Origin: Fibrobacter sp. UWH4
GTDB taxonomy: Bacteria > Fibrobacterota > Fibrobacteria > Fibrobacterales > Fibrobacteraceae
Length of the DNA: 64,000 nt
Direction: 5' to 3'
Assembly (NCBI RefSeq): GCF_900142475.1
Contig: NZ_FRAY01000005.1
Coordinates: 1-64,000, forward strand
Each line of letters starts with the position of its first letter. The stretch's first letter is position 1. A program made the translations under genes and the position numbers. Shown here piece by piece: positions 1-64,000 of the stretch. Below the pieces are notes generated by a model, which was not told where the DNA came from, made no database searches, and saw only the letters and a list, made by a program, of their open reading frames with translations.

Positions 1-247
1 CAATCCCGAAGCGTAACTCAGCGGAATCAATAACTTTGACGGAGAAATTCCGAGTTTCCTCGACCATATTTTTACGACATCGTTTGTATTCTCAAATTTA
101 CAACTTTTGGGGAGGTTTGCAACCGAGACCCTTATTGACAAATCGTCAACGGCGCTTGGATTTTTTGTCCATGGGAAAAAAATTCGGGGTGTTTTTTCAG
201 CTTTTTTTCAAGGTATCTTTATATCGGTGTTGGAAAAAGGAGTCACA
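1..247. other. upstream spacer of the esterase gene
   Basis: I see no convincing gene here. The last 40 bases are T-rich and hold a -7-like box and a ribosome binding site for the gene that follows. An open frame covers part of it, but it lacks a ribosome binding site and gives a low-complexity protein. Confidence 0.5.
214..242 (+). promoter_or_regulatory. -7 box (TATCTTTA) and ribosome binding site of the esterase gene
   Basis: TATCTTTA at 214-221 resembles the TAnnTTTG box seen before other genes of this window. AAGGAG at 237-242 sits five bases before the ATG at 248 and decides that start over the upstream in-frame codons. Confidence 0.5.
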
Positions 248-1561
248 ATGAAAACGATGTTCTTTAAGAATTTGGCAAGGGGCTTTGTGATAGCGGGTGC
301 TGTCATGGCCTTAGTGAGCTGCGACAGTTCTACTGCTGCGAACGACAATCAGAATACTGCAAATCCGACAGCGGCTTCCCCCGCGACGGATAATCCTGCC
401 AATCCCGGCAATCCTACGAATCCGACCGATCCTGCAACGGATCCGGCCCAGGGTGGTGCTGGCGATCCGGCTTTGAATCCGGCCGATCCCGCTCAGCAGG
501 GAACGGATTCTCTCGTTAATCCAGATGATCCTTGGGCGGACCCTTGTGTGGCCTCTAGCTTGCCGAACGCTTGTGGCGATGAACCCGTTCATGGTATGAT
601 AGATACGATTTTGACGCCGGTTTCCAGCAGCTCCGAAGGCATCGCTGATCCTGTTCCGCTTTCCAGTTCCAGCGCTAGCGAAATTCCGGCAAGCTCGGCG
701 GCCGAAGTTTCTTCTTCCAGCGAAGAAGCGAAGCCCGCCGTGCCTAAAATTTTCCTCGCGAACGACAAGGAAGAAGAAAAGAACTATGTGGAAGTCGAGT
801 ACAAGACGAATACCGGCTGGGATGGGGAAGGAATCCTTGCGTACCCCAAGCGCTTGACCGACAATCCGGACCAGAAACACGCCGTCGTGGTATGGGGCCC
901 CGGTGGTGGTACAAAACCGAGTGCTTACGAAGGCATGATTCGTAGACTCGCTTCCCACGGCTTTGTGGTGGTTGCCCTCAAGGAATCTCCGGGTAATGCG
1001 ACCCAGGCTATCAAGGCTCTCGACTGGCTGGATGGGCTGAACAAGGATTCGAATAGTCCGTTGTTTGGCAAACTCGACATGAATACGGTCGGTTGCTCGG
1101 GCCACTCTATGGGTGGTCTTGAATCCGAACAGGCCCTCATCAAGGACAGGCGCGTGCTTACCGCATTCCTCAACAACAGCGGAGACTGGGACGGTGTCGG
1201 AGCCATGAAGGTGGCGACCGACCGGACTATAGCTATCCTCTACGGTGAAGGCGGCATGGAACGCGGCAACGCCGAGAACGATTACAACAACGCAAATGTC
1301 AAGGCGCCTGCATGCCTTATCCAGATGACGGGTGGCAAGGGTACCGAATGCTACGAAGTCGCTCCTGGCCGCAGGGAATGCGGTTACGGTCACGGTTCCG
1401 GTTCCTGGGACGGCATGGCCGCTACGGTTGCCTGGATGCGCTGGCACCTCGGTGGCGAGGAATGGCGCAAGGCGGACTTTGTCGGCACGAGCGGCAAGTA
1501 CATCAACGGAAACATCGCCGGCCACGATGGCAAGTGGAAAGGCCAGTGTAAGAATTTTTAA
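248..1561 (+). CDS. lipoprotein alpha/beta-hydrolase (esterase, polyester/acetylxylan-esterase-like)
   Basis: A 437-residue lipoprotein. The signal peptide ends in a lipobox with Cys25, followed by about 140 residues of Asn/Pro/Asp-rich and then Ser-rich linker, and a C-terminal alpha/beta-hydrolase domain. The nucleophile elbow is GHSMGG (in VGCSGHSMGGLE), the oxyanion region is WGPGGG, and a His-rich GYGHGSGSWDG near the end could supply the catalytic His. The family contains chlorophyllase-like, PETase-like and acetylxylan esterases, so the substrate cannot be fixed; deacetylation of plant cell-wall polymers at the cell surface fits a cellulolytic organism. It appears to be a single-gene unit with its own promoter and terminator. 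Confidence 0.85.
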   Translation: MKTMFFKNLARGFVIAGAVMALVSCDSSTAANDNQNTANPTAASPATDNPANPGNPTNPTDPATDPAQGGAGDPALNPADPAQQGTDSLVNPDDPWADPCVASSLPNACGDEPVHGMIDTILTPVSSSSEGIADPVPLSSSSASEIPASSAAEVSSSSEEAKPAVPKIFLANDKEEEKNYVEVEYKTNTGWDGEGILAYPKRLTDNPDQKHAVVVWGPGGGTKPSAYEGMIRRLASHGFVVVALKESPGNATQAIKALDWLDGLNKDSNSPLFGKLDMNTVGCSGHSMGGLESEQALIKDRRVLTAFLNNSGDWDGVGAMKVATDRTIAILYGEGGMERGNAENDYNNANVKAPACLIQMTGGKGTECYEVAPGRRECGYGHGSGSWDGMAATVAWMRWHLGGEEWRKADFVGTSGKYINGNIAGHDGKWKGQCKNF

Positions 1562-1582
1562 GAAACTCCACACTCACTCCTT

Positions 1583-1616
1583 ACACCCCGTCCGAATGGG
1601 CGGGGTGTTTTCTTTA
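1583..1616 (+). terminator. rho-independent terminator after the esterase gene
   Basis: The 8-bp arms ACACCCCG (1583-1590) and CGGGGTGT (1601-1608) are followed by a T-rich tract, 22 bases after the stop codon. Confidence 0.9.
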
Positions 1617-1697
1617 AGAATGCCTTGCCATCCTTTTTGCTTTTTTTATAATTATTGATGAAAACAAACCACTCTTTACTCCTAACCGACTACTATT

Positions 1698-2927
1698 ATG
1701 AACGCTGCAATTTTGACGAACGAATTCCCGCCTGAAATTTATGGCGGTGCCGGTATCCACGTGAAGTTCCTGACGCAGGAACTTGCAAAGCTTTGCCACA
1801 TCGAGGCGCGCTGCTTTGGAGTTCAGAACGTGGACGAAAACAATATCCACGCGCTCGGCTTTTCGCGCAAGCTCGGGCTCAACCCCGAAGACGACCGCTT
1901 CCAGAAAATTTTCAAGCCGCTTGATATCGACCTCCAGTGGGCGGCTTCGCTCAAGGATATCGACGTGATTCATTGCCATACGTGGTACAGCCACTTTGGC
2001 GGCGTGCTCGCTAGCCGTCTTCTGCAGTGCCCGTTGATTTTGACGACGCATTCGCTGGAACCGCACCGTCCGTGGAAGGCGGAGCAGCTGGGTGACGGCG
2101 GTTACGCCATGAGTTGCTGGATTGAACGCACCGCTTACGAAGCTGCCGATGGCGTGATTGCCGTGAGTGAGGGCATGAAGCGCGACGTGATGAAGCTTTA
2201 CGGCGTTCCCGAAGACCGCGTCAAGGTAATCTACAACGGTATCGATCCGGATTTCTATGCGCCGACTTTCGACGAAAAAATCCTTACCAAGTGGGGTGTA
2301 GACCCGAAGCGTCCTTATGTGCTGTTCGTGGGTCGCATTACGCGCCAGAAGGGCATCAGCCAGCTGATCCAGGCGATTCCGCAGATCGACAAGAGTGCCC
2401 AGGTGGTGCTCTGCGCCGGTGCCCCCGATACCATTGAACTTGCCGACGAATGTAAGGCCCTCATCGAAGAGGTACAGAAGACTCGCGACGGCGTGGTGTG
2501 GATTCAGGAAGCCGTTCCGCATGAAGAACTCCGCGTGCTTTACAGCCATGCGACCGTGTTCGCGACACCTTCCCTTTACGAACCGTTCGGCATCATCAAC
2601 CTCGAAGCCATGAGCTGCGGTACTCCGGTGGTGGGTTCTGCGGTGGGCGGCATTCCCGAAATCATCGTGGACGGCGAAACCGGATTCCTGGTGCCGCTCA
2701 AGGCGAAGTCTGAAACCGACTTTGAACCGGCCGACCCGAAGGCTTTCCAGACTGATTTTGCGAACAAGCTTAACAAGATTCTCGAAAACCCAGAACTTGC
2801 GAAGAAGATGGGCGAAGTCAGCCGCAAGCGCGCCATCGACGTGTTCAGCTGGAAGTCAATCGCCCAGCAGACCTTCGACTTCTACCAGGAATGCATTGAC
2901 CGCTATAAACGCGAAGGCAAGCGGTAG
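1698..2927 (+). CDS. glgA: glycogen synthase, Corynebacterium-type (GT4)
   Basis: A 409-residue GT-B glycosyltransferase that extends alpha-1,4-glucan from a nucleotide-glucose donor. The N-terminal EFPPEIYGGAGIHVKFL and C-terminal EPFGIINLEAMSCGTPVV motifs match the actinobacterial-type glycogen synthase family (TIGR02149). FVGRITRQKG is the usual start of the second Rossmann domain, and the Glu pair of the EX7E motif is present. Fibrobacter stores large amounts of glycogen, so a biosynthetic role is reasonable; whether the donor is ADP- or UDP-glucose, or the product is maltose-1-phosphate as in GlgM, cannot be read here. Its stop codon directly abuts the stop of the convergent dsbD gene, with no spacer. 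Confidence 0.93.
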   Translation: MNAAILTNEFPPEIYGGAGIHVKFLTQELAKLCHIEARCFGVQNVDENNIHALGFSRKLGLNPEDDRFQKIFKPLDIDLQWAASLKDIDVIHCHTWYSHFGGVLASRLLQCPLILTTHSLEPHRPWKAEQLGDGGYAMSCWIERTAYEAADGVIAVSEGMKRDVMKLYGVPEDRVKVIYNGIDPDFYAPTFDEKILTKWGVDPKRPYVLFVGRITRQKGISQLIQAIPQIDKSAQVVLCAGAPDTIELADECKALIEEVQKTRDGVVWIQEAVPHEELRVLYSHATVFATPSLYEPFGIINLEAMSCGTPVVGSAVGGIPEIIVDGETGFLVPLKAKSETDFEPADPKAFQTDFANKLNKILENPELAKKMGEVSRKRAIDVFSWKSIAQQTFDFYQECIDRYKREGKR

Positions 2928-4907
2928 TTACTTTCCTACAATTTTCTCCACAATCGCTGCTGTCGTGAGCAATTCCGGCAGCACGATTTGTTTTGTGGCA
3001 TCACCTGCGGGGTAGATGGCATAAGCGGGCACGCCCGATTTTCCCATGCTTTTAAGGAGCGCGTTCACCTCGGGGGTTTCGCGGGTCCAGTCGGCTTTCA
3101 CGAGGGCGACACCGAGGCTGTCCATGGCATGGCGGAATTCGTCACGGTTGAGGACTGCGGCTTCGTTCGTCTTGCAGGTGAGGCACCAGTCGGCGGTCGC
3201 ATCGATGAACACGGTGCGTTTCGCCTTCGCGAATTCTTCGATGAGCGCGGGGCTGTAACGGTACCAACCGTCGGCTGTCATCTGTTCCTGCATACGGGCG
3301 TTAAAGTGTTCCGTAGCGGCTGCATCGTATTGCGGGGCGATGACTGCAAACCAGACGGCCGCAATAACAACGATGCTTCCTCCGAGGGTTATGAGTTCGC
3401 GTTTAAAGGCTGCTCCCGGCGGCGCGAATTTTCCGACAATAATGCTCCCTCCGATGCTTGCCGCCACGACAACGGCGAACATCCCGACGCCTGCCATTCC
3501 CGCCTGTTCGTTTACAAGCCAAAGAAGCCATGCGACGGTCGCGAGGAGCAATACGCCCATCACCTTTTGCAGGCGAACCATCCACGCTCCCGGTTTCGGG
3601 AATACCTTGAGGATTTTCGGGAAGGCGCTCACGAGTATGTAGGGGAGGGCGAGCCCGAGACCCGCCGCCGTAAAGAAAAGGAACAGCACCGGGGTGCTGG
3701 CGGTGAAGGCGAATCCCATGGCGGTGCCGAGGAAGGGCGCCGAACAGGGCGTACTTAAAAGAACGAGCAGTGCGCCGGTAAAGAAGGCTCCAGCGAGTCC
3801 TGCCTTGTGTCCCGCGGCATCCATCCTGGTGGTGGCGTTCCACGGAAGCCAGATTTCAAAGATGCCGAAGAAGCTCATGGCAAATGCGGTCAGAATCACC
3901 ACCATGAAGGCGATGAAACCTGCGCTCTGGAATTGCATGCCCCAGCCCGCGGACCCGCCGCCGGCCTTGACGGCGGCGACGACGGCGGCCAGCACCCAAA
4001 AACTCACGAGGATGCCCGCCGTCGTGGCTCCTCCCAAGGCGAGGAGCCGTCCGCGACTTTCACCAGCCTGCTTAATCAGGCTGAACAACTTAAGAGAAAG
4101 CACCGGCAGCACGCACGGCATCAGGTTCAGGATAATTCCGCCGATAAAAGCGAAGAACAACAGCGCCAATACCCCGGCGCGGTTCTCCGACGCAACACTG
4201 CCGCGGTCCCCCGACGCAAAACCGTCAAGGTCCCCCGACGCATTCCCCTCTACTTCAGGGTCGTTTTTTTTTGTGGTTCCGTCCAGAGAACTGTTGTCGG
4301 TCGCGTTCTCGATGGTAAACTTGCTGGCCGATTTCGCGGCGGTCCCGTTCCCGGCAGATTTCCCGTCAAGCCGGATCGTCTTGCTTGCCGGTGCCAAACA
4401 AATCGAATTGTCGCACGCCTGGTAGTGGAACGTCACCTCGGTTCCGAGGCTGTCGTAGCCCGCTTCCGAACCGTCGCCGTTCTTCGCGACGCCCTTTACC
4501 GGGATTTCGACGGTGAACGTCCCGCGGAATGTCAGGATTTCAAGTTCCAGCGCCTCGTTGTATTCCCGGATGGGGGCAGGCCACACGGCATCGCCGAATT
4601 CTATTCCTTCCGCCTTGACTTCAATCGAGGAGGGTTTCAGGAATTCGTCGGTCACCTCGTTCGCGTTCACGTGCCACTTGTCCGGCACGGTAATGCTTAC
4701 GGTTATTTTTCCCCCGTCCTTCAGTGCTCCGGCGCTATATTCCATGAGCATGTCCGGAGGCGGCATCGAGTTCATGTTGAACTCTTCCGCTTGCACGGAT
4801 TGCGGATAAATTATGCTAAAAAGGAACAAAATAAAAAAAGTGGCGGATTCTTGCAAACAGTTGTTTGCAAAATGACGATTTTTCTTTTTTATATCTTTTA
4901 TTTTCAT
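2928..4907 (-). CDS. dsbD: thiol:disulfide interchange protein DsbD
   Basis: A 659-residue inner-membrane protein that passes electrons from cytoplasmic thioredoxin to the periplasm. After a signal peptide there is an N-terminal immunoglobulin-like DsbD domain (about residues 50-200), a Ser/Asp-rich linker, the eight-helix core with the redox cysteines in LMPCVLP and STPCSAPF, and a C-terminal thioredoxin domain with CLTC (Cys575/Cys578). The start is not certain: the ATG at 4907 gives a long Lys-rich n-region (KIKDIKKKNRH), and a perfect 9-bp-arm palindrome lies at codons 13-19. A later non-ATG start would put that palindrome in the leader. Many secreted proteins here contain paired cysteines and may depend on this system. 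Confidence 0.96.
   Translation of the reverse strand: MKIKDIKKKNRHFANNCLQESATFFILFLFSIIYPQSVQAEEFNMNSMPPPDMLMEYSAGALKDGGKITVSITVPDKWHVNANEVTDEFLKPSSIEVKAEGIEFGDAVWPAPIREYNEALELEILTFRGTFTVEIPVKGVAKNGDGSEAGYDSLGTEVTFHYQACDNSICLAPASKTIRLDGKSAGNGTAAKSASKFTIENATDNSSLDGTTKKNDPEVEGNASGDLDGFASGDRGSVASENRAGVLALLFFAFIGGIILNLMPCVLPVLSLKLFSLIKQAGESRGRLLALGGATTAGILVSFWVLAAVVAAVKAGGGSAGWGMQFQSAGFIAFMVVILTAFAMSFFGIFEIWLPWNATTRMDAAGHKAGLAGAFFTGALLVLLSTPCSAPFLGTAMGFAFTASTPVLFLFFTAAGLGLALPYILVSAFPKILKVFPKPGAWMVRLQKVMGVLLLATVAWLLWLVNEQAGMAGVGMFAVVVAASIGGSIIVGKFAPPGAAFKRELITLGGSIVVIAAVWFAVIAPQYDAAATEHFNARMQEQMTADGWYRYSPALIEEFAKAKRTVFIDATADWCLTCKTNEAAVLNRDEFRHAMDSLGVALVKADWTRETPEVNALLKSMGKSGVPAYAIYPAGDATKQIVLPELLTTAAIVEKIVGK
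4851..4870. promoter_or_regulatory. 20-bp palindrome at the 5' end of dsbD
   Basis: TTGCAAACA and TGTTTGCAA are perfect 9-bp arms around a GT centre. The site overlaps the first codons of dsbD as annotated and lies about 90 bp before the divergent sigma-factor gene, so it could be an operator. CAACTGTTTGCAA recurs near 40139. Confidence 0.35.
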
Positions 4908-4955
4908 AAATTTATTCTTAACTGAAAGATTGCTGTCGAAATTCCGGTTTGTGAA

Positions 4956-5567
4956 ATGTCCAAATCAAGAATTTTAACAGAACAGCCTCCCAATTGGGTA
5001 GAAAAGGTGTGGCGCAAGAACGCTACTCAAATTTACAAACTCTGCTGCGCCCGGAGTAAGGATACCGACCACGCAAAGGATCTTTTTCAAGAGGTAGCCC
5101 TTCGATTCTGCCGATCGGCGAATGTCCTCGATCATGAAAAACCCATTTTTCCCTGGTTTATGACGGTTATCCGGAATACGCATCGCGATCTCCACCGCAA
5201 GAACCGCCGAATAGTCCGCCTTACGGATGTTATGGAATCGGGGGCAAAGTATTCTGCAGGGAAAATCGAGCGTGAAATATGCGAGAACCGTCGCTTCCTT
5301 TTTGTGCGTAACCAGCTAGACAAGTTGATGAAGCCTCTCACCGCAGCCGAGAAAATGGCGGTGGAGTTCTCGAGCATTGGCGGAATACGTGCCGAGGAGG
5401 CGAGTCTCTTTTGCGGCACGGACAAGGGTACATTCTTCAAGCGGAAGGCGTCGGCATTCAAAAAAATGCGCGAGAAGCGCGATATCTACCTGTCGTTATT
5501 GAAAAAGAGCGATTCTGCAAGCCCAAAATTAGATGACTTGCTCGCGCGTGCGAGTGAATTTTCGTAA
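4956..5567 (+). CDS. ECF-type sigma-70 family RNA polymerase sigma factor
   Basis: A 203-residue protein with sigma region 2 (AKDLFQEVALRFCR, then PWFMTVIRNTHRDLHRKNRR for -10 recognition) and a divergent region 4 (AEKMAVEFSSIGGIRAEEASLF with a Lys-rich recognition end). Size and domain order match ECF sigma factors. The gene is followed after 9 bases by the propeller protein and then a lipoprotein, so the three probably form one operon. No anti-sigma factor is seen next to it; control may reside elsewhere or use the neighbouring exported proteins. Region 4 is weakly conserved, so the target promoters cannot be predicted. Confidence 0.85.
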   Translation: MSKSRILTEQPPNWVEKVWRKNATQIYKLCCARSKDTDHAKDLFQEVALRFCRSANVLDHEKPIFPWFMTVIRNTHRDLHRKNRRIVRLTDVMESGAKYSAGKIEREICENRRFLFVRNQLDKLMKPLTAAEKMAVEFSSIGGIRAEEASLFCGTDKGTFFKRKASAFKKMREKRDIYLSLLKKSDSASPKLDDLLARASEFS

Positions 5568-5576
5568 TTTTAAAGG

Positions 5577-7715
5577 GTGAAGTTTTCGCTAATTGCAATC
5601 GTGCTTATATTTACGGTTCAGCTGTTCGCCGCTGACCGTTGGGGAGCCTTTTCCGACCCGTTCCCCATTTATGATGTTGTTCCCTATGGTGACAACGGAA
5701 TCATGCTCGCGACCGACGGGGGACTCCGTTTTCGCACCTTGGAGGGCGACCGTGTTTTTCTCTCGCACGACGGCTTGGAAACGTCGGCGTTCTATTCTGT
5801 CGTTTCCTCTCCGCTAGGGACATTCGCCGTTTCCGAATATGGTATCGTGGTGGCCATCAATGGCGATGGCAACACATGGCGGGTCCTCAACCGATCCTAT
5901 GTCAAGAATAATGTCCGCGCGGTTCCCCGCGGGGCCGTTCTGGGGAAGAACATCCTGGTTATCGCGTTCGAAGACCGTCTTGCCTTTTTTGACCTTTTCA
6001 AGTCGACATCGCTCCTGACCGTCGAACGGATCGGTAACTATCCGCTGCAGATGAACCCGCTACGGCAACTGGCTGTACACGGGGACACTCTTTATGTCAA
6101 GACGGAACGGGCATCCTATTCCCGCGTCATGGACTGGGATAATCTGGCCTCGGACATTCACCTTAGCGATGCCGCTTCCTGGAACCTGCTCGCAGCGGAA
6201 AATGCAGTTCCCGAGTTCGCACCGTGGGATTCTACCAAGGTTGTTGCGGGTGAAGAGATTCTGACGGAATCGTTCCTGTTCGACAACAACGGTTGCCGTG
6301 TCCGCTGGACCGTGCGCTCGAAGGACGGGTACTTCCTGGTGGGGCCTTACACGATTTTGTTCTTGCATGACCAGGGAACTCCGAGAATTGTGGAGTTGCC
6401 TTACGAGCGCTACACCTTGGGCGAGGCCTACGAACTTCAGGCTATGCCTATGGGCGGAATCCTTGCCGCTTCTGTTGACGGAAAGATTGGCTATGCCAAA
6501 ACGACGGGCTGGCGTGAGCCCGAATATGTCTTTGGCGGGCTGGGGAACGGCTTTAATGCCTATTCGGCTAGGATGAAGGTTTTGTCGGTTCTTCCGGACG
6601 GGACGGTGTTCAACCATATATGGGGCTTTGTTTACCAGATTTTTTCCCATTGGGGAACGGAGCTGGAGTATTCCTTTAAACCGACAGACGGGTACTGTTT
6701 TGATAACTATCTCGAGAACTTCCCCATTTCCCAGTTTGTGGTTCCCGCTCCCGACAATTCGGGATTCCTGACGGCGACGGGGAGCAACTCCGGTTACAGC
6801 ATCGTTTACTTTACCAAGAATGGCGATGTCCGCTGCGCGAAGAATATCGGTAAGGAGCCGGTGCCCGGTCCGATGTACGCGACGGTCGACGAGAACGGTT
6901 CCTGGGTCATCTACGTGGCAAGCAAGCAAGGGACTGCTCTTGCCGACTTGGGCGGCGTGGATATGTACGTGTTTCCTGCCCCAAGGTCGAATGGTGGGGA
7001 ACTTTCGAATGGGACTTCCAAGACTTTCAGGGGAATTAATCCTGCTCCCCTGGACATGGTTTACAACTCGGTCAAAAAACGCCTCTGGATAGTTTCTATG
7101 TCGAACCTGGCGTATCTTGATACCGATCGCGATAGCTTGATCGTTCCGTCTTCTACAAACGGTCTTCGCGGTGTCGAGTATACGTCGATCGATGCGGATG
7201 TCCACGGGAATATCTGGGTGGGCACTACGGGCCACGGGGTGTACCGCTTGACGCAAAAGAAGTCGTCTCCGGACACGCTTTCGGTTGTCAATTATAATTC
7301 CCGTAACGGCTTGCTCAGCGACAATGTTTCCGACGTGGCGATCGATGCCGTCGATGGTATCGCCTGGTTTGCGCACGAAAGGGGAATCAGTTACTACCAG
7401 CGCAACGACCTCAAGGATGCGAGTGCGAACTTGACGGATTCGACTCGGGTTCTGTTCCGGGCTTATCCGGTTCCCTTCAGGCCCAAGGAACACGCCTTCT
7501 TCATTATCGAGGGCTTTACGGAAAATGCAGTCGTGAGCATCTATAACCGCGGCGGTGCGCTCATCCGGACCTTTAAGGGCGACGATGTCCTGGGAGGTCG
7601 CCTTGAGTGGAACGGTAGGGACAAGAGCGGCAAGCTCGTGGCTCCGGGCGTCTACTATTATGTTGTCAATAACGGCCCCAAAAAGAAGAAGGGCAAGTTC
7701 ATCATCGTTCATTAG
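5577..7715 (+). CDS. secreted beta-propeller-like protein with FlgD/sorting-type C-terminal domain
   Basis: A 712-residue protein. It starts with GTG (MKFSLIAIVLIF), which gives a clear signal peptide ending near LFAAD. The middle shows propeller-like blades: NIWVGTTGHGVYRL and GIAWFAHERGISYYQ resemble two-component-regulator propeller repeats. The last 90 residues (from AYPVPFRP, through VVSIYNRGGALIRTF and GVYYYVV, to GKFIIVH) resemble a FlgD-type Ig or type IX sorting-type domain. It lies 9 bases after the sigma factor and 17 bases before a small lipoprotein. A sensory or cell-surface role is inferred from context only. The ribosome binding site is poor (AAAGG directly abuts the GTG), so translation may be coupled to the sigma gene. 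Confidence 0.8.
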   Translation: MKFSLIAIVLIFTVQLFAADRWGAFSDPFPIYDVVPYGDNGIMLATDGGLRFRTLEGDRVFLSHDGLETSAFYSVVSSPLGTFAVSEYGIVVAINGDGNTWRVLNRSYVKNNVRAVPRGAVLGKNILVIAFEDRLAFFDLFKSTSLLTVERIGNYPLQMNPLRQLAVHGDTLYVKTERASYSRVMDWDNLASDIHLSDAASWNLLAAENAVPEFAPWDSTKVVAGEEILTESFLFDNNGCRVRWTVRSKDGYFLVGPYTILFLHDQGTPRIVELPYERYTLGEAYELQAMPMGGILAASVDGKIGYAKTTGWREPEYVFGGLGNGFNAYSARMKVLSVLPDGTVFNHIWGFVYQIFSHWGTELEYSFKPTDGYCFDNYLENFPISQFVVPAPDNSGFLTATGSNSGYSIVYFTKNGDVRCAKNIGKEPVPGPMYATVDENGSWVIYVASKQGTALADLGGVDMYVFPAPRSNGGELSNGTSKTFRGINPAPLDMVYNSVKKRLWIVSMSNLAYLDTDRDSLIVPSSTNGLRGVEYTSIDADVHGNIWVGTTGHGVYRLTQKKSSPDTLSVVNYNSRNGLLSDNVSDVAIDAVDGIAWFAHERGISYYQRNDLKDASANLTDSTRVLFRAYPVPFRPKEHAFFIIEGFTENAVVSIYNRGGALIRTFKGDDVLGGRLEWNGRDKSGKLVAPGVYYYVVNNGPKKKKGKFIIVH

Positions 7716-7732
7716 GTTTGAAGAGGTCTTTC

Positions 7733-8227
7733 ATGAATCGTCTTGTATTGTGGATGTCCGTTGCCGCTGTTGCCGCGGTAGCGACTTTGGTCGGCTGCGC
7801 GGGTGAACGCCAGGGGCTTGTTTGCGACGAGATGGAATACCGTCTGAATACCATGACCTATTCGCCGGACCAGCGCGCCTACGCCGAAGAGGAATTGCGT
7901 GTCTGCCGCGAGCAGGAAGCCGAGAAAAAGGCGGCGGGTGCCGCGACGCGCCAGAGCATCTATGACCGCTTCGCCGCATCGGATTCTTCAAAATCCAAGT
8001 CCGCTGCCGCAGACAATTCGAACGGTTCAGCTTCCGAAAAGGCATCCGGTGCAAGCGATGACGTCTCCGTCTCCGAGGCGCTCAAGGATTCCTCGGGCGA
8101 AAAGACGGTGAGCATCTATGACCGTTACAAGAACGTAGAACCTTCTGCGGAAAACGCCCCGGCTGAAAGCCCTGCTGCTGAAACCGCCGCCGATACCTCC
8201 GCGGCCGACGTCGGAAACTTTCAGTAA
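7733..8227 (+). CDS. small lipoprotein with SIYDRY repeats
   Basis: A 164-residue protein. I chose the ATG at 7733 because AAGAGG lies six bases upstream; the open frame extends five codons further. The lipobox LVGC places the lipidated Cys at residue 22. A Glu-rich helix follows (YAEEELRVCREQEAEKKAA), then a low-complexity Ala/Ser/Asp tail in which QSIYDRFAASD recurs as VSIYDRYKN. I recognise no family. It is the last gene of the sigma-factor operon and sits 14 bases before cca. Confidence 0.7.
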   Translation: MNRLVLWMSVAAVAAVATLVGCAGERQGLVCDEMEYRLNTMTYSPDQRAYAEEELRVCREQEAEKKAAGAATRQSIYDRFAASDSSKSKSAAADNSNGSASEKASGASDDVSVSEALKDSSGEKTVSIYDRYKNVEPSAENAPAESPAAETAADTSAADVGNFQ

Positions 8228-8241
8228 GGTGGATGCTGTAA

Positions 8242-9546
8242 ATGGCAAAAATTCAGACTCTTGCCGGTGAATGGTTCGAACCGGATTTGCCGGGGCGCCT
8301 CCTCAAGATTGCAAACGATATCCGCGAAGCGGGTGGTCGCGCCTATTTGGTGGGCGGCTGGGTCCGCGACGCTCTTTTAGGCAAGTCCTGCCGCGATTAC
8401 GACGTGGAAGTCTACGACATGGCGCAGGACGCGCTGGTCCCGATTCTTTCGAAGTACGGCCGCACGAATCTGGTCGGCAAGGCGTTCGGCGTCATTCACC
8501 TCGCCATGAAGGGGCTTTCGCTCGACTTCTCCTTCCCGCGTACCGAAAGCAAGGTCGGCTACGGGCACCGCGGCTTCGTGGTGCATACCGACGAAAAACT
8601 CAGCTTCAAGGAAGCGGCCCTCCGCCGCGATTTTACCATCAACGCCATGGGCATGGAACTGCCGGATCTCACGCTCTGCGATCCGTACGGCGGTATCGAT
8701 GACCTGAAGACGCATACGCTGCGTCATGTGGGGCCTGCCTTTGCCGAAGACTCCCTGCGCATCTTGCGCGGCGTGCAATTTGCAAGCCGCTTCGGTTGCA
8801 CGCTCGCGCCTTCTACGGTAGAACTATGCCGCACGCTTTCGCTGGACGACCTTTCTGTGGAACGCCTGTTCGAGGAATTCAAGAAGTGGCTTTTAAAGCC
8901 GGGCAAGCCTTCTCTTGGCCTAAAGGCTTTTTTGGATATCAAGCTCGACGAATATTTCCCCGAAATCCGTCCGTTCGAAAATTCCTGGGACGCGCTTGGC
9001 GCTGTCCTCGACAGCATGGCTTCGCTGCGCGACGCCTGCCTTGCGAGAAATGGCCCCTGCTCCCTTTCGGAAGCGCAGACGATGGAATTCGCCTTCGCGG
9101 CGCTTCTTGCGGGTAGCGCCGAAACTTCGCTAAAGTTCCTAGAACGCATCACGAACGAGGTGCATCTCCTGAAGATTGTCCCGCCGCTCCTGAAATCGTT
9201 CCGCGAAATCGCCCCTTCGATTGTGGAAGATGCTCCTGCACTCCGCCGCCTCGCGGTAAAGCTCGGCGGCCTGAAGCTCCTTTGCCTGCTGGTCCAATGC
9301 GCCCCTCGCGAATTCTTCGCAACCGACTGTGACTTCGCCGAAAAACTGTGGCGCTCCGCCGCCGAATACGACCTGCTCGAAGCAGCCCCGCAGCCCTACC
9401 TCACGGGCAAGATGCTCATGGACCTGGGCGTGAAACCGGGAAAGCAGATGGGTGACATCATCAAGGCGAGTTTCGAACTACAACTCGACGGCAAGATTGC
9501 GAATGCCGAAGCCGCCCTCGCCTGGGCGAAAGAGATTATTGCCTAG
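8242..9546 (+). CDS. cca: CCA tRNA nucleotidyltransferase / poly(A) polymerase family
   Basis: A 434-residue class II nucleotidyltransferase that completes or repairs the 3' CCA end of tRNAs. The N-terminal signature AYLVGGWVRDALLGKSCRDYDVEVY contains the flexible GG...RRD-like loop and the metal-binding Asp pair (DYDVEVY). LRRDFTINAMGM is the second conserved motif, and EDSLRILRGVQFASRFG is the neck region. Length and order are usual for the family. CCA-adding enzymes and poly(A) polymerases cannot be reliably separated by sequence, but the former is the essential housekeeping role and only one copy is seen here. Confidence 0.92.
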   Translation: MAKIQTLAGEWFEPDLPGRLLKIANDIREAGGRAYLVGGWVRDALLGKSCRDYDVEVYDMAQDALVPILSKYGRTNLVGKAFGVIHLAMKGLSLDFSFPRTESKVGYGHRGFVVHTDEKLSFKEAALRRDFTINAMGMELPDLTLCDPYGGIDDLKTHTLRHVGPAFAEDSLRILRGVQFASRFGCTLAPSTVELCRTLSLDDLSVERLFEEFKKWLLKPGKPSLGLKAFLDIKLDEYFPEIRPFENSWDALGAVLDSMASLRDACLARNGPCSLSEAQTMEFAFAALLAGSAETSLKFLERITNEVHLLKIVPPLLKSFREIAPSIVEDAPALRRLAVKLGGLKLLCLLVQCAPREFFATDCDFAEKLWRSAAEYDLLEAAPQPYLTGKMLMDLGVKPGKQMGDIIKASFELQLDGKIANAEAALAWAKEIIA

Positions 9547-9570
9547 TCATTCTCGATGCTGCCTCCAAAT

Positions 9571-9842
9571 TTACCTATAAAAAGGGGAGAAAAGAGACTT
9601 TTATAGGTAAGCGGATTATTCTTTTTTTCTAGGCGTACCTATAAACTTTGAAAAAAATCCTTTTTATAGGTACGTTTTCTTGATTTTGCAAACAAATTAA
9701 TTTCTTTGTACCTATAAAACAGCTATATTGGACCTCGTTTATAGGTGTCATTATTGCTTCAGCCATTCAATGACGCGACAAGCATTCTTTTTTTGTCTTT
9801 TTCATACCTATAAAACGACCGTAAAAGCTTTGTTTATAGGTA
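9571..9842. repeat. array of four spaced inverted repeats, TACCTATAAA-N18-TTTATAGGTA
   Basis: Four elements: 9572-9609, 9636-9672, 9709-9747 and 9805-9842. Each is TACCTATAAA, a non-conserved spacer of 18, 17, 19 and 18 bases, then TTTATAGGTA (last base G in the third). In the first two the arms extend to 12 bp and are perfect. The array fills the space between the convergent cca and glycosyltransferase genes. The same element occurs five times at 40228-40562. It is too AT-rich for a terminator and the repeats are inverted, so it is not a CRISPR. Confidence 0.9.
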
Positions 9843-9895
9843 CAAAACCTCAAAAAGTGCCTTCGCGAGACCCTATTTCAGAAAAAAACGTTTGA

Positions 9896-10999
9896 TTACT
9901 TCCACCTGAACATGCCCGTAATGCCTGCCGGCACGGCGAACACAATCATCGGAATCTGGATGATTTCGGTGGGCAAGAACGCAAGCATCTTGCGCTTGGA
10001 ATGCAACTTCCAAGAAGCGATCATCAGGAACACAAAGTCCACGACCACCTTCGGCAAGATGCTGAATACGCACCACTGCCACGGGCAATCCAAAAAGAGC
10101 ACGCACCAGGGGCTAATGAACATCCAGATGTAGTAGGTGTAAATCAGCGTGAGCATCAGGATGTATGCCTTGCTTTCGTAGTTGGTGCCGTTGCTGCTCC
10201 AGCGGGCGCGTTGGTTAAAGAGCTGCTTCCAGGTGTGTACCGGGGCCGTTTCGATCACGGCGTCCTTGTCCAGGTTGTAACAGACCTTGGTGCCGGGGAT
10301 TTTCATCATCTTGTGGATGAGCATGTCGTCGTCGCCGCTCGAAAGGTTCACCAAGTCGCCGAAACCGCCCACGGCAAAGAACAAATCCTTTTTGTAGGCA
10401 AGGCAGGCGGCGCTTGCTACGATGGGGTGTCCCCAGCTGAATCCGGCGGCTTCCATGGCGGTGTAGCCGAGCGTTTCCAGTTTCTGGTAAAGGTGCGGCA
10501 TCGTACGGCTACCGTTGTTCTGCTTGGGCCCCTGCACAATGCATATACCGTCTACAAAGCGGCCCGCCATCGCGGTAATCCAGCTCTTGCGCGGGATGCA
10601 GTCGGCGTCCATGGTCAAAAGCACTTCGTACTTAGCAATCTTGAAAGCGCTTTCCAGCGCACGTTTCTTGGGGCTTGCAATCTGCGGTAAATCCGGCGAA
10701 AGGGAAAGCACTTTGAATTTCGGGTGGGTGGCCGCAAACTTTTCGAGAATTTCCTTGGTGGAATCCGTCGAGCGGTCGTCGACGCAAATCACTTCCCACT
10801 GGCCCATGTAATCCTGCTCGGCTAGAGCTTCCAACGTGCGCTGCGCGAATTCCTCTTCGTTCCTCATCGGCACCACGACCGTGACACTCGGAGTAGCCTT
10901 CGGGCCCCTGTAACGGTGCGTGCGGATAACTCCTATAATAAAGAATAGGAACAACAGCACGTATAATGCGGTAAGGCTCGCGATGATAATACCACCCAT
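9896..10999 (-). CDS. membrane-bound family 2 glycosyltransferase
   Basis: A 367-residue protein with one N-terminal membrane helix (IIIASLTALYVLLFLFFIIGV), a cytoplasmic GT2 domain and three C-terminal helices. VVVPMRNEE, the donor-binding DDRS, the metal-binding DAD (in LTMDADCIP) and the processive-type QRARW are present. The open frame runs 99 codons further upstream, but that part is built from AATTCGG-type repeats, and the ATG at 10999 begins a typical GT2 N-terminus. The acceptor is unknown; similar enzymes act in surface polysaccharide or glycolipid synthesis. The adjacent divergent lpxA suggests an envelope role. Confidence 0.88.
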   Translation of the reverse strand: MGGIIIASLTALYVLLFLFFIIGVIRTHRYRGPKATPSVTVVVPMRNEEEFAQRTLEALAEQDYMGQWEVICVDDRSTDSTKEILEKFAATHPKFKVLSLSPDLPQIASPKKRALESAFKIAKYEVLLTMDADCIPRKSWITAMAGRFVDGICIVQGPKQNNGSRTMPHLYQKLETLGYTAMEAAGFSWGHPIVASAACLAYKKDLFFAVGGFGDLVNLSSGDDDMLIHKMMKIPGTKVCYNLDKDAVIETAPVHTWKQLFNQRARWSSNGTNYESKAYILMLTLIYTYYIWMFISPWCVLFLDCPWQWCVFSILPKVVVDFVFLMIASWKLHSKRKMLAFLPTEIIQIPMIVFAVPAGITGMFRWK

Positions 11000-11021
11000 G
11001 TGCTTAAAGTTAGAAAAATCG

Positions 11022-11092
11022 GAATTCGGATTTCGGAATTCGGAATTGTATTTTCTAATTTTTAACTCTGAACTCCGAATTCTGAATTCATA
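11022..11092. repeat. AATTCGGAATTC-type intergenic repeat
   Basis: GGAATTCGGATTTCGGAATT and nearby CCGAATTCTGAATTC are overlapping copies of a GAATTC-centred palindrome within 70 bases, between the divergent glycosyltransferase and lpxA genes. Related copies lie at 45647-45679 and 57019-57050. Confidence 0.7.
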
Positions 11093-11095
11093 AGT

Positions 11096-11863
11096 ATGAT
11101 CCATCCTTCCGCATTTGTTCATCCGCAGGCCAAAGTCCACGAATCCGCCGTTATTGGCCCTTGGTGTCTGGTCGATGCTGGTGCCGAAATTGCTGAAGGA
11201 GTCGTTCTGGAATCCCGCGTACATGTTTACGGAGGGGTTTCCATCGGCAAGAATACGCATGTGTATGACGGTGCAATCCTCGGTGGCCCTCCGCAAGACT
11301 TGAAGTATGCGGGCGAACCGACCCGTCTCGAAATTGGCGAAAACTGCACCATCCGCGAATATTGCACGCTAAACCGCGGTACGGTGCAGGGGGGCGGTTG
11401 TACCCGTGTGGCTAGCAAAGTGCTTGTGATGGCCTATTCGCATATCGCCCATGACTGTGACATCCGCACGGGCGTCGTTATCGCAAACAGCTGCCAACTG
11501 GGCGGCCACGTGCGTATCGGTGAATATGCGACTATCGGTGGCGTTACCGCCATCCAGCAGCGCAATCAGGTGGGCGCCTACGCTTTCGTGGGTGGCACGC
11601 ACAAGGTGGATCGCGACGTTCCGCCGTGCGCCAAGGCGTCCGGCAACCCCATTCGCTTCGGTGCGCTGAACCTGCATGCCCTGCGGCTGCATCCGGAAAG
11701 TTTCCCCGAAGAACGCATTCAGGCGCTTTCCCGCGCCTACCGCGAACTTTACCGCAGCGGGCGCCCCGTTGCCGAGGTCATCGAGGAATTCCGGAACGGC
11801 CCGGAGCCCCTTTTCCGAGAATTTTTCGACGAACACTGGGGCGGCACCCTCGTCCGTCCCTAA
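11096..11863 (+). CDS. lpxA: acyl-ACP--UDP-N-acetylglucosamine O-acyltransferase
   Basis: A 255-residue left-handed beta-helix acyltransferase catalysing the first step of lipid A synthesis. Hexapeptide repeats fill the first 190 residues, and the catalytic His is in MAYSHIAHDC. GGPPQDLKYAGEPT and NPIRFGALN are typical LpxA motifs, and the helical C-terminal domain (LSRAYRELYRSG) is complete. It stands without lpxC, lpxD, fabZ or lpxB, unlike the cluster found in many Gram-negatives. The start codon lies four bases after an AATTC repeat and I see no clear ribosome binding site. Confidence 0.95.
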   Translation: MIHPSAFVHPQAKVHESAVIGPWCLVDAGAEIAEGVVLESRVHVYGGVSIGKNTHVYDGAILGGPPQDLKYAGEPTRLEIGENCTIREYCTLNRGTVQGGGCTRVASKVLVMAYSHIAHDCDIRTGVVIANSCQLGGHVRIGEYATIGGVTAIQQRNQVGAYAFVGGTHKVDRDVPPCAKASGNPIRFGALNLHALRLHPESFPEERIQALSRAYRELYRSGRPVAEVIEEFRNGPEPLFREFFDEHWGGTLVRP

Positions 11864-11927
11864 ACGCCAGGGCTGTCTAAATTCGGCAGAATCTTTCCCC
11901 TGGAGCCGGCCCTCTCGCTTGCACTTT

Positions 11928-12140
11928 CGTCATCCTGTCGGCCCCCCTCTCACGCCATCCAGGCAGCCCGTCCTCTTACGTCATCCTGGAGGTCCGCAGG
12001 ACCGACGGCGGACAGCACTTGGCAACGTGTTGCCTTAGTGTGCGCATGGTTCCCGCATGGGGAGGATCCACGCGCAGTCATCCTGGCAGCCCGTCCCCTC
12101 ACGTCATCCTGGAGGTCCGCAGGACCGACGGGATCCAGAC
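11928..12140. repeat. GTCATCCTGGAGGTCCGCAGGACC repeat block, copy A
   Basis: CGTCATCCTGGAGGTCC and GCAGGACCGACGG form a 30-bp unit at 11979-12008 and again at 12102-12131. Between them lies a segment (CGGACAGC, TTGGCAA, GTGTTGCCTTAGTG, CGCATGG, GAGGATCCA) that recurs at 14688-14748. GGTCC/GGACC and an outer CTGGA/TCCAG give nested hairpins. With copy B it flanks the GH5 gene in direct orientation. Confidence 0.85.
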
Positions 12141-12195
12141 GGAACATTTCTACTCGAAAACTTGCATCTTTTTGATGTACAAATATTTACATACC

Positions 12196-12211
12196 CGTGA
12201 TATATATCACT
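12196..12211. promoter_or_regulatory. Crp-like operator upstream of GH5
   Basis: CGTGATATATATCACT contains the perfect palindrome GTGATATATATCAC and agrees with TGTGA-N6-TCACA in the four inner bases of each half. It lies about 130 bases before the GH5 start. The Crp-type regulator at 44930 has the matching recognition helix. Confidence 0.6.
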
Positions 12212-12337
12212 GGGAACACTTTGAAAACGGAAAATGCCCCGGTGTTTACAGTAAGAAACAGAGTTTTTACAAAAAACGCCTCCTAAATAAAAAATAAGTG
12301 ATTATTTTTACTAGGCAAGTTTTTATAAGAGGTTTTT

Positions 12338-14539
12338 ATGTCCATAGCAAAGAAAATGACCGGCTTCCTCCTGGCGGCATCCTTGTGCTCGTTCGCGGGT
12401 CCGGTGAGCCACTTTGGCAAATTGGTGTCTTGCGGATCTGACATCTGTGGTGAAAAAACGGGTACTTCCACTCCCATTCAGCTCAAGGGACCCAGCCTTT
12501 TCTGGTCTACGGGCGATCCGGCTGTCCTTTTTGACCCGATTACGGTGGACTGGTTCACGCTCAATTTCGGAATCAGTGTCATTCGTGCCCCGATGGCTAT
12601 CAAGTACTATGCCGAAAATTCTCAGCCGATTGCTGCATCCGATGGCGCCGACAAGATGGTGACGAGCTATGGTTACCTCTCTACGCCCGATGGCGGTAGC
12701 AACTATAAGCTCTTGACCAAGAATTTAATCAAGAAGATTGTGGATGCCGCTATCGAAAACGACATCTACGTGATTGTGGACTGGCATTCCCATAATGCAC
12801 ATTCTGAAACCTCCGAAGCCGCCAATTTCTTTAAGGAAATGGCCACGGAATACAAGGATGTCCCGAACCTGATTTGGGAAATCTATAACGAACCGGTTAG
12901 TGCCTCTGCAAGCCAGATCAATTCCTATGCGGAGACCGTAACGGCGGCTATCCGTGGTACGGGTAACGAAAACCTGGTGATTGTCGGTACGAACTTCTAT
13001 TCTTCCAAGCCCAATGAACAGGCTGCACAGGGCTTGCACAATAAGTACAAGAATATTGCCTATACGCTGCACTTCTATGCTGCTGCAAACCATAACAGCT
13101 ATCAGAGTAACAAGGCGTCTGGTGCTCCCACGTTTATTACGGAATGGGGCGCAACCGGTGCCGACGGTAATGGCGGCGTGAGCGATGCTTCTGGATGGCG
13201 TTCCTGGATGGACCAGAACAAGGTGAGCGGCTGTATGTGGTTCGCCGGTGCAGATGACCAGACTTCTGCCATGTTCCCGACTGGTGCCAACACGGCAAAC
13301 CTGGATAACTACCTGAGCAGTTTCTCTGGAACGAGCTCCACGGCAGGCGTCTTTGCTGCCTTTATGGGGACCAACAAGTGGACTTCTTTCGTGCCTTCTT
13401 CTCACCCGATGGGTAATACCATCAAGGCTTCCATTGCCGAAGGTGCTTCCAAGACCTTCTCGACAGAACTTGGTATCCGCGGTACGATTTCCGAGGTATC
13501 CACGAATTCCGGTACCGTAACCAAGACGGACAACTCCATTACTTTCCAGAGTGCCGAATTCGGTTCTCCTGAAAAGGTTGTTATCAATTATTCTGTGACT
13601 TCCGGAGACGTTACGACCAAGGAACGCATCGTGATCACGATCACGGACCGTAAGCCGATTCTCAAGGATACTACGATTGCTGTCAGCTACAAGAAGGCTA
13701 CTAAGCTCACGCTTGCAAAGCTCGGTGCTGTCAACCCGCTTTCCAAGGGTGCATCTGGTCTTTCTGTGACTGCTGCCGAAGTGACTGCCGGTCAGGCTGC
13801 CGTTGTGGGTGATACCATCGTCTTTACTCCGGCTGGCGAAGGTCAAGTGACCTTGACCTATACGGCCAAGAATGCTAAGGGCTCCGCAACGGGTAAGGTC
13901 ACTCTCATTTGCGGTAACATGGCTCCGACGATTTACGCCAAGGCCAATATGGGCAGCAAACCCAATACCGCTCCTGTCGAAATTACGCTCGTGACGATGC
14001 GTGCAAACGATGTCGACGGCGATGCAGTCAAGTTCAGGATCGGTTATCTGGACCCGAACTATCCGGGTACCCTTGCCATGAGCGAAGACAGCACCAAGCT
14101 CATTTATACCCCCGATGGCGCTCATACGGGTAGTGTGACTATCCTGTCGATCTTGACCGATGGCGTTGCCGATTCCAAGATTGGTTCTGCAGTGTTCAAC
14201 TTGACGGGTAGCGGTTCGCCGATTTCTGTGGTGGCCCCGACGACGATTCCTGCCGATGTGTATGTGCCGGTATCGATCAAGCAGGTCGCCGCACCGTCTA
14301 TCGCTTCCAGCCTCAAGGTCGGTCGCGAAAACGTGACCCTGGGCCTCGTCAAGTCCGGCCGAGTCGTCGTGGATATCTACAGTGTCAATGGCCTCCGCGT
14401 CAAGACACTGCTTGACCAGAACCTTTCTGCTGGTGTGCACACCGTCGGTTTCGATGCTTCGAGCATCCCGGCTGGCACCTACATCGTGCGCATGCGTCAG
14501 GGTTCGATCACCAAGTCTCAGTGGTTCGTAAACCGCTAA
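12338..14539 (+). CDS. secreted GH5 endoglucanase with Ig/cadherin-like modules and sorting-type tail
   Basis: A 733-residue enzyme predicted to cut internal beta-1,4-glucan bonds. Signal peptide at about residues 1-20, then a GH5 barrel to about 330 with acid/base Glu185 (IYNEP) and nucleophile Glu269 (ITEWG). The entry strand LKGPSLFWS is like subfamily GH5_2. Next come cadherin- or Ig-like modules (VTLTYTAKNAKGSATGK; ANDVDGDAVKFRI) and a C-terminal domain (VDIYSVNGLRVKTLL ... GTYIVRMRQG ... WFVNR) of the type IX sorting or Fibrobacter basic-terminal kind. The gene is monocistronic, with a Crp-like site upstream and a strong terminator. GC-rich repeats flank it on both sides. Confidence 0.92.
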   Translation: MSIAKKMTGFLLAASLCSFAGPVSHFGKLVSCGSDICGEKTGTSTPIQLKGPSLFWSTGDPAVLFDPITVDWFTLNFGISVIRAPMAIKYYAENSQPIAASDGADKMVTSYGYLSTPDGGSNYKLLTKNLIKKIVDAAIENDIYVIVDWHSHNAHSETSEAANFFKEMATEYKDVPNLIWEIYNEPVSASASQINSYAETVTAAIRGTGNENLVIVGTNFYSSKPNEQAAQGLHNKYKNIAYTLHFYAAANHNSYQSNKASGAPTFITEWGATGADGNGGVSDASGWRSWMDQNKVSGCMWFAGADDQTSAMFPTGANTANLDNYLSSFSGTSSTAGVFAAFMGTNKWTSFVPSSHPMGNTIKASIAEGASKTFSTELGIRGTISEVSTNSGTVTKTDNSITFQSAEFGSPEKVVINYSVTSGDVTTKERIVITITDRKPILKDTTIAVSYKKATKLTLAKLGAVNPLSKGASGLSVTAAEVTAGQAAVVGDTIVFTPAGEGQVTLTYTAKNAKGSATGKVTLICGNMAPTIYAKANMGSKPNTAPVEITLVTMRANDVDGDAVKFRIGYLDPNYPGTLAMSEDSTKLIYTPDGAHTGSVTILSILTDGVADSKIGSAVFNLTGSGSPISVVAPTTIPADVYVPVSIKQVAAPSIASSLKVGRENVTLGLVKSGRVVVDIYSVNGLRVKTLLDQNLSAGVHTVGFDASSIPAGTYIVRMRQGSITKSQWFVNR

Positions 14540-14561
14540 TCGGTACCCCTAGAACTTAAGA

Positions 14562-14587
14562 AGAAGCCCGCACTCGTGCGGGCTTCT
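14562..14587 (+). terminator. terminator of the GH5 gene
   Basis: AGAAGCCCGCAC and GTGCGGGCTTCT are perfect 12-bp arms with a 2-base loop, followed by CTGTTT, 23 bases after the stop. Confidence 0.85.
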
Positions 14588-14632
14588 CTGTTTATGTTAC
14601 TCCTTATGTCGTCCAGTCAGCCCGCCCCCCCT

Positions 14633-14850
14633 CGTCATCCTGGAGGTCCGCAGGACCGACGGGATCCAGGAATGGGATAGAATCGGCGGACAGCTTTGGC
14701 AATGTGTTGCCTTAGTGCGCATGGTCCCCGCATGGGGGAGGATCCAGGCATAGTCATCCTCGCAACAAATGGTCTCCCCCCGTCGGAAATCATAAGTACG
14801 TCCTTCACTGGATCCCCTCCTTCGCGTCGCTCGGTCGAGGATGACTGAAG
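14633..14850. repeat. GTCATCCTGGAGGTCCGCAGGACC repeat block, copy B
   Basis: The 30-bp unit at 14633-14662 is identical to those in copy A. It is followed by GGATCCAGGA, then the shared CGGACAGC...TTGGCAA...GTGTTGCCTTAGTG...GAGGATCCA segment, and further GTCATCCTCG and GGATCCCCT half-sites to about 14850. Otherwise the 417-base spacer between the two GH5 genes holds only two terminators. Confidence 0.85.
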
Positions 14851-14907
14851 TGGGACTCTTATGTGTTTGTCCAGACAATTAGGATGACTTTAGGGAACTT
14901 TCCACGC

Positions 14908-14934
14908 AAAAAAACACCCCGGCGAGCCGGGGTG
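14908..14934 (-). terminator. terminator of the minus-strand GH5 gene
   Basis: On the minus strand CACCCCGGC and GCCGGGGTG are 9-bp arms with a 2-base loop, followed by a run of T's. It lies 23 bases after the stop of the GH5 lipoprotein gene. Confidence 0.9.
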
Positions 14935-14956
14935 CATGTATACAAGAAGTTTTTTC

Positions 14957-16096
14957 TTACTTAAGCAGTGCGTTCAGGGTTTCGGTATCGGCCCAGGTTC
15001 CGAGTTCCTTGTCGAAGATTTCGTAGCCGCCCACGTTGGTGAATCCCCAGTAGTTCCAGCTGACGTTATACTGCTTGGCGAGCTTTACGAATTGCTGGAC
15101 CCACTTGACTCTTGATTTGATTCCGCCGCATTCCGTTGCGCCGAATTCGCCGATGTTGATGGGGAGTCCGCCCGGATAGAGTTCGTCGGCAAGGCTGCGC
15201 ATCTTTTCGAAGTCTTCCGTCATTTTGGTGATTTCGCTGGTCGTGCCTTCCCATGTTGTAATCGTTTCGGGGCACTGATAGTTTTCGCCCTGCAAGGCGT
15301 ACTGTGCCGGAACGTAGTAATGCGGTGTAAAGATGATGTTGCCGTCTGCGGGGAGCTGCAGCTTGCGGATACCTGTATAGGCGTTGTAGTCGTTGCAGCC
15401 GAACATAACGGTCCTTCCGGGATTCAGCTGCCTAATAATCGGGAACACGGTCGCGATCATCTTGTTATGGGCATCCGGCGTGACGCCTTCTCTCGGTTCG
15501 TTGAACAGTTCGAATACCAGCCACTGGTCGCTCACGTCGGCAAAGTAGGTGGCGACCTGTTGCCAGATGCCTGCGATGCGGGCGATGTGCGCATCTTGGT
15601 TGGCGGCGTCCGTGTCCGTCAGGAAAGACTGGTGGTGGTGCATGTTGATAATGGCCACGAGTCCTGCGGCGTTGATCCAGCCGACCACTTCCTTCACGCG
15701 GGCGAGATATTCGGGTGCGATGGTGTAGGGCGCTTCGTTTTCAGCTTCCAGGTCCCAACGGACCGGGAGGCGGATGGAGTTGAACCCGGCGGCGGCAATC
15801 GCCTGCACCTGACTCAGTTCCACGGGACCTGCGCCCCAGCAGCTTTCGCAGGTGGCATCGAAGGTGTTGCCCATGTTGATGCCCTTGCCGATGCGGGCGT
15901 TCATCGCTTTGCCCAGGGAGTAGTCGATGGCCTGTTTTTGTGGGGTCTGGGATCCGCTAGAAATACTGCTAGAAGAGTCTTCTTTCGAATCCTTTTGGGC
16001 CGCGGTAATGTTGCCATCGCCATCGGAGCCGCCACAGGCGCTAAGCGAGAAAGCGAGCGCCGCCAATAAAGTAAGGGATGTGTTCTTGATATTCAT
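14957..16096 (-). CDS. lipoprotein GH5 endoglucanase
   Basis: A 379-residue lipoprotein (lipobox LSAC, Cys21) with a short Ser-rich linker and a single GH5 domain. GINMGNTFDA is the usual N-terminal strand, acid/base Glu200 is in ELFNEP and nucleophile Glu317 in IGEFGATE; NMHHHQS carries conserved histidines. No extra binding module is visible. Lipidation should hold it at the outer membrane, unlike the two secreted GH5 enzymes of the locus. It is transcribed away from the barrel operon, sharing a 216-base divergent promoter region with it. Confidence 0.93.
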   Translation of the reverse strand: MNIKNTSLTLLAALAFSLSACGGSDGDGNITAAQKDSKEDSSSSISSGSQTPQKQAIDYSLGKAMNARIGKGINMGNTFDATCESCWGAGPVELSQVQAIAAAGFNSIRLPVRWDLEAENEAPYTIAPEYLARVKEVVGWINAAGLVAIINMHHHQSFLTDTDAANQDAHIARIAGIWQQVATYFADVSDQWLVFELFNEPREGVTPDAHNKMIATVFPIIRQLNPGRTVMFGCNDYNAYTGIRKLQLPADGNIIFTPHYYVPAQYALQGENYQCPETITTWEGTTSEITKMTEDFEKMRSLADELYPGGLPINIGEFGATECGGIKSRVKWVQQFVKLAKQYNVSWNYWGFTNVGGYEIFDKELGTWADTETLNALLK

Positions 16097-16150
16097 ACTC
16101 TTAATCTAAATTTATTTTTTTACAAAGGGAATGATTGGCTTTTTTTTGTG

Positions 16151-16296
16151 GTTTACCTGTGTAAACGCAAATGTGCTAGGCGATGATTATTTGTCGCCTT
16201 TAAAAATCTATACTTACCATGGCTAAAAGTGCGGAAATGTGGCTTATTAAAGTAATTTAACACTCGTTTATGAGAAAAATAAATTAAATTTCCGCA
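16151..16296. promoter_or_regulatory. palindromes in the divergent GH5 / barrel-operon promoter region
   Basis: GTTTACCTGTGTAAAC (16151-16166) has perfect 6-bp arms. GGCGA and TCGCC bracket 16178-16197. TGCGGAAAT (16230-16238) and ATTTCCGCA (16288-16296) form a 9-bp inverted repeat with a 49-base gap, the second arm ending 17 bases before the operon start. They could be operators for either promoter; no regulator is assigned. Confidence 0.4.
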
Positions 16297-16312
16297 TGAT
16301 TGGAGATTTTCT

Positions 16313-17038
16313 ATGCGAATACCATCTTTTGCTATCGCTGCAGTTTTGACATCAGTGTCCATTGCTTCGGCTAGTTTTAGTGATTACCGCGACCGTGACG
16401 TGTTGCGCTTTACTCCCAAGGAACCTAAGCCGTTCCAGCAGAATAAGGATGTCGCCTCGATTGTGATGCGCGAAGGCATTCCTCGCGGCGGTGGATACAC
16501 CTACCAGTATCCCCGTGAAAACCCCGAACCGTTTATGACCGATGCCGCCGGTGCCATGGAAGGCGATCTGGCAATGCAGGTCGAACTTATTGCCAGTGAC
16601 TATTCCGGCGTGGCTATCTGTATTGCGGGTTCTGTCGACCTGACCCCGTATTTCGAAGATGGTGCCCTGGAATTCTGGATCAAGGGTGCCGAAGGCGGTG
16701 AAAACGCCCTGTTTGTGCTTCTGGACGACGGCGTCAAGAGCAACGGCGAATCCCTCCAGGTGAAGCTCCGTTCCAAGAGCTTCGGTGACATTACCAAGGA
16801 ATGGAAACACTTCAGCATCCCCCTCAAGACCTTCGGCGAGACCGGTGTGTACTGGGATGCCAAGAACACCCGCGAAGTCATGCTCCCGTTCAGCTGGGCA
16901 AACTTCAAGGGTTTCCGTATCGAAGTCCGTAAAGACGAAAACACCGCGTTTAAGGTCTGGCTGGATGATATCGTCATCAAGAAGACGATGCCTGAATACA
17001 TGGGCCCGGCCAACTATCCGTTCCGCAATGAGTTTTAA
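16313..17038 (+). CDS. exported carbohydrate-binding-like (galactose-binding fold) protein, first gene of the barrel operon
   Basis: A 241-residue protein with a signal peptide (cleavage near ASASF). The rest is one beta-sandwich-like domain: GALEFWIKGAEGG, WKHFSIPLKTF and FKGFRIEVRKDENTAFKVWLDDIVI follow the pattern of CBM11-like and other galactose-binding-fold modules. It has no catalytic motif and no lipobox. It is the first gene of a six-gene cluster with spacings of about 12-14 bases. A glucan-binding role at the periplasm or surface is inferred from fold and neighbours. Confidence 0.75.
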   Translation: MRIPSFAIAAVLTSVSIASASFSDYRDRDVLRFTPKEPKPFQQNKDVASIVMREGIPRGGGYTYQYPRENPEPFMTDAAGAMEGDLAMQVELIASDYSGVAICIAGSVDLTPYFEDGALEFWIKGAEGGENALFVLLDDGVKSNGESLQVKLRSKSFGDITKEWKHFSIPLKTFGETGVYWDAKNTREVMLPFSWANFKGFRIEVRKDENTAFKVWLDDIVIKKTMPEYMGPANYPFRNEF

Positions 17039-17049
17039 TGAGGATTTTC

Positions 17050-19281
17050 ATGCATAAAAGAATAAGCTGCTTAGCTTTGGGCTTATTGGCCGCTGCTTCA
17101 TGGGCTGTCGAAACTCCCGAAGAACAACTGGAACGTGTGGATGCCCGCATGGACTCCTTGGCGGAATATGCCGCTTCTACCGTTGTCGGTAAGGACGACC
17201 GTCCGGTTGCCATCTCGGGCGACCTGACCATCCGCCTCAAGCATTTCGACTATTACGAATCTTCCGACTTGCAGATGAACGACCGTCAGCGTACGCTCAT
17301 CCAGTCTGCACTGAACGTGGGTATCGTCGTTTCCCCGTCTTCGTTCTTGACGGTGTTCTCCAACCTCTACCTGCCGTTCGACTTCTCCGGCTACTTCGAG
17401 AACAGCAACGCGACTGCTCCGAACTCCGGCGAATTCAACCACGCACAGCGCGTCCCGTTTGACCACTGGACCGACTACTACGGTGTTTCCACCAACGAAA
17501 ACATGCTGGCCGGTATCGATATCCGTGCAGGCGGCTTTGGTGCGACCCTCCAGGCCGGTGGCGTTATCTGGGCGAATAGTAGCCCCCTTACCATGTGGGA
17601 ACGCGAAACCATGGCCCGCTTCGCTTCGCAGTACGAAACCTTCGAAGACGAAAAGGTCGTGAGTACCTACTATAAAGAAAAGAACTTCCACCCGGTCAAG
17701 GAAGGTGGCCGTGCATTCTGGACCAACCGTTCCTTCGGTGGTATCTTCCTCGATGTGCACACCTTGCCGTACAACATGAAGGCTCAGTTCATGCTGTCCC
17801 AGCCGATGGATGCCGACATCGCGACCCGCGACGGTACCAGAATGTTGGGTGGCCAGCCGGGCGAACTGGAAATGGTCGGTACCTACGACTTTGACGGTAT
17901 GGTCTATCACGGCCGCATCGCCAAGGAAAAGATCCAGGTGGCCGGTGCCGACATGACCGTCGGTGCGAACTATATGGGTGTCGATTTCGAAAATACCGCT
18001 ATCTACGAACCGGAATACTCCTTCAAGGATGCCGACGGAAACGCCTACGTTGTCGACAACCATGTGGCCTCTATCGACATCAAGGGTAACCTCACTCCCA
18101 AGTTCTACTTGATGATGGACCTCGCCTTGAGCTGGGACGATTCCACGAAGTTCAAGCAGATCGAAAGTGACGAAATCTACGCCAAGAACGAAAAGGAATA
18201 CTACTCCAGCGGCAGTTCCTCTCCGGCTTTCGGCCTCTACATCAAGGCCCAGGACAAGCACTGGGAACCCATCACTCTCGAAGCGGTCTACTTGACTCCG
18301 GACTTCTATTCTCCCTTCGGTATGACTGATCCGTCCCGCTACCGCACCTGGCGCCAGGACAAGTTCTATGTCGGCGCGGGTACCTTCCGCTACGGTCCGA
18401 ACATGGTCGGTGCCAATATCAAGGTGGAACCGCAGATCGAACTCGGCCGTTTCGACGTGCAGTACGGCATTCATCGCCAGATCGAAAAGGGCGACGACAT
18501 GATCGACTTCAAGTACAACCTGAACGGCCGTGCCATGTGGGAATCCTCCAACTCCTGGACCAAGTTCAAGACCCTTTATACGGCTGACTCCGGTAACGGT
18601 AACGACAAGGCCCGTAATGTGGCCCGCGTGGGTGCCAAGTCCACCAACAAGCTCAACAACCTCGAAGGTGGTCTCCGCGGCGGTACCTGGGAACTCTGGG
18701 AAGGCTTCGTGCCTTATAACTCCGCCGAAGAAGCTGCTACCGAAGAAGCTCCGCAGCATGTCAAGTGGAACGTCAGCCTGGTTCTCGATGCCGGTTACGA
18801 AGTGGGTCACTTCTTCGGTATCCAGCGTAATATCATGATGTCCGTCTATACGGCTCTGTCCGGCGTTTCCACCTCCTTCTCTCCGCTTGCCTACAGCGCA
18901 AACCAGAAGGACATGCTCGCTTGGGACTTGTTCATTCAGTCTGAACCGGCTGTGGCCATCACCTCCACGATTCACGGCTTGCTGATCCTCGGCCTCGAAA
19001 AGATCTGCGCCCCCAACGCCTATGTTATCCGTACGGTCGACGCCAACCTGCCGAAGCAGGGTTCGACTTACACGGCCGCTTATAAGAACGGCGCCTTCAT
19101 TTACGAAGAAGCCCCGATTAACATTACACAGACAGCTCTTGGTTTCGGTCTCGACTGGGACTTCACTCCCCGCGCAGGCTTGCATTTCCGCTACAAGTGG
19201 ATGACCAGCTCCGACGAATTCCTCCCGGAAAACGACTGGAAGGGCCATTACTTCGCTGTTGAAACAAAGATGTGGTTCTAG
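17050..19281 (+). CDS. large outer-membrane beta-barrel protein 1
   Basis: I chose the ATG at 17050 because AGGA lies five bases before it; the open frame also allows an ATG at 17038 that overlaps the previous stop. The 743-residue product has a signal peptide (ends near SWAVE), a short N-terminal helix (EEQLERVDARMDSLAEY) and then alternating amphipathic strands rich in aromatic residues, ending in Phe (VETKMWF), as expected for a Bam-inserted barrel. SSPLTMWERE aligns with SPLTVYMPG and TPLTVYQPM in the next two proteins, suggesting a paralogous trio. I know no named family. It may be a porin or a surface scaffold for glucan binding. Confidence 0.8.
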   Translation: MHKRISCLALGLLAAASWAVETPEEQLERVDARMDSLAEYAASTVVGKDDRPVAISGDLTIRLKHFDYYESSDLQMNDRQRTLIQSALNVGIVVSPSSFLTVFSNLYLPFDFSGYFENSNATAPNSGEFNHAQRVPFDHWTDYYGVSTNENMLAGIDIRAGGFGATLQAGGVIWANSSPLTMWERETMARFASQYETFEDEKVVSTYYKEKNFHPVKEGGRAFWTNRSFGGIFLDVHTLPYNMKAQFMLSQPMDADIATRDGTRMLGGQPGELEMVGTYDFDGMVYHGRIAKEKIQVAGADMTVGANYMGVDFENTAIYEPEYSFKDADGNAYVVDNHVASIDIKGNLTPKFYLMMDLALSWDDSTKFKQIESDEIYAKNEKEYYSSGSSSPAFGLYIKAQDKHWEPITLEAVYLTPDFYSPFGMTDPSRYRTWRQDKFYVGAGTFRYGPNMVGANIKVEPQIELGRFDVQYGIHRQIEKGDDMIDFKYNLNGRAMWESSNSWTKFKTLYTADSGNGNDKARNVARVGAKSTNKLNNLEGGLRGGTWELWEGFVPYNSAEEAATEEAPQHVKWNVSLVLDAGYEVGHFFGIQRNIMMSVYTALSGVSTSFSPLAYSANQKDMLAWDLFIQSEPAVAITSTIHGLLILGLEKICAPNAYVIRTVDANLPKQGSTYTAAYKNGAFIYEEAPINITQTALGFGLDWDFTPRAGLHFRYKWMTSSDEFLPENDWKGHYFAVETKMWF

Positions 19282-19293
19282 TAGAGGTTAAGT

Positions 19294-21621
19294 ATGTTAC
19301 AAAGACTCATTTTTGGTTTGCTCTCTGTTTCCGCAATCGCTTCTGCTACCGCAATTGCCGACAATCAGGCTAAGATAGACAGTACCGTGGACGCCATCGA
19401 GTCCCGCAAGGGTGTCGATATCGGCGGTACGGTCCGTGCCGTCTACAACAAGTCCAACGTGGAATCCGACCAGGACGTGAACGGTTTCAACACGCTCCCG
19501 GACCGCGAAATTGCTGAATTTGTCCAGTTAGACCTGGATATGCACTTCCGTCCGTGGGATTTTGTGGGGGCGAATATCGTGCTCCGCCTGGGTGCAGGCA
19601 TGCAGGACTACTTCGCGAACTCCGCTACCATGGTGAATGCCCCCTGGATTAACCTCGAAGGCAACATCGGTAAGAATTTCCACTGGACCGCGGGTGATTT
19701 CCGTCAGCAGTATTCTCCGTTGACCGTGTACATGCCCGGCGTCGACATCATGTACGAACCGACGATTTTTGCACGTAACCGCGAGATGGCTCAGAAGGAA
19801 GCCTTTATCGAAGGCAACCAGCGCAATCTGCAGGGTCTCAACCTCCAGTTCCGTGCGGACATGGGCCCGACCTTGGGTGAACTCCGTGCTGAAGGTTTCT
19901 TTGCCCGCCTCCGCCGCGCCGAACGTCTCGATACGACCGGTGCCGAAGGCAACCTCCTCCCCGGCGAAGATATCTGGGGCGCTTCTCAGGCAGGTACATT
20001 TGACAAGTACGCCCTGGCGGCCAACTTGGAACTGTATCCTCTGAACAAGAACCTGATGCTCGGTGTGACCTTCCTGGATGTCTGGGATGACGAAGACTCC
20101 AAGGCCTACACCTACTACAAGAACGACCTTTACAAGGCTAACGGTGGTTCTGACTCCAGGTATACCTATATCAGGAAGCCGATCAACTTCCATGACTCCC
20201 TGCCTCAGTCCACCCAGGTGATTGCTGGCCGTATCGGTGCCGACATTGCCGGACTCATGGGCAACAAGAGCTTGATCGCCGACTTGACCGGTGAAGTCGC
20301 CTACTCGATGGACAAGATTTACACCGAAGCTTCGGCGGTTGCCGTTGGCATGGTGCCTCAGTATGACGAATACAACTTGCCCGTTCTCGATGAAGCGGGT
20401 AATCCCGCTATGGCCGAAGGTCCCATTGTTTTCAGGGATGAAGCCGGAAACATCTACGATACGCTCCGTACCATTACCTCCGAAGACGAAATCGAGAAGG
20501 GCCTCGCCATTAACGCGAACCTGAATGTCGGTTACAAGACGGATAGCTGGATGGCCAAGGTCTCCGTGGATTACATCCGCAACGACTCTAGCTGGTACAA
20601 CTCTCTTGCTCAGTCCCCGTCTTTCATCGCGACTCGCGTCATGAACTCCGACAAGGATGCCGACTTGACCAAGTACGGTCCGTACGCTCCGCTGTATTCC
20701 ACCTTCGACGCTCTCTACTTCTTTACGCCGAAGCATTCTCCCGTTTCCCAGTACCTGACGAACGATGACGCCGGTATGGAAAATGGCCAGACCAAGAGCT
20801 ACAACATTGCTCCGTACTCCAAGACCTCATACACCACGGCGACCTACACCCGCAAGGAACTCGCCCTGATCGACGAACTCTCTGACGCCAACATCCAGAT
20901 GGCCTTGCCCAACGGTCTTGCGACCACGAACCGTACCGGTGTCCGCGCAAACCTGGTGGCAGGTTACGGTAAGGATAACTTGGTTGAAGTTCAGGGCTTG
21001 TTCACCAAGATGGACCAGGTTGCCGGTATGGGCGGCCTCGATGCTGCCTCTTACACGGAATTCGGCGGTGGTGCCAAGATCGATGTTCTTGGCCTGCTCG
21101 GATTTAGCTTGCCGCTGGAATTGAGCGGTAGCTACAAGCATGCCGAACGTTCCATTTCCAGTGCCGAGTTCAAGACGGACTTCATCAATGCCGGTCTCTA
21201 TGCCCGCTACTGGAAGCGCCTCGGTATTTCTGCCGGCTTCCAGATGATCAACGCCGAACTCAATGCGGCTGGTGCCCTGATGCAGGAACTGGCTATGAGC
21301 AACCTCAAGGTTTCCGTGGCTCCTGTGATGACGGGTAAGCAGATGCAGTGGATGGTCGGTCTCGACTACACGCTTGCTCCGCATGCCTGGTTGGCCATCA
21401 ATTACGGACAGGCTACCGTCAAGAATACCTACTCGGTCGTGGGCCTGGGTGGAACCTTGCTGGGTGGCGAGTACAGTGCCAGCGACAACAGCTTTGTGCC
21501 GGCAACAGAGACGAACCTTCCTGACTATGTCGCTATCGAGAACCGCGAATCTCAGGCGACCGAACTTGAACATGAATTCACCCGTAGCATCCTTCAGGCT
21601 ACAATCAACGTAGAGTTCTAA
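19294..21621 (+). CDS. large outer-membrane beta-barrel protein 2
   Basis: A 775-residue protein starting 12 bases after barrel 1. Signal peptide (MLQRLIFGLLSVSAIASA), a helix with DNQAKIDSTVDAIESRKG, then barrel-like strands and a C-terminal Phe (ATINVEF). The block SPLTVYMPGVDIMYEPTIFA matches TPLTVYQPMPDLIFEPTILA in barrel 3, followed in both by an NREMA/HRAEV stretch and a strand ending ARLRR or ARIRN. Acidic loops (DVWDDEDSK) could bind Ca2+ or sugars. It is neither SusC-like (no plug domain or TonB box seen) nor OmpA-like. Confidence 0.8.
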   Translation: MLQRLIFGLLSVSAIASATAIADNQAKIDSTVDAIESRKGVDIGGTVRAVYNKSNVESDQDVNGFNTLPDREIAEFVQLDLDMHFRPWDFVGANIVLRLGAGMQDYFANSATMVNAPWINLEGNIGKNFHWTAGDFRQQYSPLTVYMPGVDIMYEPTIFARNREMAQKEAFIEGNQRNLQGLNLQFRADMGPTLGELRAEGFFARLRRAERLDTTGAEGNLLPGEDIWGASQAGTFDKYALAANLELYPLNKNLMLGVTFLDVWDDEDSKAYTYYKNDLYKANGGSDSRYTYIRKPINFHDSLPQSTQVIAGRIGADIAGLMGNKSLIADLTGEVAYSMDKIYTEASAVAVGMVPQYDEYNLPVLDEAGNPAMAEGPIVFRDEAGNIYDTLRTITSEDEIEKGLAINANLNVGYKTDSWMAKVSVDYIRNDSSWYNSLAQSPSFIATRVMNSDKDADLTKYGPYAPLYSTFDALYFFTPKHSPVSQYLTNDDAGMENGQTKSYNIAPYSKTSYTTATYTRKELALIDELSDANIQMALPNGLATTNRTGVRANLVAGYGKDNLVEVQGLFTKMDQVAGMGGLDAASYTEFGGGAKIDVLGLLGFSLPLELSGSYKHAERSISSAEFKTDFINAGLYARYWKRLGISAGFQMINAELNAAGALMQELAMSNLKVSVAPVMTGKQMQWMVGLDYTLAPHAWLAINYGQATVKNTYSVVGLGGTLLGGEYSASDNSFVPATETNLPDYVAIENRESQATELEHEFTRSILQATINVEF

Positions 21622-21633
21622 GGGAGGCAAACA

Positions 21634-23778
21634 ATGAATAAAGATTTGAAGCTTATGGGTTATAAATCGGTCCTCCTTTCTTCGATGCTTGCTGCTTCTG
21701 TAGCTTTCGCTCAGGAAGAAGCCAAGGATACCACTTCTGTCGAAGGTCGCCAGCTGAGCCTGCTCGAAAAGCTGACGAACTTTGAGGCCAATGCGCTCGG
21801 CTTTGCCATCAACGGTAATGCCAAGGCGGGTTACCTGCACTCGACGATTTCTTCGGACGACTTGACTAAGGACTCTCAGTTGGACGAAGCGTCTGCCTAC
21901 ACACGCATGAACATGGTGTTCTCCGTTCGCCCCAGCTCCGAAAGCGTAGCGAAGTTCAACCTGCGCTTCCACAAGGACTGGCAGAACGCTCACCGCGAAG
22001 GCAACAACTCTCCCATTACGACTTGGTGGTCTTATGACGGCTATAGCCTCAATAAGCACATGAAGTTCAACTTGGGTCACATGCGCGTGGGTTACACTCC
22101 GTTGACCGTTTACCAGCCGATGCCGGATCTGATTTTTGAACCGACGATCCTTGCTGAACACCGTGCCGAAGTCATGGCCGACAAGAATCTGGACGGCTCG
22201 AACGACCGTCTGATGCAGGGTGCGAATGTCGAGGTGACCACGGGACAGCTCGGTGCCTTTGATGACGTGAAACTTCACGGTACCTTGGCCCGTATCCGCA
22301 ACGTGGCCAAGAAAAAGGACCAGGTCTTCTTCGACTTTGACCAGTCTGACCGCTATATGACGGCCATTGCCGGTAGCGTGGACCTGAGCGGCGTTACGCT
22401 CGGCGTGAACGAAGTCTACACCTTCGACCGCGTCCGTAGCTCCCGTTCGGTCAACATGTATACCGCACTCGATACTCTTTACTACGATCTGAACAACGTG
22501 CTCAGCTTCGAACTCGGCTTTGATTCCAAGCGCCTGATGCCGGGTGATTTCCACTTCGGTATCGATGTGGAATACGCCCTGTCCTACTGGAGCGTCTACC
22601 AGGATGCATACAAGGTGACCGAGAAGAAGGCGATGTTTGTCGATACTGCCGCTGTCGTGAATCCCGATGGTTCGGTCAATGCGGACCGTGGCTACTTCAG
22701 CTACAGGACAACGACCGAAATCAAGGCTAGCATGGACCAGATTGCTACGGCTCAGAACAAGGGCGCCTTGAGGGTGAACCTCTATGCCGACGCTTCTATG
22801 GGCTCCATTGATTTCGATGCCAAGGCGAACGTGATCAAGGTCGACAAGGATTTCCAGGCTGAACTCGCCATGACTCCTGCCGTGCTGTCGAACATCCCGG
22901 TGCTCAACAGCGATGCAAGCTTCTCGACTCCCATGGCCGACGAACTGCTTTCCGGTGTCCGTTCGGGTTCTCTCGAAAACCTCTACTTCACCATGTACGA
23001 ATCGGTTCCGCTGAACTCCTCGAACATGATGGTGAAGGATCCGACCATTTACGAATCCGAATACAACCGCCTCTACAACAACTTCAAGTACGCTCAGTAC
23101 TATCGTAACGGATACAACAACATGACCTTGAAGCGTACCGACCTGCTCGCTACGACAACGGTGCTTGATCCGTCTACGAACATCGCGATGCCCTACGGTT
23201 ACGCTACTCCGAACCGTACCGGTGGCGATATCGACCTGAACGGCAAGTGGAACGACGCTGTCGCGTTCCGCGTGGTCTTCGGCCTCTATATGGCCGACTC
23301 GGTCAACCTCCTGGAAAATCCGACTGATTTCGCTACTGGCACGCAGTATATGCGTGTAGGCGGTGGCCTCAATGTCGACGTGGCCCGCCTCGCGAACCTT
23401 TCCAAGGATCTTGGCGTCAAGCTGGGCGGTTCCTACGAGATGGCTAACGAAAAGGATGGCCTGGAACGTTCTAGCTCCCGCATCATGGCCGGTCTCGACC
23501 TCTCCTGGAAGCAGGTGGCCTTGTTGACCGGTTTCCAGATGCTGAGCCTCGATTTCGGCGTGCCGTACATGGGCGTCCTGGACAAGTCCTCCGAAATGTT
23601 GCTCCTGACTGGACTTCGCTACAAGCTGGGTGCCGGTGCCTACGCTACCGTGCAGTACGGCCGCTTGACGAACACCATCGACTATATGAATATGGATATG
23701 GCTACCGGTGCAACCAGCTCGGCTAAGCTCGATATTTCCAAGAACATTATCATGGCTGACGTGACGGTCAACTTCTAA
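21634..23778 (+). CDS. large outer-membrane beta-barrel protein 3
   Basis: A 714-residue protein, 12 bases after barrel 2, preceded by GGGAGG. Signal peptide (MNKDLKLMGYKSVLLSSMLAA...), N-terminal SLLEKLTNFEANALGFAING, then barrel-type strands ending VTVNF. It shares TPLTVYQPMPDLIFEPTILA with barrel 2 and the motif MPYGYATPNRTG with LPNGLATTNRTG of barrel 2, so the two are homologous along their length. The barrel would span most of the chain. Function unknown; see the operon finding. Confidence 0.8.
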   Translation: MNKDLKLMGYKSVLLSSMLAASVAFAQEEAKDTTSVEGRQLSLLEKLTNFEANALGFAINGNAKAGYLHSTISSDDLTKDSQLDEASAYTRMNMVFSVRPSSESVAKFNLRFHKDWQNAHREGNNSPITTWWSYDGYSLNKHMKFNLGHMRVGYTPLTVYQPMPDLIFEPTILAEHRAEVMADKNLDGSNDRLMQGANVEVTTGQLGAFDDVKLHGTLARIRNVAKKKDQVFFDFDQSDRYMTAIAGSVDLSGVTLGVNEVYTFDRVRSSRSVNMYTALDTLYYDLNNVLSFELGFDSKRLMPGDFHFGIDVEYALSYWSVYQDAYKVTEKKAMFVDTAAVVNPDGSVNADRGYFSYRTTTEIKASMDQIATAQNKGALRVNLYADASMGSIDFDAKANVIKVDKDFQAELAMTPAVLSNIPVLNSDASFSTPMADELLSGVRSGSLENLYFTMYESVPLNSSNMMVKDPTIYESEYNRLYNNFKYAQYYRNGYNNMTLKRTDLLATTTVLDPSTNIAMPYGYATPNRTGGDIDLNGKWNDAVAFRVVFGLYMADSVNLLENPTDFATGTQYMRVGGGLNVDVARLANLSKDLGVKLGGSYEMANEKDGLERSSSRIMAGLDLSWKQVALLTGFQMLSLDFGVPYMGVLDKSSEMLLLTGLRYKLGAGAYATVQYGRLTNTIDYMNMDMATGATSSAKLDISKNIIMADVTVNF

Positions 23779-23791
23779 GGGGAATTTGAAT

Positions 23792-24772
23792 ATGAATAAA
23801 AAAGTAAAATTCGCACTGATCGGAACGGCCCTGGTTCTTGGTGCCTGCGCAGATTACTCCGTAGACTCCGGTGATATGGCTGTCAAGACCTCTAACGCCG
23901 GTAACGGTGTCCATGACATCGCCTACTACAAGATGCCTTCCGATTTTGACATCGATACTTATCTCGCTTTGAATCCCGATGTCAAGTATTTCCAGATTAT
24001 CGACAGGCTCCGTAACCAAGACAACAAGCCTCGACTGGATTCCATGGCAAATAACGATACCAAGGCCGAGGCTACGGCGCTCTACAATGCCGACAACGAG
24101 GCGTTCCTTGCCGACGAAGCCCTGGTCAAGAAGGCCTTCTTGATGGCCGGATACCCGGAATCCATGTGGGAAGGTGCTGCCGAACTCAACAAGGAACAGA
24201 AGGCAATCGTGCTCCGTTTCAACAAGCAGCAGATTGGTGGTGCTCCCAGTGCTGCCGAAGACGTTGCCTATCTTGATAACTTCGTGTACGATCCGGATCT
24301 TTACGCAATGCATTATGCCGCGTTCGGAATCCTTGACGGTCGCGCCTACCGTGCCTGTGCTGCCGCCGACATTACGATCCCGGCTGGTAACCCGCAGGCG
24401 GGCAAGACGGTCGTTTCGAAGGCTGCCTCGATCGAAAAGCAGGTGGCGACAATCGTGAACCTGGCCGATACCTTGGGTGCAAAGCCCCGAATCATGGACT
24501 ACAGCTCCTACTACTTCTGCCAGAATGCGGCGGATGGCCAGATTTATCCGATTTGGAATGACGAAGGTGGCGAACGCCTTGTTCGTATCCGCGAAGTTCA
24601 GGACAGCCTCCTTGTAGCGAACCCTCCTGAACCCGAACCGACCGAACCCGCTGCAGAAGAGAATCCTGCTGCTGCGGAAACGGCTTCGGAAGAAACCGCT
24701 GCGCCCGCTGCGGAAGAACCTTCCACTGAAGAACCTGCTGCAGAAGAATCTGGTGAAACTCCTGCAAATTAA
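23792..24772 (+). CDS. lipoprotein of the barrel operon
   Basis: A 326-residue lipoprotein (LGAC, Cys19). The ATG at 23792 has GGGGAA upstream; the open frame begins at a TTG two codons earlier. The body is mostly helical (NADNEAFLADEALVKKAFLMAGYP; LNKEQKAIVLRFNKQQIG) with a few cysteines, and ends in a Pro/Glu/Ala tail (PEPEPTEPAAEENPAAAE). The family is unrecognised. In an operon of barrel proteins it may be an accessory or adaptor lipoprotein, comparable in position, though not in sequence, to a SusD. Confidence 0.75.
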   Translation: MNKKVKFALIGTALVLGACADYSVDSGDMAVKTSNAGNGVHDIAYYKMPSDFDIDTYLALNPDVKYFQIIDRLRNQDNKPRLDSMANNDTKAEATALYNADNEAFLADEALVKKAFLMAGYPESMWEGAAELNKEQKAIVLRFNKQQIGGAPSAAEDVAYLDNFVYDPDLYAMHYAAFGILDGRAYRACAAADITIPAGNPQAGKTVVSKAASIEKQVATIVNLADTLGAKPRIMDYSSYYFCQNAADGQIYPIWNDEGGERLVRIREVQDSLLVANPPEPEPTEPAAEENPAAAETASEETAAPAAEEPSTEEPAAEESGETPAN

Positions 24773-24786
24773 GAAAGGGTGACGAT

Positions 24787-25836
24787 ATGTTTAAGAAATT
24801 TATTGCAACATTAGGATGCTCCGCTGCGCTGCTTTTTGCAGCTGAATTTCAGGTAGGAACATATTTCCCGAACTGGCTCCAGTATTCCCAGTTTACCCCC
24901 GAAGATGTCCGTTACGAATTCCTGACGAACATTCATTACGGCTACTTTATTCCTAGCGAAGACGGCTCCAGCCTTTCTAACTCGGACGAAAACGACAATC
25001 CCAACTTCGAAAAGCTTGCTAGCCTTTCCAAGGAAAAGAAGGTAAGCCTCACGGTGAATGTGGGCGGAGTCGGTAACGAAGAGGTCATGAAGGCCGTTGC
25101 TTCTAGTGAAGAAGCCCGTGCCGCCCTGGCCGAAGCCGCGAAGTCCCTGGTGGACCAGTACGGCATTGCCGGCATCGAACTGGACTGGATGCCCGCCGAA
25201 GAGGAAGAATATGCCTCTTGGGGTGCCATGGTGACAGCCCTTGCCGATGCAGGCGTGACTGTTTCTGCGACGGTGGCCGGTTCTCCGGATGCCGCTAAGC
25301 TTTACCCGGCAGAAGCCCTTTCCAAGCTCGCTACGGCGATGGTCATGCTGACCGACCAGATGAGCGAAGAGGAATCCAGTGTCAAGCCCAATTCCGACTT
25401 CTCCTATGCGCAGGAAGTCCTGAAGGCATACGCCGAAGCGGGAATTTCCGCTGACAAGGTGGTCCCGGTCGTTCCCATGTACGGAAAGACCTTCCTGGGG
25501 GCTACGGGTCTCGGCTCCAGCCATCAGGGTTCCGGAAGCGGTAACGAAGGCTACCTGACCTATAAAGAATTGATGAACGTGTTCGACACTCCTGACTATC
25601 AGGTCACGTTCGACGAGGCGACCCAGAGCGAGGTGGCGGTAAGCGCCTCCGAAACGATCGTCTTCAACGGAATTCCTTCAATGAAGTCTCTGGCGACTTT
25701 TGTCAAGGACAACGGATTTGGCGGAATGGCGCTCTATGACATTTCGGGTGACCACAAGGCCCCCGTCGTCTCCCTTTTGGTGACGGTAGGTCAGGTCTTG
25801 AGGCCCGAAATTAAGTATAACGCTAAGAAAAAGTGA
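24787..25836 (+). CDS. exported GH18-like protein without catalytic Glu
   Basis: A 349-residue protein with a signal peptide and a GH18-type (beta/alpha)8 barrel. FQVGTYFPNW starts strand 1, VSLTVNVGGV is the strand-3 motif, and GIAGIELDWM stands where GH18 enzymes have DGxDxDxE: Asp133 is kept, but Glu131 replaces the middle Asp and Met135 replaces the proton-donor Glu. VVPVVPMYGKTF and GGMALYDISGDH are the usual late strands. The protein is probably a glycan-binding, catalytically inactive homologue. It closes the barrel operon, 14 bases after the lipoprotein gene. Confidence 0.82.
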   Translation: MFKKFIATLGCSAALLFAAEFQVGTYFPNWLQYSQFTPEDVRYEFLTNIHYGYFIPSEDGSSLSNSDENDNPNFEKLASLSKEKKVSLTVNVGGVGNEEVMKAVASSEEARAALAEAAKSLVDQYGIAGIELDWMPAEEEEYASWGAMVTALADAGVTVSATVAGSPDAAKLYPAEALSKLATAMVMLTDQMSEEESSVKPNSDFSYAQEVLKAYAEAGISADKVVPVVPMYGKTFLGATGLGSSHQGSGSGNEGYLTYKELMNVFDTPDYQVTFDEATQSEVAVSASETIVFNGIPSMKSLATFVKDNGFGGMALYDISGDHKAPVVSLLVTVGQVLRPEIKYNAKKK

Positions 25837-25942
25837 TTTTGCCCACAAATAATCCTGTAAAGTTTTTTTTGCGAGACAAATATCCTTTTTTGAATTATAT
25901 TATAGCCACATAAACAATAAACCCTAACAAAGAGAGAGAATT

Positions 25943-26923
25943 ATGAAAAATCTTGCTATTTTCGGCCTTGCTGCCGCTAGCGCATCTCTGGCCGCAGGTT
26001 CCCTGTGGAACATGGATGTTGATGCATACCAGGTCCAGGTCCCGGAAACGGTTGCTTGCGACAAGACTGGTGACGACTACGGTGCAGCTTGCTACGAATC
26101 TACCGGTGGTTGGTGGTTCGCCTACGTTGGCGACGAAAAGGACGGCCAGGTGATGTCTTTCGATCCGATCGACACCAACCCGGATGGTACCTACAAGCTC
26201 ATCACTACCGATCCAACTGATGGTTCCATCATCGCGGGCGGTAACCTCGTTGAAGGCGTTGGTCTCCAGGTGACGATGTCTGCCGCTGGTGGTGCCGCTT
26301 CTACTCCGGCTATCGCTGGTATCGGCTTCAACTGGACCAAGGCTGAAACCCCGATCGACATTTCCGCTCACGCCGGTTACTGCGTTGTCTATTCTTGGAC
26401 TGGCTCTCAGGCTCTCCAGATGGAACTCGGCTGGGACGAAGCTGCTAACGGTTACGACTCCTGGTACACCTCTATGCCTGCTACTACGGGCTCTGCGACC
26501 AGCAGCCTCGATCTTCCGTGGGCAAAGTTCAAGCAGGACGGTTGGGACAAGGCTAAGCAGCCGATCACCGTTGCTCAGACCAAGGCTGTCTCTCTGAAGA
26601 TCCGTCTGAAGAACTCTACTGCTGCCGAAGTGAAGGGTGCCCTCACCATCGCCGAACTCGGTTGGTCCGGTGAATGCGGCACTGGCAAGACTGATGCTAT
26701 CGGTAGCGTCGCTAAGGCTTCTTCTGTGAAGGCCACCCTCTCTGGTCGCACCCTCTCCTTCTCTGGCGTTAAGGCTGCCAAGGCTGAAGTGCTGAACCTC
26801 CAGGGTCAGGTTGTTATGAGCGGTTCTACCGCTTCCGCAATGAACCTCGCTAGCCTCAACGCTGGTGTGTACATGGTTCGCGTTGCCGGTGCAAACCTCA
26901 CTCAGAAGATCCTCCTCAAGTAA
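25943..26923 (+). CDS. secreted carbohydrate-binding-like protein with sorting-type C-terminal domain
   Basis: A 326-residue protein with a signal peptide (ends near SLAAG). Residues 20-250 form a beta-rich domain with many Trp (GGWWFAYVG, VYSWTGSQALQMELGW), similar in style to CBM11-type or galactose-binding modules. The last 65 residues (VKATLSGRTLSFSGV, AEVLNLQGQVVMSG, GVYMVRVAG, QKILLK) are a type IX sorting-like or Fibrobacter basic-terminal domain. Codon choice is very biased (GGT, GCT, AAG, CTC), as in highly expressed genes. GAGAGAGAA precedes the start, and a strong terminator follows. It may be an abundant surface protein for cellulose adhesion. Confidence 0.78.
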   Translation: MKNLAIFGLAAASASLAAGSLWNMDVDAYQVQVPETVACDKTGDDYGAACYESTGGWWFAYVGDEKDGQVMSFDPIDTNPDGTYKLITTDPTDGSIIAGGNLVEGVGLQVTMSAAGGAASTPAIAGIGFNWTKAETPIDISAHAGYCVVYSWTGSQALQMELGWDEAANGYDSWYTSMPATTGSATSSLDLPWAKFKQDGWDKAKQPITVAQTKAVSLKIRLKNSTAAEVKGALTIAELGWSGECGTGKTDAIGSVAKASSVKATLSGRTLSFSGVKAAKAEVLNLQGQVVMSGSTASAMNLASLNAGVYMVRVAGANLTQKILLK

Positions 26924-26948
26924 TTTCTACTTGAAGTAGACTTTCAGG

Positions 26949-26978
26949 ACCCCGTCTTCGGACGGGGTTCATTTTTTT
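26949..26978 (+). terminator. terminator of the secreted binding-like protein gene
   Basis: ACCCCGTC, TTCG tetraloop, GACGGGGT, then TCATTTTTTT, 26 bases after the stop. Confidence 0.92.
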
Positions 26979-27009
26979 GTGCCATAAAGTTCCGAGGCCT
27001 GGTTGCCGG

Positions 27010-27025
27010 TGTGCGATTATTCACA
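27010..27025. promoter_or_regulatory. Crp-like operator upstream of GH8
   Basis: TGTGCGATTATTCACA matches TGTGA-N6-TCACA with a single mismatch. It lies about 65 bases before a -7-like TATAGATTG (27090-27098) and 104 bases before the GH8 start, a position compatible with activation. Confidence 0.6.
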
Positions 27026-27128
27026 TCGGTTCCATTTGTGTACATGCAAACGCGTTTTTACTTTATTTTTTTGCTTTTTTTAATTAAATTATAGATTGAG
27101 TGTTTTGACTTTTTTTTCGAGGCTATTT

Positions 27129-28496
27129 ATGAAAAAGTATCTTCTGCCGGTATTGGGTGTTACTACGGCTATGCTGATGGCATGTTCCGACGAATCTTCT
27201 TCGCCGTCCAACGCGGTTGATCCCGGTATTGCTTCCAGCGCATCTGTTGATCCGGGCCTTCCCGCTGTTTCGAGCGACGCAAATCCCGGACTGGTTTTGT
27301 CTAGCGAAAGTTCTGCTCCCGTGGTGGATCCCGGCGCTTCGACTTACTATGCCGTGTTCCCGACACCGAACCAGTTGGCTGTGCAGACGATGTACAACAA
27401 CTGGATTGCCAAGTTCTACGTGACTTACGAAGAGGAAGTCCCGGCCTCGGAAGAACCTTACCTTGGCGCGATGGTGGAAAAACTGAAGGGTTCCGCCCGT
27501 ATCAAGTTCGACTCTCCGCTGAACACGGTGTCCGAAGGTATCGGCTACGGTATGCTGATTACCTACTTCATGAAGGACTGGGAAAAGTTCAACAGGTTGT
27601 TCAAGTATTACCAGGCGTACCCGGTGAGCGCTGCAGACGGTCTCTTCTTTATGAAGTGGATGGTCAAGGGCGACGAATTCAAGGGAGGATTCTCCGCCGA
27701 CGCAACGGGTGGCTCTGCTACGGATGCCGACCTGGACGTGATGACGGCCTTGTTCCTTGCCTATGGCGAAACGGGTAATGTTGAATACCTGAATTACGCC
27801 AAGGGCATCGCCGGTGCCATTTACAACACCGAAGTCAATGCGACCACGCACCTGTTTATGCCGGGTAACGACGGCCTGCACATGAACGACGGTTATGTCT
27901 ACAATACCAGCTACTTCTCGCTGATAGCCCTCCGTCTCGCTATTAAGTACGACACGGAACGCAGTGCCGCCTGGCAGCAGGTTCTCGATGCGACTTACGC
28001 CTATATGCTCAAGGTTCAGGCTGCTGGTAACGGCCTCTGGCCGGACTGGAGCAATGCGGACGGCATTCCGACGAACCCGGAGAACAACTCTTCGACAGGA
28101 AAGCTCTGCGACTACTTTGGTCTCGAAGGCGTGCGTATCCCGCTTCGCATAATGTGGGACTACAACTGGTTTGGTGACGACCGTGCAAAGACCATGGCCG
28201 AAACGGCTGCCAACTTTGCCTTTACCTCGACGGGTGGCGATATCACCAAGACTCTGATCAAGTATATCTACCAGGGTGAACAGCCCAAGGCCGGTTTGGG
28301 TGGCGCCCATTTCCGCGGTGCATTCTGCTCGCTGTGGACTGTTAACGCGGCTTTGTCTGCCAATACCGCAGCCTGCAACGATGTAATCCTTGCTACTCCG
28401 TTCAAGTCGACGAACTCGCTCTACTTCGAACCTTCGATGCAGATGCTCTACACGCTGTTCATCAACGGCTACTTTATCAAGTACTGGAATTATTAA
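27129..28496 (+). CDS. lipoprotein GH8 glucanase/xylanase
   Basis: A 455-residue lipoprotein. The ATG at 27129 has GAGG five bases upstream. Lipobox LMAC puts the lipidated Cys at 19, followed by a Ser/Pro/Asp-rich linker. The GH8 (alpha/alpha)6 domain has general acid Glu136 in VSEGIGYGML and the Asp-rich ATDADLDVMTAL (Asp199, Asp201, Asp203) typical of the family. GH8 members act on cellulose, xylan, lichenan or chitosan, and the choice cannot be made here. It is followed after 21 bases by a GH5 gene, probably co-transcribed, behind a Crp-like site. Confidence 0.93.
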   Translation: MKKYLLPVLGVTTAMLMACSDESSSPSNAVDPGIASSASVDPGLPAVSSDANPGLVLSSESSAPVVDPGASTYYAVFPTPNQLAVQTMYNNWIAKFYVTYEEEVPASEEPYLGAMVEKLKGSARIKFDSPLNTVSEGIGYGMLITYFMKDWEKFNRLFKYYQAYPVSAADGLFFMKWMVKGDEFKGGFSADATGGSATDADLDVMTALFLAYGETGNVEYLNYAKGIAGAIYNTEVNATTHLFMPGNDGLHMNDGYVYNTSYFSLIALRLAIKYDTERSAAWQQVLDATYAYMLKVQAAGNGLWPDWSNADGIPTNPENNSSTGKLCDYFGLEGVRIPLRIMWDYNWFGDDRAKTMAETAANFAFTSTGGDITKTLIKYIYQGEQPKAGLGGAHFRGAFCSLWTVNAALSANTAACNDVILATPFKSTNSLYFEPSMQMLYTLFINGYFIKYWNY

Positions 28497-28517
28497 TATA
28501 AACTATAGGGTAATACA

Positions 28518-30290
28518 ATGGTGTTGAAAAAACTTCTGATGGGTGTGCTTGCGGTGGCGATTGGGGTGATTGCCTCGCCGATTTCGGAACATGGGCAGTT
28601 GTCCCTCAAGGGGTTTGATGTGGTCGACAAGAATGGCCAGCCGTATGTTTTGCGCGGCATGAGCTTCTTCTGGGATATGCCGGGATGGGGGGGCGAACCG
28701 TTCTTTAATTCGGGTGTGGTAAATACTATTGCGAATGACTGGGGCGGAAATGTTGTTCGAACGCCAATTAGCCAGTTGAATGAATCTCGCGCGAAGGCGA
28801 TGATCGACTATGCCGCTTCGGCAGGTATCTACATTATTGTGGACTACCATTCCCATTGCGCCCACAAGAATGCTTCTAGTGCGCAGTCGTTCTTTGGCAA
28901 TATCGCGAGCTACGTGAAGCAGAAAAATTACGTGCACGTCCTTTATGAACTGTACAACGAACCGCTTTATGAAAACTGCAATGGTGAAACCGATACCCAA
29001 TCTGGTGGAACCCTTACAAGTTGGAACACGATTAAGCAGTATGCCGAATCCGTGATTCCGAAGATCCGTGCAAACGACCCGAACGGTATCATTATCGTGG
29101 GTACCCCGAACTACTCCCAGGGTACCGAGGCGGCTCGTGCCAATCCGATTACCGGCCAGAAGAACATCGCCTATACGCTGCATTTCTATGCATCTACCAG
29201 TGGTCATGGCTCCTTGCGCTATAACCTGCTGCGTGGCAAGTGCAATGATTTCCCGATCATCATCACCGAATGGGGCGTCTCCGAATCTAGCGGCGACGGC
29301 AATTTCACGAAGTCCATGAATGACACTTGGATGTCTTGGATTGAAACCATTGGTGCAAGCTGGGCCAATTGGTCCATTATGAATAAGAGCGAGACATCTT
29401 CCGCGTTGATGGGTCATGCTAGCACCAACGGTGGCTGGAGCGACGGTGATCTGACTCCTTCGGGCAAGTATGTCAAGAACCTGATGAAGAACCTGAATGC
29501 CGGTAAGGGTCTTTCCAGCGTGGGGCTGAGCCCGGCCAATGTTGATTGCGCTCAACTCGAAGGTGGCGAACAGTATGAGTTTGTTCGAAACGGTGTGGGG
29601 AACTTCGGCTATGCAATCCAGGGTGAAAACTACATGGATTCCTCCAACGCAAAGACTGTCGAAACAGATGCCAAGGGCGTGCAGAATGAAATGTACCTGA
29701 CTTCACAGAATAGCGGATCTGAAGCTTGGGCGGAATATACGTTGATGGATATTCCGGCTGCCGGTTACTATGTGTTCTATGCCAAGGTTGGTGCCAACAG
29801 CGATGGCTACCTCCGCTACAGTGTCGATGAAGGCGCAACCGTGGATTCCGTGAAATACACGTCTACGGGTGGCCTCACGACCATCAAGGGCTTCTACAAC
29901 AAGATTGCTCTGCCGACTGAAGGAACTTCCAACATCCGCGTGTCCTGGAAGGGCGATGTCGCATTGGATGTGTTCTCCGTTGTCGTTGCCGATTCTGCGG
30001 ATAGCACGGAGCTCGGAATCAAGGCGGGCGAACAGATTGTCTCGATCGGTTCTGCAAAGGCCTCTGTGTCGGACCAGTTCCGTTTTGATGCCAGGAACCG
30101 CTCCTTCGTGATTCCGGAAGGCTACGAACGCCTCTCCCTGTTCTCTGTGAAGGGCCGCAAGGTTTACTCGGCCGATGTGACGGGCAAGGCGAATGTGGGC
30201 CTGGATCGCTCGGTCAAGAAGGGTGTGTACATGGCTGTCCTGAGCGGAGCGAAGGGACAGACATCCCTGCAGCTTAAGGTGACAGAATAA
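28518..30290 (+). CDS. secreted GH5 endoglucanase with CBM-like module and C-terminal tail domain
   Basis: A 590-residue enzyme. Signal peptide (ends near GVIAS), then a GH5_2-like barrel: LRGMSFFWD, acid/base Glu148 (LYNEP) and nucleophile Glu251 (ITEWG). Residues about 345-490 (YAIQGENYMDSS, AEYTLMDIPAAGYYVFYAKV, IRVSWKGDVALDVFSVVV) form a CBM6/CBM35-like beta-sandwich. The last 75 residues (FDARNRSFVIPEG, LSLFSVKGRKVYS, KGVYMAVLSG) are a sorting-type tail like those of the GH5 at 12338 and the protein at 25943. It lies 21 bases after GH8 and is followed by a strong terminator. Confidence 0.93.
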   Translation: MVLKKLLMGVLAVAIGVIASPISEHGQLSLKGFDVVDKNGQPYVLRGMSFFWDMPGWGGEPFFNSGVVNTIANDWGGNVVRTPISQLNESRAKAMIDYAASAGIYIIVDYHSHCAHKNASSAQSFFGNIASYVKQKNYVHVLYELYNEPLYENCNGETDTQSGGTLTSWNTIKQYAESVIPKIRANDPNGIIIVGTPNYSQGTEAARANPITGQKNIAYTLHFYASTSGHGSLRYNLLRGKCNDFPIIITEWGVSESSGDGNFTKSMNDTWMSWIETIGASWANWSIMNKSETSSALMGHASTNGGWSDGDLTPSGKYVKNLMKNLNAGKGLSSVGLSPANVDCAQLEGGEQYEFVRNGVGNFGYAIQGENYMDSSNAKTVETDAKGVQNEMYLTSQNSGSEAWAEYTLMDIPAAGYYVFYAKVGANSDGYLRYSVDEGATVDSVKYTSTGGLTTIKGFYNKIALPTEGTSNIRVSWKGDVALDVFSVVVADSADSTELGIKAGEQIVSIGSAKASVSDQFRFDARNRSFVIPEGYERLSLFSVKGRKVYSADVTGKANVGLDRSVKKGVYMAVLSGAKGQTSLQLKVTE

Positions 30291-30313
30291 AGCACCATAA
30301 CGCGAAAAGATTG

Positions 30314-30344
30314 AATGCCGGGCTTACCCCCGGCATTTTTTTTC
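30314..30344 (+). terminator. terminator of the GH8-GH5 operon
   Basis: AATGCCGGG and CCCGGCATT arms followed by eight T's, 23 bases after the GH5 stop. Confidence 0.92.
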
Positions 30345-30345
30345 T

Positions 30346-30530
30346 TACGTCATCCTCTAGCACAAGTGTACCCCCCCCCTTATGTCATCATCCTCGACAT
30401 CATAAAAGCACATAAGTGTCCCCCTCTTGTCATCCTCTAGCACAAGCCTGCCCCCCTACGTCATCCTCGACAGAGCGAAGCGACGGAGGGGATCCAGAGC
30501 AGAAGTCACTCGTCGTCCTCGCCATAGTTG
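30346..30530. repeat. GTCATCCTC repeat cluster
   Basis: GTCATCCTCTAGCACAAG occurs twice (about 30349 and 30430), with further GTCATCATCCTCGAC and GTCATCCTCGACAGAGCGAA copies, the last ending GGAGGGGATCCAG. These are half-palindromes of the same GTCATCC...GGATCC type as the blocks around the first GH5. The 302-base spacer holds no gene. Confidence 0.75.
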
Positions 30531-30592
30531 CGCCTCGGTTATGAGCAAGCAAGCTTGCTCACAACTCTCGGCTTTTGTATATTACCCCTCGT

Positions 30593-31549
30593 ATGGAAAA
30601 TGATTCTTTGAATGTGAATGATGCTGATAGCGTGGCGACCGATAGCGCCGTGGCTGCGCCTGAAATCCAGATGCCTTCGCCCGAGCAACTCGGAATTTCG
30701 ATTGTCGCGGGACCGCAGGGTGGAATGCCCGCGGTGACCGTGGGCGATACCTTTGAATTCCCCGTGACGGTCTCCTGGAGCGTGCAGGGGAGCGCCCTGC
30801 TGGTGGTGCCGACAGGTTCCGCGAACGCGAAGGGCCTCACGCAGGTGGGAATGTCGCAGGAATCGGCCCGTTCCGTCAAGGATGGCAAGGAAATCGCCTC
30901 GATTACGTTTACCTACAAGATTGTGGCCGCCGATACAGGTGACCTCCATGTACCTGCGATGCGTTTCGAGATTCCTACGCAAATGGGTCAGCCGCTTGAC
31001 TTGCGTAGCGAAAGCGTGGATGTGCGCGTGAACGAACCGTTTAATCCGCTCCCGCTTGCGGTGGGCCTGATTGTGGCCGTTTGCGTGCTTTGCGCGGGCT
31101 TGTGGCGTGTAAAACGCCGTAACGCCGCCCGAGAGGCTGTCGCTGCCAAGAACGCCGCCGAAAACGCTCTTCGGACGAAAATGCTGGTGCTCAAGCAGCG
31201 CGTGAATTCGGCCGACAGTCGCGAATGGCTCCTGGAACTCGAAAGCATCTGCAAAGAATACGTGGCGAATAAGTTCCCCGAGCTTGTCGAAGGGAACGCT
31301 TCTGCTGCGGGAAACTCTGCTGGCAAGGTCCCTGAGCCTGCCGAAGGGCTTGCTGCAGGGAATGTATCCGCCGCCTCCGCGGTCAATTTGGATGCCCTTG
31401 TGAAGGACGGCAAGCTCGAAGGCTGGGAATCCCTCGTCGAAGAATTTGCGCACGCCCGCTACGGCGGCGGCAAGCGCGACGGCTTCGAAAATAAGGAAAC
31501 CTGGAAAGGAGCCATGAAGCTCATGGGTATTTCCGAGGACGAAGAGTAA
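30593..31549 (+). CDS. BatD-like membrane protein, with in-frame palindromic repeats
   Basis: A 318-residue protein. The N-terminal 150 residues are a beta-rich domain (PAVTVGDTFEFPVTVSWSV; ASITFTYKIVAADTGDLHVPAMRFEI) like the oxygen-tolerance (BatD) domains. One membrane helix follows (PLPLAVGLIVAVCVLCAGLW), then a cytoplasmic helical region (EWLLELESICKEYVANKF; WESLVEEFAHARYGG). No signal peptide is seen at the ATG, unusual for BatD, so the N-terminal half would not be exported unless the helix acts as an anchor. The linker carries two copies of a repeat that also occurs between genes in other bacteria (see finding). A moxR gene lies 6 kb away. Confidence 0.6.
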   Translation: MENDSLNVNDADSVATDSAVAAPEIQMPSPEQLGISIVAGPQGGMPAVTVGDTFEFPVTVSWSVQGSALLVVPTGSANAKGLTQVGMSQESARSVKDGKEIASITFTYKIVAADTGDLHVPAMRFEIPTQMGQPLDLRSESVDVRVNEPFNPLPLAVGLIVAVCVLCAGLWRVKRRNAAREAVAAKNAAENALRTKMLVLKQRVNSADSREWLLELESICKEYVANKFPELVEGNASAAGNSAGKVPEPAEGLAAGNVSAASAVNLDALVKDGKLEGWESLVEEFAHARYGGGKRDGFENKETWKGAMKLMGISEDEE

Positions 31550-31560
31550 CCGGGCCTTCA

Positions 31561-32001
31561 ATGAAGATTGTTCGGGTTTCAAGAGAATGTGAGCGCGCTG
31601 GCGTCTACTACGTGCGCATGGCAACGATGATGCGCAAGCACCAGATTCCGCTGGATGCCGAAGTCGATTCCCATGATGGCGTGAACTGCCATTACATTCT
31701 TGCTCTGGATGATATTTACCCGGTTGCCACGTGCCGCTGGTTCGAGGTAGGCGATGCTGCTGAAGGCGTTGCCGAAATCGGGCGTGTTGTGGTACTGCCG
31801 GAATACCGCGGGCAGCATTTGGGCCGCTCCGTTGTCGCCGAGGCCGAAAAGTGGATGCGCGAAGCAGGCTTCAAGAAGGTCGAGATTTCGAGCCGCGTGA
31901 ATGTCGCGGACTTCTACGAAAAAATGGGCTACCGCTTCAACGAGAGCGGCAAGGCCCATCATGACACGTTCGAGTGCGTGTATATGGAAAAGGTTCTGTG
32001 A
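31561..32001 (+). CDS. GNAT-family N-acetyltransferase
   Basis: A 146-residue GNAT protein. The acetyl-CoA site is RVVVLPEYRGQHLGRSVV (the Q/RxxGxG/A loop), with the later strand KVEISSRVNVADFYEKMGYRF. Domain size is that of a free-standing GNAT enzyme. The substrate cannot be predicted. It starts 11 bases after the BatD-like gene and ends two bases before the convergent SMR gene's stop. Confidence 0.88.
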   Translation: MKIVRVSRECERAGVYYVRMATMMRKHQIPLDAEVDSHDGVNCHYILALDDIYPVATCRWFEVGDAAEGVAEIGRVVVLPEYRGQHLGRSVVAEAEKWMREAGFKKVEISSRVNVADFYEKMGYRFNESGKAHHDTFECVYMEKVL

Positions 32002-32003
32002 AC

Positions 32004-32336
32004 CTAATGGATATCCATCTTCGAAAATAGATTCAACACGGCGACGCCTGAAATAATCAGGACGAGCCCGATAATGGCTCCCAAGTCGGGCATCTGCTTG
32101 AAAAAGAAAATGCCGCTGACGGTAATGAGCGCGATGCCCAGTGCCGACCAGGTGGCGTACGCGATGCCGATGGGGATGGTGCGCAGGCAGAGGCTCAACA
32201 GGTATAGCGACGCCACGTAGCAGACGAGCGAGGCGATGGACGGGACGAGCTTGGTGAACTGCTCCGACATCTTGAGGAGCGTGGTGCCGGCGGCTTCTGC
32301 GACAATAGCGAGGATAAGGAATATGTAGTTGAGCAT
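32004..32336 (-). CDS. small multidrug resistance (SMR) family transporter
   Basis: A 110-residue protein with four membrane helices. The ATG at 32336 is chosen over a start five codons upstream because it yields the family's N-terminus with the essential Glu14 (ILAIVAEAAGTTLLK). Trp of TM3 (AYATWSALG) and the TM4 dimer motif (GLVLIISGVAVLN) are conserved. It may export quaternary ammonium compounds or guanidinium. A -7 box lies four bases before the start. Confidence 0.9.
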   Translation of the reverse strand: MLNYIFLILAIVAEAAGTTLLKMSEQFTKLVPSIASLVCYVASLYLLSLCLRTIPIGIAYATWSALGIALITVSGIFFFKQMPDLGAIIGLVLIISGVAVLNLFSKMDIH

Positions 32337-32340
32337 AGGG

Positions 32341-32348
32341 AAAATATA
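32341..32348 (-). promoter_or_regulatory. -7 box next to the SMR start
   Basis: On the minus strand TATATTTT, then CCCT, then the ATG. The four-base gap suggests a leaderless transcript. Confidence 0.5.
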
Positions 32349-32403
32349 CAAATTAATAGTACGGCCTGCTATCGACGATGTTTTTGATGCTTGCGCGAGA
32401 GGC

Positions 32404-32579
32404 TTACATACTGAATGTTTGTTTTGTGTTGATTAGTATGTAATTTTTCCCGAAAAAAGTCACTTTTTGGGGCTTTTAGGGAAGAAAAGTTGTCTGAAAT
32501 AGGGAAAATGCTCTCAAAAAGGGTGTTTTGCGGATTTTTTTACATACTAGAGTGCGAAATTAGAGTTTTTAGTATGTAA
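32404..32579. repeat. two spaced inverted repeats, TTACATACT-N22-AGTATGTAA
   Basis: Elements at 32404-32443 and 32540-32579. Each has 9-bp perfect arms and a 22-base spacer of unrelated sequence, so the total length is 40 bases in both. They lie in the 292-base spacer between the divergent SMR and TfoX-like genes. The design is the same as the TACCTATAAA elements, with different arms. Confidence 0.85.
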
Positions 32580-32628
32580 GGGTGCGCGGCAAAAGTTTTT
32601 TGACCGTGCTTTATTTATATTTAAAAAT

Positions 32629-32967
32629 ATGCCGAGTTCTGAAAAATTCCGCGATCATGTTTTGGAACAGTTCAATGGAAAGCTGCTTGAAGGTGGTTTC
32701 CGCGTGACGACCCGCAAGATGATGGGCGAGTACGTCCTCTATGCCGACGGGAAAATTTTCGGCGGGATTTACGATGACCGCCTGCTGGTGAAGCCCGTGC
32801 CTGCTGCGGTGGCGATGCTCCCCGGCGCAAAAAAGCAGTTGCCCTACGAAGGAGCGAAGCCGATGCTCCGTGTGACTAACGAGCAGATTGAAGATGGCGT
32901 TTTGCTGGTTCGCCTGCTCGAAGCCATGTTGCCGGAACTGCCTGCTGCGAAAGTGAAGAAGAAATAA
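32629..32967 (+). CDS. TfoX/Sxy N-terminal domain protein
   Basis: A 112-residue single-domain protein. RKMMGEYVLYADGKIFGGIYDDRLLVKPV matches the TfoX N-terminal family (RKMFGGYGLYxDGxMFG). The C-terminal TfoX domain is absent, as in many stand-alone members of unknown function; a role in competence cannot be assumed. The Lys-rich C-terminus (AAKVKKK) is short. Confidence 0.85.
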   Translation: MPSSEKFRDHVLEQFNGKLLEGGFRVTTRKMMGEYVLYADGKIFGGIYDDRLLVKPVPAAVAMLPGAKKQLPYEGAKPMLRVTNEQIEDGVLLVRLLEAMLPELPAAKVKKK

Positions 32968-33135
32968 ACGGTATACCGTCCTCGGCGCTTTACTTGTCAT
33001 TCCCGCCGCTTTACTTGTCATGTCCGCGGGCATCTCCTTTTCTGAAGTGAATTTGTCTGTTTTTTTTGACGAAACCCACAAACAAGCAGATGGAATGCGC
33101 TCGAATCCCTTTGAAAAAAGGTATCATTGTAGCGT

Positions 33136-34002
33136 ATGAGAATTGCATTCCTCATTATATTGGCGTTCCTGTTGTATGGCTGTTCCGTTCACAAGGCGAA
33201 TATAACGAAGGGCACATTTGATGTGGATGTTCCCGAACCGTTTTGGGGAACTGGCGTCTGGGTGATGCCGAATACCGTCTACTTTAGGGGAAATATTGCG
33301 TATACCGTTGGGGACAAAGAAATAGTTCCACTAGACGGTCTAACAAATGAAGGGTATAGGCGACCTCGTGGTGAATCGCTTCCGGACGAAGATGCGAACA
33401 TTGAATACCGACTGAAGGACAGTCCCTTTAGCGGTTCTTTGGATGTTTTTGCAAAGACATGGCTTTTCTTGGGAGGGGGCCGGGTCGAGGTTGATCCTTA
33501 TCCTTCCGTTACTCTTTTTGCGGGGCTTAATTCTCTTGTCGGTGAATTTGGGGTAGGAACTCGCTTGGGCTATTCCAAGGATAAGGCTACTTATTCTGGA
33601 AAGTACTTGTACGTAGAAAATGGCAGCTTGGATGATGATGTTCTTTTCAATACCGTCGTCAAGGGAAAATTTGAAGAAACGCATTCTTACAGCAACGCCA
33701 ATTTCGGATTGTACGCCTATTCAAGTCTCTTTGTGACGGAACATTTTTCGTTGAATTTTTCTACGGGCTATTATCAACCTTGGTTATTCAGGAGTTCGCT
33801 CCAATTGGATAATATCGAGGTTCCTGGGGATTACGACATAACCATAGATTTCCCGTATTTTCTCTCGCAATACGCCGGGGCGACCATATCTCTGTTTGAT
33901 CATGTTCTGTTGTCTGTAGGGGAAACCTATTACTACACTCGTTCTCCCGCCTCGGCCAATAACATCTGGCAAACCCATTTCTCTTTGTCTTACATGTATT
34001 AG
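33136..34002 (+). CDS. lipoprotein, beta-rich, unknown function (AT-rich block, copy 1)
   Basis: A 288-residue lipoprotein (LYGC, Cys16). The rest is beta-strand-like with many Tyr and Phe (SLFVTEHFSLNFSTGYYQPWLF; HFSLSYMY at the end). I recognise no family. It is the first of three lipoprotein genes of similar design (33136, 34195, 36034) in an AT-rich segment, and a GATGGAATG-containing upstream element is partly shared with the other two. Confidence 0.7.
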   Translation: MRIAFLIILAFLLYGCSVHKANITKGTFDVDVPEPFWGTGVWVMPNTVYFRGNIAYTVGDKEIVPLDGLTNEGYRRPRGESLPDEDANIEYRLKDSPFSGSLDVFAKTWLFLGGGRVEVDPYPSVTLFAGLNSLVGEFGVGTRLGYSKDKATYSGKYLYVENGSLDDDVLFNTVVKGKFEETHSYSNANFGLYAYSSLFVTEHFSLNFSTGYYQPWLFRSSLQLDNIEVPGDYDITIDFPYFLSQYAGATISLFDHVLLSVGETYYYTRSPASANNIWQTHFSLSYMY

Positions 34003-34004
34003 AT

Positions 34005-34040
34005 GATCATTTTCTGGTAGCCGGGAAAATGATCTGTTTT
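34005..34040 (+). terminator. terminator after lipoprotein copy 1
   Basis: GATCATTTTC and GAAAATGATC arms, then TGTTTTCTT, shortly after the stop. A related hairpin follows the zeta toxin pseudogene. Confidence 0.75.
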
Positions 34041-34119
34041 CTTACCCTGTCGTGTCCGCTGCTACGCTTGTCATTCCGGGCTTGATCCGGAATCTCCTTC
34101 TTAGAAGCAAAGAGGTCTA

Positions 34120-34217
34120 TTTTATTTGATAAAGTTTGCGAATTGGCAGATGGAATGAATTCGGGTTTTGCCTAGATATTCTATTTTGTAGATGATGGCT
34201 CGCGGAATTTTATGGAT
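34120..34217 (+). repeat. direct repeat over promoter and start of lipoprotein copy 2
   Basis: About 98 bases that recur at 35959-36056 with about a dozen differences, from TTTTATTTGAT through GGGTTTTGCCT and ATATTCTATTTTGTAGAT into the first eight codons (ATGGCTCGCGGAATTTTATG). It marks the duplication that gave the two lipoprotein genes. Confidence 0.85.
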
Positions 34218-35100
34218 TGTGTTGATGGTGTGTGCCCTGCTGCTTGCGGGGTGCTCAAGTCATCCGCCTTCTGCGGCTGCTTTTATGAATATGAAAAATA
34301 AAAGTTTTGGCTTTGGTTCTGGAGGAACGCTGCGAACAGGTAATCTTTATGATGGAAAATGCAATAATTATGATCATAATGATTATTTTTGTGTTGAAGA
34401 AGCAAGGGATTTAGATCTTGCATTTTTTTATCGCATCCATTATGGTGTGTTCGGTTTATCTCTTGAAAATTTTACTCCCAATTTGCATGCAGGTTTTCTT
34501 AGTCAGTATGTCGGATTGCAAGGATGGGCTTGGACTGGGATGGGAGCAGTGGAAGAACGCTATGGACGCGGAGGCTCGTTTTATGGGGGTGTAATGCTAA
34601 TAGAGGAACTGCCGATAACTGAAAAGTTTAGAATAGGTGCCAGTGAACATATTTCGCGTAATGTCTATAAGGTCGATGAAAATTTGGGTGGTATTAGTTT
34701 TTGGTCTGCTGATGCTTTTGGGGAATATGGAGTCGGTGCTTATGTTTCCTTCTGGGGTGCTTCGCTAGAATACCGTTATGGGCGGGAAATAGGGAAATCC
34801 AACAATCGTTTTTATTTTACGTTGAATTACTTGTTTGGTTTGAAGGAAAAAACTCCAGAAGAAAAACAACGTCGTCGGGAATTGAAAAGTGCATTGAATC
34901 GGTACGAGGCGTTGCGTTCGGAATTGAATGTGCGAAAGGAAAAAGTGAAGTGGCTTATTCGAACAAAGGAGAGTCAGGGGTCTGTTACCGAAGAAGAAAT
35001 TGAAGAAGAGAAACGGCAGCTTCAGGAATTGAGAAGGGCTGCGGATCAGCAGAAAATGAAAGTTCGAGAATTAAAAAACGCAAAACGCTTTGACTTTTGA
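34195..35100 (+). CDS. lipoprotein with C-terminal coiled coil (copy 2)
   Basis: A 301-residue lipoprotein. Two ATG codons are adjacent; I chose the second because it matches the single ATG of the paralogue at 36034 (MARGILWI...). Lipobox LLAGC, Cys20. The middle is beta-rich and Gly/Phe-rich (SQYVGLQGWAWTGMGAVEERY), and the last 75 residues form a charged coiled coil (EEIEEEKRQLQELRRAADQQKMKVREL). The family is unknown. Paralogous to the product at 36034 over the signal, the central strands (IEQLPI/IEELPI, RIGASEHISRN/RIGMTQHLSRN) and the helical end. Confidence 0.75.
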   Translation: MARGILWIVLMVCALLLAGCSSHPPSAAAFMNMKNKSFGFGSGGTLRTGNLYDGKCNNYDHNDYFCVEEARDLDLAFFYRIHYGVFGLSLENFTPNLHAGFLSQYVGLQGWAWTGMGAVEERYGRGGSFYGGVMLIEELPITEKFRIGASEHISRNVYKVDENLGGISFWSADAFGEYGVGAYVSFWGASLEYRYGREIGKSNNRFYFTLNYLFGLKEKTPEEKQRRRELKSALNRYEALRSELNVRKEKVKWLIRTKESQGSVTEEEIEEEKRQLQELRRAADQQKMKVRELKNAKRFDF

Positions 35101-35113
35101 TTTTTTAAGATTG

Positions 35114-35157
35114 GGCAAGCACTGCTTGCCCGATTTGGCAATCGTCGCTTGCCAAAT
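35114..35157 (+). terminator. double hairpin after lipoprotein copy 2
   Basis: GGGCAAGC/GCTTGCCC (35114-35132) and TTTGGCAA/TTGCCAAA (35135-35157) are two perfect 8-bp hairpins in tandem. There is only a weak T-tract, so termination is likely but not certain. Confidence 0.6.
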
Positions 35158-35240
35158 TTATGTGTGTTTTAGTGTTTTGCGGGTTACAAAGGACTTGCCT
35201 TTGATGTTTTATTTGTATATATTATGGAGAGGAGTGTTTT

Positions 35241-35414
35241 ATGCCTGAACCGATGACTTTAGATACGTATAAGTTGACGAGCATCGAAGAACCTTCGGAC
35301 GAACTCCTTGCGCAGTTGATGAAGGAGGCTTTTGACGATGCCCGTAAGGCTGATGCAGAGGCAACAGCCCGTTATTTTGATGAAATCAAACGTGCTATAG
35401 CAACCATTCGATAA
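35241..35414 (+). CDS. small antitoxin-like protein upstream of zeta toxin remnant
   Basis: A 57-residue protein found by reading the DNA; GGAGAGGAG lies upstream of the ATG at 35241. The sequence is acidic and helical (EEPSDELLAQLMKEAFDDARKADAEATARYF ends in IKRAIATIR). Its size, acidity and placement two bases before a zeta-type toxin reading frame fit the short antitoxin that accompanies chromosomal zeta-family kinases. I do not recognise the family by name. The partner toxin is broken, so the antitoxin may be without function or kept by chance. Confidence 0.7.
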   Translation: MPEPMTLDTYKLTSIEEPSDELLAQLMKEAFDDARKADAEATARYFDEIKRAIATIR

Positions 35415-35416
35415 TT

Positions 35417-35919
35417 ATGTCACCGACAGAACATCGACCTGTACTAATTGTTATTGCTGGACCGAATGGTTCGGTGATTGGAATTCTCCGGATGCAGTCC
35501 TTAAAGCTGTAAAGTATTGTGAAGCGCTTCGTGAGGACTGTCTTAAACAGCAAAAGAGTCTTGTTTTTGAAAGTGTCCTTTCGTCGGATGGAAAAGTTGA
35601 ATTTATCAAACGCGCTAAAGATTTGGGTTACTTTATTCGTGTTTTCTTTGTTGCAACGAACCATCCTTCTATTAACGCGGCAAGAATTGCCAAACGTGTG
35701 ATGCAGGGCGGGCACGACGTTCCTATCACAAAAATTATTTCTCGATATCAGAAATCAATCTTCAACTGTAAGTGCATTTCGGAACTTGTCGATAGACTTT
35801 ATATCTATGATAACTCCGTTGATGGAGTTGATGCTAGGTTGCTATTCCGTAAAGCGGAGGGCAAGCTCATAAAGCAGTATTCAGACGATATTCCCGAATG
35901 GGCAAAATTAGTGCTTTGA
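35417..35919 (+). pseudogene. zeta toxin family gene, broken by an internal deletion
   Basis: The frame opening at 35417 begins like a zeta toxin (RPVLIVIAGPNGS) but leaves the Walker A motif before GKS/T and stops after 31 residues. In the +2-shifted frame the DNA continues with a well-conserved zeta-type C-terminal part: GDWNSPDAVLKAVKYCEALR, SLVFESVLSS, YFIRVFFVATNHPSINAARI, GGHDVPITKIISRYQKSI, VDRLYIYDNS. About 35 residues that would hold the Walker A end and the UDP-GlcNAc/peptidoglycan precursor site are missing. TTCGG is present where the two parts join, suggesting a deletion between short repeats. Phosphotransferase activity is not expected. Confidence 0.85.
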
Positions 35920-35925
35920 TAGAGT

Positions 35926-35962
35926 GAACCATTTTCCCGGCGACGGGAAAATGGTTCGTTTT
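35926..35962 (+). terminator. terminator after the zeta toxin pseudogene
   Basis: GAACCATTTTCCCG and CGGGAAAATGGTTC are perfect 14-bp arms with a 4-base loop, followed by GTTTTATTT. Confidence 0.88.
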
Positions 35963-36056
35963 ATTTGATGAAGCTTGCGAATTGTTGGATGGAATGAATC
36001 CGGGTTTTGCCTGGATATTCTATTTTGTAGATAATGGCTCGCGGAATTTTATGGAT
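35959..36056 (+). repeat. direct repeat over promoter and start of lipoprotein copy 3
   Basis: Second copy of the element at 34120-34217, covering the upstream region and first codons of the gene at 36034. Confidence 0.85.
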
Positions 36057-36951
36057 TGCTTTGGCGGTGTGCACCCTGCTCTTGGTGGGGTGCAGTGTTG
36101 CCATTATTCATCCGCCATCTGCTGCTACGTTTATGGAGAAAAGTGACGGAGATTATGTGATGGGGGCCTCTGCTTCGGCGTTTTTTGGAGATCTTGTCGA
36201 TGATGAAGCTGGCGTTGATTATGTTGCCGACGGTATCAAGGAAGTAGAAAGGTCAGATGATTGGAATGACGAATGGTACTATAAAAGCAAGGAATGGCCC
36301 ATAGGTGGCATGTTCTCTCTTCAGAGAAATAAAGGGTATTTCAAGTACGGATTGGGGTTTGATTTTTTGACGCCTTACGTGCAGGCAGGTTTTGTTTCGG
36401 ATTATTTTGGTGTGATGGGTTGGAGCAATTTATGGCTGTGGCAATTGGAAAAAGTGGAACACAAATATTTTCAATGGGGCGGCGGTATATCACTTATTGA
36501 GCAATTGCCTATAGGGGATAATTCCCGGATAGGCATGACTCAGCATTTGTCTAGAAATGGTCGTGAAGCCAATACGGCTCAGCATGGGGCTATGGTTATT
36601 GGAATGGGCAGGTCGGCACCTGTCTTTTATGACGAGATTGGTTGTGGTGGTTATGCTTCCTTTATGCCGAATGAATCACTAAGGATAGGTGTAGAATTCC
36701 GCTATGGAAGGGACTTGACATATAAACGCAGGGAATATAGCAACTATCCTGAAAAGTACGAAAAATTCTCAAAAATGGACAGGTTTTCTGTAACGATAAG
36801 TATTATAAGTACGTTTGAGTCTATGGCTTTTTCAATAAAGAAACAAGAAAAAACGCAAACCGAAATGAAGGCTGCGGAAGAACGCCAAAAGGAAAGGGAT
36901 TTGGAGTCCTTGGAAGAATACGAGAAAAGACAGAATGGTGCAGAAGAGTGA
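36034..36951 (+). CDS. lipoprotein with C-terminal charged helix (copy 3)
   Basis: A 305-residue lipoprotein (LLVGC, Cys20) paralogous to the product at 34195. The central region is rich in Gly, Trp and Tyr (VMGWSNLWLWQLEKVEHKY) with beta-strand periodicity, and the last 45 residues are a Lys/Glu-rich helix (EMKAAEERQKERDLESLEEYEKR). The family is unknown. A barrel-like or membrane-associated body with a coiled-coil end could act as an envelope tether. AT-rich codon use contrasts with the genes outside 33.1-37.0 kb. Confidence 0.75.
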   Translation: MARGILWIALAVCTLLLVGCSVAIIHPPSAATFMEKSDGDYVMGASASAFFGDLVDDEAGVDYVADGIKEVERSDDWNDEWYYKSKEWPIGGMFSLQRNKGYFKYGLGFDFLTPYVQAGFVSDYFGVMGWSNLWLWQLEKVEHKYFQWGGGISLIEQLPIGDNSRIGMTQHLSRNGREANTAQHGAMVIGMGRSAPVFYDEIGCGGYASFMPNESLRIGVEFRYGRDLTYKRREYSNYPEKYEKFSKMDRFSVTISIISTFESMAFSIKKQEKTQTEMKAAEERQKERDLESLEEYEKRQNGAEE

Positions 36952-36967
36952 TTGATTGCGGGGGTGT

Positions 36968-37160
36968 TAGGGGGTGTCCCCCTAGGTGAGGGGGTGGAGG
37001 AAGACGCGTAGCGGCTGCAACCAGGGGGAGGCTTCCCCCCTTCCTAACCACCAATCACTAATCACAAACCACTTTCTAGTCTCATTTGCCTTTTTCCGTG
37101 GAATTTTGTATCTTAAAATCCGAAAAAAGCTCTCGTCTCTCGTCTCTCGTCTCTCGTCTT
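36968..37160. repeat. hairpin, low-complexity spacer and four TCTCGTC heptamers before moxR
   Basis: TAGGGGGTGTCCCCCTA (36968-36984) is a 7-bp hairpin. G-rich low-complexity sequence follows. TCTCGTC is repeated four times without change at 37131-37158, between a -7-like TATCTTAA (37109-37116) and the moxR start. The 281-base spacer holds no gene. Confidence 0.8.
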
Positions 37161-37232
37161 GCTGACGAACGATGATATTCGAAAAACGGAGGTCGTTGAA
37201 ATTTTGTAAAATATACATAGAGGTAAAATCGC

Positions 37233-38216
37233 ATGGATATTCAGGAACTTTCGGAAAAGGTGCGCCAGCAGAGCGCTTTTTGCATGAATTTGCTGCGTGA
37301 AGTGGAAGGTACGGTGATTGGCCAGAAGGCGTTGGTCGAAAGCATTCTGACGGGTATTTTGGCGGACGGTCACGTGCTGCTGGAAGGCCTGCCGGGTCTT
37401 GCCAAGACGACTGCGGTGAAGGCTTTTGCCGATGCCGTGTCGCTGGATTTTAAGCGTATCCAGTTCACTCCTGACCTGTTGCCGGCTGACTTGCTGGGTA
37501 CCACGATTTACAACGCCCGCGAGGCGAAGTTTGAAACGCGCAAGGGCCCGCTCTTTACGAACCTGGTGCTTGCCGATGAAATTAACCGTGCTCCGTCGAA
37601 GGTGCAGAGCGCCTTGCTCGAAGCCATGCAGGAACGCCACATCACGATTGGTGACGAGACGTTCAAGCTTGACGAACCGTTCCTGGTGCTTGCCACGCAG
37701 AACCCCATCGAGCAGGAAGGTACGTATCCGCTGCCCGAAGCTCAGGTGGACCGTTTCCTCTTGAAGGTGAAGGTCAGCTACCCGAACAAGGCTGACGAAA
37801 TGAAGATCTTGGATGCCGTTGCCGGTGCTGGCCTCCGTCAGCCGCAGGCTGTCGCCACGAAGGAAGACATTTTGGCCGCCCGCCAGCTGGTGAAGCAGGT
37901 GTACGTGGACGAACGCGTTCGCGAATACATTGTGAACCTGGTGCTTGCGACCCGCGATCCGGGCAGCATTAAGCGTAGCGACCTGGTGGGCTTTGTGGAA
38001 GTGGGCGCCTCGCCGCGTGCATCCATCGGCCTTGCCCAGGCTTCGAAGGCCCATGCGTTTATCCAGGGCCGCGCCTACGTGACGCCCGAAGACGTGAAGG
38101 CCGTCGCCATGGAAGTGCTCCGCCACCGTATTATCCTGAGCTACGAGGCCGAAGCGGAAGAAGTCTCCGCCGAAACTGTCGTGCAGAAGATTCTCGACAG
38201 CGTCGAAGTGCCGTAA
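37233..38216 (+). CDS. MoxR-family AAA+ ATPase
   Basis: A 327-residue ATPase of the AAA_3 class. Walker A is GLPGLAKTT, Walker B LVLADEINRAP, sensor 1 LATQNPIEQEGTYPLPEAQ, and the C-terminal lid domain has SPRASIGLAQASKAHAFIQGR. The MoxR family acts as a chaperone that inserts metals or activates von Willebrand-domain partners, usually from an operon with DUF58 and Bat genes. None of those follows here; only a doubtful 66-residue frame and then minus-strand genes. A BatD-like gene is 6 kb upstream. Confidence 0.94.
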   Translation: MDIQELSEKVRQQSAFCMNLLREVEGTVIGQKALVESILTGILADGHVLLEGLPGLAKTTAVKAFADAVSLDFKRIQFTPDLLPADLLGTTIYNAREAKFETRKGPLFTNLVLADEINRAPSKVQSALLEAMQERHITIGDETFKLDEPFLVLATQNPIEQEGTYPLPEAQVDRFLLKVKVSYPNKADEMKILDAVAGAGLRQPQAVATKEDILAARQLVKQVYVDERVREYIVNLVLATRDPGSIKRSDLVGFVEVGASPRASIGLAQASKAHAFIQGRAYVTPEDVKAVAMEVLRHRIILSYEAEAEEVSAETVVQKILDSVEVP

Positions 38217-38229
38217 CAATTAGATTGCT

Positions 38230-38430
38230 ATGGAGTTAATTTGTTCTAAACATGCTGTAAAAAGGAGACTTGCAGAGAGTCTCCTTTTGCTTATTTTGTG
38301 TGCTTGCAGCCATTCGTCTTCGGACCCGTGCGAGAGTTCGATGTATGACGAATGTATGCGACGGACGGATGATACGCTTCTCGCCGATGTCGTCTGTTCC
38401 GAATACGCTGTGTCCGAGTGCAGTGATTAA
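38230..38430 (+). CDS. possible small lipoprotein
   Basis: A 66-residue frame 13 bases after moxR. It has a basic start (KHAVKRRLAES), a hydrophobic run (LLLLILCAC) that can act as a lipobox, and five cysteines in total after it (CAC, DPCESSMYDECM, VVCSEYAVSECSD), which resembles a small secreted Cys-rich protein. There is no family match and no clear ribosome binding site. Confidence 0.4.
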   Translation: MELICSKHAVKRRLAESLLLLILCACSHSSSDPCESSMYDECMRRTDDTLLADVVCSEYAVSECSD

Positions 38431-38493
38431 GGGCTGTGGGCTGGGAGCGTCGCAAGTCGCGGGCTGGGAGCGTCGCGGTTCGCTTCTCGAGTG

Positions 38494-38570
38494 TCATTGC
38501 GAGGCCGAAGGCCGCGGCAATCTCTAACCGACATTGTCATCCCGCACTCGTTGCGGGATCTCCACTTACA
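38494..38570. repeat. two GTCATyGC/CCGC-type hairpin repeats
   Basis: CATTGCGAGGCCGAAGGCCG with CGGCAATCTC (about 38494-38525), and GTCATCCCGCACTCGTTGC with GGGATCTCC (about 38537-38566). In both, a GTCAT half is followed by an inverted centre and an ATCTC end. This kind of element is seen between genes in many bacterial genomes. Confidence 0.75.
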
Positions 38571-39204
38571 TAAGCCGGGCCTTGAGCTCGGCTTTCACTT
38601 TTTCCAAATCGCTGCAAGTGAGAATAGGGATGAGATTGTTGATTTCGTCGATGGGCTTGTCCCACCACTTGAACTTGAGCAGCAGTGCGGTGAGTTCGTC
38701 GTCGAATCGCTTGCGGATGAGTTTGGCAGGGTTCCCTGCCACGATGGTATAGGGCGTGACGTCGCTTGCAACGACAGAATTTGCTCCGATGGTGGCACCG
38801 TCGCCGATGTGAACGCCTGGGAGAATCGTCGCGTTCTGCCCGATCCATACGTCGTTCCCGATGACGGTATCGCCCTTGAGCGGAAGGTCGCTCTGGGCCG
38901 GGGCGGGCTGCTCCCATGTGCCGAAGATATAGAACGGGTAAGTGGTGGCTGCGTTCATCTGGTGGTTCGCCCCATTCATCACGAATTCCACGCCGGCGGC
39001 AATCTGGCAAAACTTGCCGATGATGAGCTTGTCGCCGATAAAGTCGTAATGGTGGGTGACGTGCCTCTCAAAGTCCTTGTCGGCAAAGTAGGTGAAATCG
39101 CCCACAATGATGTTTTGGTTTTTGACATCGGGCTTGACGAAGGTCAATGCCTCCACGTTGGCGATAGGCTGGATGACGCTTGGGTCGGGAGTCTTTGCAG
39201 GCAT
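38566..39204 (-). CDS. Vat/CatB-like xenobiotic O-acetyltransferase
   Basis: A 212-residue left-handed beta-helix acetyltransferase. [19 protein letters not shown] holds the conserved active-site His region, and the hexapeptide coil is [46 protein letters not shown]. The C-terminus ([18 protein letters not shown]) is typical of streptogramin A acetyltransferases and CatB-type enzymes. The natural substrate may be a sugar or a surface polysaccharide as well as an antibiotic. TATATTCC lies four bases before the start. Confidence 0.9.
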
Positions 39205-39208
39205 GGAA

Positions 39209-39216
39209 GGAATATA
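39209..39216 (-). promoter_or_regulatory. -7-like box next to the Vat/CatB-like start
   Basis: On the minus strand TATATTCC is followed by TTCC and the ATG at 39204. The short distance suggests a leaderless transcript. Confidence 0.4.
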
Positions 39217-39232
39217 GATTAATTTGCGAATT

Positions 39233-40054
39233 TTATGTTAGCAGCGCCTTGATGTATGCCTGCACCTGCTTGACGGAGAGAGGGGTTGCTGCGCTTTCGA
39301 AGGTGGCAATGAGGGTTTTGCCGATGGTGTACCCGCTTGCGGCGTAGTGGGCGAGCTTTTGGACGGCGTTCTCGGCGTAGTCCGGCTCGCCCATCAGGCC
39401 GAAGTGTTCCCAGATGACTTCTTCGCGGGTGCTGGGGCGCAGACAGGTGAAGTCCGGGTAGAGCGTGCCCCAGCCCTTGACGCCTGTGGGAAATTCATAG
39501 CGGTAAGGGATGCCTGCACGGTCGAGGGCGTCCGCGATGATGACTTCGGATTTCGAACGGACGCGGACGCCGTTTGCGGTGTAAAACTCGGGGGCATTGA
39601 TTTCGAAGGCCTTGCCCGTGTAGGGCAAGTGCCGCCACGCTTCGATGAACTCGCTATCGGGTTCACGCACCGGTGCGATGAGTGCGCGGCGGCCCGGATG
39701 CTGCTTGGTGAAGGCCTGGTCAAGTGCGTTTGGCCGATATGCCTTGAGGAAAGCGTCGATGGCCGCGAGCTGCTTCTTGATGATGGCCTCCACCGCCCTG
39801 TTGTAGTCACGCTGCGCAAGGGCCTTTGCCTTGCGGATTTCCTTGCGCGGGAGGTAGGTCCCTTTCGTGTCTCCTTTTTGCGTAACGATGTAATACTGGT
39901 AGGATTGTCTGCATTTGTCAACGCGTAGATTTCCGCTGATGTTTTTTGTCTTTCCAATCTGCGTGAGTAAGGAGAGATTTTCTTCTTGCCGCGAAATCAG
40001 CATTTCAATAAGAGGGTCGTTTATGGCGTTGTTGTCTTCGAAATGTGTTTGCAT
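39233..40054 (-). CDS. PD-(D/E)XK nuclease-like protein of unknown function
   Basis: A 273-residue protein. The N-terminal third is helical and basic ([26 protein letters not shown]). The C-terminal part has [24 protein letters not shown], then LYPDFTCL and [10 protein letters not shown], the order of the PD-(D/E)XK fold (Glu of SKSE, Asp of PDF, Glu of WEH). Similar proteins occur as uncharacterised genes in many Firmicutes and rumen bacteria. No restriction or defence partner lies next to it, and the DNA target is unknown. Confidence 0.7.
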
Positions 40055-40227
40055 AAAATATCCTTTTGCGAAGATGGGTAATATAAAATGTTTTATTTAA
40101 AAAAGAGTCAAATGGCGAAAAAAAGTGAATTTTGCTAGCAACTGTTTGCAAAACAGGCTGTTTTCTCGATAGATAATCCCGTTTGTAGATGGATAGAGCG
40201 ATTAAATGGTTGTTTTTGGGGGACGTG

Positions 40228-40562
40228 TACCTATAAAGCGCATAGTTGGGTGAAATTTATAGGTATGATTGCGATTGGTTGAAGTGGGGTGTACCTATAA
40301 AATGGAGCTGTTGTGCCAGTTATAGGTACCAAAACGCTCCGAATTGGGGTGCCCGCGATCAAATAAATGATAATTTGTTGTAAATTTTGGCGAAATGTAC
40401 CTATAAAATGAATGAGAAAAGTCTGTTTATAGGTATGGGGCTTGAAACGATCTTCTAAATGTACCTATAAATGTGGGTGAGCGGTGGCTTTTATAGGTAC
40501 GGGGTATTCAAAGTACTCTTTGGCGACCTATAAATCGGTGCGAATTGGGGAATTTATAGGTG
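40228..40562. repeat. array of five spaced inverted repeats, TACCTATAAA-N18-TTTATAGGTA
   Basis: Elements at 40228-40265, 40292-40328, 40398-40435, 40462-40499 and 40525-40562. Four have 18-base spacers and the second has 17; one or two arm bases vary (GTTATAGGTA in the second, GACCTATAAA and a final G in the fifth). Neighbouring elements start 64, 106, 64 and 63 bases apart. The spacers are unrelated to each other. The array fills most of the 601-base divergent region between the PD-(D/E)XK-like and TIGR02171 genes. The same family occurs at 9571-9842. Confidence 0.9.
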
Positions 40563-40643
40563 CCTTATTTTGCCGGTGGCGTGAAAAACAAATAGGCTGG
40601 GCGTATTTTAAATGGTTTGGGCGTAATCGCTCCGTTTTTTGAT

Positions 40644-40651
40644 TATTTTTG
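40644..40651 (+). promoter_or_regulatory. -7 box next to the TIGR02171 gene start
   Basis: TATTTTTG fits TAnnTTTG exactly, and is followed by AATT and the GTG start. The distance suggests a leaderless transcript. Confidence 0.5.
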
Positions 40652-40655
40652 AATT

Positions 40656-43451
40656 GTGGATAATGTACGCTTCAGATTACTTTCGCTTTGTATGCTGCTG
40701 ACCGCTTTATTTTGCGGGGCGTGCTCAAATTCTGTTTCGGAAATCGGCGCAGAGCGAGATGATTCAAGCTCCGCGGAAGTTACCCCTGCAGAGGATGCCC
40801 CCGTACAGGTGAAGGTCGTTGCGGATTCCGTTCATGAGGGGATGTTGCGTGTGCAGCCAATGGGTGCATCCGTTTTCCTCGGTAGCGATGACGAGCGGGC
40901 AAAAGCCTCTGAAAAACCGCAGATGAAGGTGACGCTGGATTACGTTTTTTCGCTGGGGGTTCACGAATTTACTTGCGCCGATTATGAGTTGGCGTCTCAA
41001 ATGGATGATGGCTTGCTCGCGGATCTAGAATGTGTTGCGGGAAACGTGCCCAAGGTCAACGTGTCGTATTACGATGCGGTTCTTATTGCAAATGCTTATG
41101 GAAAGGCGAAGGGGGTAGACACCGCCTATACTTACTTGAATCGGCTGTTCGATCAGAATGGGAATTGCGCCTATTTGGAGGGGCTGACATTCCACCCTGA
41201 AGTTGAGGGGTTCCGCTTGCCGACTGAAGCCGAATGGGTCTTGGCGGCGTCCGTCGCCTGGAATCCAGAGCAAAGCTGGAATGTCGCGAATTCCGGTATA
41301 GTTCGGCGTGAAGTTTGTGATTTTGTGGATTCCGTCGGTTTTTGCGACATGGCGGGGAATGTGCTGGAATTGACGAATGACTGGCTCGGAAATTTACGGG
41401 ATACCGCTGTGATGAATTATGTGGGGGCTCCTGTTGGGAATTCGTTGCTAGAAAAAGTAGTCAAGGGCGGATCTATAATTCAGATGGCCGGTGATATGAC
41501 TTTATATAGCCGAGGAGATGTCTATACGGTGTCGGCGTCGACGACAACGGGGTATATGGGCTTTCGTTTGGCGTTTGGTGCGATTCCCCATGCGTCGTGG
41601 ATGGCATCGAACGGCCGCGCCGTTGGCGACTTGGCCGTGGTCAAGGCGTCTTCTGCAGATGTCCGCCAGAAAGTTGGAACGACTCGAGTCAAGCTTGCTT
41701 TCAGGAATGACCAGACGGGTAATCTCGCTTTCGTAGATTACAAGGACGGCCACGTGAATGTGGTTGAAATTTTTGATACCTTGCCTGTGTTCCATCCGGA
41801 AATTTCTCCGGACGGGGTGAAGGTCGCCTTCTGTACGGGAATCGAAGGCGTGTCGGGAAAGTCTGCTCTTTATGTGCGCAACCTGGATGCGGATGGAAGC
41901 GGCCTCGTAAAGCTTGACGTTGAAAGTGCCGCTATTCCGCGCTGGTATGTGAATGCATCGGGGGATACATCGATTGTCTATGTGGACGACGCGGGCGACA
42001 ATAGCGACGATGCGACGTTCTTTACGAAAACGACTTGGAGTGTTCCTTTTTCGCAGGGGCAATTCGGTAAACCGAAAAAGATTTTCTCTGGGGCGTATCA
42101 TGGTGGCGTGTCCCGTGGTCGCGACGGCATACATCGCGCCGTGTCTGGTTCCAAGCGGCTTCGCGTGAATGTGGATGGAAAGGATGATATTTGGCTTGAC
42201 GGGGTGCAGGCCTGTAATGCTTCTCTTTCGGGTGATGGCTCCGACAGGACCCTGTTCCTTGATTTTGGCAGCGCGGTAGGTAGGAATTTCGCGGGTAAGA
42301 AATATGGGACGCATGAGCGTCTGCTTGTCGCTGACAGCAGCGGAAAACTAGTGCGTGCGATTCCTGCGCCCGACGGCTATACCTTTGATCATTCCGAGTG
42401 GACTGACCGCGAAAATTTGGCGGTGGTCACCATCGTCAATTCCGTAGGTGCGCATCGGAAGATTGCGTTGGTGGACGTAGGAGATTCCAGCATTGTTGAT
42501 CTTGTCGAAGGTGAAGAGTTGTGGCATCCGTGTCTTTGGACGATGTCGAAGAGTGTGGCGGGTAATCTGGAGCTGGACAGCACAGGCGCCTATCGCGATG
42601 CCGTATACCAAGAGGGCGAAAAGACGATGTCTGTGAAGATGCGTATGTTCTGGGATAACAAGGATTCTTTTGAATTGATTGCATTAGGAAGTTCTAGGAC
42701 CGAAAGGGGATTTGCTCCTCTGCAGTTCTCGATACCCTCGTTTAATTTTGGCTCTGTGGGTGGGGACTTGTGGGCTGAACTTTATATGGTGAACAATTAC
42801 ATCTTGCCGCATGCAAAGAATCTCAAGTACCTCGTTATCGAGATATCTCCAGATCTGATGAGTAATAGCCGCAGTGCTAGGATGTTTACTTTATTTGACC
42901 AGGCTCCAGGTTATATTTATGACCGCAACCATCAATTTTGGAAAGATGGCGTTCCAGCAGAGTTTGTTCGTATCGTTGACGAGAATAACCGTTATACCGT
43001 TGAAGATTCTCTAGAATATGTTAGTACATTGGGCCTGTTGAAGCTTGAGTCGCGTGGTTGGGGGAGCGATGTGGAGGTGAGGCGCGATACGATTCTGTCA
43101 CAGATGGATGAAAAAATATACAAGAGAGTTGTAGATAGCCTGACGACCTTTATTGATACGACGCAAAATAAAGGCTTTAAAATTATTGGGTTAGTTTATC
43201 CGCAATCGCCTCGGTATGCGTCTACGGGAAGCTTTGGCCGTCATGGGACCCAGAGGAGCCTCGCGAAGCAGACTCTTGATCATTTCGATTCCCTGTCTAG
43301 GGTGTATCCTCATTTTATTCTGGTGGACGAAAATAAGTTTGGAGCGCACGACTATTCGGACTCGATGGCCTACGATTTTGACCATTTGAGTGCTCAGGGG
43401 GCGGAGCGCCTGTCGGCTCGGCTGGATTCCTTGCTGAAAAATGCCCCTTGA
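40656..43451 (+). CDS. Fibrobacter paralogous family TIGR02171 lipoprotein
   Basis: A 931-residue lipoprotein starting with GTG. Lipobox LFCGAC, followed by an acidic Ser-rich linker. Residues about 60-310 resemble a formylglycine-generating-enzyme-like (SUMF1) fold: RLPTEAEWVLAASVAW, VCDFVDSVGFCDMAGNVLELTNDW, VVKGGSI, MGFRLAFG. A TolB-like propeller follows (HPEISPDGVKVAFCTG), and then a C-terminal alpha/beta part (LIALGSSRTERGFAPLQFS, DFDHLSAQGAERLSARLDSL) that looks like an SGNH-type domain. The family is known from F. succinogenes, averages over 900 residues, and has no assigned function. The catalytic Cys pair of true FGE enzymes was not confirmed. Confidence 0.85.
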   Translation: MDNVRFRLLSLCMLLTALFCGACSNSVSEIGAERDDSSSAEVTPAEDAPVQVKVVADSVHEGMLRVQPMGASVFLGSDDERAKASEKPQMKVTLDYVFSLGVHEFTCADYELASQMDDGLLADLECVAGNVPKVNVSYYDAVLIANAYGKAKGVDTAYTYLNRLFDQNGNCAYLEGLTFHPEVEGFRLPTEAEWVLAASVAWNPEQSWNVANSGIVRREVCDFVDSVGFCDMAGNVLELTNDWLGNLRDTAVMNYVGAPVGNSLLEKVVKGGSIIQMAGDMTLYSRGDVYTVSASTTTGYMGFRLAFGAIPHASWMASNGRAVGDLAVVKASSADVRQKVGTTRVKLAFRNDQTGNLAFVDYKDGHVNVVEIFDTLPVFHPEISPDGVKVAFCTGIEGVSGKSALYVRNLDADGSGLVKLDVESAAIPRWYVNASGDTSIVYVDDAGDNSDDATFFTKTTWSVPFSQGQFGKPKKIFSGAYHGGVSRGRDGIHRAVSGSKRLRVNVDGKDDIWLDGVQACNASLSGDGSDRTLFLDFGSAVGRNFAGKKYGTHERLLVADSSGKLVRAIPAPDGYTFDHSEWTDRENLAVVTIVNSVGAHRKIALVDVGDSSIVDLVEGEELWHPCLWTMSKSVAGNLELDSTGAYRDAVYQEGEKTMSVKMRMFWDNKDSFELIALGSSRTERGFAPLQFSIPSFNFGSVGGDLWAELYMVNNYILPHAKNLKYLVIEISPDLMSNSRSARMFTLFDQAPGYIYDRNHQFWKDGVPAEFVRIVDENNRYTVEDSLEYVSTLGLLKLESRGWGSDVEVRRDTILSQMDEKIYKRVVDSLTTFIDTTQNKGFKIIGLVYPQSPRYASTGSFGRHGTQRSLAKQTLDHFDSLSRVYPHFILVDENKFGAHDYSDSMAYDFDHLSAQGAERLSARLDSLLKNAP

Positions 43452-43478
43452 TTTGTGCAAATCGGCACTTTTGGAAGG

Positions 43479-43494
43479 TGTGCGATTTGTCACT
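43479..43494. promoter_or_regulatory. Crp-like operator upstream of purA
   Basis: TGTGCGATTTGTCACT matches TGTGA-N6-TCACA with two mismatches. It ends six bases before the purA -7 box, a position that would favour repression. Confidence 0.45.
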
Positions 43495-43500
43495 CTTTGC

Positions 43501-43508
43501 TATCTTTA
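43501..43508 (+). promoter_or_regulatory. -7 box of purA
   Basis: TATCTTTA, 116 bases before the purA ATG. It lies directly after the Crp-like site and the TIGR02171 stop. Confidence 0.4.
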
Positions 43509-43624
43509 TGGCGAAAAAGGGCGCAGGGAAGTCCCCTGCGTTTGAATTTCGTCGTTTAACAAGCAATCGACCTGCGGGCTGCCTTTTCGGGTTTCGTTCG
43601 CCGGGTCAAAAAAATGAAGGATAT

Positions 43625-44908
43625 ATGGCAAATCGTGTTGTAATCGGTTCCCAGTGGGGTGACGAAGGCAAGGCCAAGGTTGTTGATTTTCTGACGCTGG
43701 ACGCAGACTACATCGTGCGTTTCCAGGGCGGCGCAAATGCCGGCCATACCGTGGAAGTGGGCGACAAGAAGTTCGTGTTCCACCTGATTCCCTCGGGCAT
43801 TATGCACGACGACAAGATTTGCGTGATCGGTAACGGCGTGGTGCTGGACCCGGTGCAGACCCTGGCAGAAATCGCCGACTTGCATACCAAGGGCATTAAT
43901 CCCGAAGGTCGCCTGTTCATTGCTGACAACGCCCACGTGGTGCTCCCGTACCATTCTACCCTCGACAAGGCCAAGGAAAAGAAGGCCGGCAAGGGTGCGA
44001 TCGGTACCACGGGCCGCGGCATTGGCCCCTGCTACAGCGACAAGGTGAACCGTATCGGCGTCCGCGTGGGCGACCTGATGGACGAACGCGAACTGCGCCC
44101 CCGCGTCGAAGCGATGGCCAAGGTTCACAACGAAGAATTCAAGGTGATGTACGACGTGCCCGAAATCGACCCGGAACAGGTCATCAAGGACTACCTCGAA
44201 CTCGGCCAGAAAATCAAGCCGTTTGTGCGCGACGTGAGCGCCATGCTCTATGCCGCCGTGAAGGCCGGCAAGCGTCTGGTGTTCGAAGGCGCCCAGGGTA
44301 CCATCCTCGACGTGGACCAGGGAACTTACCCGTTCGTGACCTCCAGCAACACGGTCGCTGGCTACGCAAGCTGCGGCGCCGGCATTGGCCCGACTGCCAT
44401 TGACCAGGTTGTGGGCGTGGTAAAGGCTTACACGACCCGCGTGGGTAACGGTCCGTTCCCGACTGAACTCTTGGACGAAACGGGTGACACGCTCCGCAAG
44501 ATCGGTAACGAATACGGTGCCACTACGGGCCGCAACCGCCGCTGCGGTTGGTTCGACGCTCCGGTGGTCCGCAAGGCTGCCGTGGTGAACGGCCTCACGC
44601 ACCTCGCCATCACTAAGCTCGATGTGCTTGATACCTTCGATACCATCAAGATTTGCACTCACTACGAATGCGACGGTGAAAAGATCGAGAACTTCCCGAA
44701 CCAGCTTTCGAAGGTCGGCCGCTGCGTGCCGGTCTACGAAGAAATGCCGGGCTGGAAGTGTGATACCACCAAGTGCCGCAAGCTCGAAGAATTGCCGGAA
44801 AACGCTCGCAAGTACCTGAACCGCATGGCGGAGCTCGTGGGCGTGAAGATTGGCATGATCTCGATCGGTGCCAAGCGCGACCAGAGCATTATCGTAGATT
44901 TGGACTAG
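43625..44908 (+). CDS. purA: adenylosuccinate synthetase
   Basis: A 427-residue enzyme that makes adenylosuccinate from IMP, aspartate and GTP. The ATG at 43625 (GAAGGA upstream) begins MANRVVIGSQWGDEGKAK; the open frame runs 59 codons further but without a ribosome binding site. The P-loop has GDEGKA in place of the usual GDEGKG; the essential Asp and Lys are kept, and NAGHTV and TTGRGIGPCYSDK follow. ATTGRNRRCGWFD and the C-terminal half are standard. It lies upstream of the Crp-type regulator with a 21-base gap, so the two may be co-transcribed. Confidence 0.96.
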   Translation: MANRVVIGSQWGDEGKAKVVDFLTLDADYIVRFQGGANAGHTVEVGDKKFVFHLIPSGIMHDDKICVIGNGVVLDPVQTLAEIADLHTKGINPEGRLFIADNAHVVLPYHSTLDKAKEKKAGKGAIGTTGRGIGPCYSDKVNRIGVRVGDLMDERELRPRVEAMAKVHNEEFKVMYDVPEIDPEQVIKDYLELGQKIKPFVRDVSAMLYAAVKAGKRLVFEGAQGTILDVDQGTYPFVTSSNTVAGYASCGAGIGPTAIDQVVGVVKAYTTRVGNGPFPTELLDETGDTLRKIGNEYGATTGRNRRCGWFDAPVVRKAAVVNGLTHLAITKLDVLDTFDTIKICTHYECDGEKIENFPNQLSKVGRCVPVYEEMPGWKCDTTKCRKLEELPENARKYLNRMAELVGVKIGMISIGAKRDQSIIVDLD

Positions 44909-44929
44909 GATCAAAAGAAGGAGAAGGAT

Positions 44930-45643
44930 ATGGACAACAACGATATTTGTGGACTCTTGAAAGGGGTTGACCTTTTCTCTGAATTGACGGAAGAACAACT
45001 TGGCTTGCTTGCCAATTTGGTTGTTGTCCAGGACTTCAACCGCGACGAGACTGTGGTGCTCGAAGGCGACTGCTCGATGAAGGCGCTGTACCTGATTGCA
45101 TCGGGGACGGTGCAGGTCTATATGACCGGCGTCGATGGGCGCGAGACGATCCTCAGTTTCTTGGAACGCGGCGACTTCTTTGGTGAAATGTCGCTCATCG
45201 ACGGCGAACCGAGGTCCGCCTCGGTGCGCACCGTCACCGATGCGCAGCTGATGATTATTCACAGCGAACCGTTCCTGACGCTGATTCGCCAGACGCCTGA
45301 AATTGCGATGTCTCTGTTGTCTGAAATGTGCAAGAGACTGCGTAAGGCGAACAAACAGATCGGTTCCCTGTCGACGATGTCCGTAAGTGGCCGCGTGGCA
45401 GGCACGCTCCTGAACCTCATGGAAGAACGTGGCATGCGCATTCACACCGATAACGGCCAGATGGTGACGGTGATCCACAATCGCCCGACCCAGCAACAGT
45501 TGGCTGACATGTCGGGTACCACTCGTGAAACGGTGAGCCGCATCTGCTCGATGCTCGTGAAGGCGAATGCGATTGCTATGACCGGCAAGGATATCGTGAT
45601 TTTCGACGAAAACGCCCTGCAGGAAAAGGCTACTAAAGGGTAG
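44930..45643 (+). CDS. Crp/Fnr-family transcriptional regulator
   Basis: A 237-residue regulator preceded by AGGAGAAGG. Residues about 15-140 form a cyclic-nucleotide-binding fold (GDCSMKALYLIASGTVQVYM; FFGEMSLIDGEPRSASV, in which the phosphate-binding RSA-type motif is present). The C-terminal winged helix contains TQQQLADMSGTTRETVSRICSML: the recognition helix keeps Arg199, Glu200 and Arg204, corresponding to the E. coli CRP residues that read TGTGA. No Fe-S cysteine cluster typical of FNR is seen. It may bind cAMP or another effector. Candidate sites lie upstream of two glucanase genes and purA. Confidence 0.92.
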   Translation: MDNNDICGLLKGVDLFSELTEEQLGLLANLVVVQDFNRDETVVLEGDCSMKALYLIASGTVQVYMTGVDGRETILSFLERGDFFGEMSLIDGEPRSASVRTVTDAQLMIIHSEPFLTLIRQTPEIAMSLLSEMCKRLRKANKQIGSLSTMSVSGRVAGTLLNLMEERGMRIHTDNGQMVTVIHNRPTQQQLADMSGTTRETVSRICSMLVKANAIAMTGKDIVIFDENALQEKATKG

Positions 45644-45646
45644 GTA

Positions 45647-45679
45647 AATTCGGCGTTCGGATTTCGGAATTCAGAATTA
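45647..45679. repeat. AATTCGG-type repeat between Crp and PASTA genes
   Basis: AATTCGGCGTTCGGATTTCGG then AATTCAGAATTAG follows the regulator's stop. It is the same family as at 11022 and 57019. Confidence 0.6.
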
Positions 45680-45682
45680 GTT

Positions 45683-46456
45683 ATGGATAAAGTAAAGTCG
45701 ATTTTAAACAAAGTATTGACGTGGTTCAAGACGGCTCCAGTTGTGAAGGCCGTTGGCATTTGGATTGTTCTTTTGATTGTGCTTGCCTTTGCCGTCGACA
45801 AGTTAGTGATGCCGATTTTTTCGGGTCATTTCGCCTCGACGGGAGAGGTGCCGAATTTGGAAGGCATGACGCAGGAAGCCGCCGAAAAGGCTTTGGACGA
45901 AGCGGGCTTCAAGTACGAATGGCTCGAAGAAGGCCGCTACAGTGCCCAGATTCCGGAAGGTCTTGTGTTGGTGCAGATGCCTGCTGCCGGTCGCATCGCC
46001 AAACTCGGACGCACGGTTAAACTGACCAAGAGCATGGGACTTCGCGAAGTGGAAATCCCGGATCTTCGTGGCAAGAGCCAGAAGCAGGCCTCGATTTCCT
46101 TGAGTCGCGCGGGCCTCGTGCAGGGCGCGATTGTGAAAGGCGCGCACAAGAGCATTCCCCGCGGGGTCGTAATCCGTACGATTCCTTTTGCTGGCCAGAA
46201 GGTCCGCGTGGGTGATACGGTGAAGGTTGTGATCTCGGCCGGAGCGACCCAGGGTAAAACGCTGCTTCCCGATTTTAGCGGAGAACTCATCGATAACGTT
46301 TATACGAAGGTTGAAAACCTCGGTTTCAAGGTGGGCAAGATCAAGCGCAAGAAAGATGAAGAAGGTCGCCAGCCGGGAACGGTTATCGAGACGATGCCGA
46401 AGCATGGTGACTATCTGCCTCCCGATTCCAAAATTGACTTTGTGATCGCGGACTAG
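45683..46456 (+). CDS. membrane-anchored PASTA-domain protein
   Basis: A 257-residue protein with a short cytoplasmic N-terminus, one membrane helix (VKAVGIWIVLLIVLAFAV, about residues 18-36) and three extracytoplasmic PASTA domains: VPNLEGMTQEAAEKALDEAGF, IPDLRGKSQKQASISLSRAGL and LPDFSGELIDNVYTKVENLGF, each ending in a V-type strand. PASTA domains bind muropeptide-like ligands and are usually fused to Ser/Thr kinases or PBPs. Here no kinase domain is present. It lies directly upstream of a TPR lipoprotein gene (5-base gap). Confidence 0.92.
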   Translation: MDKVKSILNKVLTWFKTAPVVKAVGIWIVLLIVLAFAVDKLVMPIFSGHFASTGEVPNLEGMTQEAAEKALDEAGFKYEWLEEGRYSAQIPEGLVLVQMPAAGRIAKLGRTVKLTKSMGLREVEIPDLRGKSQKQASISLSRAGLVQGAIVKGAHKSIPRGVVIRTIPFAGQKVRVGDTVKVVISAGATQGKTLLPDFSGELIDNVYTKVENLGFKVGKIKRKKDEEGRQPGTVIETMPKHGDYLPPDSKIDFVIAD

Positions 46457-46461
46457 GATTG

Positions 46462-48408
46462 ATGATGAAATCCCGTTTCCTTTCGCTTGCGGTTGTGGTA
46501 GCGCTTTCGGTGATGGCGCTGTCGTTTGGCGGTTGCGCCTCGTCTGCGAAAAAAAGCGAAACCCTGACGGCCGATGATTCCGTTGCGATCGCGAAAGCGG
46601 TGAATGCGAAACTTGATTCCATCAAGAAGGTTTCCGCCGAAGAACCTGCGTTGCCGCAGAATATCGATGCGGCTCATGAATCGTTTATCCGCGCCCAGGA
46701 AATGGAATTGCGTGGGGAACGCGCCCTCGCGAACGTGTTCTGGCAACATGCCGCGGAATCTGATCCGAATAGCCGATACCTGGCTTTTAAGCTTGCCGAA
46801 ATCATGGCGGCGCAGGGAGCGGATTCTGTTGCGCTGTTGCAGGCCCAGCGTGCAAATCGACTGAAAGGTCGCCCGACGGCATCGCAGCTCGGCTTGCTCG
46901 CTCATTTGTACGTGAAGGATGGCCGTGCCGATTCCGCCCGCAAGTATTTCAATGCGGCGCTCGATACCTCCCGTTATCAGGACATGACGCTCCTGTATGA
47001 CTACAGCCTCTTTTTGGAAGCGGTGCAGGACGGCAAGGAACTTGTGCGCATTTATGACTTGCTCCTGCCGCAGGTAAATTATATGCCGACGCTGTTCCAG
47101 CGCCAACTGAAATTGCTGCTCGACCAACATAAGGATTCTGCCGTCGTGGAACTTTTTGCGAAGGGCCACGAGGCGACTGGCGACAAGAAGATGCTTTTGC
47201 AGATGGTGCAGGGGCTTGTGTTCCAGAAACGCCTGAAGGAAGTCCGAGCGGTTGTCGATACGCTTACGGAATCCACGCCGGAAGATGAATCGATGGTGGT
47301 GCTCCTGATGAGCTCCCTCGCCGAAACGAACCGAGATTCCGCTTACGCGATGCTCAGGAAGAAATATCTGGATGATGGCGTGCGCACTCCGATACTTGCC
47401 AATTTCTTGGGACATTACGAACATCTGTTTGGCAACTTGGACAGCGCAAAGGTCCACTTGAAATATGCTGCCGAGAACATTGTGGATCAGCGAGTCTATG
47501 TGACGGGCGCCTACCATACGCTTTCTGCGATTGCCTTTAAGGAAAACAAGCCGAAGGATGCTGTGCGTTATGCCGAGAAGGCGGATTCCGTAGCGCTCGG
47601 TGGCGACAAGGCGCAGCTGGCCTTGACCTACGGTACCGCGGGAATGTACGGCAAGGCTTACAAAATGCTGGATTCTCTGATTGCGGTGTGGGATAAGTGG
47701 ACTCCGATGGAGGGCATTGCCGATTCTGCCTCGATGAAACGCATGGCTTATGACGTGGAACGCAACCGTCGCCAGTTCCGTAGCGTGTACGCGCGGATTT
47801 TGTGCGTGGAAGCGCAGGAAATTTGGCAGAAGGATATTGGTGATTCAGCAAGGGTCAAGAAGTCGCTTGCCTTGCGTGAACGTGCGGACGTGTTTTATCG
47901 GGAATTGGCAGCGAAGGATTCTGCAGATCTCGGAATTCGCGTGTTGATGGCGATGAACCTGGAGCGCATGGAACGCTACGACGAAGCCTTTGCGATGTTC
48001 GAGTACATTCTGGGTTTTGCGGAGCCGCAGGTTGATGTTGCCGAAGTCCTGAATTATTATGGCTACACCCTGATTGACTTGAACCGGACTCCCGAGGAAT
48101 TGGACAAGGGAATTACTTTGGTTGAAAAGGCACTTTTGCAGTCGGCTAAGTACAAGGATTCGGAACCATCGGAGGCCTATGTGGATTCCTGGGCGTGGGG
48201 CCTTTACCGCAAGGGTAAGTTTGCCGAGGCGCTTGAAACCATGAAGCAAATCAAGAGTCCGCGTTTCGATGAAGATTTTGTCTATTGGGAACACATGGCG
48301 GCCATCCAGGATGCGCTCGGCATGACGGCCGAAGCCAAGGCGTCCTACAAAAAACTGAAAAAATTGCAGCCGCATCACCCGGCGGTGAAGAAATACTTCA
48401 AGAAGTAA
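46462..48408 (+). CDS. TPR-repeat lipoprotein
   Basis: A 648-residue protein starting with two or three Met codons; 46462 is chosen. Lipobox GGCAS follows the signal peptide. The remainder is helical with TPR-type pairs: ALANVFWQHAAESDPNSRYLAFKLAEI, RLGLLAHLYVKDGRADSARKYFNAAL, VLNYYGYTLIDLNRTPEELDKGITLVEKAL and EAYVDSWAWGLYRKGKFAEALETM. At least eight repeats can be seen. TPR lipoproteins usually scaffold envelope complexes. Together with the PASTA protein it may form a cell-wall-associated unit. Confidence 0.85.
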   Translation: MMKSRFLSLAVVVALSVMALSFGGCASSAKKSETLTADDSVAIAKAVNAKLDSIKKVSAEEPALPQNIDAAHESFIRAQEMELRGERALANVFWQHAAESDPNSRYLAFKLAEIMAAQGADSVALLQAQRANRLKGRPTASQLGLLAHLYVKDGRADSARKYFNAALDTSRYQDMTLLYDYSLFLEAVQDGKELVRIYDLLLPQVNYMPTLFQRQLKLLLDQHKDSAVVELFAKGHEATGDKKMLLQMVQGLVFQKRLKEVRAVVDTLTESTPEDESMVVLLMSSLAETNRDSAYAMLRKKYLDDGVRTPILANFLGHYEHLFGNLDSAKVHLKYAAENIVDQRVYVTGAYHTLSAIAFKENKPKDAVRYAEKADSVALGGDKAQLALTYGTAGMYGKAYKMLDSLIAVWDKWTPMEGIADSASMKRMAYDVERNRRQFRSVYARILCVEAQEIWQKDIGDSARVKKSLALRERADVFYRELAAKDSADLGIRVLMAMNLERMERYDEAFAMFEYILGFAEPQVDVAEVLNYYGYTLIDLNRTPEELDKGITLVEKALLQSAKYKDSEPSEAYVDSWAWGLYRKGKFAEALETMKQIKSPRFDEDFVYWEHMAAIQDALGMTAEAKASYKKLKKLQPHHPAVKKYFKK

Positions 48409-48501
48409 AATAGAACGCTATAAAAACGGCGGCCCACTTTAAAATAATATATATTACGGATATGGCTTAAGGCTGTGTCCGTTTTTTATTAGGGGGTGTC
48501 G

Positions 48502-50211
48502 ATGAAGAAAATTTCTGTGATTACGCGGAATGTCGTGCAGATTGCCGTGCTCGGCATTTTCTTGTTTGCGACGGCTCCGCTCTTTGCGGCGGGTCTCGTG
48601 AAACAGTCTATCGATACGACCGACGCGATGGCGACGCTTGACAATTTCGACCGCGGGTTTTATACGCCGCAGGTTCTGCATTTAAAACCTTCGGGCGGGA
48701 TGCCGATTGAAAAACTATCAGGCAAGCTGTTGCACTTGCGTGCGGAGATTTCGGAATTCAGCAGCAATGCAATGCTTGGCGTTGATACGACAGGCGGAAA
48801 GCGCGATACGGTGCGCGGCGTGAGCCAGGACTTGACCGAAGATGCCCTGAACGTTTTGCAACAGACCTTCGACAACATTCGCGACTATGGCGGACACGTA
48901 ATCGTGCGCATCTGTTACGACCCGTGGTACAATGGCCGCAGCAACGTGACTCCGGCCCACGAGTGGGTACTCAAGCATGTGAAGCAGTTGGCGCCCGTGC
49001 TTTCGAAAAACACCGATGTGATTGTGGCGCTCGAGATGGGCATGCACGGTGCCTACGGCGAGATGCACAGCGATACAAGTATTACCTACGACCGCGTAGC
49101 CGAAGCGGTGAACTTGATGCTTCGCAATACTCCGCCGGAACTGAAAATCCTCACGCGCACAGGGAACTATTCGGCAAAGGTTTTGGGCTTTGACAACTGG
49201 GGAGTCGACTTCCACATCGACGGCGAGACGTTTGCGGAGATTGCGAAGGCGAAGGGTGACACCATGTACCGCGTGGGAATGTTCAACGACGGCTATCTCG
49301 GAACGCAGTACGATTACGGCACCTGGGGCGCGGACTGCAAGACTTCTATCTGCCGCGAAGAAGGCGTAGCCTGGCTCGAAAAGTACAGCATCAACACTCC
49401 TTATGGTGGCGAGGCGCTTACGACGGCGGATGGCTACCAGGTCATCAATACGCCGGAATTCTTGGCGTACGAGGGTTTCCGTACGCATACGAGCTACCTG
49501 AATATCCAGTGGAACAACAACCTGATTAATAGCTGGAAAAAGACGCTGTTCAAGCAGAAAGATTTTGATTATGACCCGGCGCGTGTCGATTCGCTTTCGG
49601 GTTTCAAGTACATCAACGACCACCTGGGTTACCGCTTCGTGCTGCGCGAATCGTGGCTGAGCGATACGGTGGGCGCCGACGGAATTTTACGTGCGAAACT
49701 CCGCATCCAGAACGTGGGCTTTGGAAATTTGACGTGGAACGCTCCGGTAAGGCTCGCCGTTTTAGAGGATTTGGAAGGGAGCAATTTGGCCATGTGCCCG
49801 ATGCCGACTTATTATGAGCTGCCGGACGTTGATTCCCGCAACATCCATAGCCGCACCATCTCTATTGCGGGCGGTGATACCGTGATGACGTTTGACGGAA
49901 ACAATGAAATTGAAATTTCAACCAAATTAAATAAACGGGGCAAAGGACGTTACCAAGTGTACTTGAAAATCGGTGAAATCGAATTTGCCAACCGCGTACC
50001 TACTGGCATAGGGTCTTGCGGCGAAGAACAGCCTGCCGTGTATTTGGGCAAGGTCTATTTTGATGAAAGCGTGAAAACTTCCATTCGTCCGCACGCCTTC
50101 CCGGCTGCGGTACAAAAGAAAAACGCCCCCTTCGTTCAGAGGGAGCGCAATAGCGTGGTTATCCGTGACAGCGAAAAGCGTTATAAAGCAAATGGAGCTA
50201 CGCTTAGGTAG
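48502..50211 (+). CDS. exported DUF4832/DUF4874 protein
   Basis: A 569-residue protein. The ATG at 48502 has AGGGGG at 48491-48496; the frame opens two codons earlier with GTG. Signal peptide ends near LFAAG. The N-terminal half matches DUF4874 (FDRGFYTPQVLHL; GGHVIVRICYDPWYNG; DVIVALEMGMHGAYGEMHSD), and the second half DUF4832 (NLQWNNN-like IQWNNNLINSW; GYRFVLRES; LRIQNVGFGNLTW). These domains are found on secreted proteins of polysaccharide-producing or -degrading bacteria, but have no known enzyme role; the barrel-like N-terminus may be a glycosidase relative. Confidence 0.85.
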   Translation: MKKISVITRNVVQIAVLGIFLFATAPLFAAGLVKQSIDTTDAMATLDNFDRGFYTPQVLHLKPSGGMPIEKLSGKLLHLRAEISEFSSNAMLGVDTTGGKRDTVRGVSQDLTEDALNVLQQTFDNIRDYGGHVIVRICYDPWYNGRSNVTPAHEWVLKHVKQLAPVLSKNTDVIVALEMGMHGAYGEMHSDTSITYDRVAEAVNLMLRNTPPELKILTRTGNYSAKVLGFDNWGVDFHIDGETFAEIAKAKGDTMYRVGMFNDGYLGTQYDYGTWGADCKTSICREEGVAWLEKYSINTPYGGEALTTADGYQVINTPEFLAYEGFRTHTSYLNIQWNNNLINSWKKTLFKQKDFDYDPARVDSLSGFKYINDHLGYRFVLRESWLSDTVGADGILRAKLRIQNVGFGNLTWNAPVRLAVLEDLEGSNLAMCPMPTYYELPDVDSRNIHSRTISIAGGDTVMTFDGNNEIEISTKLNKRGKGRYQVYLKIGEIEFANRVPTGIGSCGEEQPAVYLGKVYFDESVKTSIRPHAFPAAVQKKNAPFVQRERNSVVIRDSEKRYKANGATLR

Positions 50212-50229
50212 ATTTTTTTTCGATGGCGC

Positions 50230-50901
50230 TTAACGGCGTTCGTCTATTTGGTAGGCTCCTACCTTGACTGCGAATTCGTGGCAAACGGCTTCGGGATCGC
50301 TCTTGCCGAAGATGGCGGAACCGACCACAAAGATATTTGCGCCGGCTTCTTTGCAGGCGAGGATATTGTCGAGCTTGACGCCGCCGTCGATCTGGATGTT
50401 GAGTTCCGGCTTCATGGCGCGCAGTTCGCGAATCTTGTCGAGGCAATAGGGGATGAGACTCTGGCCGCCGAATCCCGGGTTCACCGACATCACCAAAACC
50501 ATGTCCACGATGTCGAGCACGTACTTAATGCTTTCGAGCGGAGTTGCCGGGTTGATGGCCACGGCGGGCTTGACGCCGAGTTCTGCAATCTGGTGCAGCA
50601 GACGGTCGAGGTGGTTCGTAGTTTCGGCGTGCACGCTGATGATGCTTGCGCCGGCTTTTGCAAATTCGCCCACGTAGTTCTCGGGGTTTTCAATCATCAG
50701 GTGGCAATCGAGCGGGAGCTTGGTTCCCTTGCCCACGCAGGCAGAGATTCCCGGGCCGAAGCTGATGTTTGGGACAAAGTGTCCGTCCATGATGTCGAGG
50801 TGAACGAGGCCTGCACCACCGTTTTCGATGGCCTTGAGGCCGTTACCGAGTTCGAGGAAGTTTGCGTTTAAAACGCTAGGGGCGATAATTTGCTTGAGCA
50901 T
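50230..50901 (-). CDS. rpe: ribulose-phosphate 3-epimerase
   Basis: A 223-residue TIM-barrel enzyme interconverting ribulose-5- and xylulose-5-phosphate. The ATG at 50901 gives MLKQIIAPSVLNANF; an ORF start nine codons upstream is less typical. HLDIMDGHFVPNISFGP carries the metal-binding His and Asp, DCHLMIENP the third ligand, VLVMSVNPGFGGQSLIP the phosphate and Met cap, and NIQIDGGV the last Asp. It is opposite in direction to its neighbours, and TATATTTG lies four bases before its start. Confidence 0.96.
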   Translation of the reverse strand: MLKQIIAPSVLNANFLELGNGLKAIENGGAGLVHLDIMDGHFVPNISFGPGISACVGKGTKLPLDCHLMIENPENYVGEFAKAGASIISVHAETTNHLDRLLHQIAELGVKPAVAINPATPLESIKYVLDIVDMVLVMSVNPGFGGQSLIPYCLDKIRELRAMKPELNIQIDGGVKLDNILACKEAGANIFVVGSAIFGKSDPEAVCHEFAVKVGAYQIDERR

Positions 50902-50905
50902 GGCC

Positions 50906-50913
50906 CAAATATA
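50906..50913 (-). promoter_or_regulatory. -7 box next to the rpe start
   Basis: On the minus strand TATATTTG, a full match to TAnnTTTG, followed by GGCC and the ATG. A normal transcription start would lie at or inside the start codon, so the mRNA is probably leaderless. Confidence 0.6.
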
Positions 50914-50988
50914 GAAAACCTTCATCACCCAAAATTGCAGGTTGGTCGGGAAAGTAAACTTTTATTAGACAAAATATTTTTTTTTTGC

Positions 50989-51018
50989 TATCTTTGCGCG
51001 CAAAAACAATGCAAGGAG
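50989..51018 (+). promoter_or_regulatory. -7 box and strong ribosome binding site of the AK/CBM48 gene
   Basis: TATCTTTG at 50989-50996 matches TAnnTTTG. AAGGAG at 51013-51018 lies six bases before the ATG. In contrast to rpe this mRNA has a leader of about 20 bases. Confidence 0.65.
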
Positions 51019-51024
51019 ATAAAT

Positions 51025-51483
51025 ATGTCCAAAGGAACAAAGACTGTTGTAGCTAAGTCCGCTACCAAGAAGGCTGCCCCGAAGGCCGCTCCTAAGGCTG
51101 CCGCAACGCCCGCCGAAAAGAAGGCCCCGGCCAAGAAGGCTGTTGCTGCTAAGCCGGCCGCTGAAAAGAAAGTTGCTGTAGCCAAGCCGGCTGCTAAGAA
51201 GGCCGCTCCTAAGGCTGTCGCTAAGCCCGCCGCTCCGAAGGCTGCCGCTAAGGCTCCCAAGAAGGTGACGGTTGTGTTCGAAGCCAACTGCCCGCTTGCA
51301 ACGACCGTGTCCGTTGCCGGTTCCTTCAACAACTGGGCTGTTGACAAGGACATGCTCAAGAAGGACAAGAAGACCGGTCTTTGGACTGGCAAGATCACTC
51401 TCGATGCTGGCGATTACGAATACAAGTTCGTTTGCGACGGTCAGTACTGGGATGAAGGCGACAATAAGGTCAAGCACGTCTAA
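51025..51483 (+). CDS. histone-like AK-rich tail fused to a CBM48 (glycogen-binding) domain
   Basis: A 152-residue protein in two halves. Residues 1-80 are a disordered, very basic Ala/Lys/Pro tail (23 Lys, only two Glu), with the KKAAPK/AAKPA pattern of histone-H1-like bacterial proteins. Residues 81-152 are a small beta-sandwich with VSVAGSFNNWAVDKDML and YEYKFVCDGQYW, a CBM48/AMPK-type glycogen-binding domain. There is no signal peptide, so it should be cytoplasmic. The tail could bind nucleic acid or other polyanions, and the domain branched alpha-glucan, giving a granule-associated protein. The gene is monocistronic, with a strong ribosome binding site and its own terminator. Confidence 0.88.
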   Translation: MSKGTKTVVAKSATKKAAPKAAPKAAATPAEKKAPAKKAVAAKPAAEKKVAVAKPAAKKAAPKAVAKPAAPKAAAKAPKKVTVVFEANCPLATTVSVAGSFNNWAVDKDMLKKDKKTGLWTGKITLDAGDYEYKFVCDGQYWDEGDNKVKHV

Positions 51484-51506
51484 TCGCTTTTATCGCAATT
51501 GAAATG

Positions 51507-51536
51507 ATGCCGGGCTGATCGCTCGGCATTTTTCAT
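51507..51536 (+). terminator. terminator of the AK/CBM48 gene
   Basis: ATGCCGGGC and GCTCGGCAT arms (one mismatch) followed by TTTTCATTTT, 24 bases after the stop. Confidence 0.8.
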
Positions 51537-51640
51537 TTTGTGTAAAGTCAGCACAAATCCCACGCCATCCATTTCTCTTTCCCCAAAGCGAAGCGACCTC
51601 AAAGCGCGTCAGTGCGACCTCATACCTCATAGCCATTTTC

Positions 51641-51648
51641 TAAATTTT
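51641..51648 (+). promoter_or_regulatory. -7-like box next to the lysA start
   Basis: TAAATTTT followed by CTCCGT and the ATG at 51655. The six-base gap again suggests a leaderless or near-leaderless mRNA. Confidence 0.4.
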
Positions 51649-51654
51649 CTCCGT

Positions 51655-52917
51655 ATGACAAATTATTCCATCCCTCAAGAAGTTTTTGTGAAGGCTGCCG
51701 AACAGTACGGCACGCCGCTCTGGATTTATGACCGCGCCACGATTGAAAAGTGCGTGAAGGATGTCCAGGTTTTCGACACCGTTCGCTTTGCCCAGAAGGC
51801 ATGCCCGAACCTTTCTGTGGTTTCGCTCATCCGCAAGCTCGGCTGTGTGGTCGACGCTGTTTCGGCCGGCGAAATCGTCCGCGCCCTTAAGGCCGGATTT
51901 AAGGGTGGTCAGCAGAAGGGCAAGGCTCCCGAAATTGTCTACACCGCAGATATCTTCGACAAGGATGCTCTTGAACTCGTCAAGGAACACAACATCGCCG
52001 TGAATGTGGGTTCGCCGGACATGATCCAGCAGCTGGCCGATTTCGGCGTGAAGTCCGAACTCACTATCCGCGTGAACCCGGGTTTTGGCCACGGTCATTC
52101 TCGTAAGACCAACACCGGTGGCGACCTCAGCAAGCACGGCATCTGGCACGAACAGATCAAGGACTGCATCAAGCTCGCGCAGGCGAACGGCATGTGGATT
52201 ACGGGACTGCACATGCATATCGGTTCCGGCACGGACTTTGAACACCTCGCTCAGGTGTGCGACGCCATGGTCGACGCGAGCCGTCGCCTGGGCTCTCATT
52301 TGCGCACCATCAGTGCAGGGGGCGGCCTCCCGATTCCCTACCACGAAGAAGACAAGGGCAACCGCATCGACGTGAACGCCTACTACAAGCTGTGGGACGA
52401 TGCCCGCAAACGTATTCAGCAGAGCATCGGCCACGAGGTACACCTTGAAGTGGAACCCGGTCGCTACCTGGTGGCCGAAAGCGGTTACCTGATGGCTGAA
52501 ATCCGCGCCGTCAAGAAGCAGGGCGACAACTTGTTCTACCTGGTAGACGCCGGCTTTACCGATCTCGTTCGTCCGAGTTTTTACGGTAGCTATCATGCCA
52601 TTTCGATTATCGCCCGTGACGGCCGCGAACTCAACGAAACGGTCGATGCCGTTGTCGCTGGCCCGCTCTGCGAATCCGGTGACGTGTTCACGCAGGAAGA
52701 AGGCGGCTTCGTGGTGACCCGCAAGCTCCCGAAGGCAAAGGTCGGCGACCTTTTGATTCTCCATGATGCAGGCGCCTACGGTGCTGCCATGAGCAGCAAC
52801 TACAACAGCCGCCGCTACGCCGCCGAAACCATGTACACGAACGGCGAACTCAAGGTCATCCGCGAACGCCAGACGTTCGAGCAGCTTCTGCAGAACGACA
52901 GGATTATTGATTTATAA
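51655..52917 (+). CDS. lysA: diaminopimelate decarboxylase
   Basis: A 420-residue fold-III PLP enzyme that makes lysine from meso-diaminopimelate. VRFAQKACPNLSVVSLIRKLG carries the PLP Lys (as in the E. coli enzyme), TIRVNPGFGHGHSRKTNTGG and HMHIGSGTDFEHL follow, and the C-terminal barrel has EPGRYLVAESG and GPLCESGDVFTQ with the catalytic Cys, then GDLLILHDAGAYGAAMSSNYN. The ATG at 51655 starts the family N-terminus; the open frame runs 39 codons further into repeat-like sequence. Confidence 0.95.
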   Translation: MTNYSIPQEVFVKAAEQYGTPLWIYDRATIEKCVKDVQVFDTVRFAQKACPNLSVVSLIRKLGCVVDAVSAGEIVRALKAGFKGGQQKGKAPEIVYTADIFDKDALELVKEHNIAVNVGSPDMIQQLADFGVKSELTIRVNPGFGHGHSRKTNTGGDLSKHGIWHEQIKDCIKLAQANGMWITGLHMHIGSGTDFEHLAQVCDAMVDASRRLGSHLRTISAGGGLPIPYHEEDKGNRIDVNAYYKLWDDARKRIQQSIGHEVHLEVEPGRYLVAESGYLMAEIRAVKKQGDNLFYLVDAGFTDLVRPSFYGSYHAISIIARDGRELNETVDAVVAGPLCESGDVFTQEEGGFVVTRKLPKAKVGDLLILHDAGAYGAAMSSNYNSRRYAAETMYTNGELKVIRERQTFEQLLQNDRIIDL

Positions 52918-53085
52918 ACGGCGCATTACGGCGTTTCCCCAAAGGGGATAACTCTCACTAAGAGGCTACGCCTCAAGTGTCGTATAGCTCGCTCCCTCAC
53001 GTATGTTTTAGTACGCTACGGGAGCTCGCGCCTTGTCCTGCTTGTTTCTAAATCAATATCAAAATGTGAGCATCATTTTATTTTT
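52918..53085. other. gene-free spacer after lysA with imperfect hairpins
   Basis: No gene is seen. CGTTTCCCCAAAGGGGATAA is a small hairpin, GAGGCTACGCCTC another, and CTCCCTCACGTA with TACGCTACGGGAG a third, imperfect one. TGTGAGCATCATTTTA is a Crp half-site only. Confidence 0.5.
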
Positions 53086-53122
53086 AAGGCTTTCGTCAAA
53101 TAATGGCGAAAGTCTTTTTTTT
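53086..53122 (+). terminator. terminator upstream of prs
   Basis: AAGGCTTTCG and CGAAAGTCTT arms (one G-T pair), followed by a run of T's. Confidence 0.8.
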
Positions 53123-53172
53123 GAAAAGTCGCCTATTGTAAGACAGCCTTGAATTCGGGTATTGAATTATTC

Positions 53173-53180
53173 TATATTTG
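53173..53180 (+). promoter_or_regulatory. -7 box of prs
   Basis: TATATTTG, 40 bases before the chosen ATG at 53221; an in-frame ATG at 53191 is also possible. AAGG precedes the later one. Confidence 0.55.
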
Positions 53181-53220
53181 CCCATACCAAATGGTTCAAC
53201 CCTCAAATCAAGGCTACAAA

Positions 53221-54390
53221 ATGTCAGATCGTTTTATCGTGACCGGTAACTTCACCGACGATCCGTTCGCCATCGACATGGCGCAGTACATCGGACTCCG
53301 TGAAGATATTTCCGACATGGTCTCCCTGAAGACCTTCGCTAACTCCGAATTCTGCCCCCGCTACATGCTGGACGTGGACGATATGGAACATATCGGCCGC
53401 CGCCTGGAAGGCAAGATCGTGCTGATTTGCTCGGTTTCGAACCATGAACGCAGCCGTAACGACTACGCCATGCGTAACTGCATTTTGGCCCGTGCCGCCA
53501 AGGACAACGGTGCTGAACAGGTCGTCCTGGTTGAACCGGACCTTTTCTACAGCGCCCAGGATCGCGGTCCGCACCGCATCGGTGAACTCGAGAAGGATCG
53601 CCCGGACATCGACTTGAAGAAGTTTGACGGTCAGGCCTTCACGAGCCTTCTTTATGCCGAACTTTTGAAGAAGTCCGGAGTCGATGCCGTGGTCACGGTG
53701 CACAACCACAGCATCAAGGTGCAGAACCTGTTTGCCGAAATCTTCGGCAAGGACAATTTCCATAACCTGATTCCGACGGACGTCTACGCCCACTACATCA
53801 AGAACAGCAACTTTGTTCAGACTGGCAAGGACGGCAACAACCTCGTAATCGTTTCTCCGGACAAGGGCGCACGCCCGTTCATGAACGCCGTTTACGAAGC
53901 GCTCGACCTGCCCGAATGCAAGCGTGTGGTGATGGACAAGGTGCGTACCGGCGAACGCGAAATCAGCATGACCTTCAACCCAGAACTTTCCGACATCAGC
54001 ATCGAGGAAATCGAGGGCAAGGACGTGATCGTGTTCGACGACATGGTGCGTACGGGTACCACCATCGTGCAGTGCTGCGAACACATCAAGAAGGGTAACC
54101 CCAACCGCGTGTGCTTCGGCGTGACGCACTTCCACACGAGCCCCGAAGCCCGTGAAAAGCTCAACAGCCACGCTATCGACGAAATCCTCACGACATCGAC
54201 TCTCCCGGATATCATGAACCGTGACTGCCAGGGCCGCCTCCGCAAGAAGCTCACCGTGATGAAGCTCGGCAAGTGGATCGCACGCCACGTGATGCAGATG
54301 TACGGCTTGGATGACGGTCGCTTTGAGAAGGACTTCTACAAGATCGACATGAGTTCCAAGAACCCGCGTTGGCCCCCTCAGTTTTTCTAA
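53221..54390 (+). CDS. prs: ribose-phosphate pyrophosphokinase
   Basis: A 389-residue enzyme that makes PRPP from ribose-5-phosphate and ATP. The PRPP-binding loop is VIVFDDMVRTGTTI; LVIVSPDKGARPFMNAV, CSVSNHERSRNDYAMRN and HFHTSPEAREKL are further conserved blocks. It is about 70 residues longer than the usual bacterial Prs, and the N-terminus lacks the common FSGN start, so it belongs to a divergent long form. The ATG at 53221 starts MSDRFIVTGNF. It seems to be a single-gene unit, with a terminator on each side. Confidence 0.93.
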   Translation: MSDRFIVTGNFTDDPFAIDMAQYIGLREDISDMVSLKTFANSEFCPRYMLDVDDMEHIGRRLEGKIVLICSVSNHERSRNDYAMRNCILARAAKDNGAEQVVLVEPDLFYSAQDRGPHRIGELEKDRPDIDLKKFDGQAFTSLLYAELLKKSGVDAVVTVHNHSIKVQNLFAEIFGKDNFHNLIPTDVYAHYIKNSNFVQTGKDGNNLVIVSPDKGARPFMNAVYEALDLPECKRVVMDKVRTGEREISMTFNPELSDISIEEIEGKDVIVFDDMVRTGTTIVQCCEHIKKGNPNRVCFGVTHFHTSPEAREKLNSHAIDEILTTSTLPDIMNRDCQGRLRKKLTVMKLGKWIARHVMQMYGLDDGRFEKDFYKIDMSSKNPRWPPQFF

Positions 54391-54412
54391 TAAGATTTAA
54401 GTGACGATTTAA

Positions 54413-54443
54413 AATCCCCTGGTGAATGCCGGGGGATTAATTT
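54413..54443 (+). terminator. terminator of prs
   Basis: AATCCCC and GGGGATT arms with a GC-rich loop, followed by AATTTGT; the T-tract is weak. Confidence 0.6.
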
Positions 54444-54481
54444 GTATACGAATGTTTGCAAAAATATCGCTTGCAAAAAAA

Positions 54482-54501
54482 TGTTGTTTTGTGATACAAC
54501 A
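54482..54501. promoter_or_regulatory. inverted repeat upstream of the lipoprotein gene at 54590
   Basis: TGTTGT and ACAACA arms with an 8-base centre (TTTGTGAT). It lies about 90 bases before the start and may be an operator. The region also has two TTGCAAAAA runs. Confidence 0.35.
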
Positions 54502-54589
54502 AAAGTCAATTTTTTGTTAGAAAAAAGTCCCTTTTTTTAAAAAAAAAGATTTATATTAGGAACAACCTAATTAATTACAAGGAGACAAA

Positions 54590-55174
54590 ATGTTTACTAA
54601 AAAAGTGATTCTTCCTGTTGCTGCTCTTGCTATGACCGCTCTCGTGGGTTGCGGTGACGATAGTTCTTCTAGCCCGTCTTCTAAGGAAGCTCCGGCTACC
54701 CTTAAACAATTTTATAACACAAAGGATGTCGCTTGCTCCGCAACGGACAATATGTGTGCCAAGATTTATATTGAAGAAGACTTGAAGGACACCGTCCAGT
54801 GCAATGGTACTTCTTGGGAAATGATGCTTTTCGGTAAGCCGGTTGCTGGTTGCGAAAATGCTGCTCCGGCTGCTGAAACCCCGGCTGATCCTGCCGCAGA
54901 AACTCCGGCAGACCCTGCCGCAGAAACTCCGGCTGATCCTGCTACTGGTACGGTCGGCTGCATGAAGGCTGGTATTTGTTCTGAAGGTCCTGCAGCTATG
55001 GCTTCTGAATGCACTGCCGAAGAAGGCGAAGAGCTTCTTGCTGCTTGCCCGGCTGGTGGCGAGGCCTGTGATATTGGCGAAGAAGGCATCACGATGTATT
55101 TCTACGCAGACGCACCAATGTCTTGTGCTGACTATAAGGCGATGATCGCGGCTTTCTCCAATATGGGTCAGTAA
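54590..55174 (+). CDS. small lipoprotein with tandem AETPADPA repeats
   Basis: A 194-residue lipoprotein (LVGC, Cys21, then a Ser-rich linker), preceded by AAGGAGA. The N-terminal part contains cysteine pairs (VACSATDNMCAK; VQCNGTSWEM). Then come three copies of AETPADPA encoded by 24-bp tandem repeats at 54875-54946, and a C-terminal Cys-rich part (CMKAGICSEG; ACPAGGEACDI). The family is unknown. The AAC-rich leader and strong ribosome binding site suggest fair expression. Confidence 0.82.
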   Translation: MFTKKVILPVAALAMTALVGCGDDSSSSPSSKEAPATLKQFYNTKDVACSATDNMCAKIYIEEDLKDTVQCNGTSWEMMLFGKPVAGCENAAPAAETPADPAAETPADPAAETPADPATGTVGCMKAGICSEGPAAMASECTAEEGEELLAACPAGGEACDIGEEGITMYFYADAPMSCADYKAMIAAFSNMGQ

Positions 55175-55208
55175 TTCCCTAGCGAAAGCTAAAGGTAATT
55201 CAGCGAAG

Positions 55209-55233
55209 GGCTCCCCGAAAAGGGGAGCCTTTG
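55209..55233. terminator. bidirectional terminator between convergent genes
   Basis: GGCTCCCC and GGGGAGCC with a 5-base loop, followed by TTTGCTGTTT on the plus strand. It separates the lipoprotein gene from the convergent transporter gene. Confidence 0.8.
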
Positions 55234-55290
55234 CTGTTTCTAGGTGGAGTACTTTTAAAGGTTTAAAGACCGTTCGGCTATTCGTTTCGC

Positions 55291-56973
55291 CTACATCGCC
55301 TGTAGCAGGAGTATGGCGAGCACTTGTCCGCTCAGGATTCGTAGCAGCATGGTGAGCGGGTAGACCGAGGCGTAGCCGATGTTCACTGCTTCGCTGTCAG
55401 CCTGGCTGTTCGCGAAGGCGAGGGCGGGCGGGTCGGTGGTGGCGCCCGCGAGTACGCCGCAGAGCGAAAGGAAGTTGACTTTGAAGACCAGGTGGCCGAC
55501 GGTAGCCATGATGGCGAGCGGGACGAAGGTGATGATTGCGGCGAGTCCCATGTAGTAGAGTCCGTCGCCGTTCAGGAGCACGTCGAAGAACTTGATGCCT
55601 GCGTTCAGGCCGACGCAGCTGAGGAAGAGCGTGAGGCCGAATTCGCGGAGCATGAGGTTTGCGCTGTTCGCCATGAAGAAGTTCAGCGGGCCAATCTTGC
55701 GTTTGCGGCTGAGGAGGATGGCCACGATCAGCGGGCCTCCGGCGAGACCGAGCTTCAGCGGTGTCGGCATTCCGGGGAGGGCGAGCGGGATGCTTCCGAC
55801 GATGACTCCGAGGAAGATTCCCAGGAACGCGGGCAGTATTTCGGGGTGGTCGAGCGCGGTGAGCGAGTTGCCTAGTTCCTTCTCGACGGCTTCGATGCCT
55901 TCGGCGGTACCGACGACTCTTAATTTGTCTGCGAACTTGATGCGTAGATCGAGGCGCCCCGTGAACTTGAATCCGCTGCGGACCACGCGGCTGATGTTGA
56001 CTCCGTAGCGTTCCGCGAGTGCGAGCGATTCAATGGTGCGGCCGAGAATTTTCTTGTTGGTGACGAGGATCGTCTTGACGACTATCGGCTTGTCGGCGTT
56101 GCTCGTTACATGCGTGATGGGCTTTTCGAGGCGGTGTCCGATAATCTTTTCCATGGCGGCGACCGCTTCGGGCATGCCCACGATATGCAGCTTGTCGCCT
56201 TCCACGATGACGGTATTTCCGTTCGGGGTAGTGATGTTCCCGTTGCGCAGGAGGCGCGTGACCACGACTCCGCTCGAAATCAGGTCGGGGATATCCTTGA
56301 GCGTCACTCCGAACAGGTTGGGATTGTCAACCGTAAGGCTGCAGGATTCGATTTCCTTGGCGTTCGCCGCGATTTCCTTGGCGTAGTTTTCGGCAGCCTT
56401 GGCCGGATTCTGCCTAAAGATGACGCGCATCAGGATCATTACTAGAATGATGCCGATGACGCCGAACGGATATGCAACAGCGTACCCGATACCCGTAAGG
56501 GATGTGTCCACCCCGGCCGCGGCAAAGGCTGAGTTAGCGGCTCCAAGGGAGGGCGTATTCGTGACGGCGCCACAGAGCATTCCGATGAGCACGGGTACGT
56601 TGTTATGCATATCAGTAAAGAAATACAGGCAGAGCGTCGTGATGACGCCGAGGAGAACGATACCTGTCGAAAGGACGTTCAGCACCAGGCCGTGGCGGCG
56701 TATGGAATCCATAAAGCCGGGGCCTACCTGCATGCCGATGGTGTAAACGAAGAGGATGAGGCCGAATTCCTGGATAAAGTGGAGAACGTTGCCTTCAACG
56801 CGGAGGCCGAGGTGTCCGAGCAGGATGCCTACGAAGAGAGCTCCTGCGCCCCCGAGGCTGATTCCCTTGACCTTGATCTTGCCGACCATGAGGCCGATGG
56901 ATGCCGTGAGGGCGATGGCGATAACTTGCTGGGCGACGGAGGGCTTTGTGAATAAGTCGATGAGCCAGGTCAT
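55291..56973 (-). CDS. AspT/YidE-family putative transporter with two RCK_C domains
   Basis: A 560-residue membrane protein. The AspT/YidE/YbjL duplication domains lie at both ends (about residues 10-180 and 380-555, each with five helices; GGAGALFVGILLGHLG, AGATTDPPALAFANSQAD, YPFGVIGIILVMILMRVIF), with two RCK_C (TrkA-C) domains in between (IPDLISSGVVVTRLLRNGN; FKFTGRLDLRIKFADKLRVVGTAE). The best-known member is the aspartate:alanine antiporter AspT, but the substrate here is unknown. It stands alone. Confidence 0.92.
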   Translation of the reverse strand: MTWLIDLFTKPSVAQQVIAIALTASIGLMVGKIKVKGISLGGAGALFVGILLGHLGLRVEGNVLHFIQEFGLILFVYTIGMQVGPGFMDSIRRHGLVLNVLSTGIVLLGVITTLCLYFFTDMHNNVPVLIGMLCGAVTNTPSLGAANSAFAAAGVDTSLTGIGYAVAYPFGVIGIILVMILMRVIFRQNPAKAAENYAKEIAANAKEIESCSLTVDNPNLFGVTLKDIPDLISSGVVVTRLLRNGNITTPNGNTVIVEGDKLHIVGMPEAVAAMEKIIGHRLEKPITHVTSNADKPIVVKTILVTNKKILGRTIESLALAERYGVNISRVVRSGFKFTGRLDLRIKFADKLRVVGTAEGIEAVEKELGNSLTALDHPEILPAFLGIFLGVIVGSIPLALPGMPTPLKLGLAGGPLIVAILLSRKRKIGPLNFFMANSANLMLREFGLTLFLSCVGLNAGIKFFDVLLNGDGLYYMGLAAIITFVPLAIMATVGHLVFKVNFLSLCGVLAGATTDPPALAFANSQADSEAVNIGYASVYPLTMLLRILSGQVLAILLLQAM

Positions 56974-57018
56974 TATTTCCTCTTTCCGAATGTTTTGAAA
57001 TAATATTACTTTATTTCA

Positions 57019-57050
57019 TCTAATTCTGATTCTTGAATTCCGAATTATTT
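57019..57050. repeat. AATTC-type repeat
   Basis: TAATTCTGATTCTTGAATTC and CGAATTATT, overlapping the end of the Fib_succ_major gene on the minus strand. Same family as at 11022 and 45647. Confidence 0.55.
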
Positions 57051-57611
57051 CTTAATGCAGCGGACAGAGGCGAAGATATTCTTGTTGTAATGTTCGAAAG
57101 TCGTGCGGGTGTCGGTGACGCGTGCAAGATAAGCCCTGGAATCGTCATACTTGTCGCTGGTCCAGAAACTTGCGCTGGCATCCTTGTCGGCGAATTTGCC
57201 GTCGTAGTACTTGAATCCGGCGAACTGGAGATTGAATCCGGCGGCGTCCTTGAGGGCATCGGCGTTCTTGTCGGCGAAAGCGGCCTTGTAGTCTTCGAGG
57301 GTCGGGAGCGTCCAGCCGGTGGGGCAGAGGTTGTTATTGGCGGCGTTCCAGGTGTAGAGTCGGCCGGTCGACTCGCAGTTTGCGTGGTTGTTGTCGTAGC
57401 AGGAGCTGGAATCGGGAACGTAGACGGCCATGTTTTCGGCGGTCCAGATCTTGTTGGCTATCTTGACGGTTTTGTAGACCTTGTCGGGGCACGAAAGCGT
57501 GTTGGAAGTTTCGTCGTAGTTGCAGGTGTTGGCCTGTTCGCAGGCGGTAAAGGTGGCTACGGCGCACAGGGTGGCGGCGATGGTCGTGATGGTCTTGAAA
57601 ATCTTTTTCAT
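57045..57611 (-). CDS. Fib_succ_major (TIGR02145) lipoprotein
   Basis: A 188-residue lipoprotein (TAC lipobox, Cys24) with one Fib_succ_major domain: YKTVKIANKIWTAENMAVYV, YDNNHANCESTGRLYTWNAA, LCPTGWTLPTLEDYKAAFAD, SASFWTSDKYDDSRAYLARV and the closing FASVRCIKK. This FGE-like/C-type-lectin-like fold is abundant in Fibrobacter, with unknown function. It is divergent from a LysR-type gene (116-base gap), which probably controls it. Confidence 0.92.
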   Translation of the reverse strand: MKKIFKTITTIAATLCAVATFTACEQANTCNYDETSNTLSCPDKVYKTVKIANKIWTAENMAVYVPDSSSCYDNNHANCESTGRLYTWNAANNNLCPTGWTLPTLEDYKAAFADKNADALKDAAGFNLQFAGFKYYDGKFADKDASASFWTSDKYDDSRAYLARVTDTRTTFEHYNKNIFASVRCIKK

Positions 57612-57727
57612 AAGTACTCCTTTGTTTTCGCGAGCAAATTTAGAACTGTCGATTCATATTGTCTAATAGATTATTTATATTTAATTCATCAATAAAATTG
57701 ATGAATTCTTCTTGGTAATAAAATCGT

Positions 57728-58630
57728 ATGGAACTGACGCATCTCAAGTATTTTCTGGAAGTCGCCCGTACCGAGCACGTGACGCAGAGCGCCAAAACCC
57801 TTTGCATTGTGCAGCCTGCGCTTACGCACGCCCTCCACAAGCTTGAAGAGGAACTTGGCGTAAAGCTTTTCAAGACGCAGGGGCGAAACATCAAGCTGAC
57901 CGAAATCGGGGAATATTTTTATAAGAAAGTCAATCCCCTTTACGAGGATATTGAATCGCTTCCGGCACAGCTCCGTGCCATGGAAAACGAACAGTCCGCG
58001 ACGGTCAACTTGAATGTGCTTGCGGCGTCTTCTTTCGTGACGAACGCGGTGATTCTTTACAAGCGGAACGATCCTGATTTGCGTTTTAACCTGGTGCAGA
58101 ACGAAGAAACGACACTGTACGATATCTGCGTGCGCACCTACGCCAATTACAAGGCTTCTGTTCGCCACTACGGTGGTGAAGATTCCGAAGAGGAAAATTT
58201 CGTCTGCACCGAGAATATCTACCTGGCGGTGCCGAATACGGCCCAGTACCGAAAGCGCGACAGTATCAGCCTCAAGGAATTGCAGGAGACTAATTTTATC
58301 GGCCTTTACGGTTCCAAGCAGCTGCGCAGTATTTTTAACGAGTATTGCGAACGTATCGGATTCAAGACGCACATCACCTTCGAAAGCGACAATGCGCTTG
58401 CCGTGAAGGATGCCATCGCGAGCGGCATCGGTGTGGGGTTCTGGCCGGAGTTTTCGTGGGGGCGCGTCAATAACCGCCGCATTCGTCTCCTGAAGATTAC
58501 GGATGCCGAATTCAAGCGCGACATCGTGATTACGCTGCGTAAGAACAAACAGGATAATTCCCGCAGCGAACGCTTTTACCAGTTTTTGACGGGGCTGTTA
58601 AGGCGCGCCTCCAGCCGCAGGCGCGGTTAG
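57728..58630 (+). CDS. LysR-type transcriptional regulator
   Basis: A 300-residue regulator. N-terminal winged helix LKYFLEVARTEHVTQSAKTLCIVQPALTHALHKLEEELGVKLF, linker helix, and an effector domain with NLNVLAASSFVTNAV and ALAVKDAIASGIGVGFWPEFS. The HTH is typical, the effector unknown. LysR regulators commonly control a divergent neighbour, here the Fib_succ_major lipoprotein gene. The next gene, rsmA, is 32 bases downstream but has its own promoter-like box. Confidence 0.93.
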   Translation: MELTHLKYFLEVARTEHVTQSAKTLCIVQPALTHALHKLEEELGVKLFKTQGRNIKLTEIGEYFYKKVNPLYEDIESLPAQLRAMENEQSATVNLNVLAASSFVTNAVILYKRNDPDLRFNLVQNEETTLYDICVRTYANYKASVRHYGGEDSEEENFVCTENIYLAVPNTAQYRKRDSISLKELQETNFIGLYGSKQLRSIFNEYCERIGFKTHITFESDNALAVKDAIASGIGVGFWPEFSWGRVNNRRIRLLKITDAEFKRDIVITLRKNKQDNSRSERFYQFLTGLLRRASSRRRG

Positions 58631-58649
58631 GCGGAGCGTCGGTATTTGC

Positions 58650-58657
58650 TATCTTTG
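58650..58657 (+). promoter_or_regulatory. -7 box next to the rsmA start
   Basis: TATCTTTG, then CCGAT and the ATG at 58663. No ribosome binding site is seen, so the mRNA is probably leaderless. Confidence 0.55.
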
Positions 58658-58662
58658 CCGAT

Positions 58663-59451
58663 ATGGATAGAGCACGTCGCCGTAAGTTTGGTCAGAATTT
58701 CTTGGATGTTCCTACCGCGCAGATGATTGCGGGTGATTTGCCTGCGCAGGCGGGCGAGGCCGTGCTGGAGATCGGCCCTGGGCACGGCGCGCTGACGGAA
58801 CACTTGCTCGACCGCGCCGTGCAACTCACTGCTGTCGAAATCGACGAGCAGTGTGTCGAATTTTTGGAACAAAAATTCCAGGGCCGCGAGAATTTCCGCA
58901 TCGAGAACATTGACTTTCTCAAGTTCGACCTCCAGGCATTCCTCGAGGCGCACGAAAAACCGTGGGTGACGGGGAACCTCCCGTACAATGTGTCGACCGC
59001 CATTATCGCGGGGCTTATGCCGAAACTGCATCTGACCAAGGGTTTTATGGGAATGGTGCAGCTCGAAGTCGCCGAACGCATCTGTGCCGCTACGTGCAGC
59101 AGTAACTACGGCAGTTTGTCTGTACTCGTATCCGCTTACGCCGACACGCAGATTTTGAGGAAGATTGGCCCCGAACATTTTACGCCGCGCCCGAATGTCG
59201 ATAGCGCCACCATGCTGCTTACGCCCAAGGCGGATGCGCTGCAGGCCCCCGAAGGCTTCTTCGACTTTGTCCGCGCCGCGTTTACGCAGAAACGCAAGAC
59301 GCTCGCCAATTCGTTCGGCCGCGCCTACGACAAGAAAAAAATCCAGGAAGCCATCGAGCTGCTGGATTATCCGACGACGGTCCGCGCCGAGGAACTTTCC
59401 CCCGCGCAGTTTTTGGAATTCTATAGGGTAATAGGAGACAAAGAAAAATGA
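58663..59451 (+). CDS. rsmA: 16S rRNA dimethyladenosine transferase
   Basis: A 262-residue SAM-dependent methyltransferase (KsgA) that dimethylates two adenosines near the 3' end of 16S rRNA. FGQNFLDVPTAQMIAG, the SAM loop VLEIGPGHGALTEHLL, VTAVEIDE-type LTAVEIDEQ and the catalytic NLPYN (in VTGNLPYNVSTAII) are present. The C-terminal helical domain ends LEFYRVIGDKEK. Its stop overlaps the start of the following gene by four bases (ATGA), so the two are co-translated. Confidence 0.96.
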   Translation: MDRARRRKFGQNFLDVPTAQMIAGDLPAQAGEAVLEIGPGHGALTEHLLDRAVQLTAVEIDEQCVEFLEQKFQGRENFRIENIDFLKFDLQAFLEAHEKPWVTGNLPYNVSTAIIAGLMPKLHLTKGFMGMVQLEVAERICAATCSSNYGSLSVLVSAYADTQILRKIGPEHFTPRPNVDSATMLLTPKADALQAPEGFFDFVRAAFTQKRKTLANSFGRAYDKKKIQEAIELLDYPTTVRAEELSPAQFLEFYRVIGDKEK

Positions 59452-60206
59452 CAATGTCAAAATATCTCGCGAGTGCCGCATTGGTATTCGCTTTTACTTC
59501 TGACGCTTTTGCGCAGTATGGCGGAGCGCCTGTATACACCACCCAGCAGGTCCCGTATACGCCGGCGCCCACGGTAGAACGCGAATCCAAGGTGTCGCTG
59601 TTCATGGGTGCCGATCTCGGCTACAATATGACATGGCAGAGCTATGACGAGGATAGTGATTACGGGGATGGCGAAGGAAGGATTGTCCAGTCGTCTGAAT
59701 TTGAAGGCAGCGGTTTTTTCGGTGAATTTTCTTTAGGCATCTTGATTAAGGATGTCGTGGGTGCCCGTGGATTTTTAAATATTGGAAGTCAGTCGGGTGA
59801 AAGTTCCTATAAGGGCGATGAAATTGATTCCGTTTGCAAAGGCGTAAATACGGATGTAACGGATATCCGTTTCGGTATCAAGGGGACGTTCTTCCCTCTG
59901 AACGGTTCGGACTCCCCGCTGTATAATTCGTATATAGAAGTCTCGGCTGGCGTCGGCCTGCATTACTACGATGATAACTACGCTTCTTTGGTGGATCACG
60001 AATTTTCGGGGCCGTTGTTCCTGAAGTTTGAAATGGGAAAACTGTTCCCCATCGGCAAGACATGGAATGTCGGCGTGGGTGTTGCCTGGTCGATGGATAT
60101 CGAAGGGCAGTGGGAATCGTCCGATACCCAGGATGTCAGCAAGTCCGATATTGCCAATACGTTGTGGTTTGGCGTGAAATTTGCCCGCAAGAAGAATAAA
60201 TTCTAG
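59448..60206 (+). CDS. outer-membrane beta-barrel-like protein
   Basis: A 252-residue protein with a signal peptide (cleavage near DAFAQY), a short Pro-rich stretch (GAPVYTTQQVPYTPAP) and an eight- to ten-strand barrel-like body (VSLFMGADLGYNMTW; DIRFGIKGTFFPL; SYIEVSAGVGLHYYDD; NTLWFGVKFARKKNKF), ending in Phe. Its start overlaps the stop of rsmA. Function unknown. Its last codons lie in a 20-bp tandem duplication. Confidence 0.8.
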   Translation: MTMSKYLASAALVFAFTSDAFAQYGGAPVYTTQQVPYTPAPTVERESKVSLFMGADLGYNMTWQSYDEDSDYGDGEGRIVQSSEFEGSGFFGEFSLGILIKDVVGARGFLNIGSQSGESSYKGDEIDSVCKGVNTDVTDIRFGIKGTFFPLNGSDSPLYNSYIEVSAGVGLHYYDDNYASLVDHEFSGPLFLKFEMGKLFPIGKTWNVGVGVAWSMDIEGQWESSDTQDVSKSDIANTLWFGVKFARKKNKF

Positions 60207-60227
60207 CCAAGAAGAATAAATTCTAGC
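60188..60227 (+). repeat. 20-bp tandem duplication over a stop codon
   Basis: CAAGAAGAATAAATTCTAGC occurs at 60188-60207 and again without change at 60208-60227. The first copy includes the stop codon; the second lies after it. Confidence 0.9.
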
Positions 60228-60280
60228 GAGTTGTCAAGCGGACCTGTCATGGGACGCCCAGATTTTATTATTTTCTTTGT

Positions 60281-63200
60281 ATGAAAAATTTATCCTTAAT
60301 TTGCGCGTTAGGTTTTTCCTTCTTCCTGTTCGCTTGCGGTGGGCACAGCGGCTCGACCGGTAGTGACGAGGTCGATTTGTCCAGTTCTTCGGTTGACGAC
60401 TTCAATGTCGATGACTATCTGGATACCGCCGCTATCGGAAAAGGATTCGTTTCGGGAATGGGAACCTCGACAATCGTCAGGGGCGTGCTGAACGATATCA
60501 GAACCGGAAGGGATTACAAGACAATCCAGTTCGGTCCGTATGTATGGATGGCCGAAAACATGGATAACGGAAGCCGTTCGTCCTTTGGTGATTGCTATGA
60601 CAGGGACTCGGTTTATTGCGAAAGTTACGGCGTGCTGTACAAGGAAGAACACATTGCCGGTGTCTGCCCGCGGGGTTATGACTTGCCTATGGAAGATGAC
60701 TACAAGTACATGGTCCGGTTTGCGGGATCGCTTACGGATCCGGAATTCGGATTCAATCCGCAGATGGGTGGAAGCTGCGTCGAAGAGAAGGGAGAGTTTG
60801 TCTGCTCCAACCTGGGCTTGTCCGCGGACTTGATTACGGGTGATTACAGCTATATCCGAATCAAGAAGAATGCGGGTGCGATTTTTGGTAAGGTCAATCC
60901 GAAAGGCTACTATTCTCTACGTTGCATGAAGTTCACGTATTTTGTGGAGACCAAGAATCTTTTGCCGGATTGCGATTCCTCGGCTTACAGGTTTGGCGAT
61001 ATTTTTGTGGCGAGCGAAGGAAGCAATTTCCGTTGCAAGGACGGCAAGTGGGTGGATGTCGTGGATTCCTATTGCCCGAGTTCTGAACGGGGACAGCGTT
61101 ATTACTACAATGACATCCTGTATGTTTGCGACGATTCCTGGAAAGAAGCGTCCATGAACGATCTTGACGAAAAGTGCGATAGCACGAACGAGTGGACCGT
61201 CAAGAAACTGAACGGGAAAAGCTATATCTGCGAAAACAAGGAATGGCGCCTGCCGACATCTATCGAAGACACCCTTGGCCTCTGCACTCCGGAACGCCTC
61301 GGTAAGATCGATTCCCTGGTGAGTTCGGATACGGTTCTGTACTTCTGCAGTGTGAATGGCTGGCGAAAGGCTCAAGTGACGGACTTTATCGGCGAGTGCG
61401 ACAGTACCCGCTATTACAAGGTGGACAACTACAGGGGCCGCCGTTATACCTGCCGCACGACGGATAAATGGGGGCTTCTGGATTCGAAGGAAGATAGCCT
61501 AGGCGTGTGTTCTCCCAAGATTGCAGGGAAGATGGATACACTCAAGATGAAATTCGACACGACTCTCTACTATTGTGATACGACGTCCTGGCGAGAGGCG
61601 ACTCTGGTTGATGTGCACGGCGAATGTGATAGCACCAAGTCTTACAAGGAAGCGGAGTTCATGGGAAGCTCCTATGTCTGCCGCAAGAATGGCCGCTGGG
61701 AATCGCTGACCACGACCGAAAAGGATATCGGCGTATGTACGCCTAGCCGATTGGGAAAGATTGACACGACGACCTCCAAGACCGATTACTACTGCGATAC
61801 GACCGGATGGCGCTCGACGGTTGTCGAGGACTACTTCGGCGAATGCACCGAGAAGCAGAAATACACGACGCTTTATTTCAAGGGAAGCGACTATGGCTGC
61901 GAAAAGGGCCCGAAGTGGACGCGCCTCAGTTTCCCCGAGAGCGATCTCGGCTACTGCATCCCCTCTATCAAGGGCGAAATCAGGATCGACCGGTATGCGA
62001 AGGATTACATCTGCGATTCCGTATGGCGCGCCGCGACGCAGGCCGAGGTGCTCGGAACATGTACTGAAGCCCGCGACGGCGAGAAAAAGTACTTCGGGAC
62101 AACGAAATACATCTGCGCGTTCGAGGAATGGCGCAAGTCGACGGTTTTGGATGATTCGCTCGGAGTCTGTACCAAAAAAACTTTGAAGAAGATGGGAACG
62201 TACAATTCGAAGGAATATATTTGTATGAAAGAGGGGTGGGTCATCCCGACATTGATTGCGGTGCATGATTCTTGTACCGCGGCGCGCGAATACGAAGTCG
62301 TCGAGTTCAATGGTGATAAATATGGTTGCCGGAATAAGACGTGGTACCGACTGTCGGGGATAGCTGCGAAGGCGGGTTACTGCACTCCGGAAAGGGAGGG
62401 CGAATTTTACCTTGATCACGATGAATATGGTTACAAATGTGAGAAGGGGTCGTGGAACTCGGCCGCAGCGAGGGATTTCCTCGGTTCATGTGAATCTTCG
62501 AACTATGGGGAAAAGAAGATTCTCCAGGGAGTAACTTTCTTCTGCTCGAGATCTGGTTTGTGGCAGAGATTTACCGAATTGGAAGAAAAGTATGGGGAGT
62601 GCTATTCTGCGGTTCGCGGAGAAATTGTAACGCATAACGGTAAAAAGTATGGATGCTCGCCTTACCGCTGGAGAGAAGTGACTACACTCGACGAAGCCCT
62701 GGGCTTCTGCGATGGTTATGGCTTTACGTGGAAAGAATATGCTGGCCGTGATTATGTCTGTGGCGATGGCTTCAAGACTTGGACGAACTCTTCGGATTGG
62801 GCGATGTATGGTTCTTGTGATGATCGCTACAAATGGAAATATGGGCTTATCGTTGGTTACGAGGGAAAACGTCTCTATTGTGACAACGACTTCTCTCTTT
62901 CTAATACGACGACTGCTTGGCATACGATTTCTCCGATAGATAGCGCCGCAGCAAAGGGGAAGAAATCCATTGTTGACGGAATTTGCAAGGGAGCCCATGT
63001 CGGCGATACCGTATCTTATCAGGACACGCAATATTATTGCGGTTTGAATAAGAACAATGTGTATGTGTGGATTGCTGCGACTCGGCCGGATCAGTATCTT
63101 GGTAAATGCGATGCCACAAATGCAGGTGCCGTGGGCAAGTTCCAGGGCTATAATATGGAATGTTATGATGGTAACTGGCGCAGGAGTCCGTCTGATTACG

Positions 63201-63769
63201 GAAGCTTGACGGATTCCAGGGACGGGACGAAGTACAAGACAATTAAAATCGGAGAACGGACGTGGATGGCGGAAAACCTGAAACTTGAAGTTTCAGGTAG
63301 CTGGTGCGCAGGAACCCAGAACGGTTGTTCGGAATACGGTCGCCTTTACAACTGGCATACGGCCATGAACCTTCCGGCGAGTGCCAATACGACTGTGATT
63401 GATATGAAGGATTCGGCATCGTATCAGGGCCTGTGTCCCGACGGGTGGAGACTGCCGCTGCAGTCGGAATGGAATGAACTTTTTGGAGAATGCATTGTTG
63501 GCGGGTTGAGCAAGAAGATGACGGGGTACGATACCCTGCATACGGATGCTTGCGGTTTCTCGTCGATGCCGGTAGGCTATATCAAGATTTTCTACAGGAA
63601 CGGAATAGACTATACTGAAGAACTCAACATGGAACTTACGGGATATTGGACCACGGTGCAGCCTGCCGATACTACGGCCGAAGCATTCATCTTCTGGGAA
63701 AATGGTAGCGGAAAGAAGAGGGTAGAGGCGAAGAAGAACGGCTATCTTGTCCGTTGCCTCAAGAAATAG
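60281..63769 (+). CDS. giant lipoprotein with two Fib_succ_major domains and about twenty Cys repeats
   Basis: A 1162-residue lipoprotein (FLFAC lipobox, Cys19, then a Ser/Asp-rich linker). Residues about 65-220 form a first Fib_succ_major domain (RDYKTIQFGPYVWMAENM; GVCPRGYDLPMEDDYKYM; YSLRCMKF). About twenty repeats of roughly 43 residues follow, each with a GxC near its start and a YxC...W near its end (e.g. VCENKEW-type ICENKEW, FCSVNGW, YCDTTSW). A second Fib_succ_major domain ends the chain (YKTIKIGERTWMAENLKLE; CPDGWRLPLQSEWNELF; VRCLKK). The paired cysteines should form disulfides outside the cell. The repeats look like a rigid stalk or multivalent binder. TATTTTCTTTGT precedes the ATG. 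Confidence 0.88.
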   Translation: MKNLSLICALGFSFFLFACGGHSGSTGSDEVDLSSSSVDDFNVDDYLDTAAIGKGFVSGMGTSTIVRGVLNDIRTGRDYKTIQFGPYVWMAENMDNGSRSSFGDCYDRDSVYCESYGVLYKEEHIAGVCPRGYDLPMEDDYKYMVRFAGSLTDPEFGFNPQMGGSCVEEKGEFVCSNLGLSADLITGDYSYIRIKKNAGAIFGKVNPKGYYSLRCMKFTYFVETKNLLPDCDSSAYRFGDIFVASEGSNFRCKDGKWVDVVDSYCPSSERGQRYYYNDILYVCDDSWKEASMNDLDEKCDSTNEWTVKKLNGKSYICENKEWRLPTSIEDTLGLCTPERLGKIDSLVSSDTVLYFCSVNGWRKAQVTDFIGECDSTRYYKVDNYRGRRYTCRTTDKWGLLDSKEDSLGVCSPKIAGKMDTLKMKFDTTLYYCDTTSWREATLVDVHGECDSTKSYKEAEFMGSSYVCRKNGRWESLTTTEKDIGVCTPSRLGKIDTTTSKTDYYCDTTGWRSTVVEDYFGECTEKQKYTTLYFKGSDYGCEKGPKWTRLSFPESDLGYCIPSIKGEIRIDRYAKDYICDSVWRAATQAEVLGTCTEARDGEKKYFGTTKYICAFEEWRKSTVLDDSLGVCTKKTLKKMGTYNSKEYICMKEGWVIPTLIAVHDSCTAAREYEVVEFNGDKYGCRNKTWYRLSGIAAKAGYCTPEREGEFYLDHDEYGYKCEKGSWNSAAARDFLGSCESSNYGEKKILQGVTFFCSRSGLWQRFTELEEKYGECYSAVRGEIVTHNGKKYGCSPYRWREVTTLDEALGFCDGYGFTWKEYAGRDYVCGDGFKTWTNSSDWAMYGSCDDRYKWKYGLIVGYEGKRLYCDNDFSLSNTTTAWHTISPIDSAAAKGKKSIVDGICKGAHVGDTVSYQDTQYYCGLNKNNVYVWIAATRPDQYLGKCDATNAGAVGKFQGYNMECYDGNWRRSPSDYGSLTDSRDGTKYKTIKIGERTWMAENLKLEVSGSWCAGTQNGCSEYGRLYNWHTAMNLPASANTTVIDMKDSASYQGLCPDGWRLPLQSEWNELFGECIVGGLSKKMTGYDTLHTDACGFSSMPVGYIKIFYRNGIDYTEELNMELTGYWTTVQPADTTAEAFIFWENGSGKKRVEAKKNGYLVRCLKK

Positions 63770-63813
63770 CTACTCTAGGGGCATTGGCGCCACCTAGGGC
63801 CTGTTGAGTTTTT

Positions 63814-64000
63814 TTAGGGCCAAATGGCGCTTTGGGTGGCAGGAGGCTCGAAACAGTAGCCCACGATTTCGTTTACAGTGCTTGCGAAGTGCTGGAGAGC
63901 GACCTCGGCGTCGGATGTGCGACGGATATAGCTCAACCTATTGTGGTGTCCGAAAATGTTGTAGCGGGGGCCGCCCTTGCCGTGGTTGATTTCGAAACGG
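63814..64000 (-). CDS. C-terminal part of an unidentified protein, gene runs off the window
   Basis: Reading the minus strand from the window end gives 61 codons without a stop, ending at TAA (63814-63816). The protein part is well-composed (NHGKGGPRYNIFGHHNRLS; VALQHFASTVNEIVGYCF), with many His, Gly and aromatic residues, which suggests a real gene. I do not recognise the family. It is convergent with the giant lipoprotein gene. Confidence 0.55.
   Translation of the reverse strand, partial: RFEINHGKGGPRYNIFGHHNRLSYIRRTSDAEVALQHFASTVNEIVGYCFEPPATQSAIWP

Follow-up and report, generated by a model that had tools for sequence, protein, structure and literature searches.

Tandem outer-membrane barrel candidates in a cellulase locus of Fibrobacter: a proposed entry route for cellulose fragments

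A six-gene operon of Fibrobacter sp. UWH4, a cellulose-degrading bacterium of the rumen, probably encodes the outer-membrane half of a glycan capture-and-import system that does not depend on SusC and SusD and that would, in Fibrobacter, serve cellulose fragments (cellodextrins). It lies in the window analysed here, a stretch of 64,000 nucleotides (assembly GCF_900142475.1, contig NZ_FRAY01000005.1, positions 1 to 64,000, forward strand). The route by which cellodextrins enter the Fibrobacter cell has been stated to be unknown (PMC6851124), and models invoke unnamed outer-membrane channels (PMC3079729). Since the conserved barrels of this system stand beside cellulases and, in relatives, beside importers for cellulose sugars, they are a good candidate for the outer-membrane gate that takes in cellulose fragments.

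The operon spans positions 16313-25836 on the plus strand and comprises genes for a CBM30 protein, three barrel candidates (BB1, BB2 and BB3, of 747, 775 and 714 aa), a lipoprotein and a GH18 protein. As described in a first-pass annotation, the six reading frames are tightly spaced: counted from ATGs inside the second and fifth frames (17050 and 23792), the gaps measure 11, 12, 12, 13 and 14 bases, and the longest BB1 reading frame has a one-base overlap with the preceding stop codon. Pfam matches likewise bear out the reported setting among GH5, GH5, GH8 and GH5 genes. Upstream lie the cellulases GH5a (12338..14539, plus strand; PF00150, E=2.9e-41), whose position differs from species to species, and GH5b (14957..16096, minus strand; PF00150, E=5.4e-47), which carries the lipobox MNIKNTSLTLLAALAFSLSAC, is divergent from the operon and corresponds by gene order to Fisuc_1523/FSU_2005 of strain S85. 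Downstream lie GH8 (27096..28496, plus strand; PF01270, E=4e-22) and GH5c with a CBM6 (28518..30290, plus strand; PF00150, E=8.8e-44; PF03422, E=7.5e-8). By ORF coordinates, 216 bases separate GH5b from the operon (16097..16312); they contain a weak sigma-70-like match at 16257-16285, and promoter-like matches in this region do not outnumber those in shuffled sequences. A seventh gene, encoding an exported 326-aa protein with a T9SS sorting domain (25943..26923, plus strand; TIGR04183, E=4.1e-7, above the cut-off), begins 106 bases 3' of the GH18 gene and is absent from some loci. The sole good terminator, an intrinsic-terminator-like hairpin of 10 pairs with a T run (26947..26970, plus strand), lies downstream of this gene and not of GH18. 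GH5a has a weak T9SS-type C-terminal sorting domain that just misses the cut-off (TIGR04183, 21.6 bits; cut-off 23).

The barrel candidates carry the C-terminal signal of outer-membrane proteins. An aromatic last residue, the outer-membrane signal, is present in 183 of 185 barrels vs 11 of 246 control proteins; by family, it occurs in 71/72 BB1, 71/73 BB2 and 44/45 BB3 homologues, and the fuller C-terminal beta-signal pattern in 61/72, 50/73 and 42/45, respectively. BB1 (17038..19281, plus strand; 743 aa from ATG 17050) and BB2 (19294..21621, plus strand) are separate barrel candidates; BB3 (21634..23778, plus strand) is, by alignment and tree, a paralogue of BB2. A test for amphipathic strands was significant for BB2, marginal for BB1 and not significant for BB3. 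Predicted alone by AlphaFold, from input alignments of 9 and 5 rows (window and related-locus sequences), BB2 gave about 22 strands at low confidence (pLDDT 43), and the BB1 model was uninformative (pLDDT 25). Nearly all among the 50 Foldseek matches listed for this low-confidence BB2 model are outer-membrane barrels, at a TM of about 0.25. Profile comparison of BB1 with BB2 (hhalign, E=1.6e-4, probability 50%, co-linear across 615 columns) is suggestive of remote homology. None of the three proteins has a Pfam or NCBIfam family above cut-off, a Pfam Endonuclease_1 match on BB3 (E=0.05) being noise, and their sequences matched no solved structure, porins included, up to E=10. Plasmid and viral collections contained no barrel relatives, and a scan of genome contigs returned close relatives only.

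The operon was complete in 39 of the 42 Fibrobacteraceae loci fetched, so that the grouping of its genes is more than chance, and the divergent GH5b cellulase adjoins it in 37 of the 42. In the wider phylum, the BB1 profile matches 105 of 120 Fibrobacterota genomes, with about one copy per genome; the BB1-BB2 pair is present in 25 of the 35 genera sampled, and BB1 was not found in ten. Cellulase-linked barrels recur across Fibrobacterota; the phylum-wide conserved core, newly recognized here, is the BB1-BB2 pair and not the trio highlighted in the first pass. BB3, and with it the trio form, is restricted to the Fibrobacteraceae/chitinase-locus/f2 subfamily, into which chitinase loci also fall. 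At least three GH9 genes are found in 24 of 26 genera with the barrels vs 1 of 10 without them (p=5e-6, without correction for phylogeny); one genus, g29, has 11 GH9 genes and lacks BB1. A paralogous version of the barrels accompanies chitinases, and in a second phylum tandem barrels stand beside GH9, GH74, CBM lipoproteins and sugar-binding proteins.

Outside Fibrobacteraceae, the usual gene order is ABC importer, BB1, BB2 and a Cel51A-like cellulase of CBM30-CBM11-GH51-type architecture. Among 23 such BB1-BB2-Cel51A-type loci, an Opp/Dpp-type importer adjoins the pair in 14 and a CUT1-type importer in five more; none is nearby in three (L049, L110, L113), and one is ambiguous (L052). The two importer types that fill this slot are unrelated to each other, and the binding proteins of both resemble, by sequence, solved sugar binders: for one, the nearest PDB entries are sugar-type proteins of T. 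maritima (4pft, 4pfu, 2o7i and 4jsd; 1e-54 to 1e-59, vs about 3e-6 for OppA), and for the other, 7c63 (1e-101) and CbpB (7x0i, 2e-87). This linkage of the pair to a cellulase and to two sugar ABC importers argues for import. In the UWH4 genome, an importer orthologue (57% identity) adjoins a GH9 gene and is unlinked to the barrels. The linked cellulase shares its CBM30-CBM11-catalytic architecture with Cel51A/endoglucanase 2 (Fisuc_3111) of F. succinogenes, which, unlike the pair-linked enzymes, is encoded alone in UWH4, away from the barrels.

The binding-like exported protein of the first pass is a CBM30 protein of 241 aa (16313..17038, plus strand; PF21582, E=1.9e-17, 64.1 bits vs a cut-off of 27); it matches the CBM30 structures 1wmx and 2c24 in the PDB (E=3e-6), is encoded by the most conserved gene of the block as judged by sequence identities, and has Fisuc_1525/FSU_2007 as its S85 counterpart by gene order. 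The lipoprotein (23786..24772, plus strand; likely start at ATG 23792) has a lipobox-type N-terminus, as do its listed homologues (n=41, Cys near residue 18-24); it evolves fast, ends in an E/A/P-rich tail in the window copy and belongs to no family found in Pfam or NCBIfam. The GH18 protein (24787..25836, plus strand; PF00704, E=4.9e-32; Fisuc_1530/FSU_2012 in S85 by gene order) has a Lys-rich C-terminus and departs from the DxxDxDxE motif of active chitinases, with M for the catalytic Glu. None of the 39 readable Fibrobacteraceae copies retains this Glu (Q, I, L or V stands in its place elsewhere), and D-x-D-W-E is intact in all eight copies from non-Fibrobacteraceae loci. The Fibrobacteraceae protein is hence predicted to be a catalytically dead pseudo-chitinase, as its inactive look had suggested.

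From these parts, the following scheme may be drawn. The two or three large paralogous barrels, lacking a TonB plug, would make up a channel, or a complex of channels, selective for oligosaccharides. At its mouth, cellulose or cellodextrins would be kept in place by the CBM30 protein, the dead, lectin-like GH18 and the surface lipoprotein, and the divergent GH5 lipoprotein would cleave cellulose nearby. Fragments would then reach the periplasm and be taken up by a five-gene family-5 ABC importer, whose genes adjoin a GH9 cellulase gene at another site of this genome. The computation establishes which genes are present and conserved, the C-terminal signal, the lost GH18 residue and the recurrent linkage to cellulases and sugar importers; that the proteins form a complex, face outward and transport, and what size of substrate they pass, is inferred. 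Of the surface complex for binding or importing cellulose proposed in the first pass, the import function is favoured by the linkage to cellulases and two importers, but the accompanying idea of co-expression with cellulases does not agree with data from S85, where the GH18 gene shows constitutive high, stable expression (PMC6204037), 1.3-fold less of its product is present on cellulose (PMC6851124), and the CBM30 protein, located in the cell envelope, is found on all substrates (PMC4619616). For GH18, these data contradict simple co-induction on cellulose. In S85, the medium contains more of the GH18 protein than the outer membrane does (PMC4668043), and the open-access papers searched do not mention the tags between CBM30 and GH18 (Fisuc_1526-1529; FSU_2008-2011).

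The likeness to polysaccharide utilisation loci noted in the first pass holds in part: an unrelated, cellulose-associated barrel set takes the place of SusC/SusD, but its conserved core is a pair. As in Sus-type loci of Bacteroidota, outer-membrane barrels cluster with glycoside hydrolases and with a lipoprotein or a surface protein that binds glycans, genes for glycan binding and degradation are co-located (here CBM30, GH18, GH5 and GH8), and barrel copies are paired with genes for different glycans (cellulose, xyloglucan, chitin). Unlike in those loci, there are two or three tandem barrels with linked dedicated ABC importers, and neither SusD nor a TonB-receptor or plug family. The one SusD model applied genome-wide, SusD_RagB (PF07980), has no match, with a Bacteroides control genome positive; the whole genome holds two TonB-receptor barrels (PF00593), neither in the block; and family scans detected no plug domain or TonB-receptor family in any BB1, BB2 or BB3 alignment member. 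These searches rule out a TonB-receptor or SusCD identity for the barrels and, for the models used, confirm that the locus lacks SusC and SusD. LamB with MalEFGK and the chitoporin ChiP are similar in that genes for a plugless channel (here a candidate) are linked to a sugar ABC importer. They differ from the present barrels, which have 700-900 aa, about 22 predicted strands (BB2), tandem non-identical pairs, a linked cellulase or CBM lipoprotein, and no sequence match to solved porins.

The same neighbourhoods allow other readings. The barrels might be an anchoring or secretion platform that displays or exports cellulases and binding proteins without import. This would suit the T9SS sorting domains on neighbours, the finding that roughly half the linked loci encode Cel51A as a surface-type lipoprotein, and the two top Foldseek matches of the weak BB2 model, both SprA of the T9SS translocon. 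However, the SprA alignment is untrustworthy (TM about 0.15, rmsd about 30 A), and since sugar ABC importers of two types, unrelated to each other, repeatedly accompany the barrels, we regard a platform as unlikely. It is very unlikely that the barrels serve as major porins without selectivity and stand by chance among cellulase genes: the strong, stable expression of GH18 in the same block and one weak match (E=1.4e-4) to a model for homotrimeric porins would fit, but barrels are found linked to cellulases, CBM lipoproteins and sugar importers time and again in many families and in a second phylum, and ten sampled genera lack BB1.

An oligosaccharide porin set could also have had, and perhaps still have, a chitin- or peptidoglycan-derived sugar as its substrate in place of cellulose. 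Indeed, the Fibrobacteraceae barrels group with barrels from GH18/GH20 loci of family f3 (BB1 tree, 100/100) and not with the importer-linked ones, and a GH18 is retained in the operon. That GH18 has lost its catalytic residue throughout Fibrobacteraceae, however, and is reported as cellulose-binding in S85 (PMC3079729); the locus contains CBM30 and a divergent GH5, and cellulose was the sole polysaccharide used by S85 among those tested (PMC3079729). We therefore give this substrate very little credence.

The cellulose-chain uptake model put forward for Fibrobacter and for Cytophaga hutchinsonii, discussed for S85 (PMC3079729), likewise predicts that cellulose chains or cellodextrins pass through the outer membrane; it leaves the channel unnamed, whereas the present analysis proposes particular genes as candidates. 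A bolder version of the import reading, which we consider doubtful, makes tandem non-identical barrels an outer-membrane glycan importer class in their own right, present in at least two phyla and branched out, in parallel with SusCD, to cellulose, xyloglucan and chitin. The Fibrobacter trio would then thread long cellodextrins or single cellulose chains straight into the periplasm, with CBM30 and the dead GH18 holding them. Such threading, if true, would account for the breakdown of cellulose by cells that have neither free cellulases nor a cellulosome. The present analysis supplies a named, conserved gene set that is distinct from SusCD and tied phylum-wide to sugar ABC importers. If the import reading is right, SusCD would be joined by another large family of barrels for glycan uptake, with a bearing on fibre digestion in the rumen and on cellulose turnover in the environment.

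The six genes at 16313-25836 (+), which encode a CBM30 protein, the outer-membrane barrel candidates BB1, BB2 and BB3 (747, 775 and 714 residues, BB3 being a paralogue of BB2), a lipoprotein and a GH18 protein, lie where the first-pass annotation had placed them. With starts at 17050 and 23792, they are separated by gaps of 11, 12, 12, 13 and 14 bases, as tight as described there, several of which carry purine-rich, ribosome-binding-like stretches. A good terminator was found only 3' of a seventh gene (25943-26923), and the transcript may accordingly extend beyond the six-gene block. The first gene matches CBM30 (Pfam E=1.9e-17) and the sixth GH18 (E=4.9e-32); for BB1, BB2, BB3 and the lipoprotein, Pfam searches returned nothing meaningful and NCBIfam no match. 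The cellulase setting is likewise as annotated, with flanking GH5, GH5, GH8 and GH5 genes, and so is the absence of a Sus pair: a SusD_RagB search of the whole genome gave no match, and its two TonB-receptor barrels are both located elsewhere.

A BB2 search matched 50 of 61 genomes, and the proposed neighbourhood comparison recovered the complete six-gene block in 39 of the 42 Fibrobacteraceae loci fetched, with the divergent GH5 gene (14957..16096, -) adjoining the CBM30 gene in 37. Within the block, conservation is highest for CBM30 (~74-79% identity to the window, where the barrels show ~37-55%) and lowest for the lipoprotein (~25%). The CBM30 protein (16313-17038) and its orthologues end in a near-constant YPFRNE motif, and the GH18 proteins (24787-25836 and orthologues) in Fibrobacteraceae frequently have 2-5 consecutive lysines at the very C-terminus (KKK, KKKKK). 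The window's lipoprotein has an E/A/P-rich C-terminal tail (24600-24772); an E/A/P-rich N-terminal extension of ~100 residues, absent from the window's BB1, is found in BB1 of five other Fibrobacter loci (L034, L035, L036, L065, L075).

Export and outer-membrane signals are present. Near-full-length barrels end in an aromatic residue in 183 of 185 cases, compared with 11 of 246 controls from the same loci; by family, this residue, nearly always Phe, is found in 71/72 BB1, 71/73 BB2 and 44/45 BB3 homologues, and the alternating hydrophobic C-terminal pattern of outer-membrane proteins in 61/72, 50/73 and 42/45. The generic Pfam model OMP_b-brl matched 4/27 and 1/15 alignment members weakly. In an amphipathic-strand test on deep alignments, in which control families gave no excess, BB2 was significant (p=0.0025), BB1 marginal (p=0.05) and BB3 not significant (p=0.13). 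Structure prediction, a check proposed for the barrels, covered BB1 and BB2: the BB2 AlphaFold model shows ~22 long strands in a meander at low confidence (pLDDT 43, pTM 0.47), and its listed Foldseek matches are almost all outer-membrane barrels, which at TM ~0.25 suggests the fold class alone; the BB1 model (pLDDT 25) was uninformative. A profile comparison (hhalign E=1.6e-4) suggests that BB1 and BB2 could be distantly related.

While the annotated trio stands for the Fibrobacter operon, the core across Fibrobacterota is the pair BB1-BB2. The BB1 profile matches 105 of 120 Fibrobacterota genomes in 25 of 35 genera, mostly in one copy. Beyond Fibrobacteraceae, the pair is usually followed by a ~1,050-residue protein with CBM30, CBM11 and a GH51/GH79-like domain, i.e. 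the architecture of the endoglucanase Cel51A; about half of these proteins carry a lipobox. At 14 loci of three families (f7, f10, f12), the pair adjoins an Opp/Dpp-type importer (SBP_bac_5, two permeases and two ATPases, some copies being cut by contig ends), and at five loci of family f3 an unrelated CUT1-type importer occupies the same slot; three further loci of this type have no importer nearby and one is ambiguous. The best evidence for a role of the barrels in uptake is that one genomic slot holds two unrelated importers. The solved structures nearest to the family-5 binding protein are sugar-type family-5 proteins of Thermotoga maritima (1e-54 to 1e-59, versus ~3e-6 for classical OppA), and those nearest to the CUT1 binding protein are sugar-binding, including CbpB (2e-87). 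According to the literature, including a comparison table (PMC6851124), the T. maritima proteins and CbpB bind cello- or manno-oligosaccharides.

The window's genome encodes an orthologue of the family-5 binding protein (57% identity) in the same five-gene order beside GH9, and this importer is the likely inner-membrane partner of the barrels. Besides the GH9 cellulase, a Fib_succ_major-domain protein is encoded near the five importer genes (L118:8868-14742). At least three GH9 genes occur in 24 of 26 barrel-bearing genera versus 1 of 10 without (Fisher p=5e-6, which ignores shared ancestry; g4 was scored positive via BB2 and its second genome); genus g29, with 11 GH9 and no BB1, is a counter-example.

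Among ~193 genomes beyond Fibrobacterota, the BB1 profile found one match, in a second phylum, where BB1-like and BB2-like genes (E=3e-14, 4e-42) lie in tandem between GH9 and CBM9/CBM11-like proteins. The BB2 profile matches 25 of 45 genomes of this phylum, and in the first locus and 17 others fetched, all 36 long barrel ORFs end in Phe. Seven loci, the first included, are of the GH9/CBM9 type. Three (L136, L138, L141) have a CUT1-type binding protein and tandem barrels by a CBM11- or galactose-binding-type lipoprotein; the two with scanned neighbours (L136, L141) add BNR-repeat/GH74 or GH2 enzymes, one BNR-repeat enzyme being identified as a GH74 xyloglucanase from its PDB match (3e-166), and the type resembles a xyloglucan locus. 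At L143, a CBM11-like neighbour is present. The remaining seven (L144-L150) have two or three barrels, few neighbours of known family, small lipoproteins without one, and no obvious adjoining glycoside hydrolase. One BB2-like barrel (L120:9432-9900) begins with an S-layer-homology-like stretch, unmatched in Pfam at E 0.01, and a heptad-like region, which could tether it to peptidoglycan.

In both barrel trees, the Fibrobacteraceae barrels cluster with those of family f2 and of f3 loci of the order CBM30-BB1-BB2-BB3-GH20-GH18-GH18 (support 100/100 for BB1; SH-aLRT 99 for BB2, from a quick tree), and the Cel51A-linked barrels stand apart, which places the Fibrobacter operon in the three-barrel type. 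These paralogous f3 loci (L044, L045, L046 in genomes G045, G046, G048) contain a GH20 gene together with intact chitinases of GH18; G045 and G048 also have the cellulase-linked pair and so hold both barrel kinds. The GH18 protein, suspected to be inactive, has lost its catalytic Glu in all 39 readable Fibrobacteraceae copies (two more were unreadable), and D-x-D-W-E is kept in 8/8 copies of other loci. We infer that the operon may be a chitin-type module re-used for cellulose.

By gene order only, the operon corresponds to a stretch of the reference strain F. succinogenes S85 with a GH5 cellulase of confirmed activity (Fisuc_1523/FSU_2005), a CBM30-only protein (Fisuc_1525/FSU_2007) and a GH18 protein reported to bind cellulose (Fisuc_1530/FSU_2012) (PMC3079729). 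The four tags between the latter two (FSU_2008-2011), a number that fits three barrels and one lipoprotein, found no mention in the searchable open literature. The cell envelope of S85 contained the CBM30 protein on every substrate and the GH5 on cellulose only (PMC4619616); the GH18 was found in the outer membrane and, in ~six-fold larger amounts, in the medium (PMC4668043). Along with Cel51A and cellodextrin phosphorylase, the GH18 gene belongs to the CAZy genes of high and stable expression (PMC6204037), and on cellulose the level of its protein is reduced 1.3-fold (PMC6851124).

The best-supported mechanism is a route from capture through a channel to an ABC importer, for which we infer the complex, the channel, its substrate and its direction. 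Surface and linked cellulases would produce fragments, which the CBM30 protein, the lipoprotein and the dead GH18 would keep at a multi-barrel channel, from where they would pass to the family-5 ABC importer. Since no plug was found in the barrels, diffusion followed by ABC-driven uptake is the simplest energy source; the ExbB/ExbD/TonB cluster of S85, which rises on cellulose (PMC6851124), could also be involved, though nothing here connects it with the barrels. The suggested resemblance to a polysaccharide utilization locus with barrels in place of the Sus pair holds as a functional likeness, but the searches for SusC, SusD and a plug were negative. A sugar porin with an ABC importer is functionally similar as well, but the barrels differ by family and match no solved structure by sequence. 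By family, the operon is consequently neither Sus nor sugar porin. There is a real chance that tandem barrels represent a separate class of importer.
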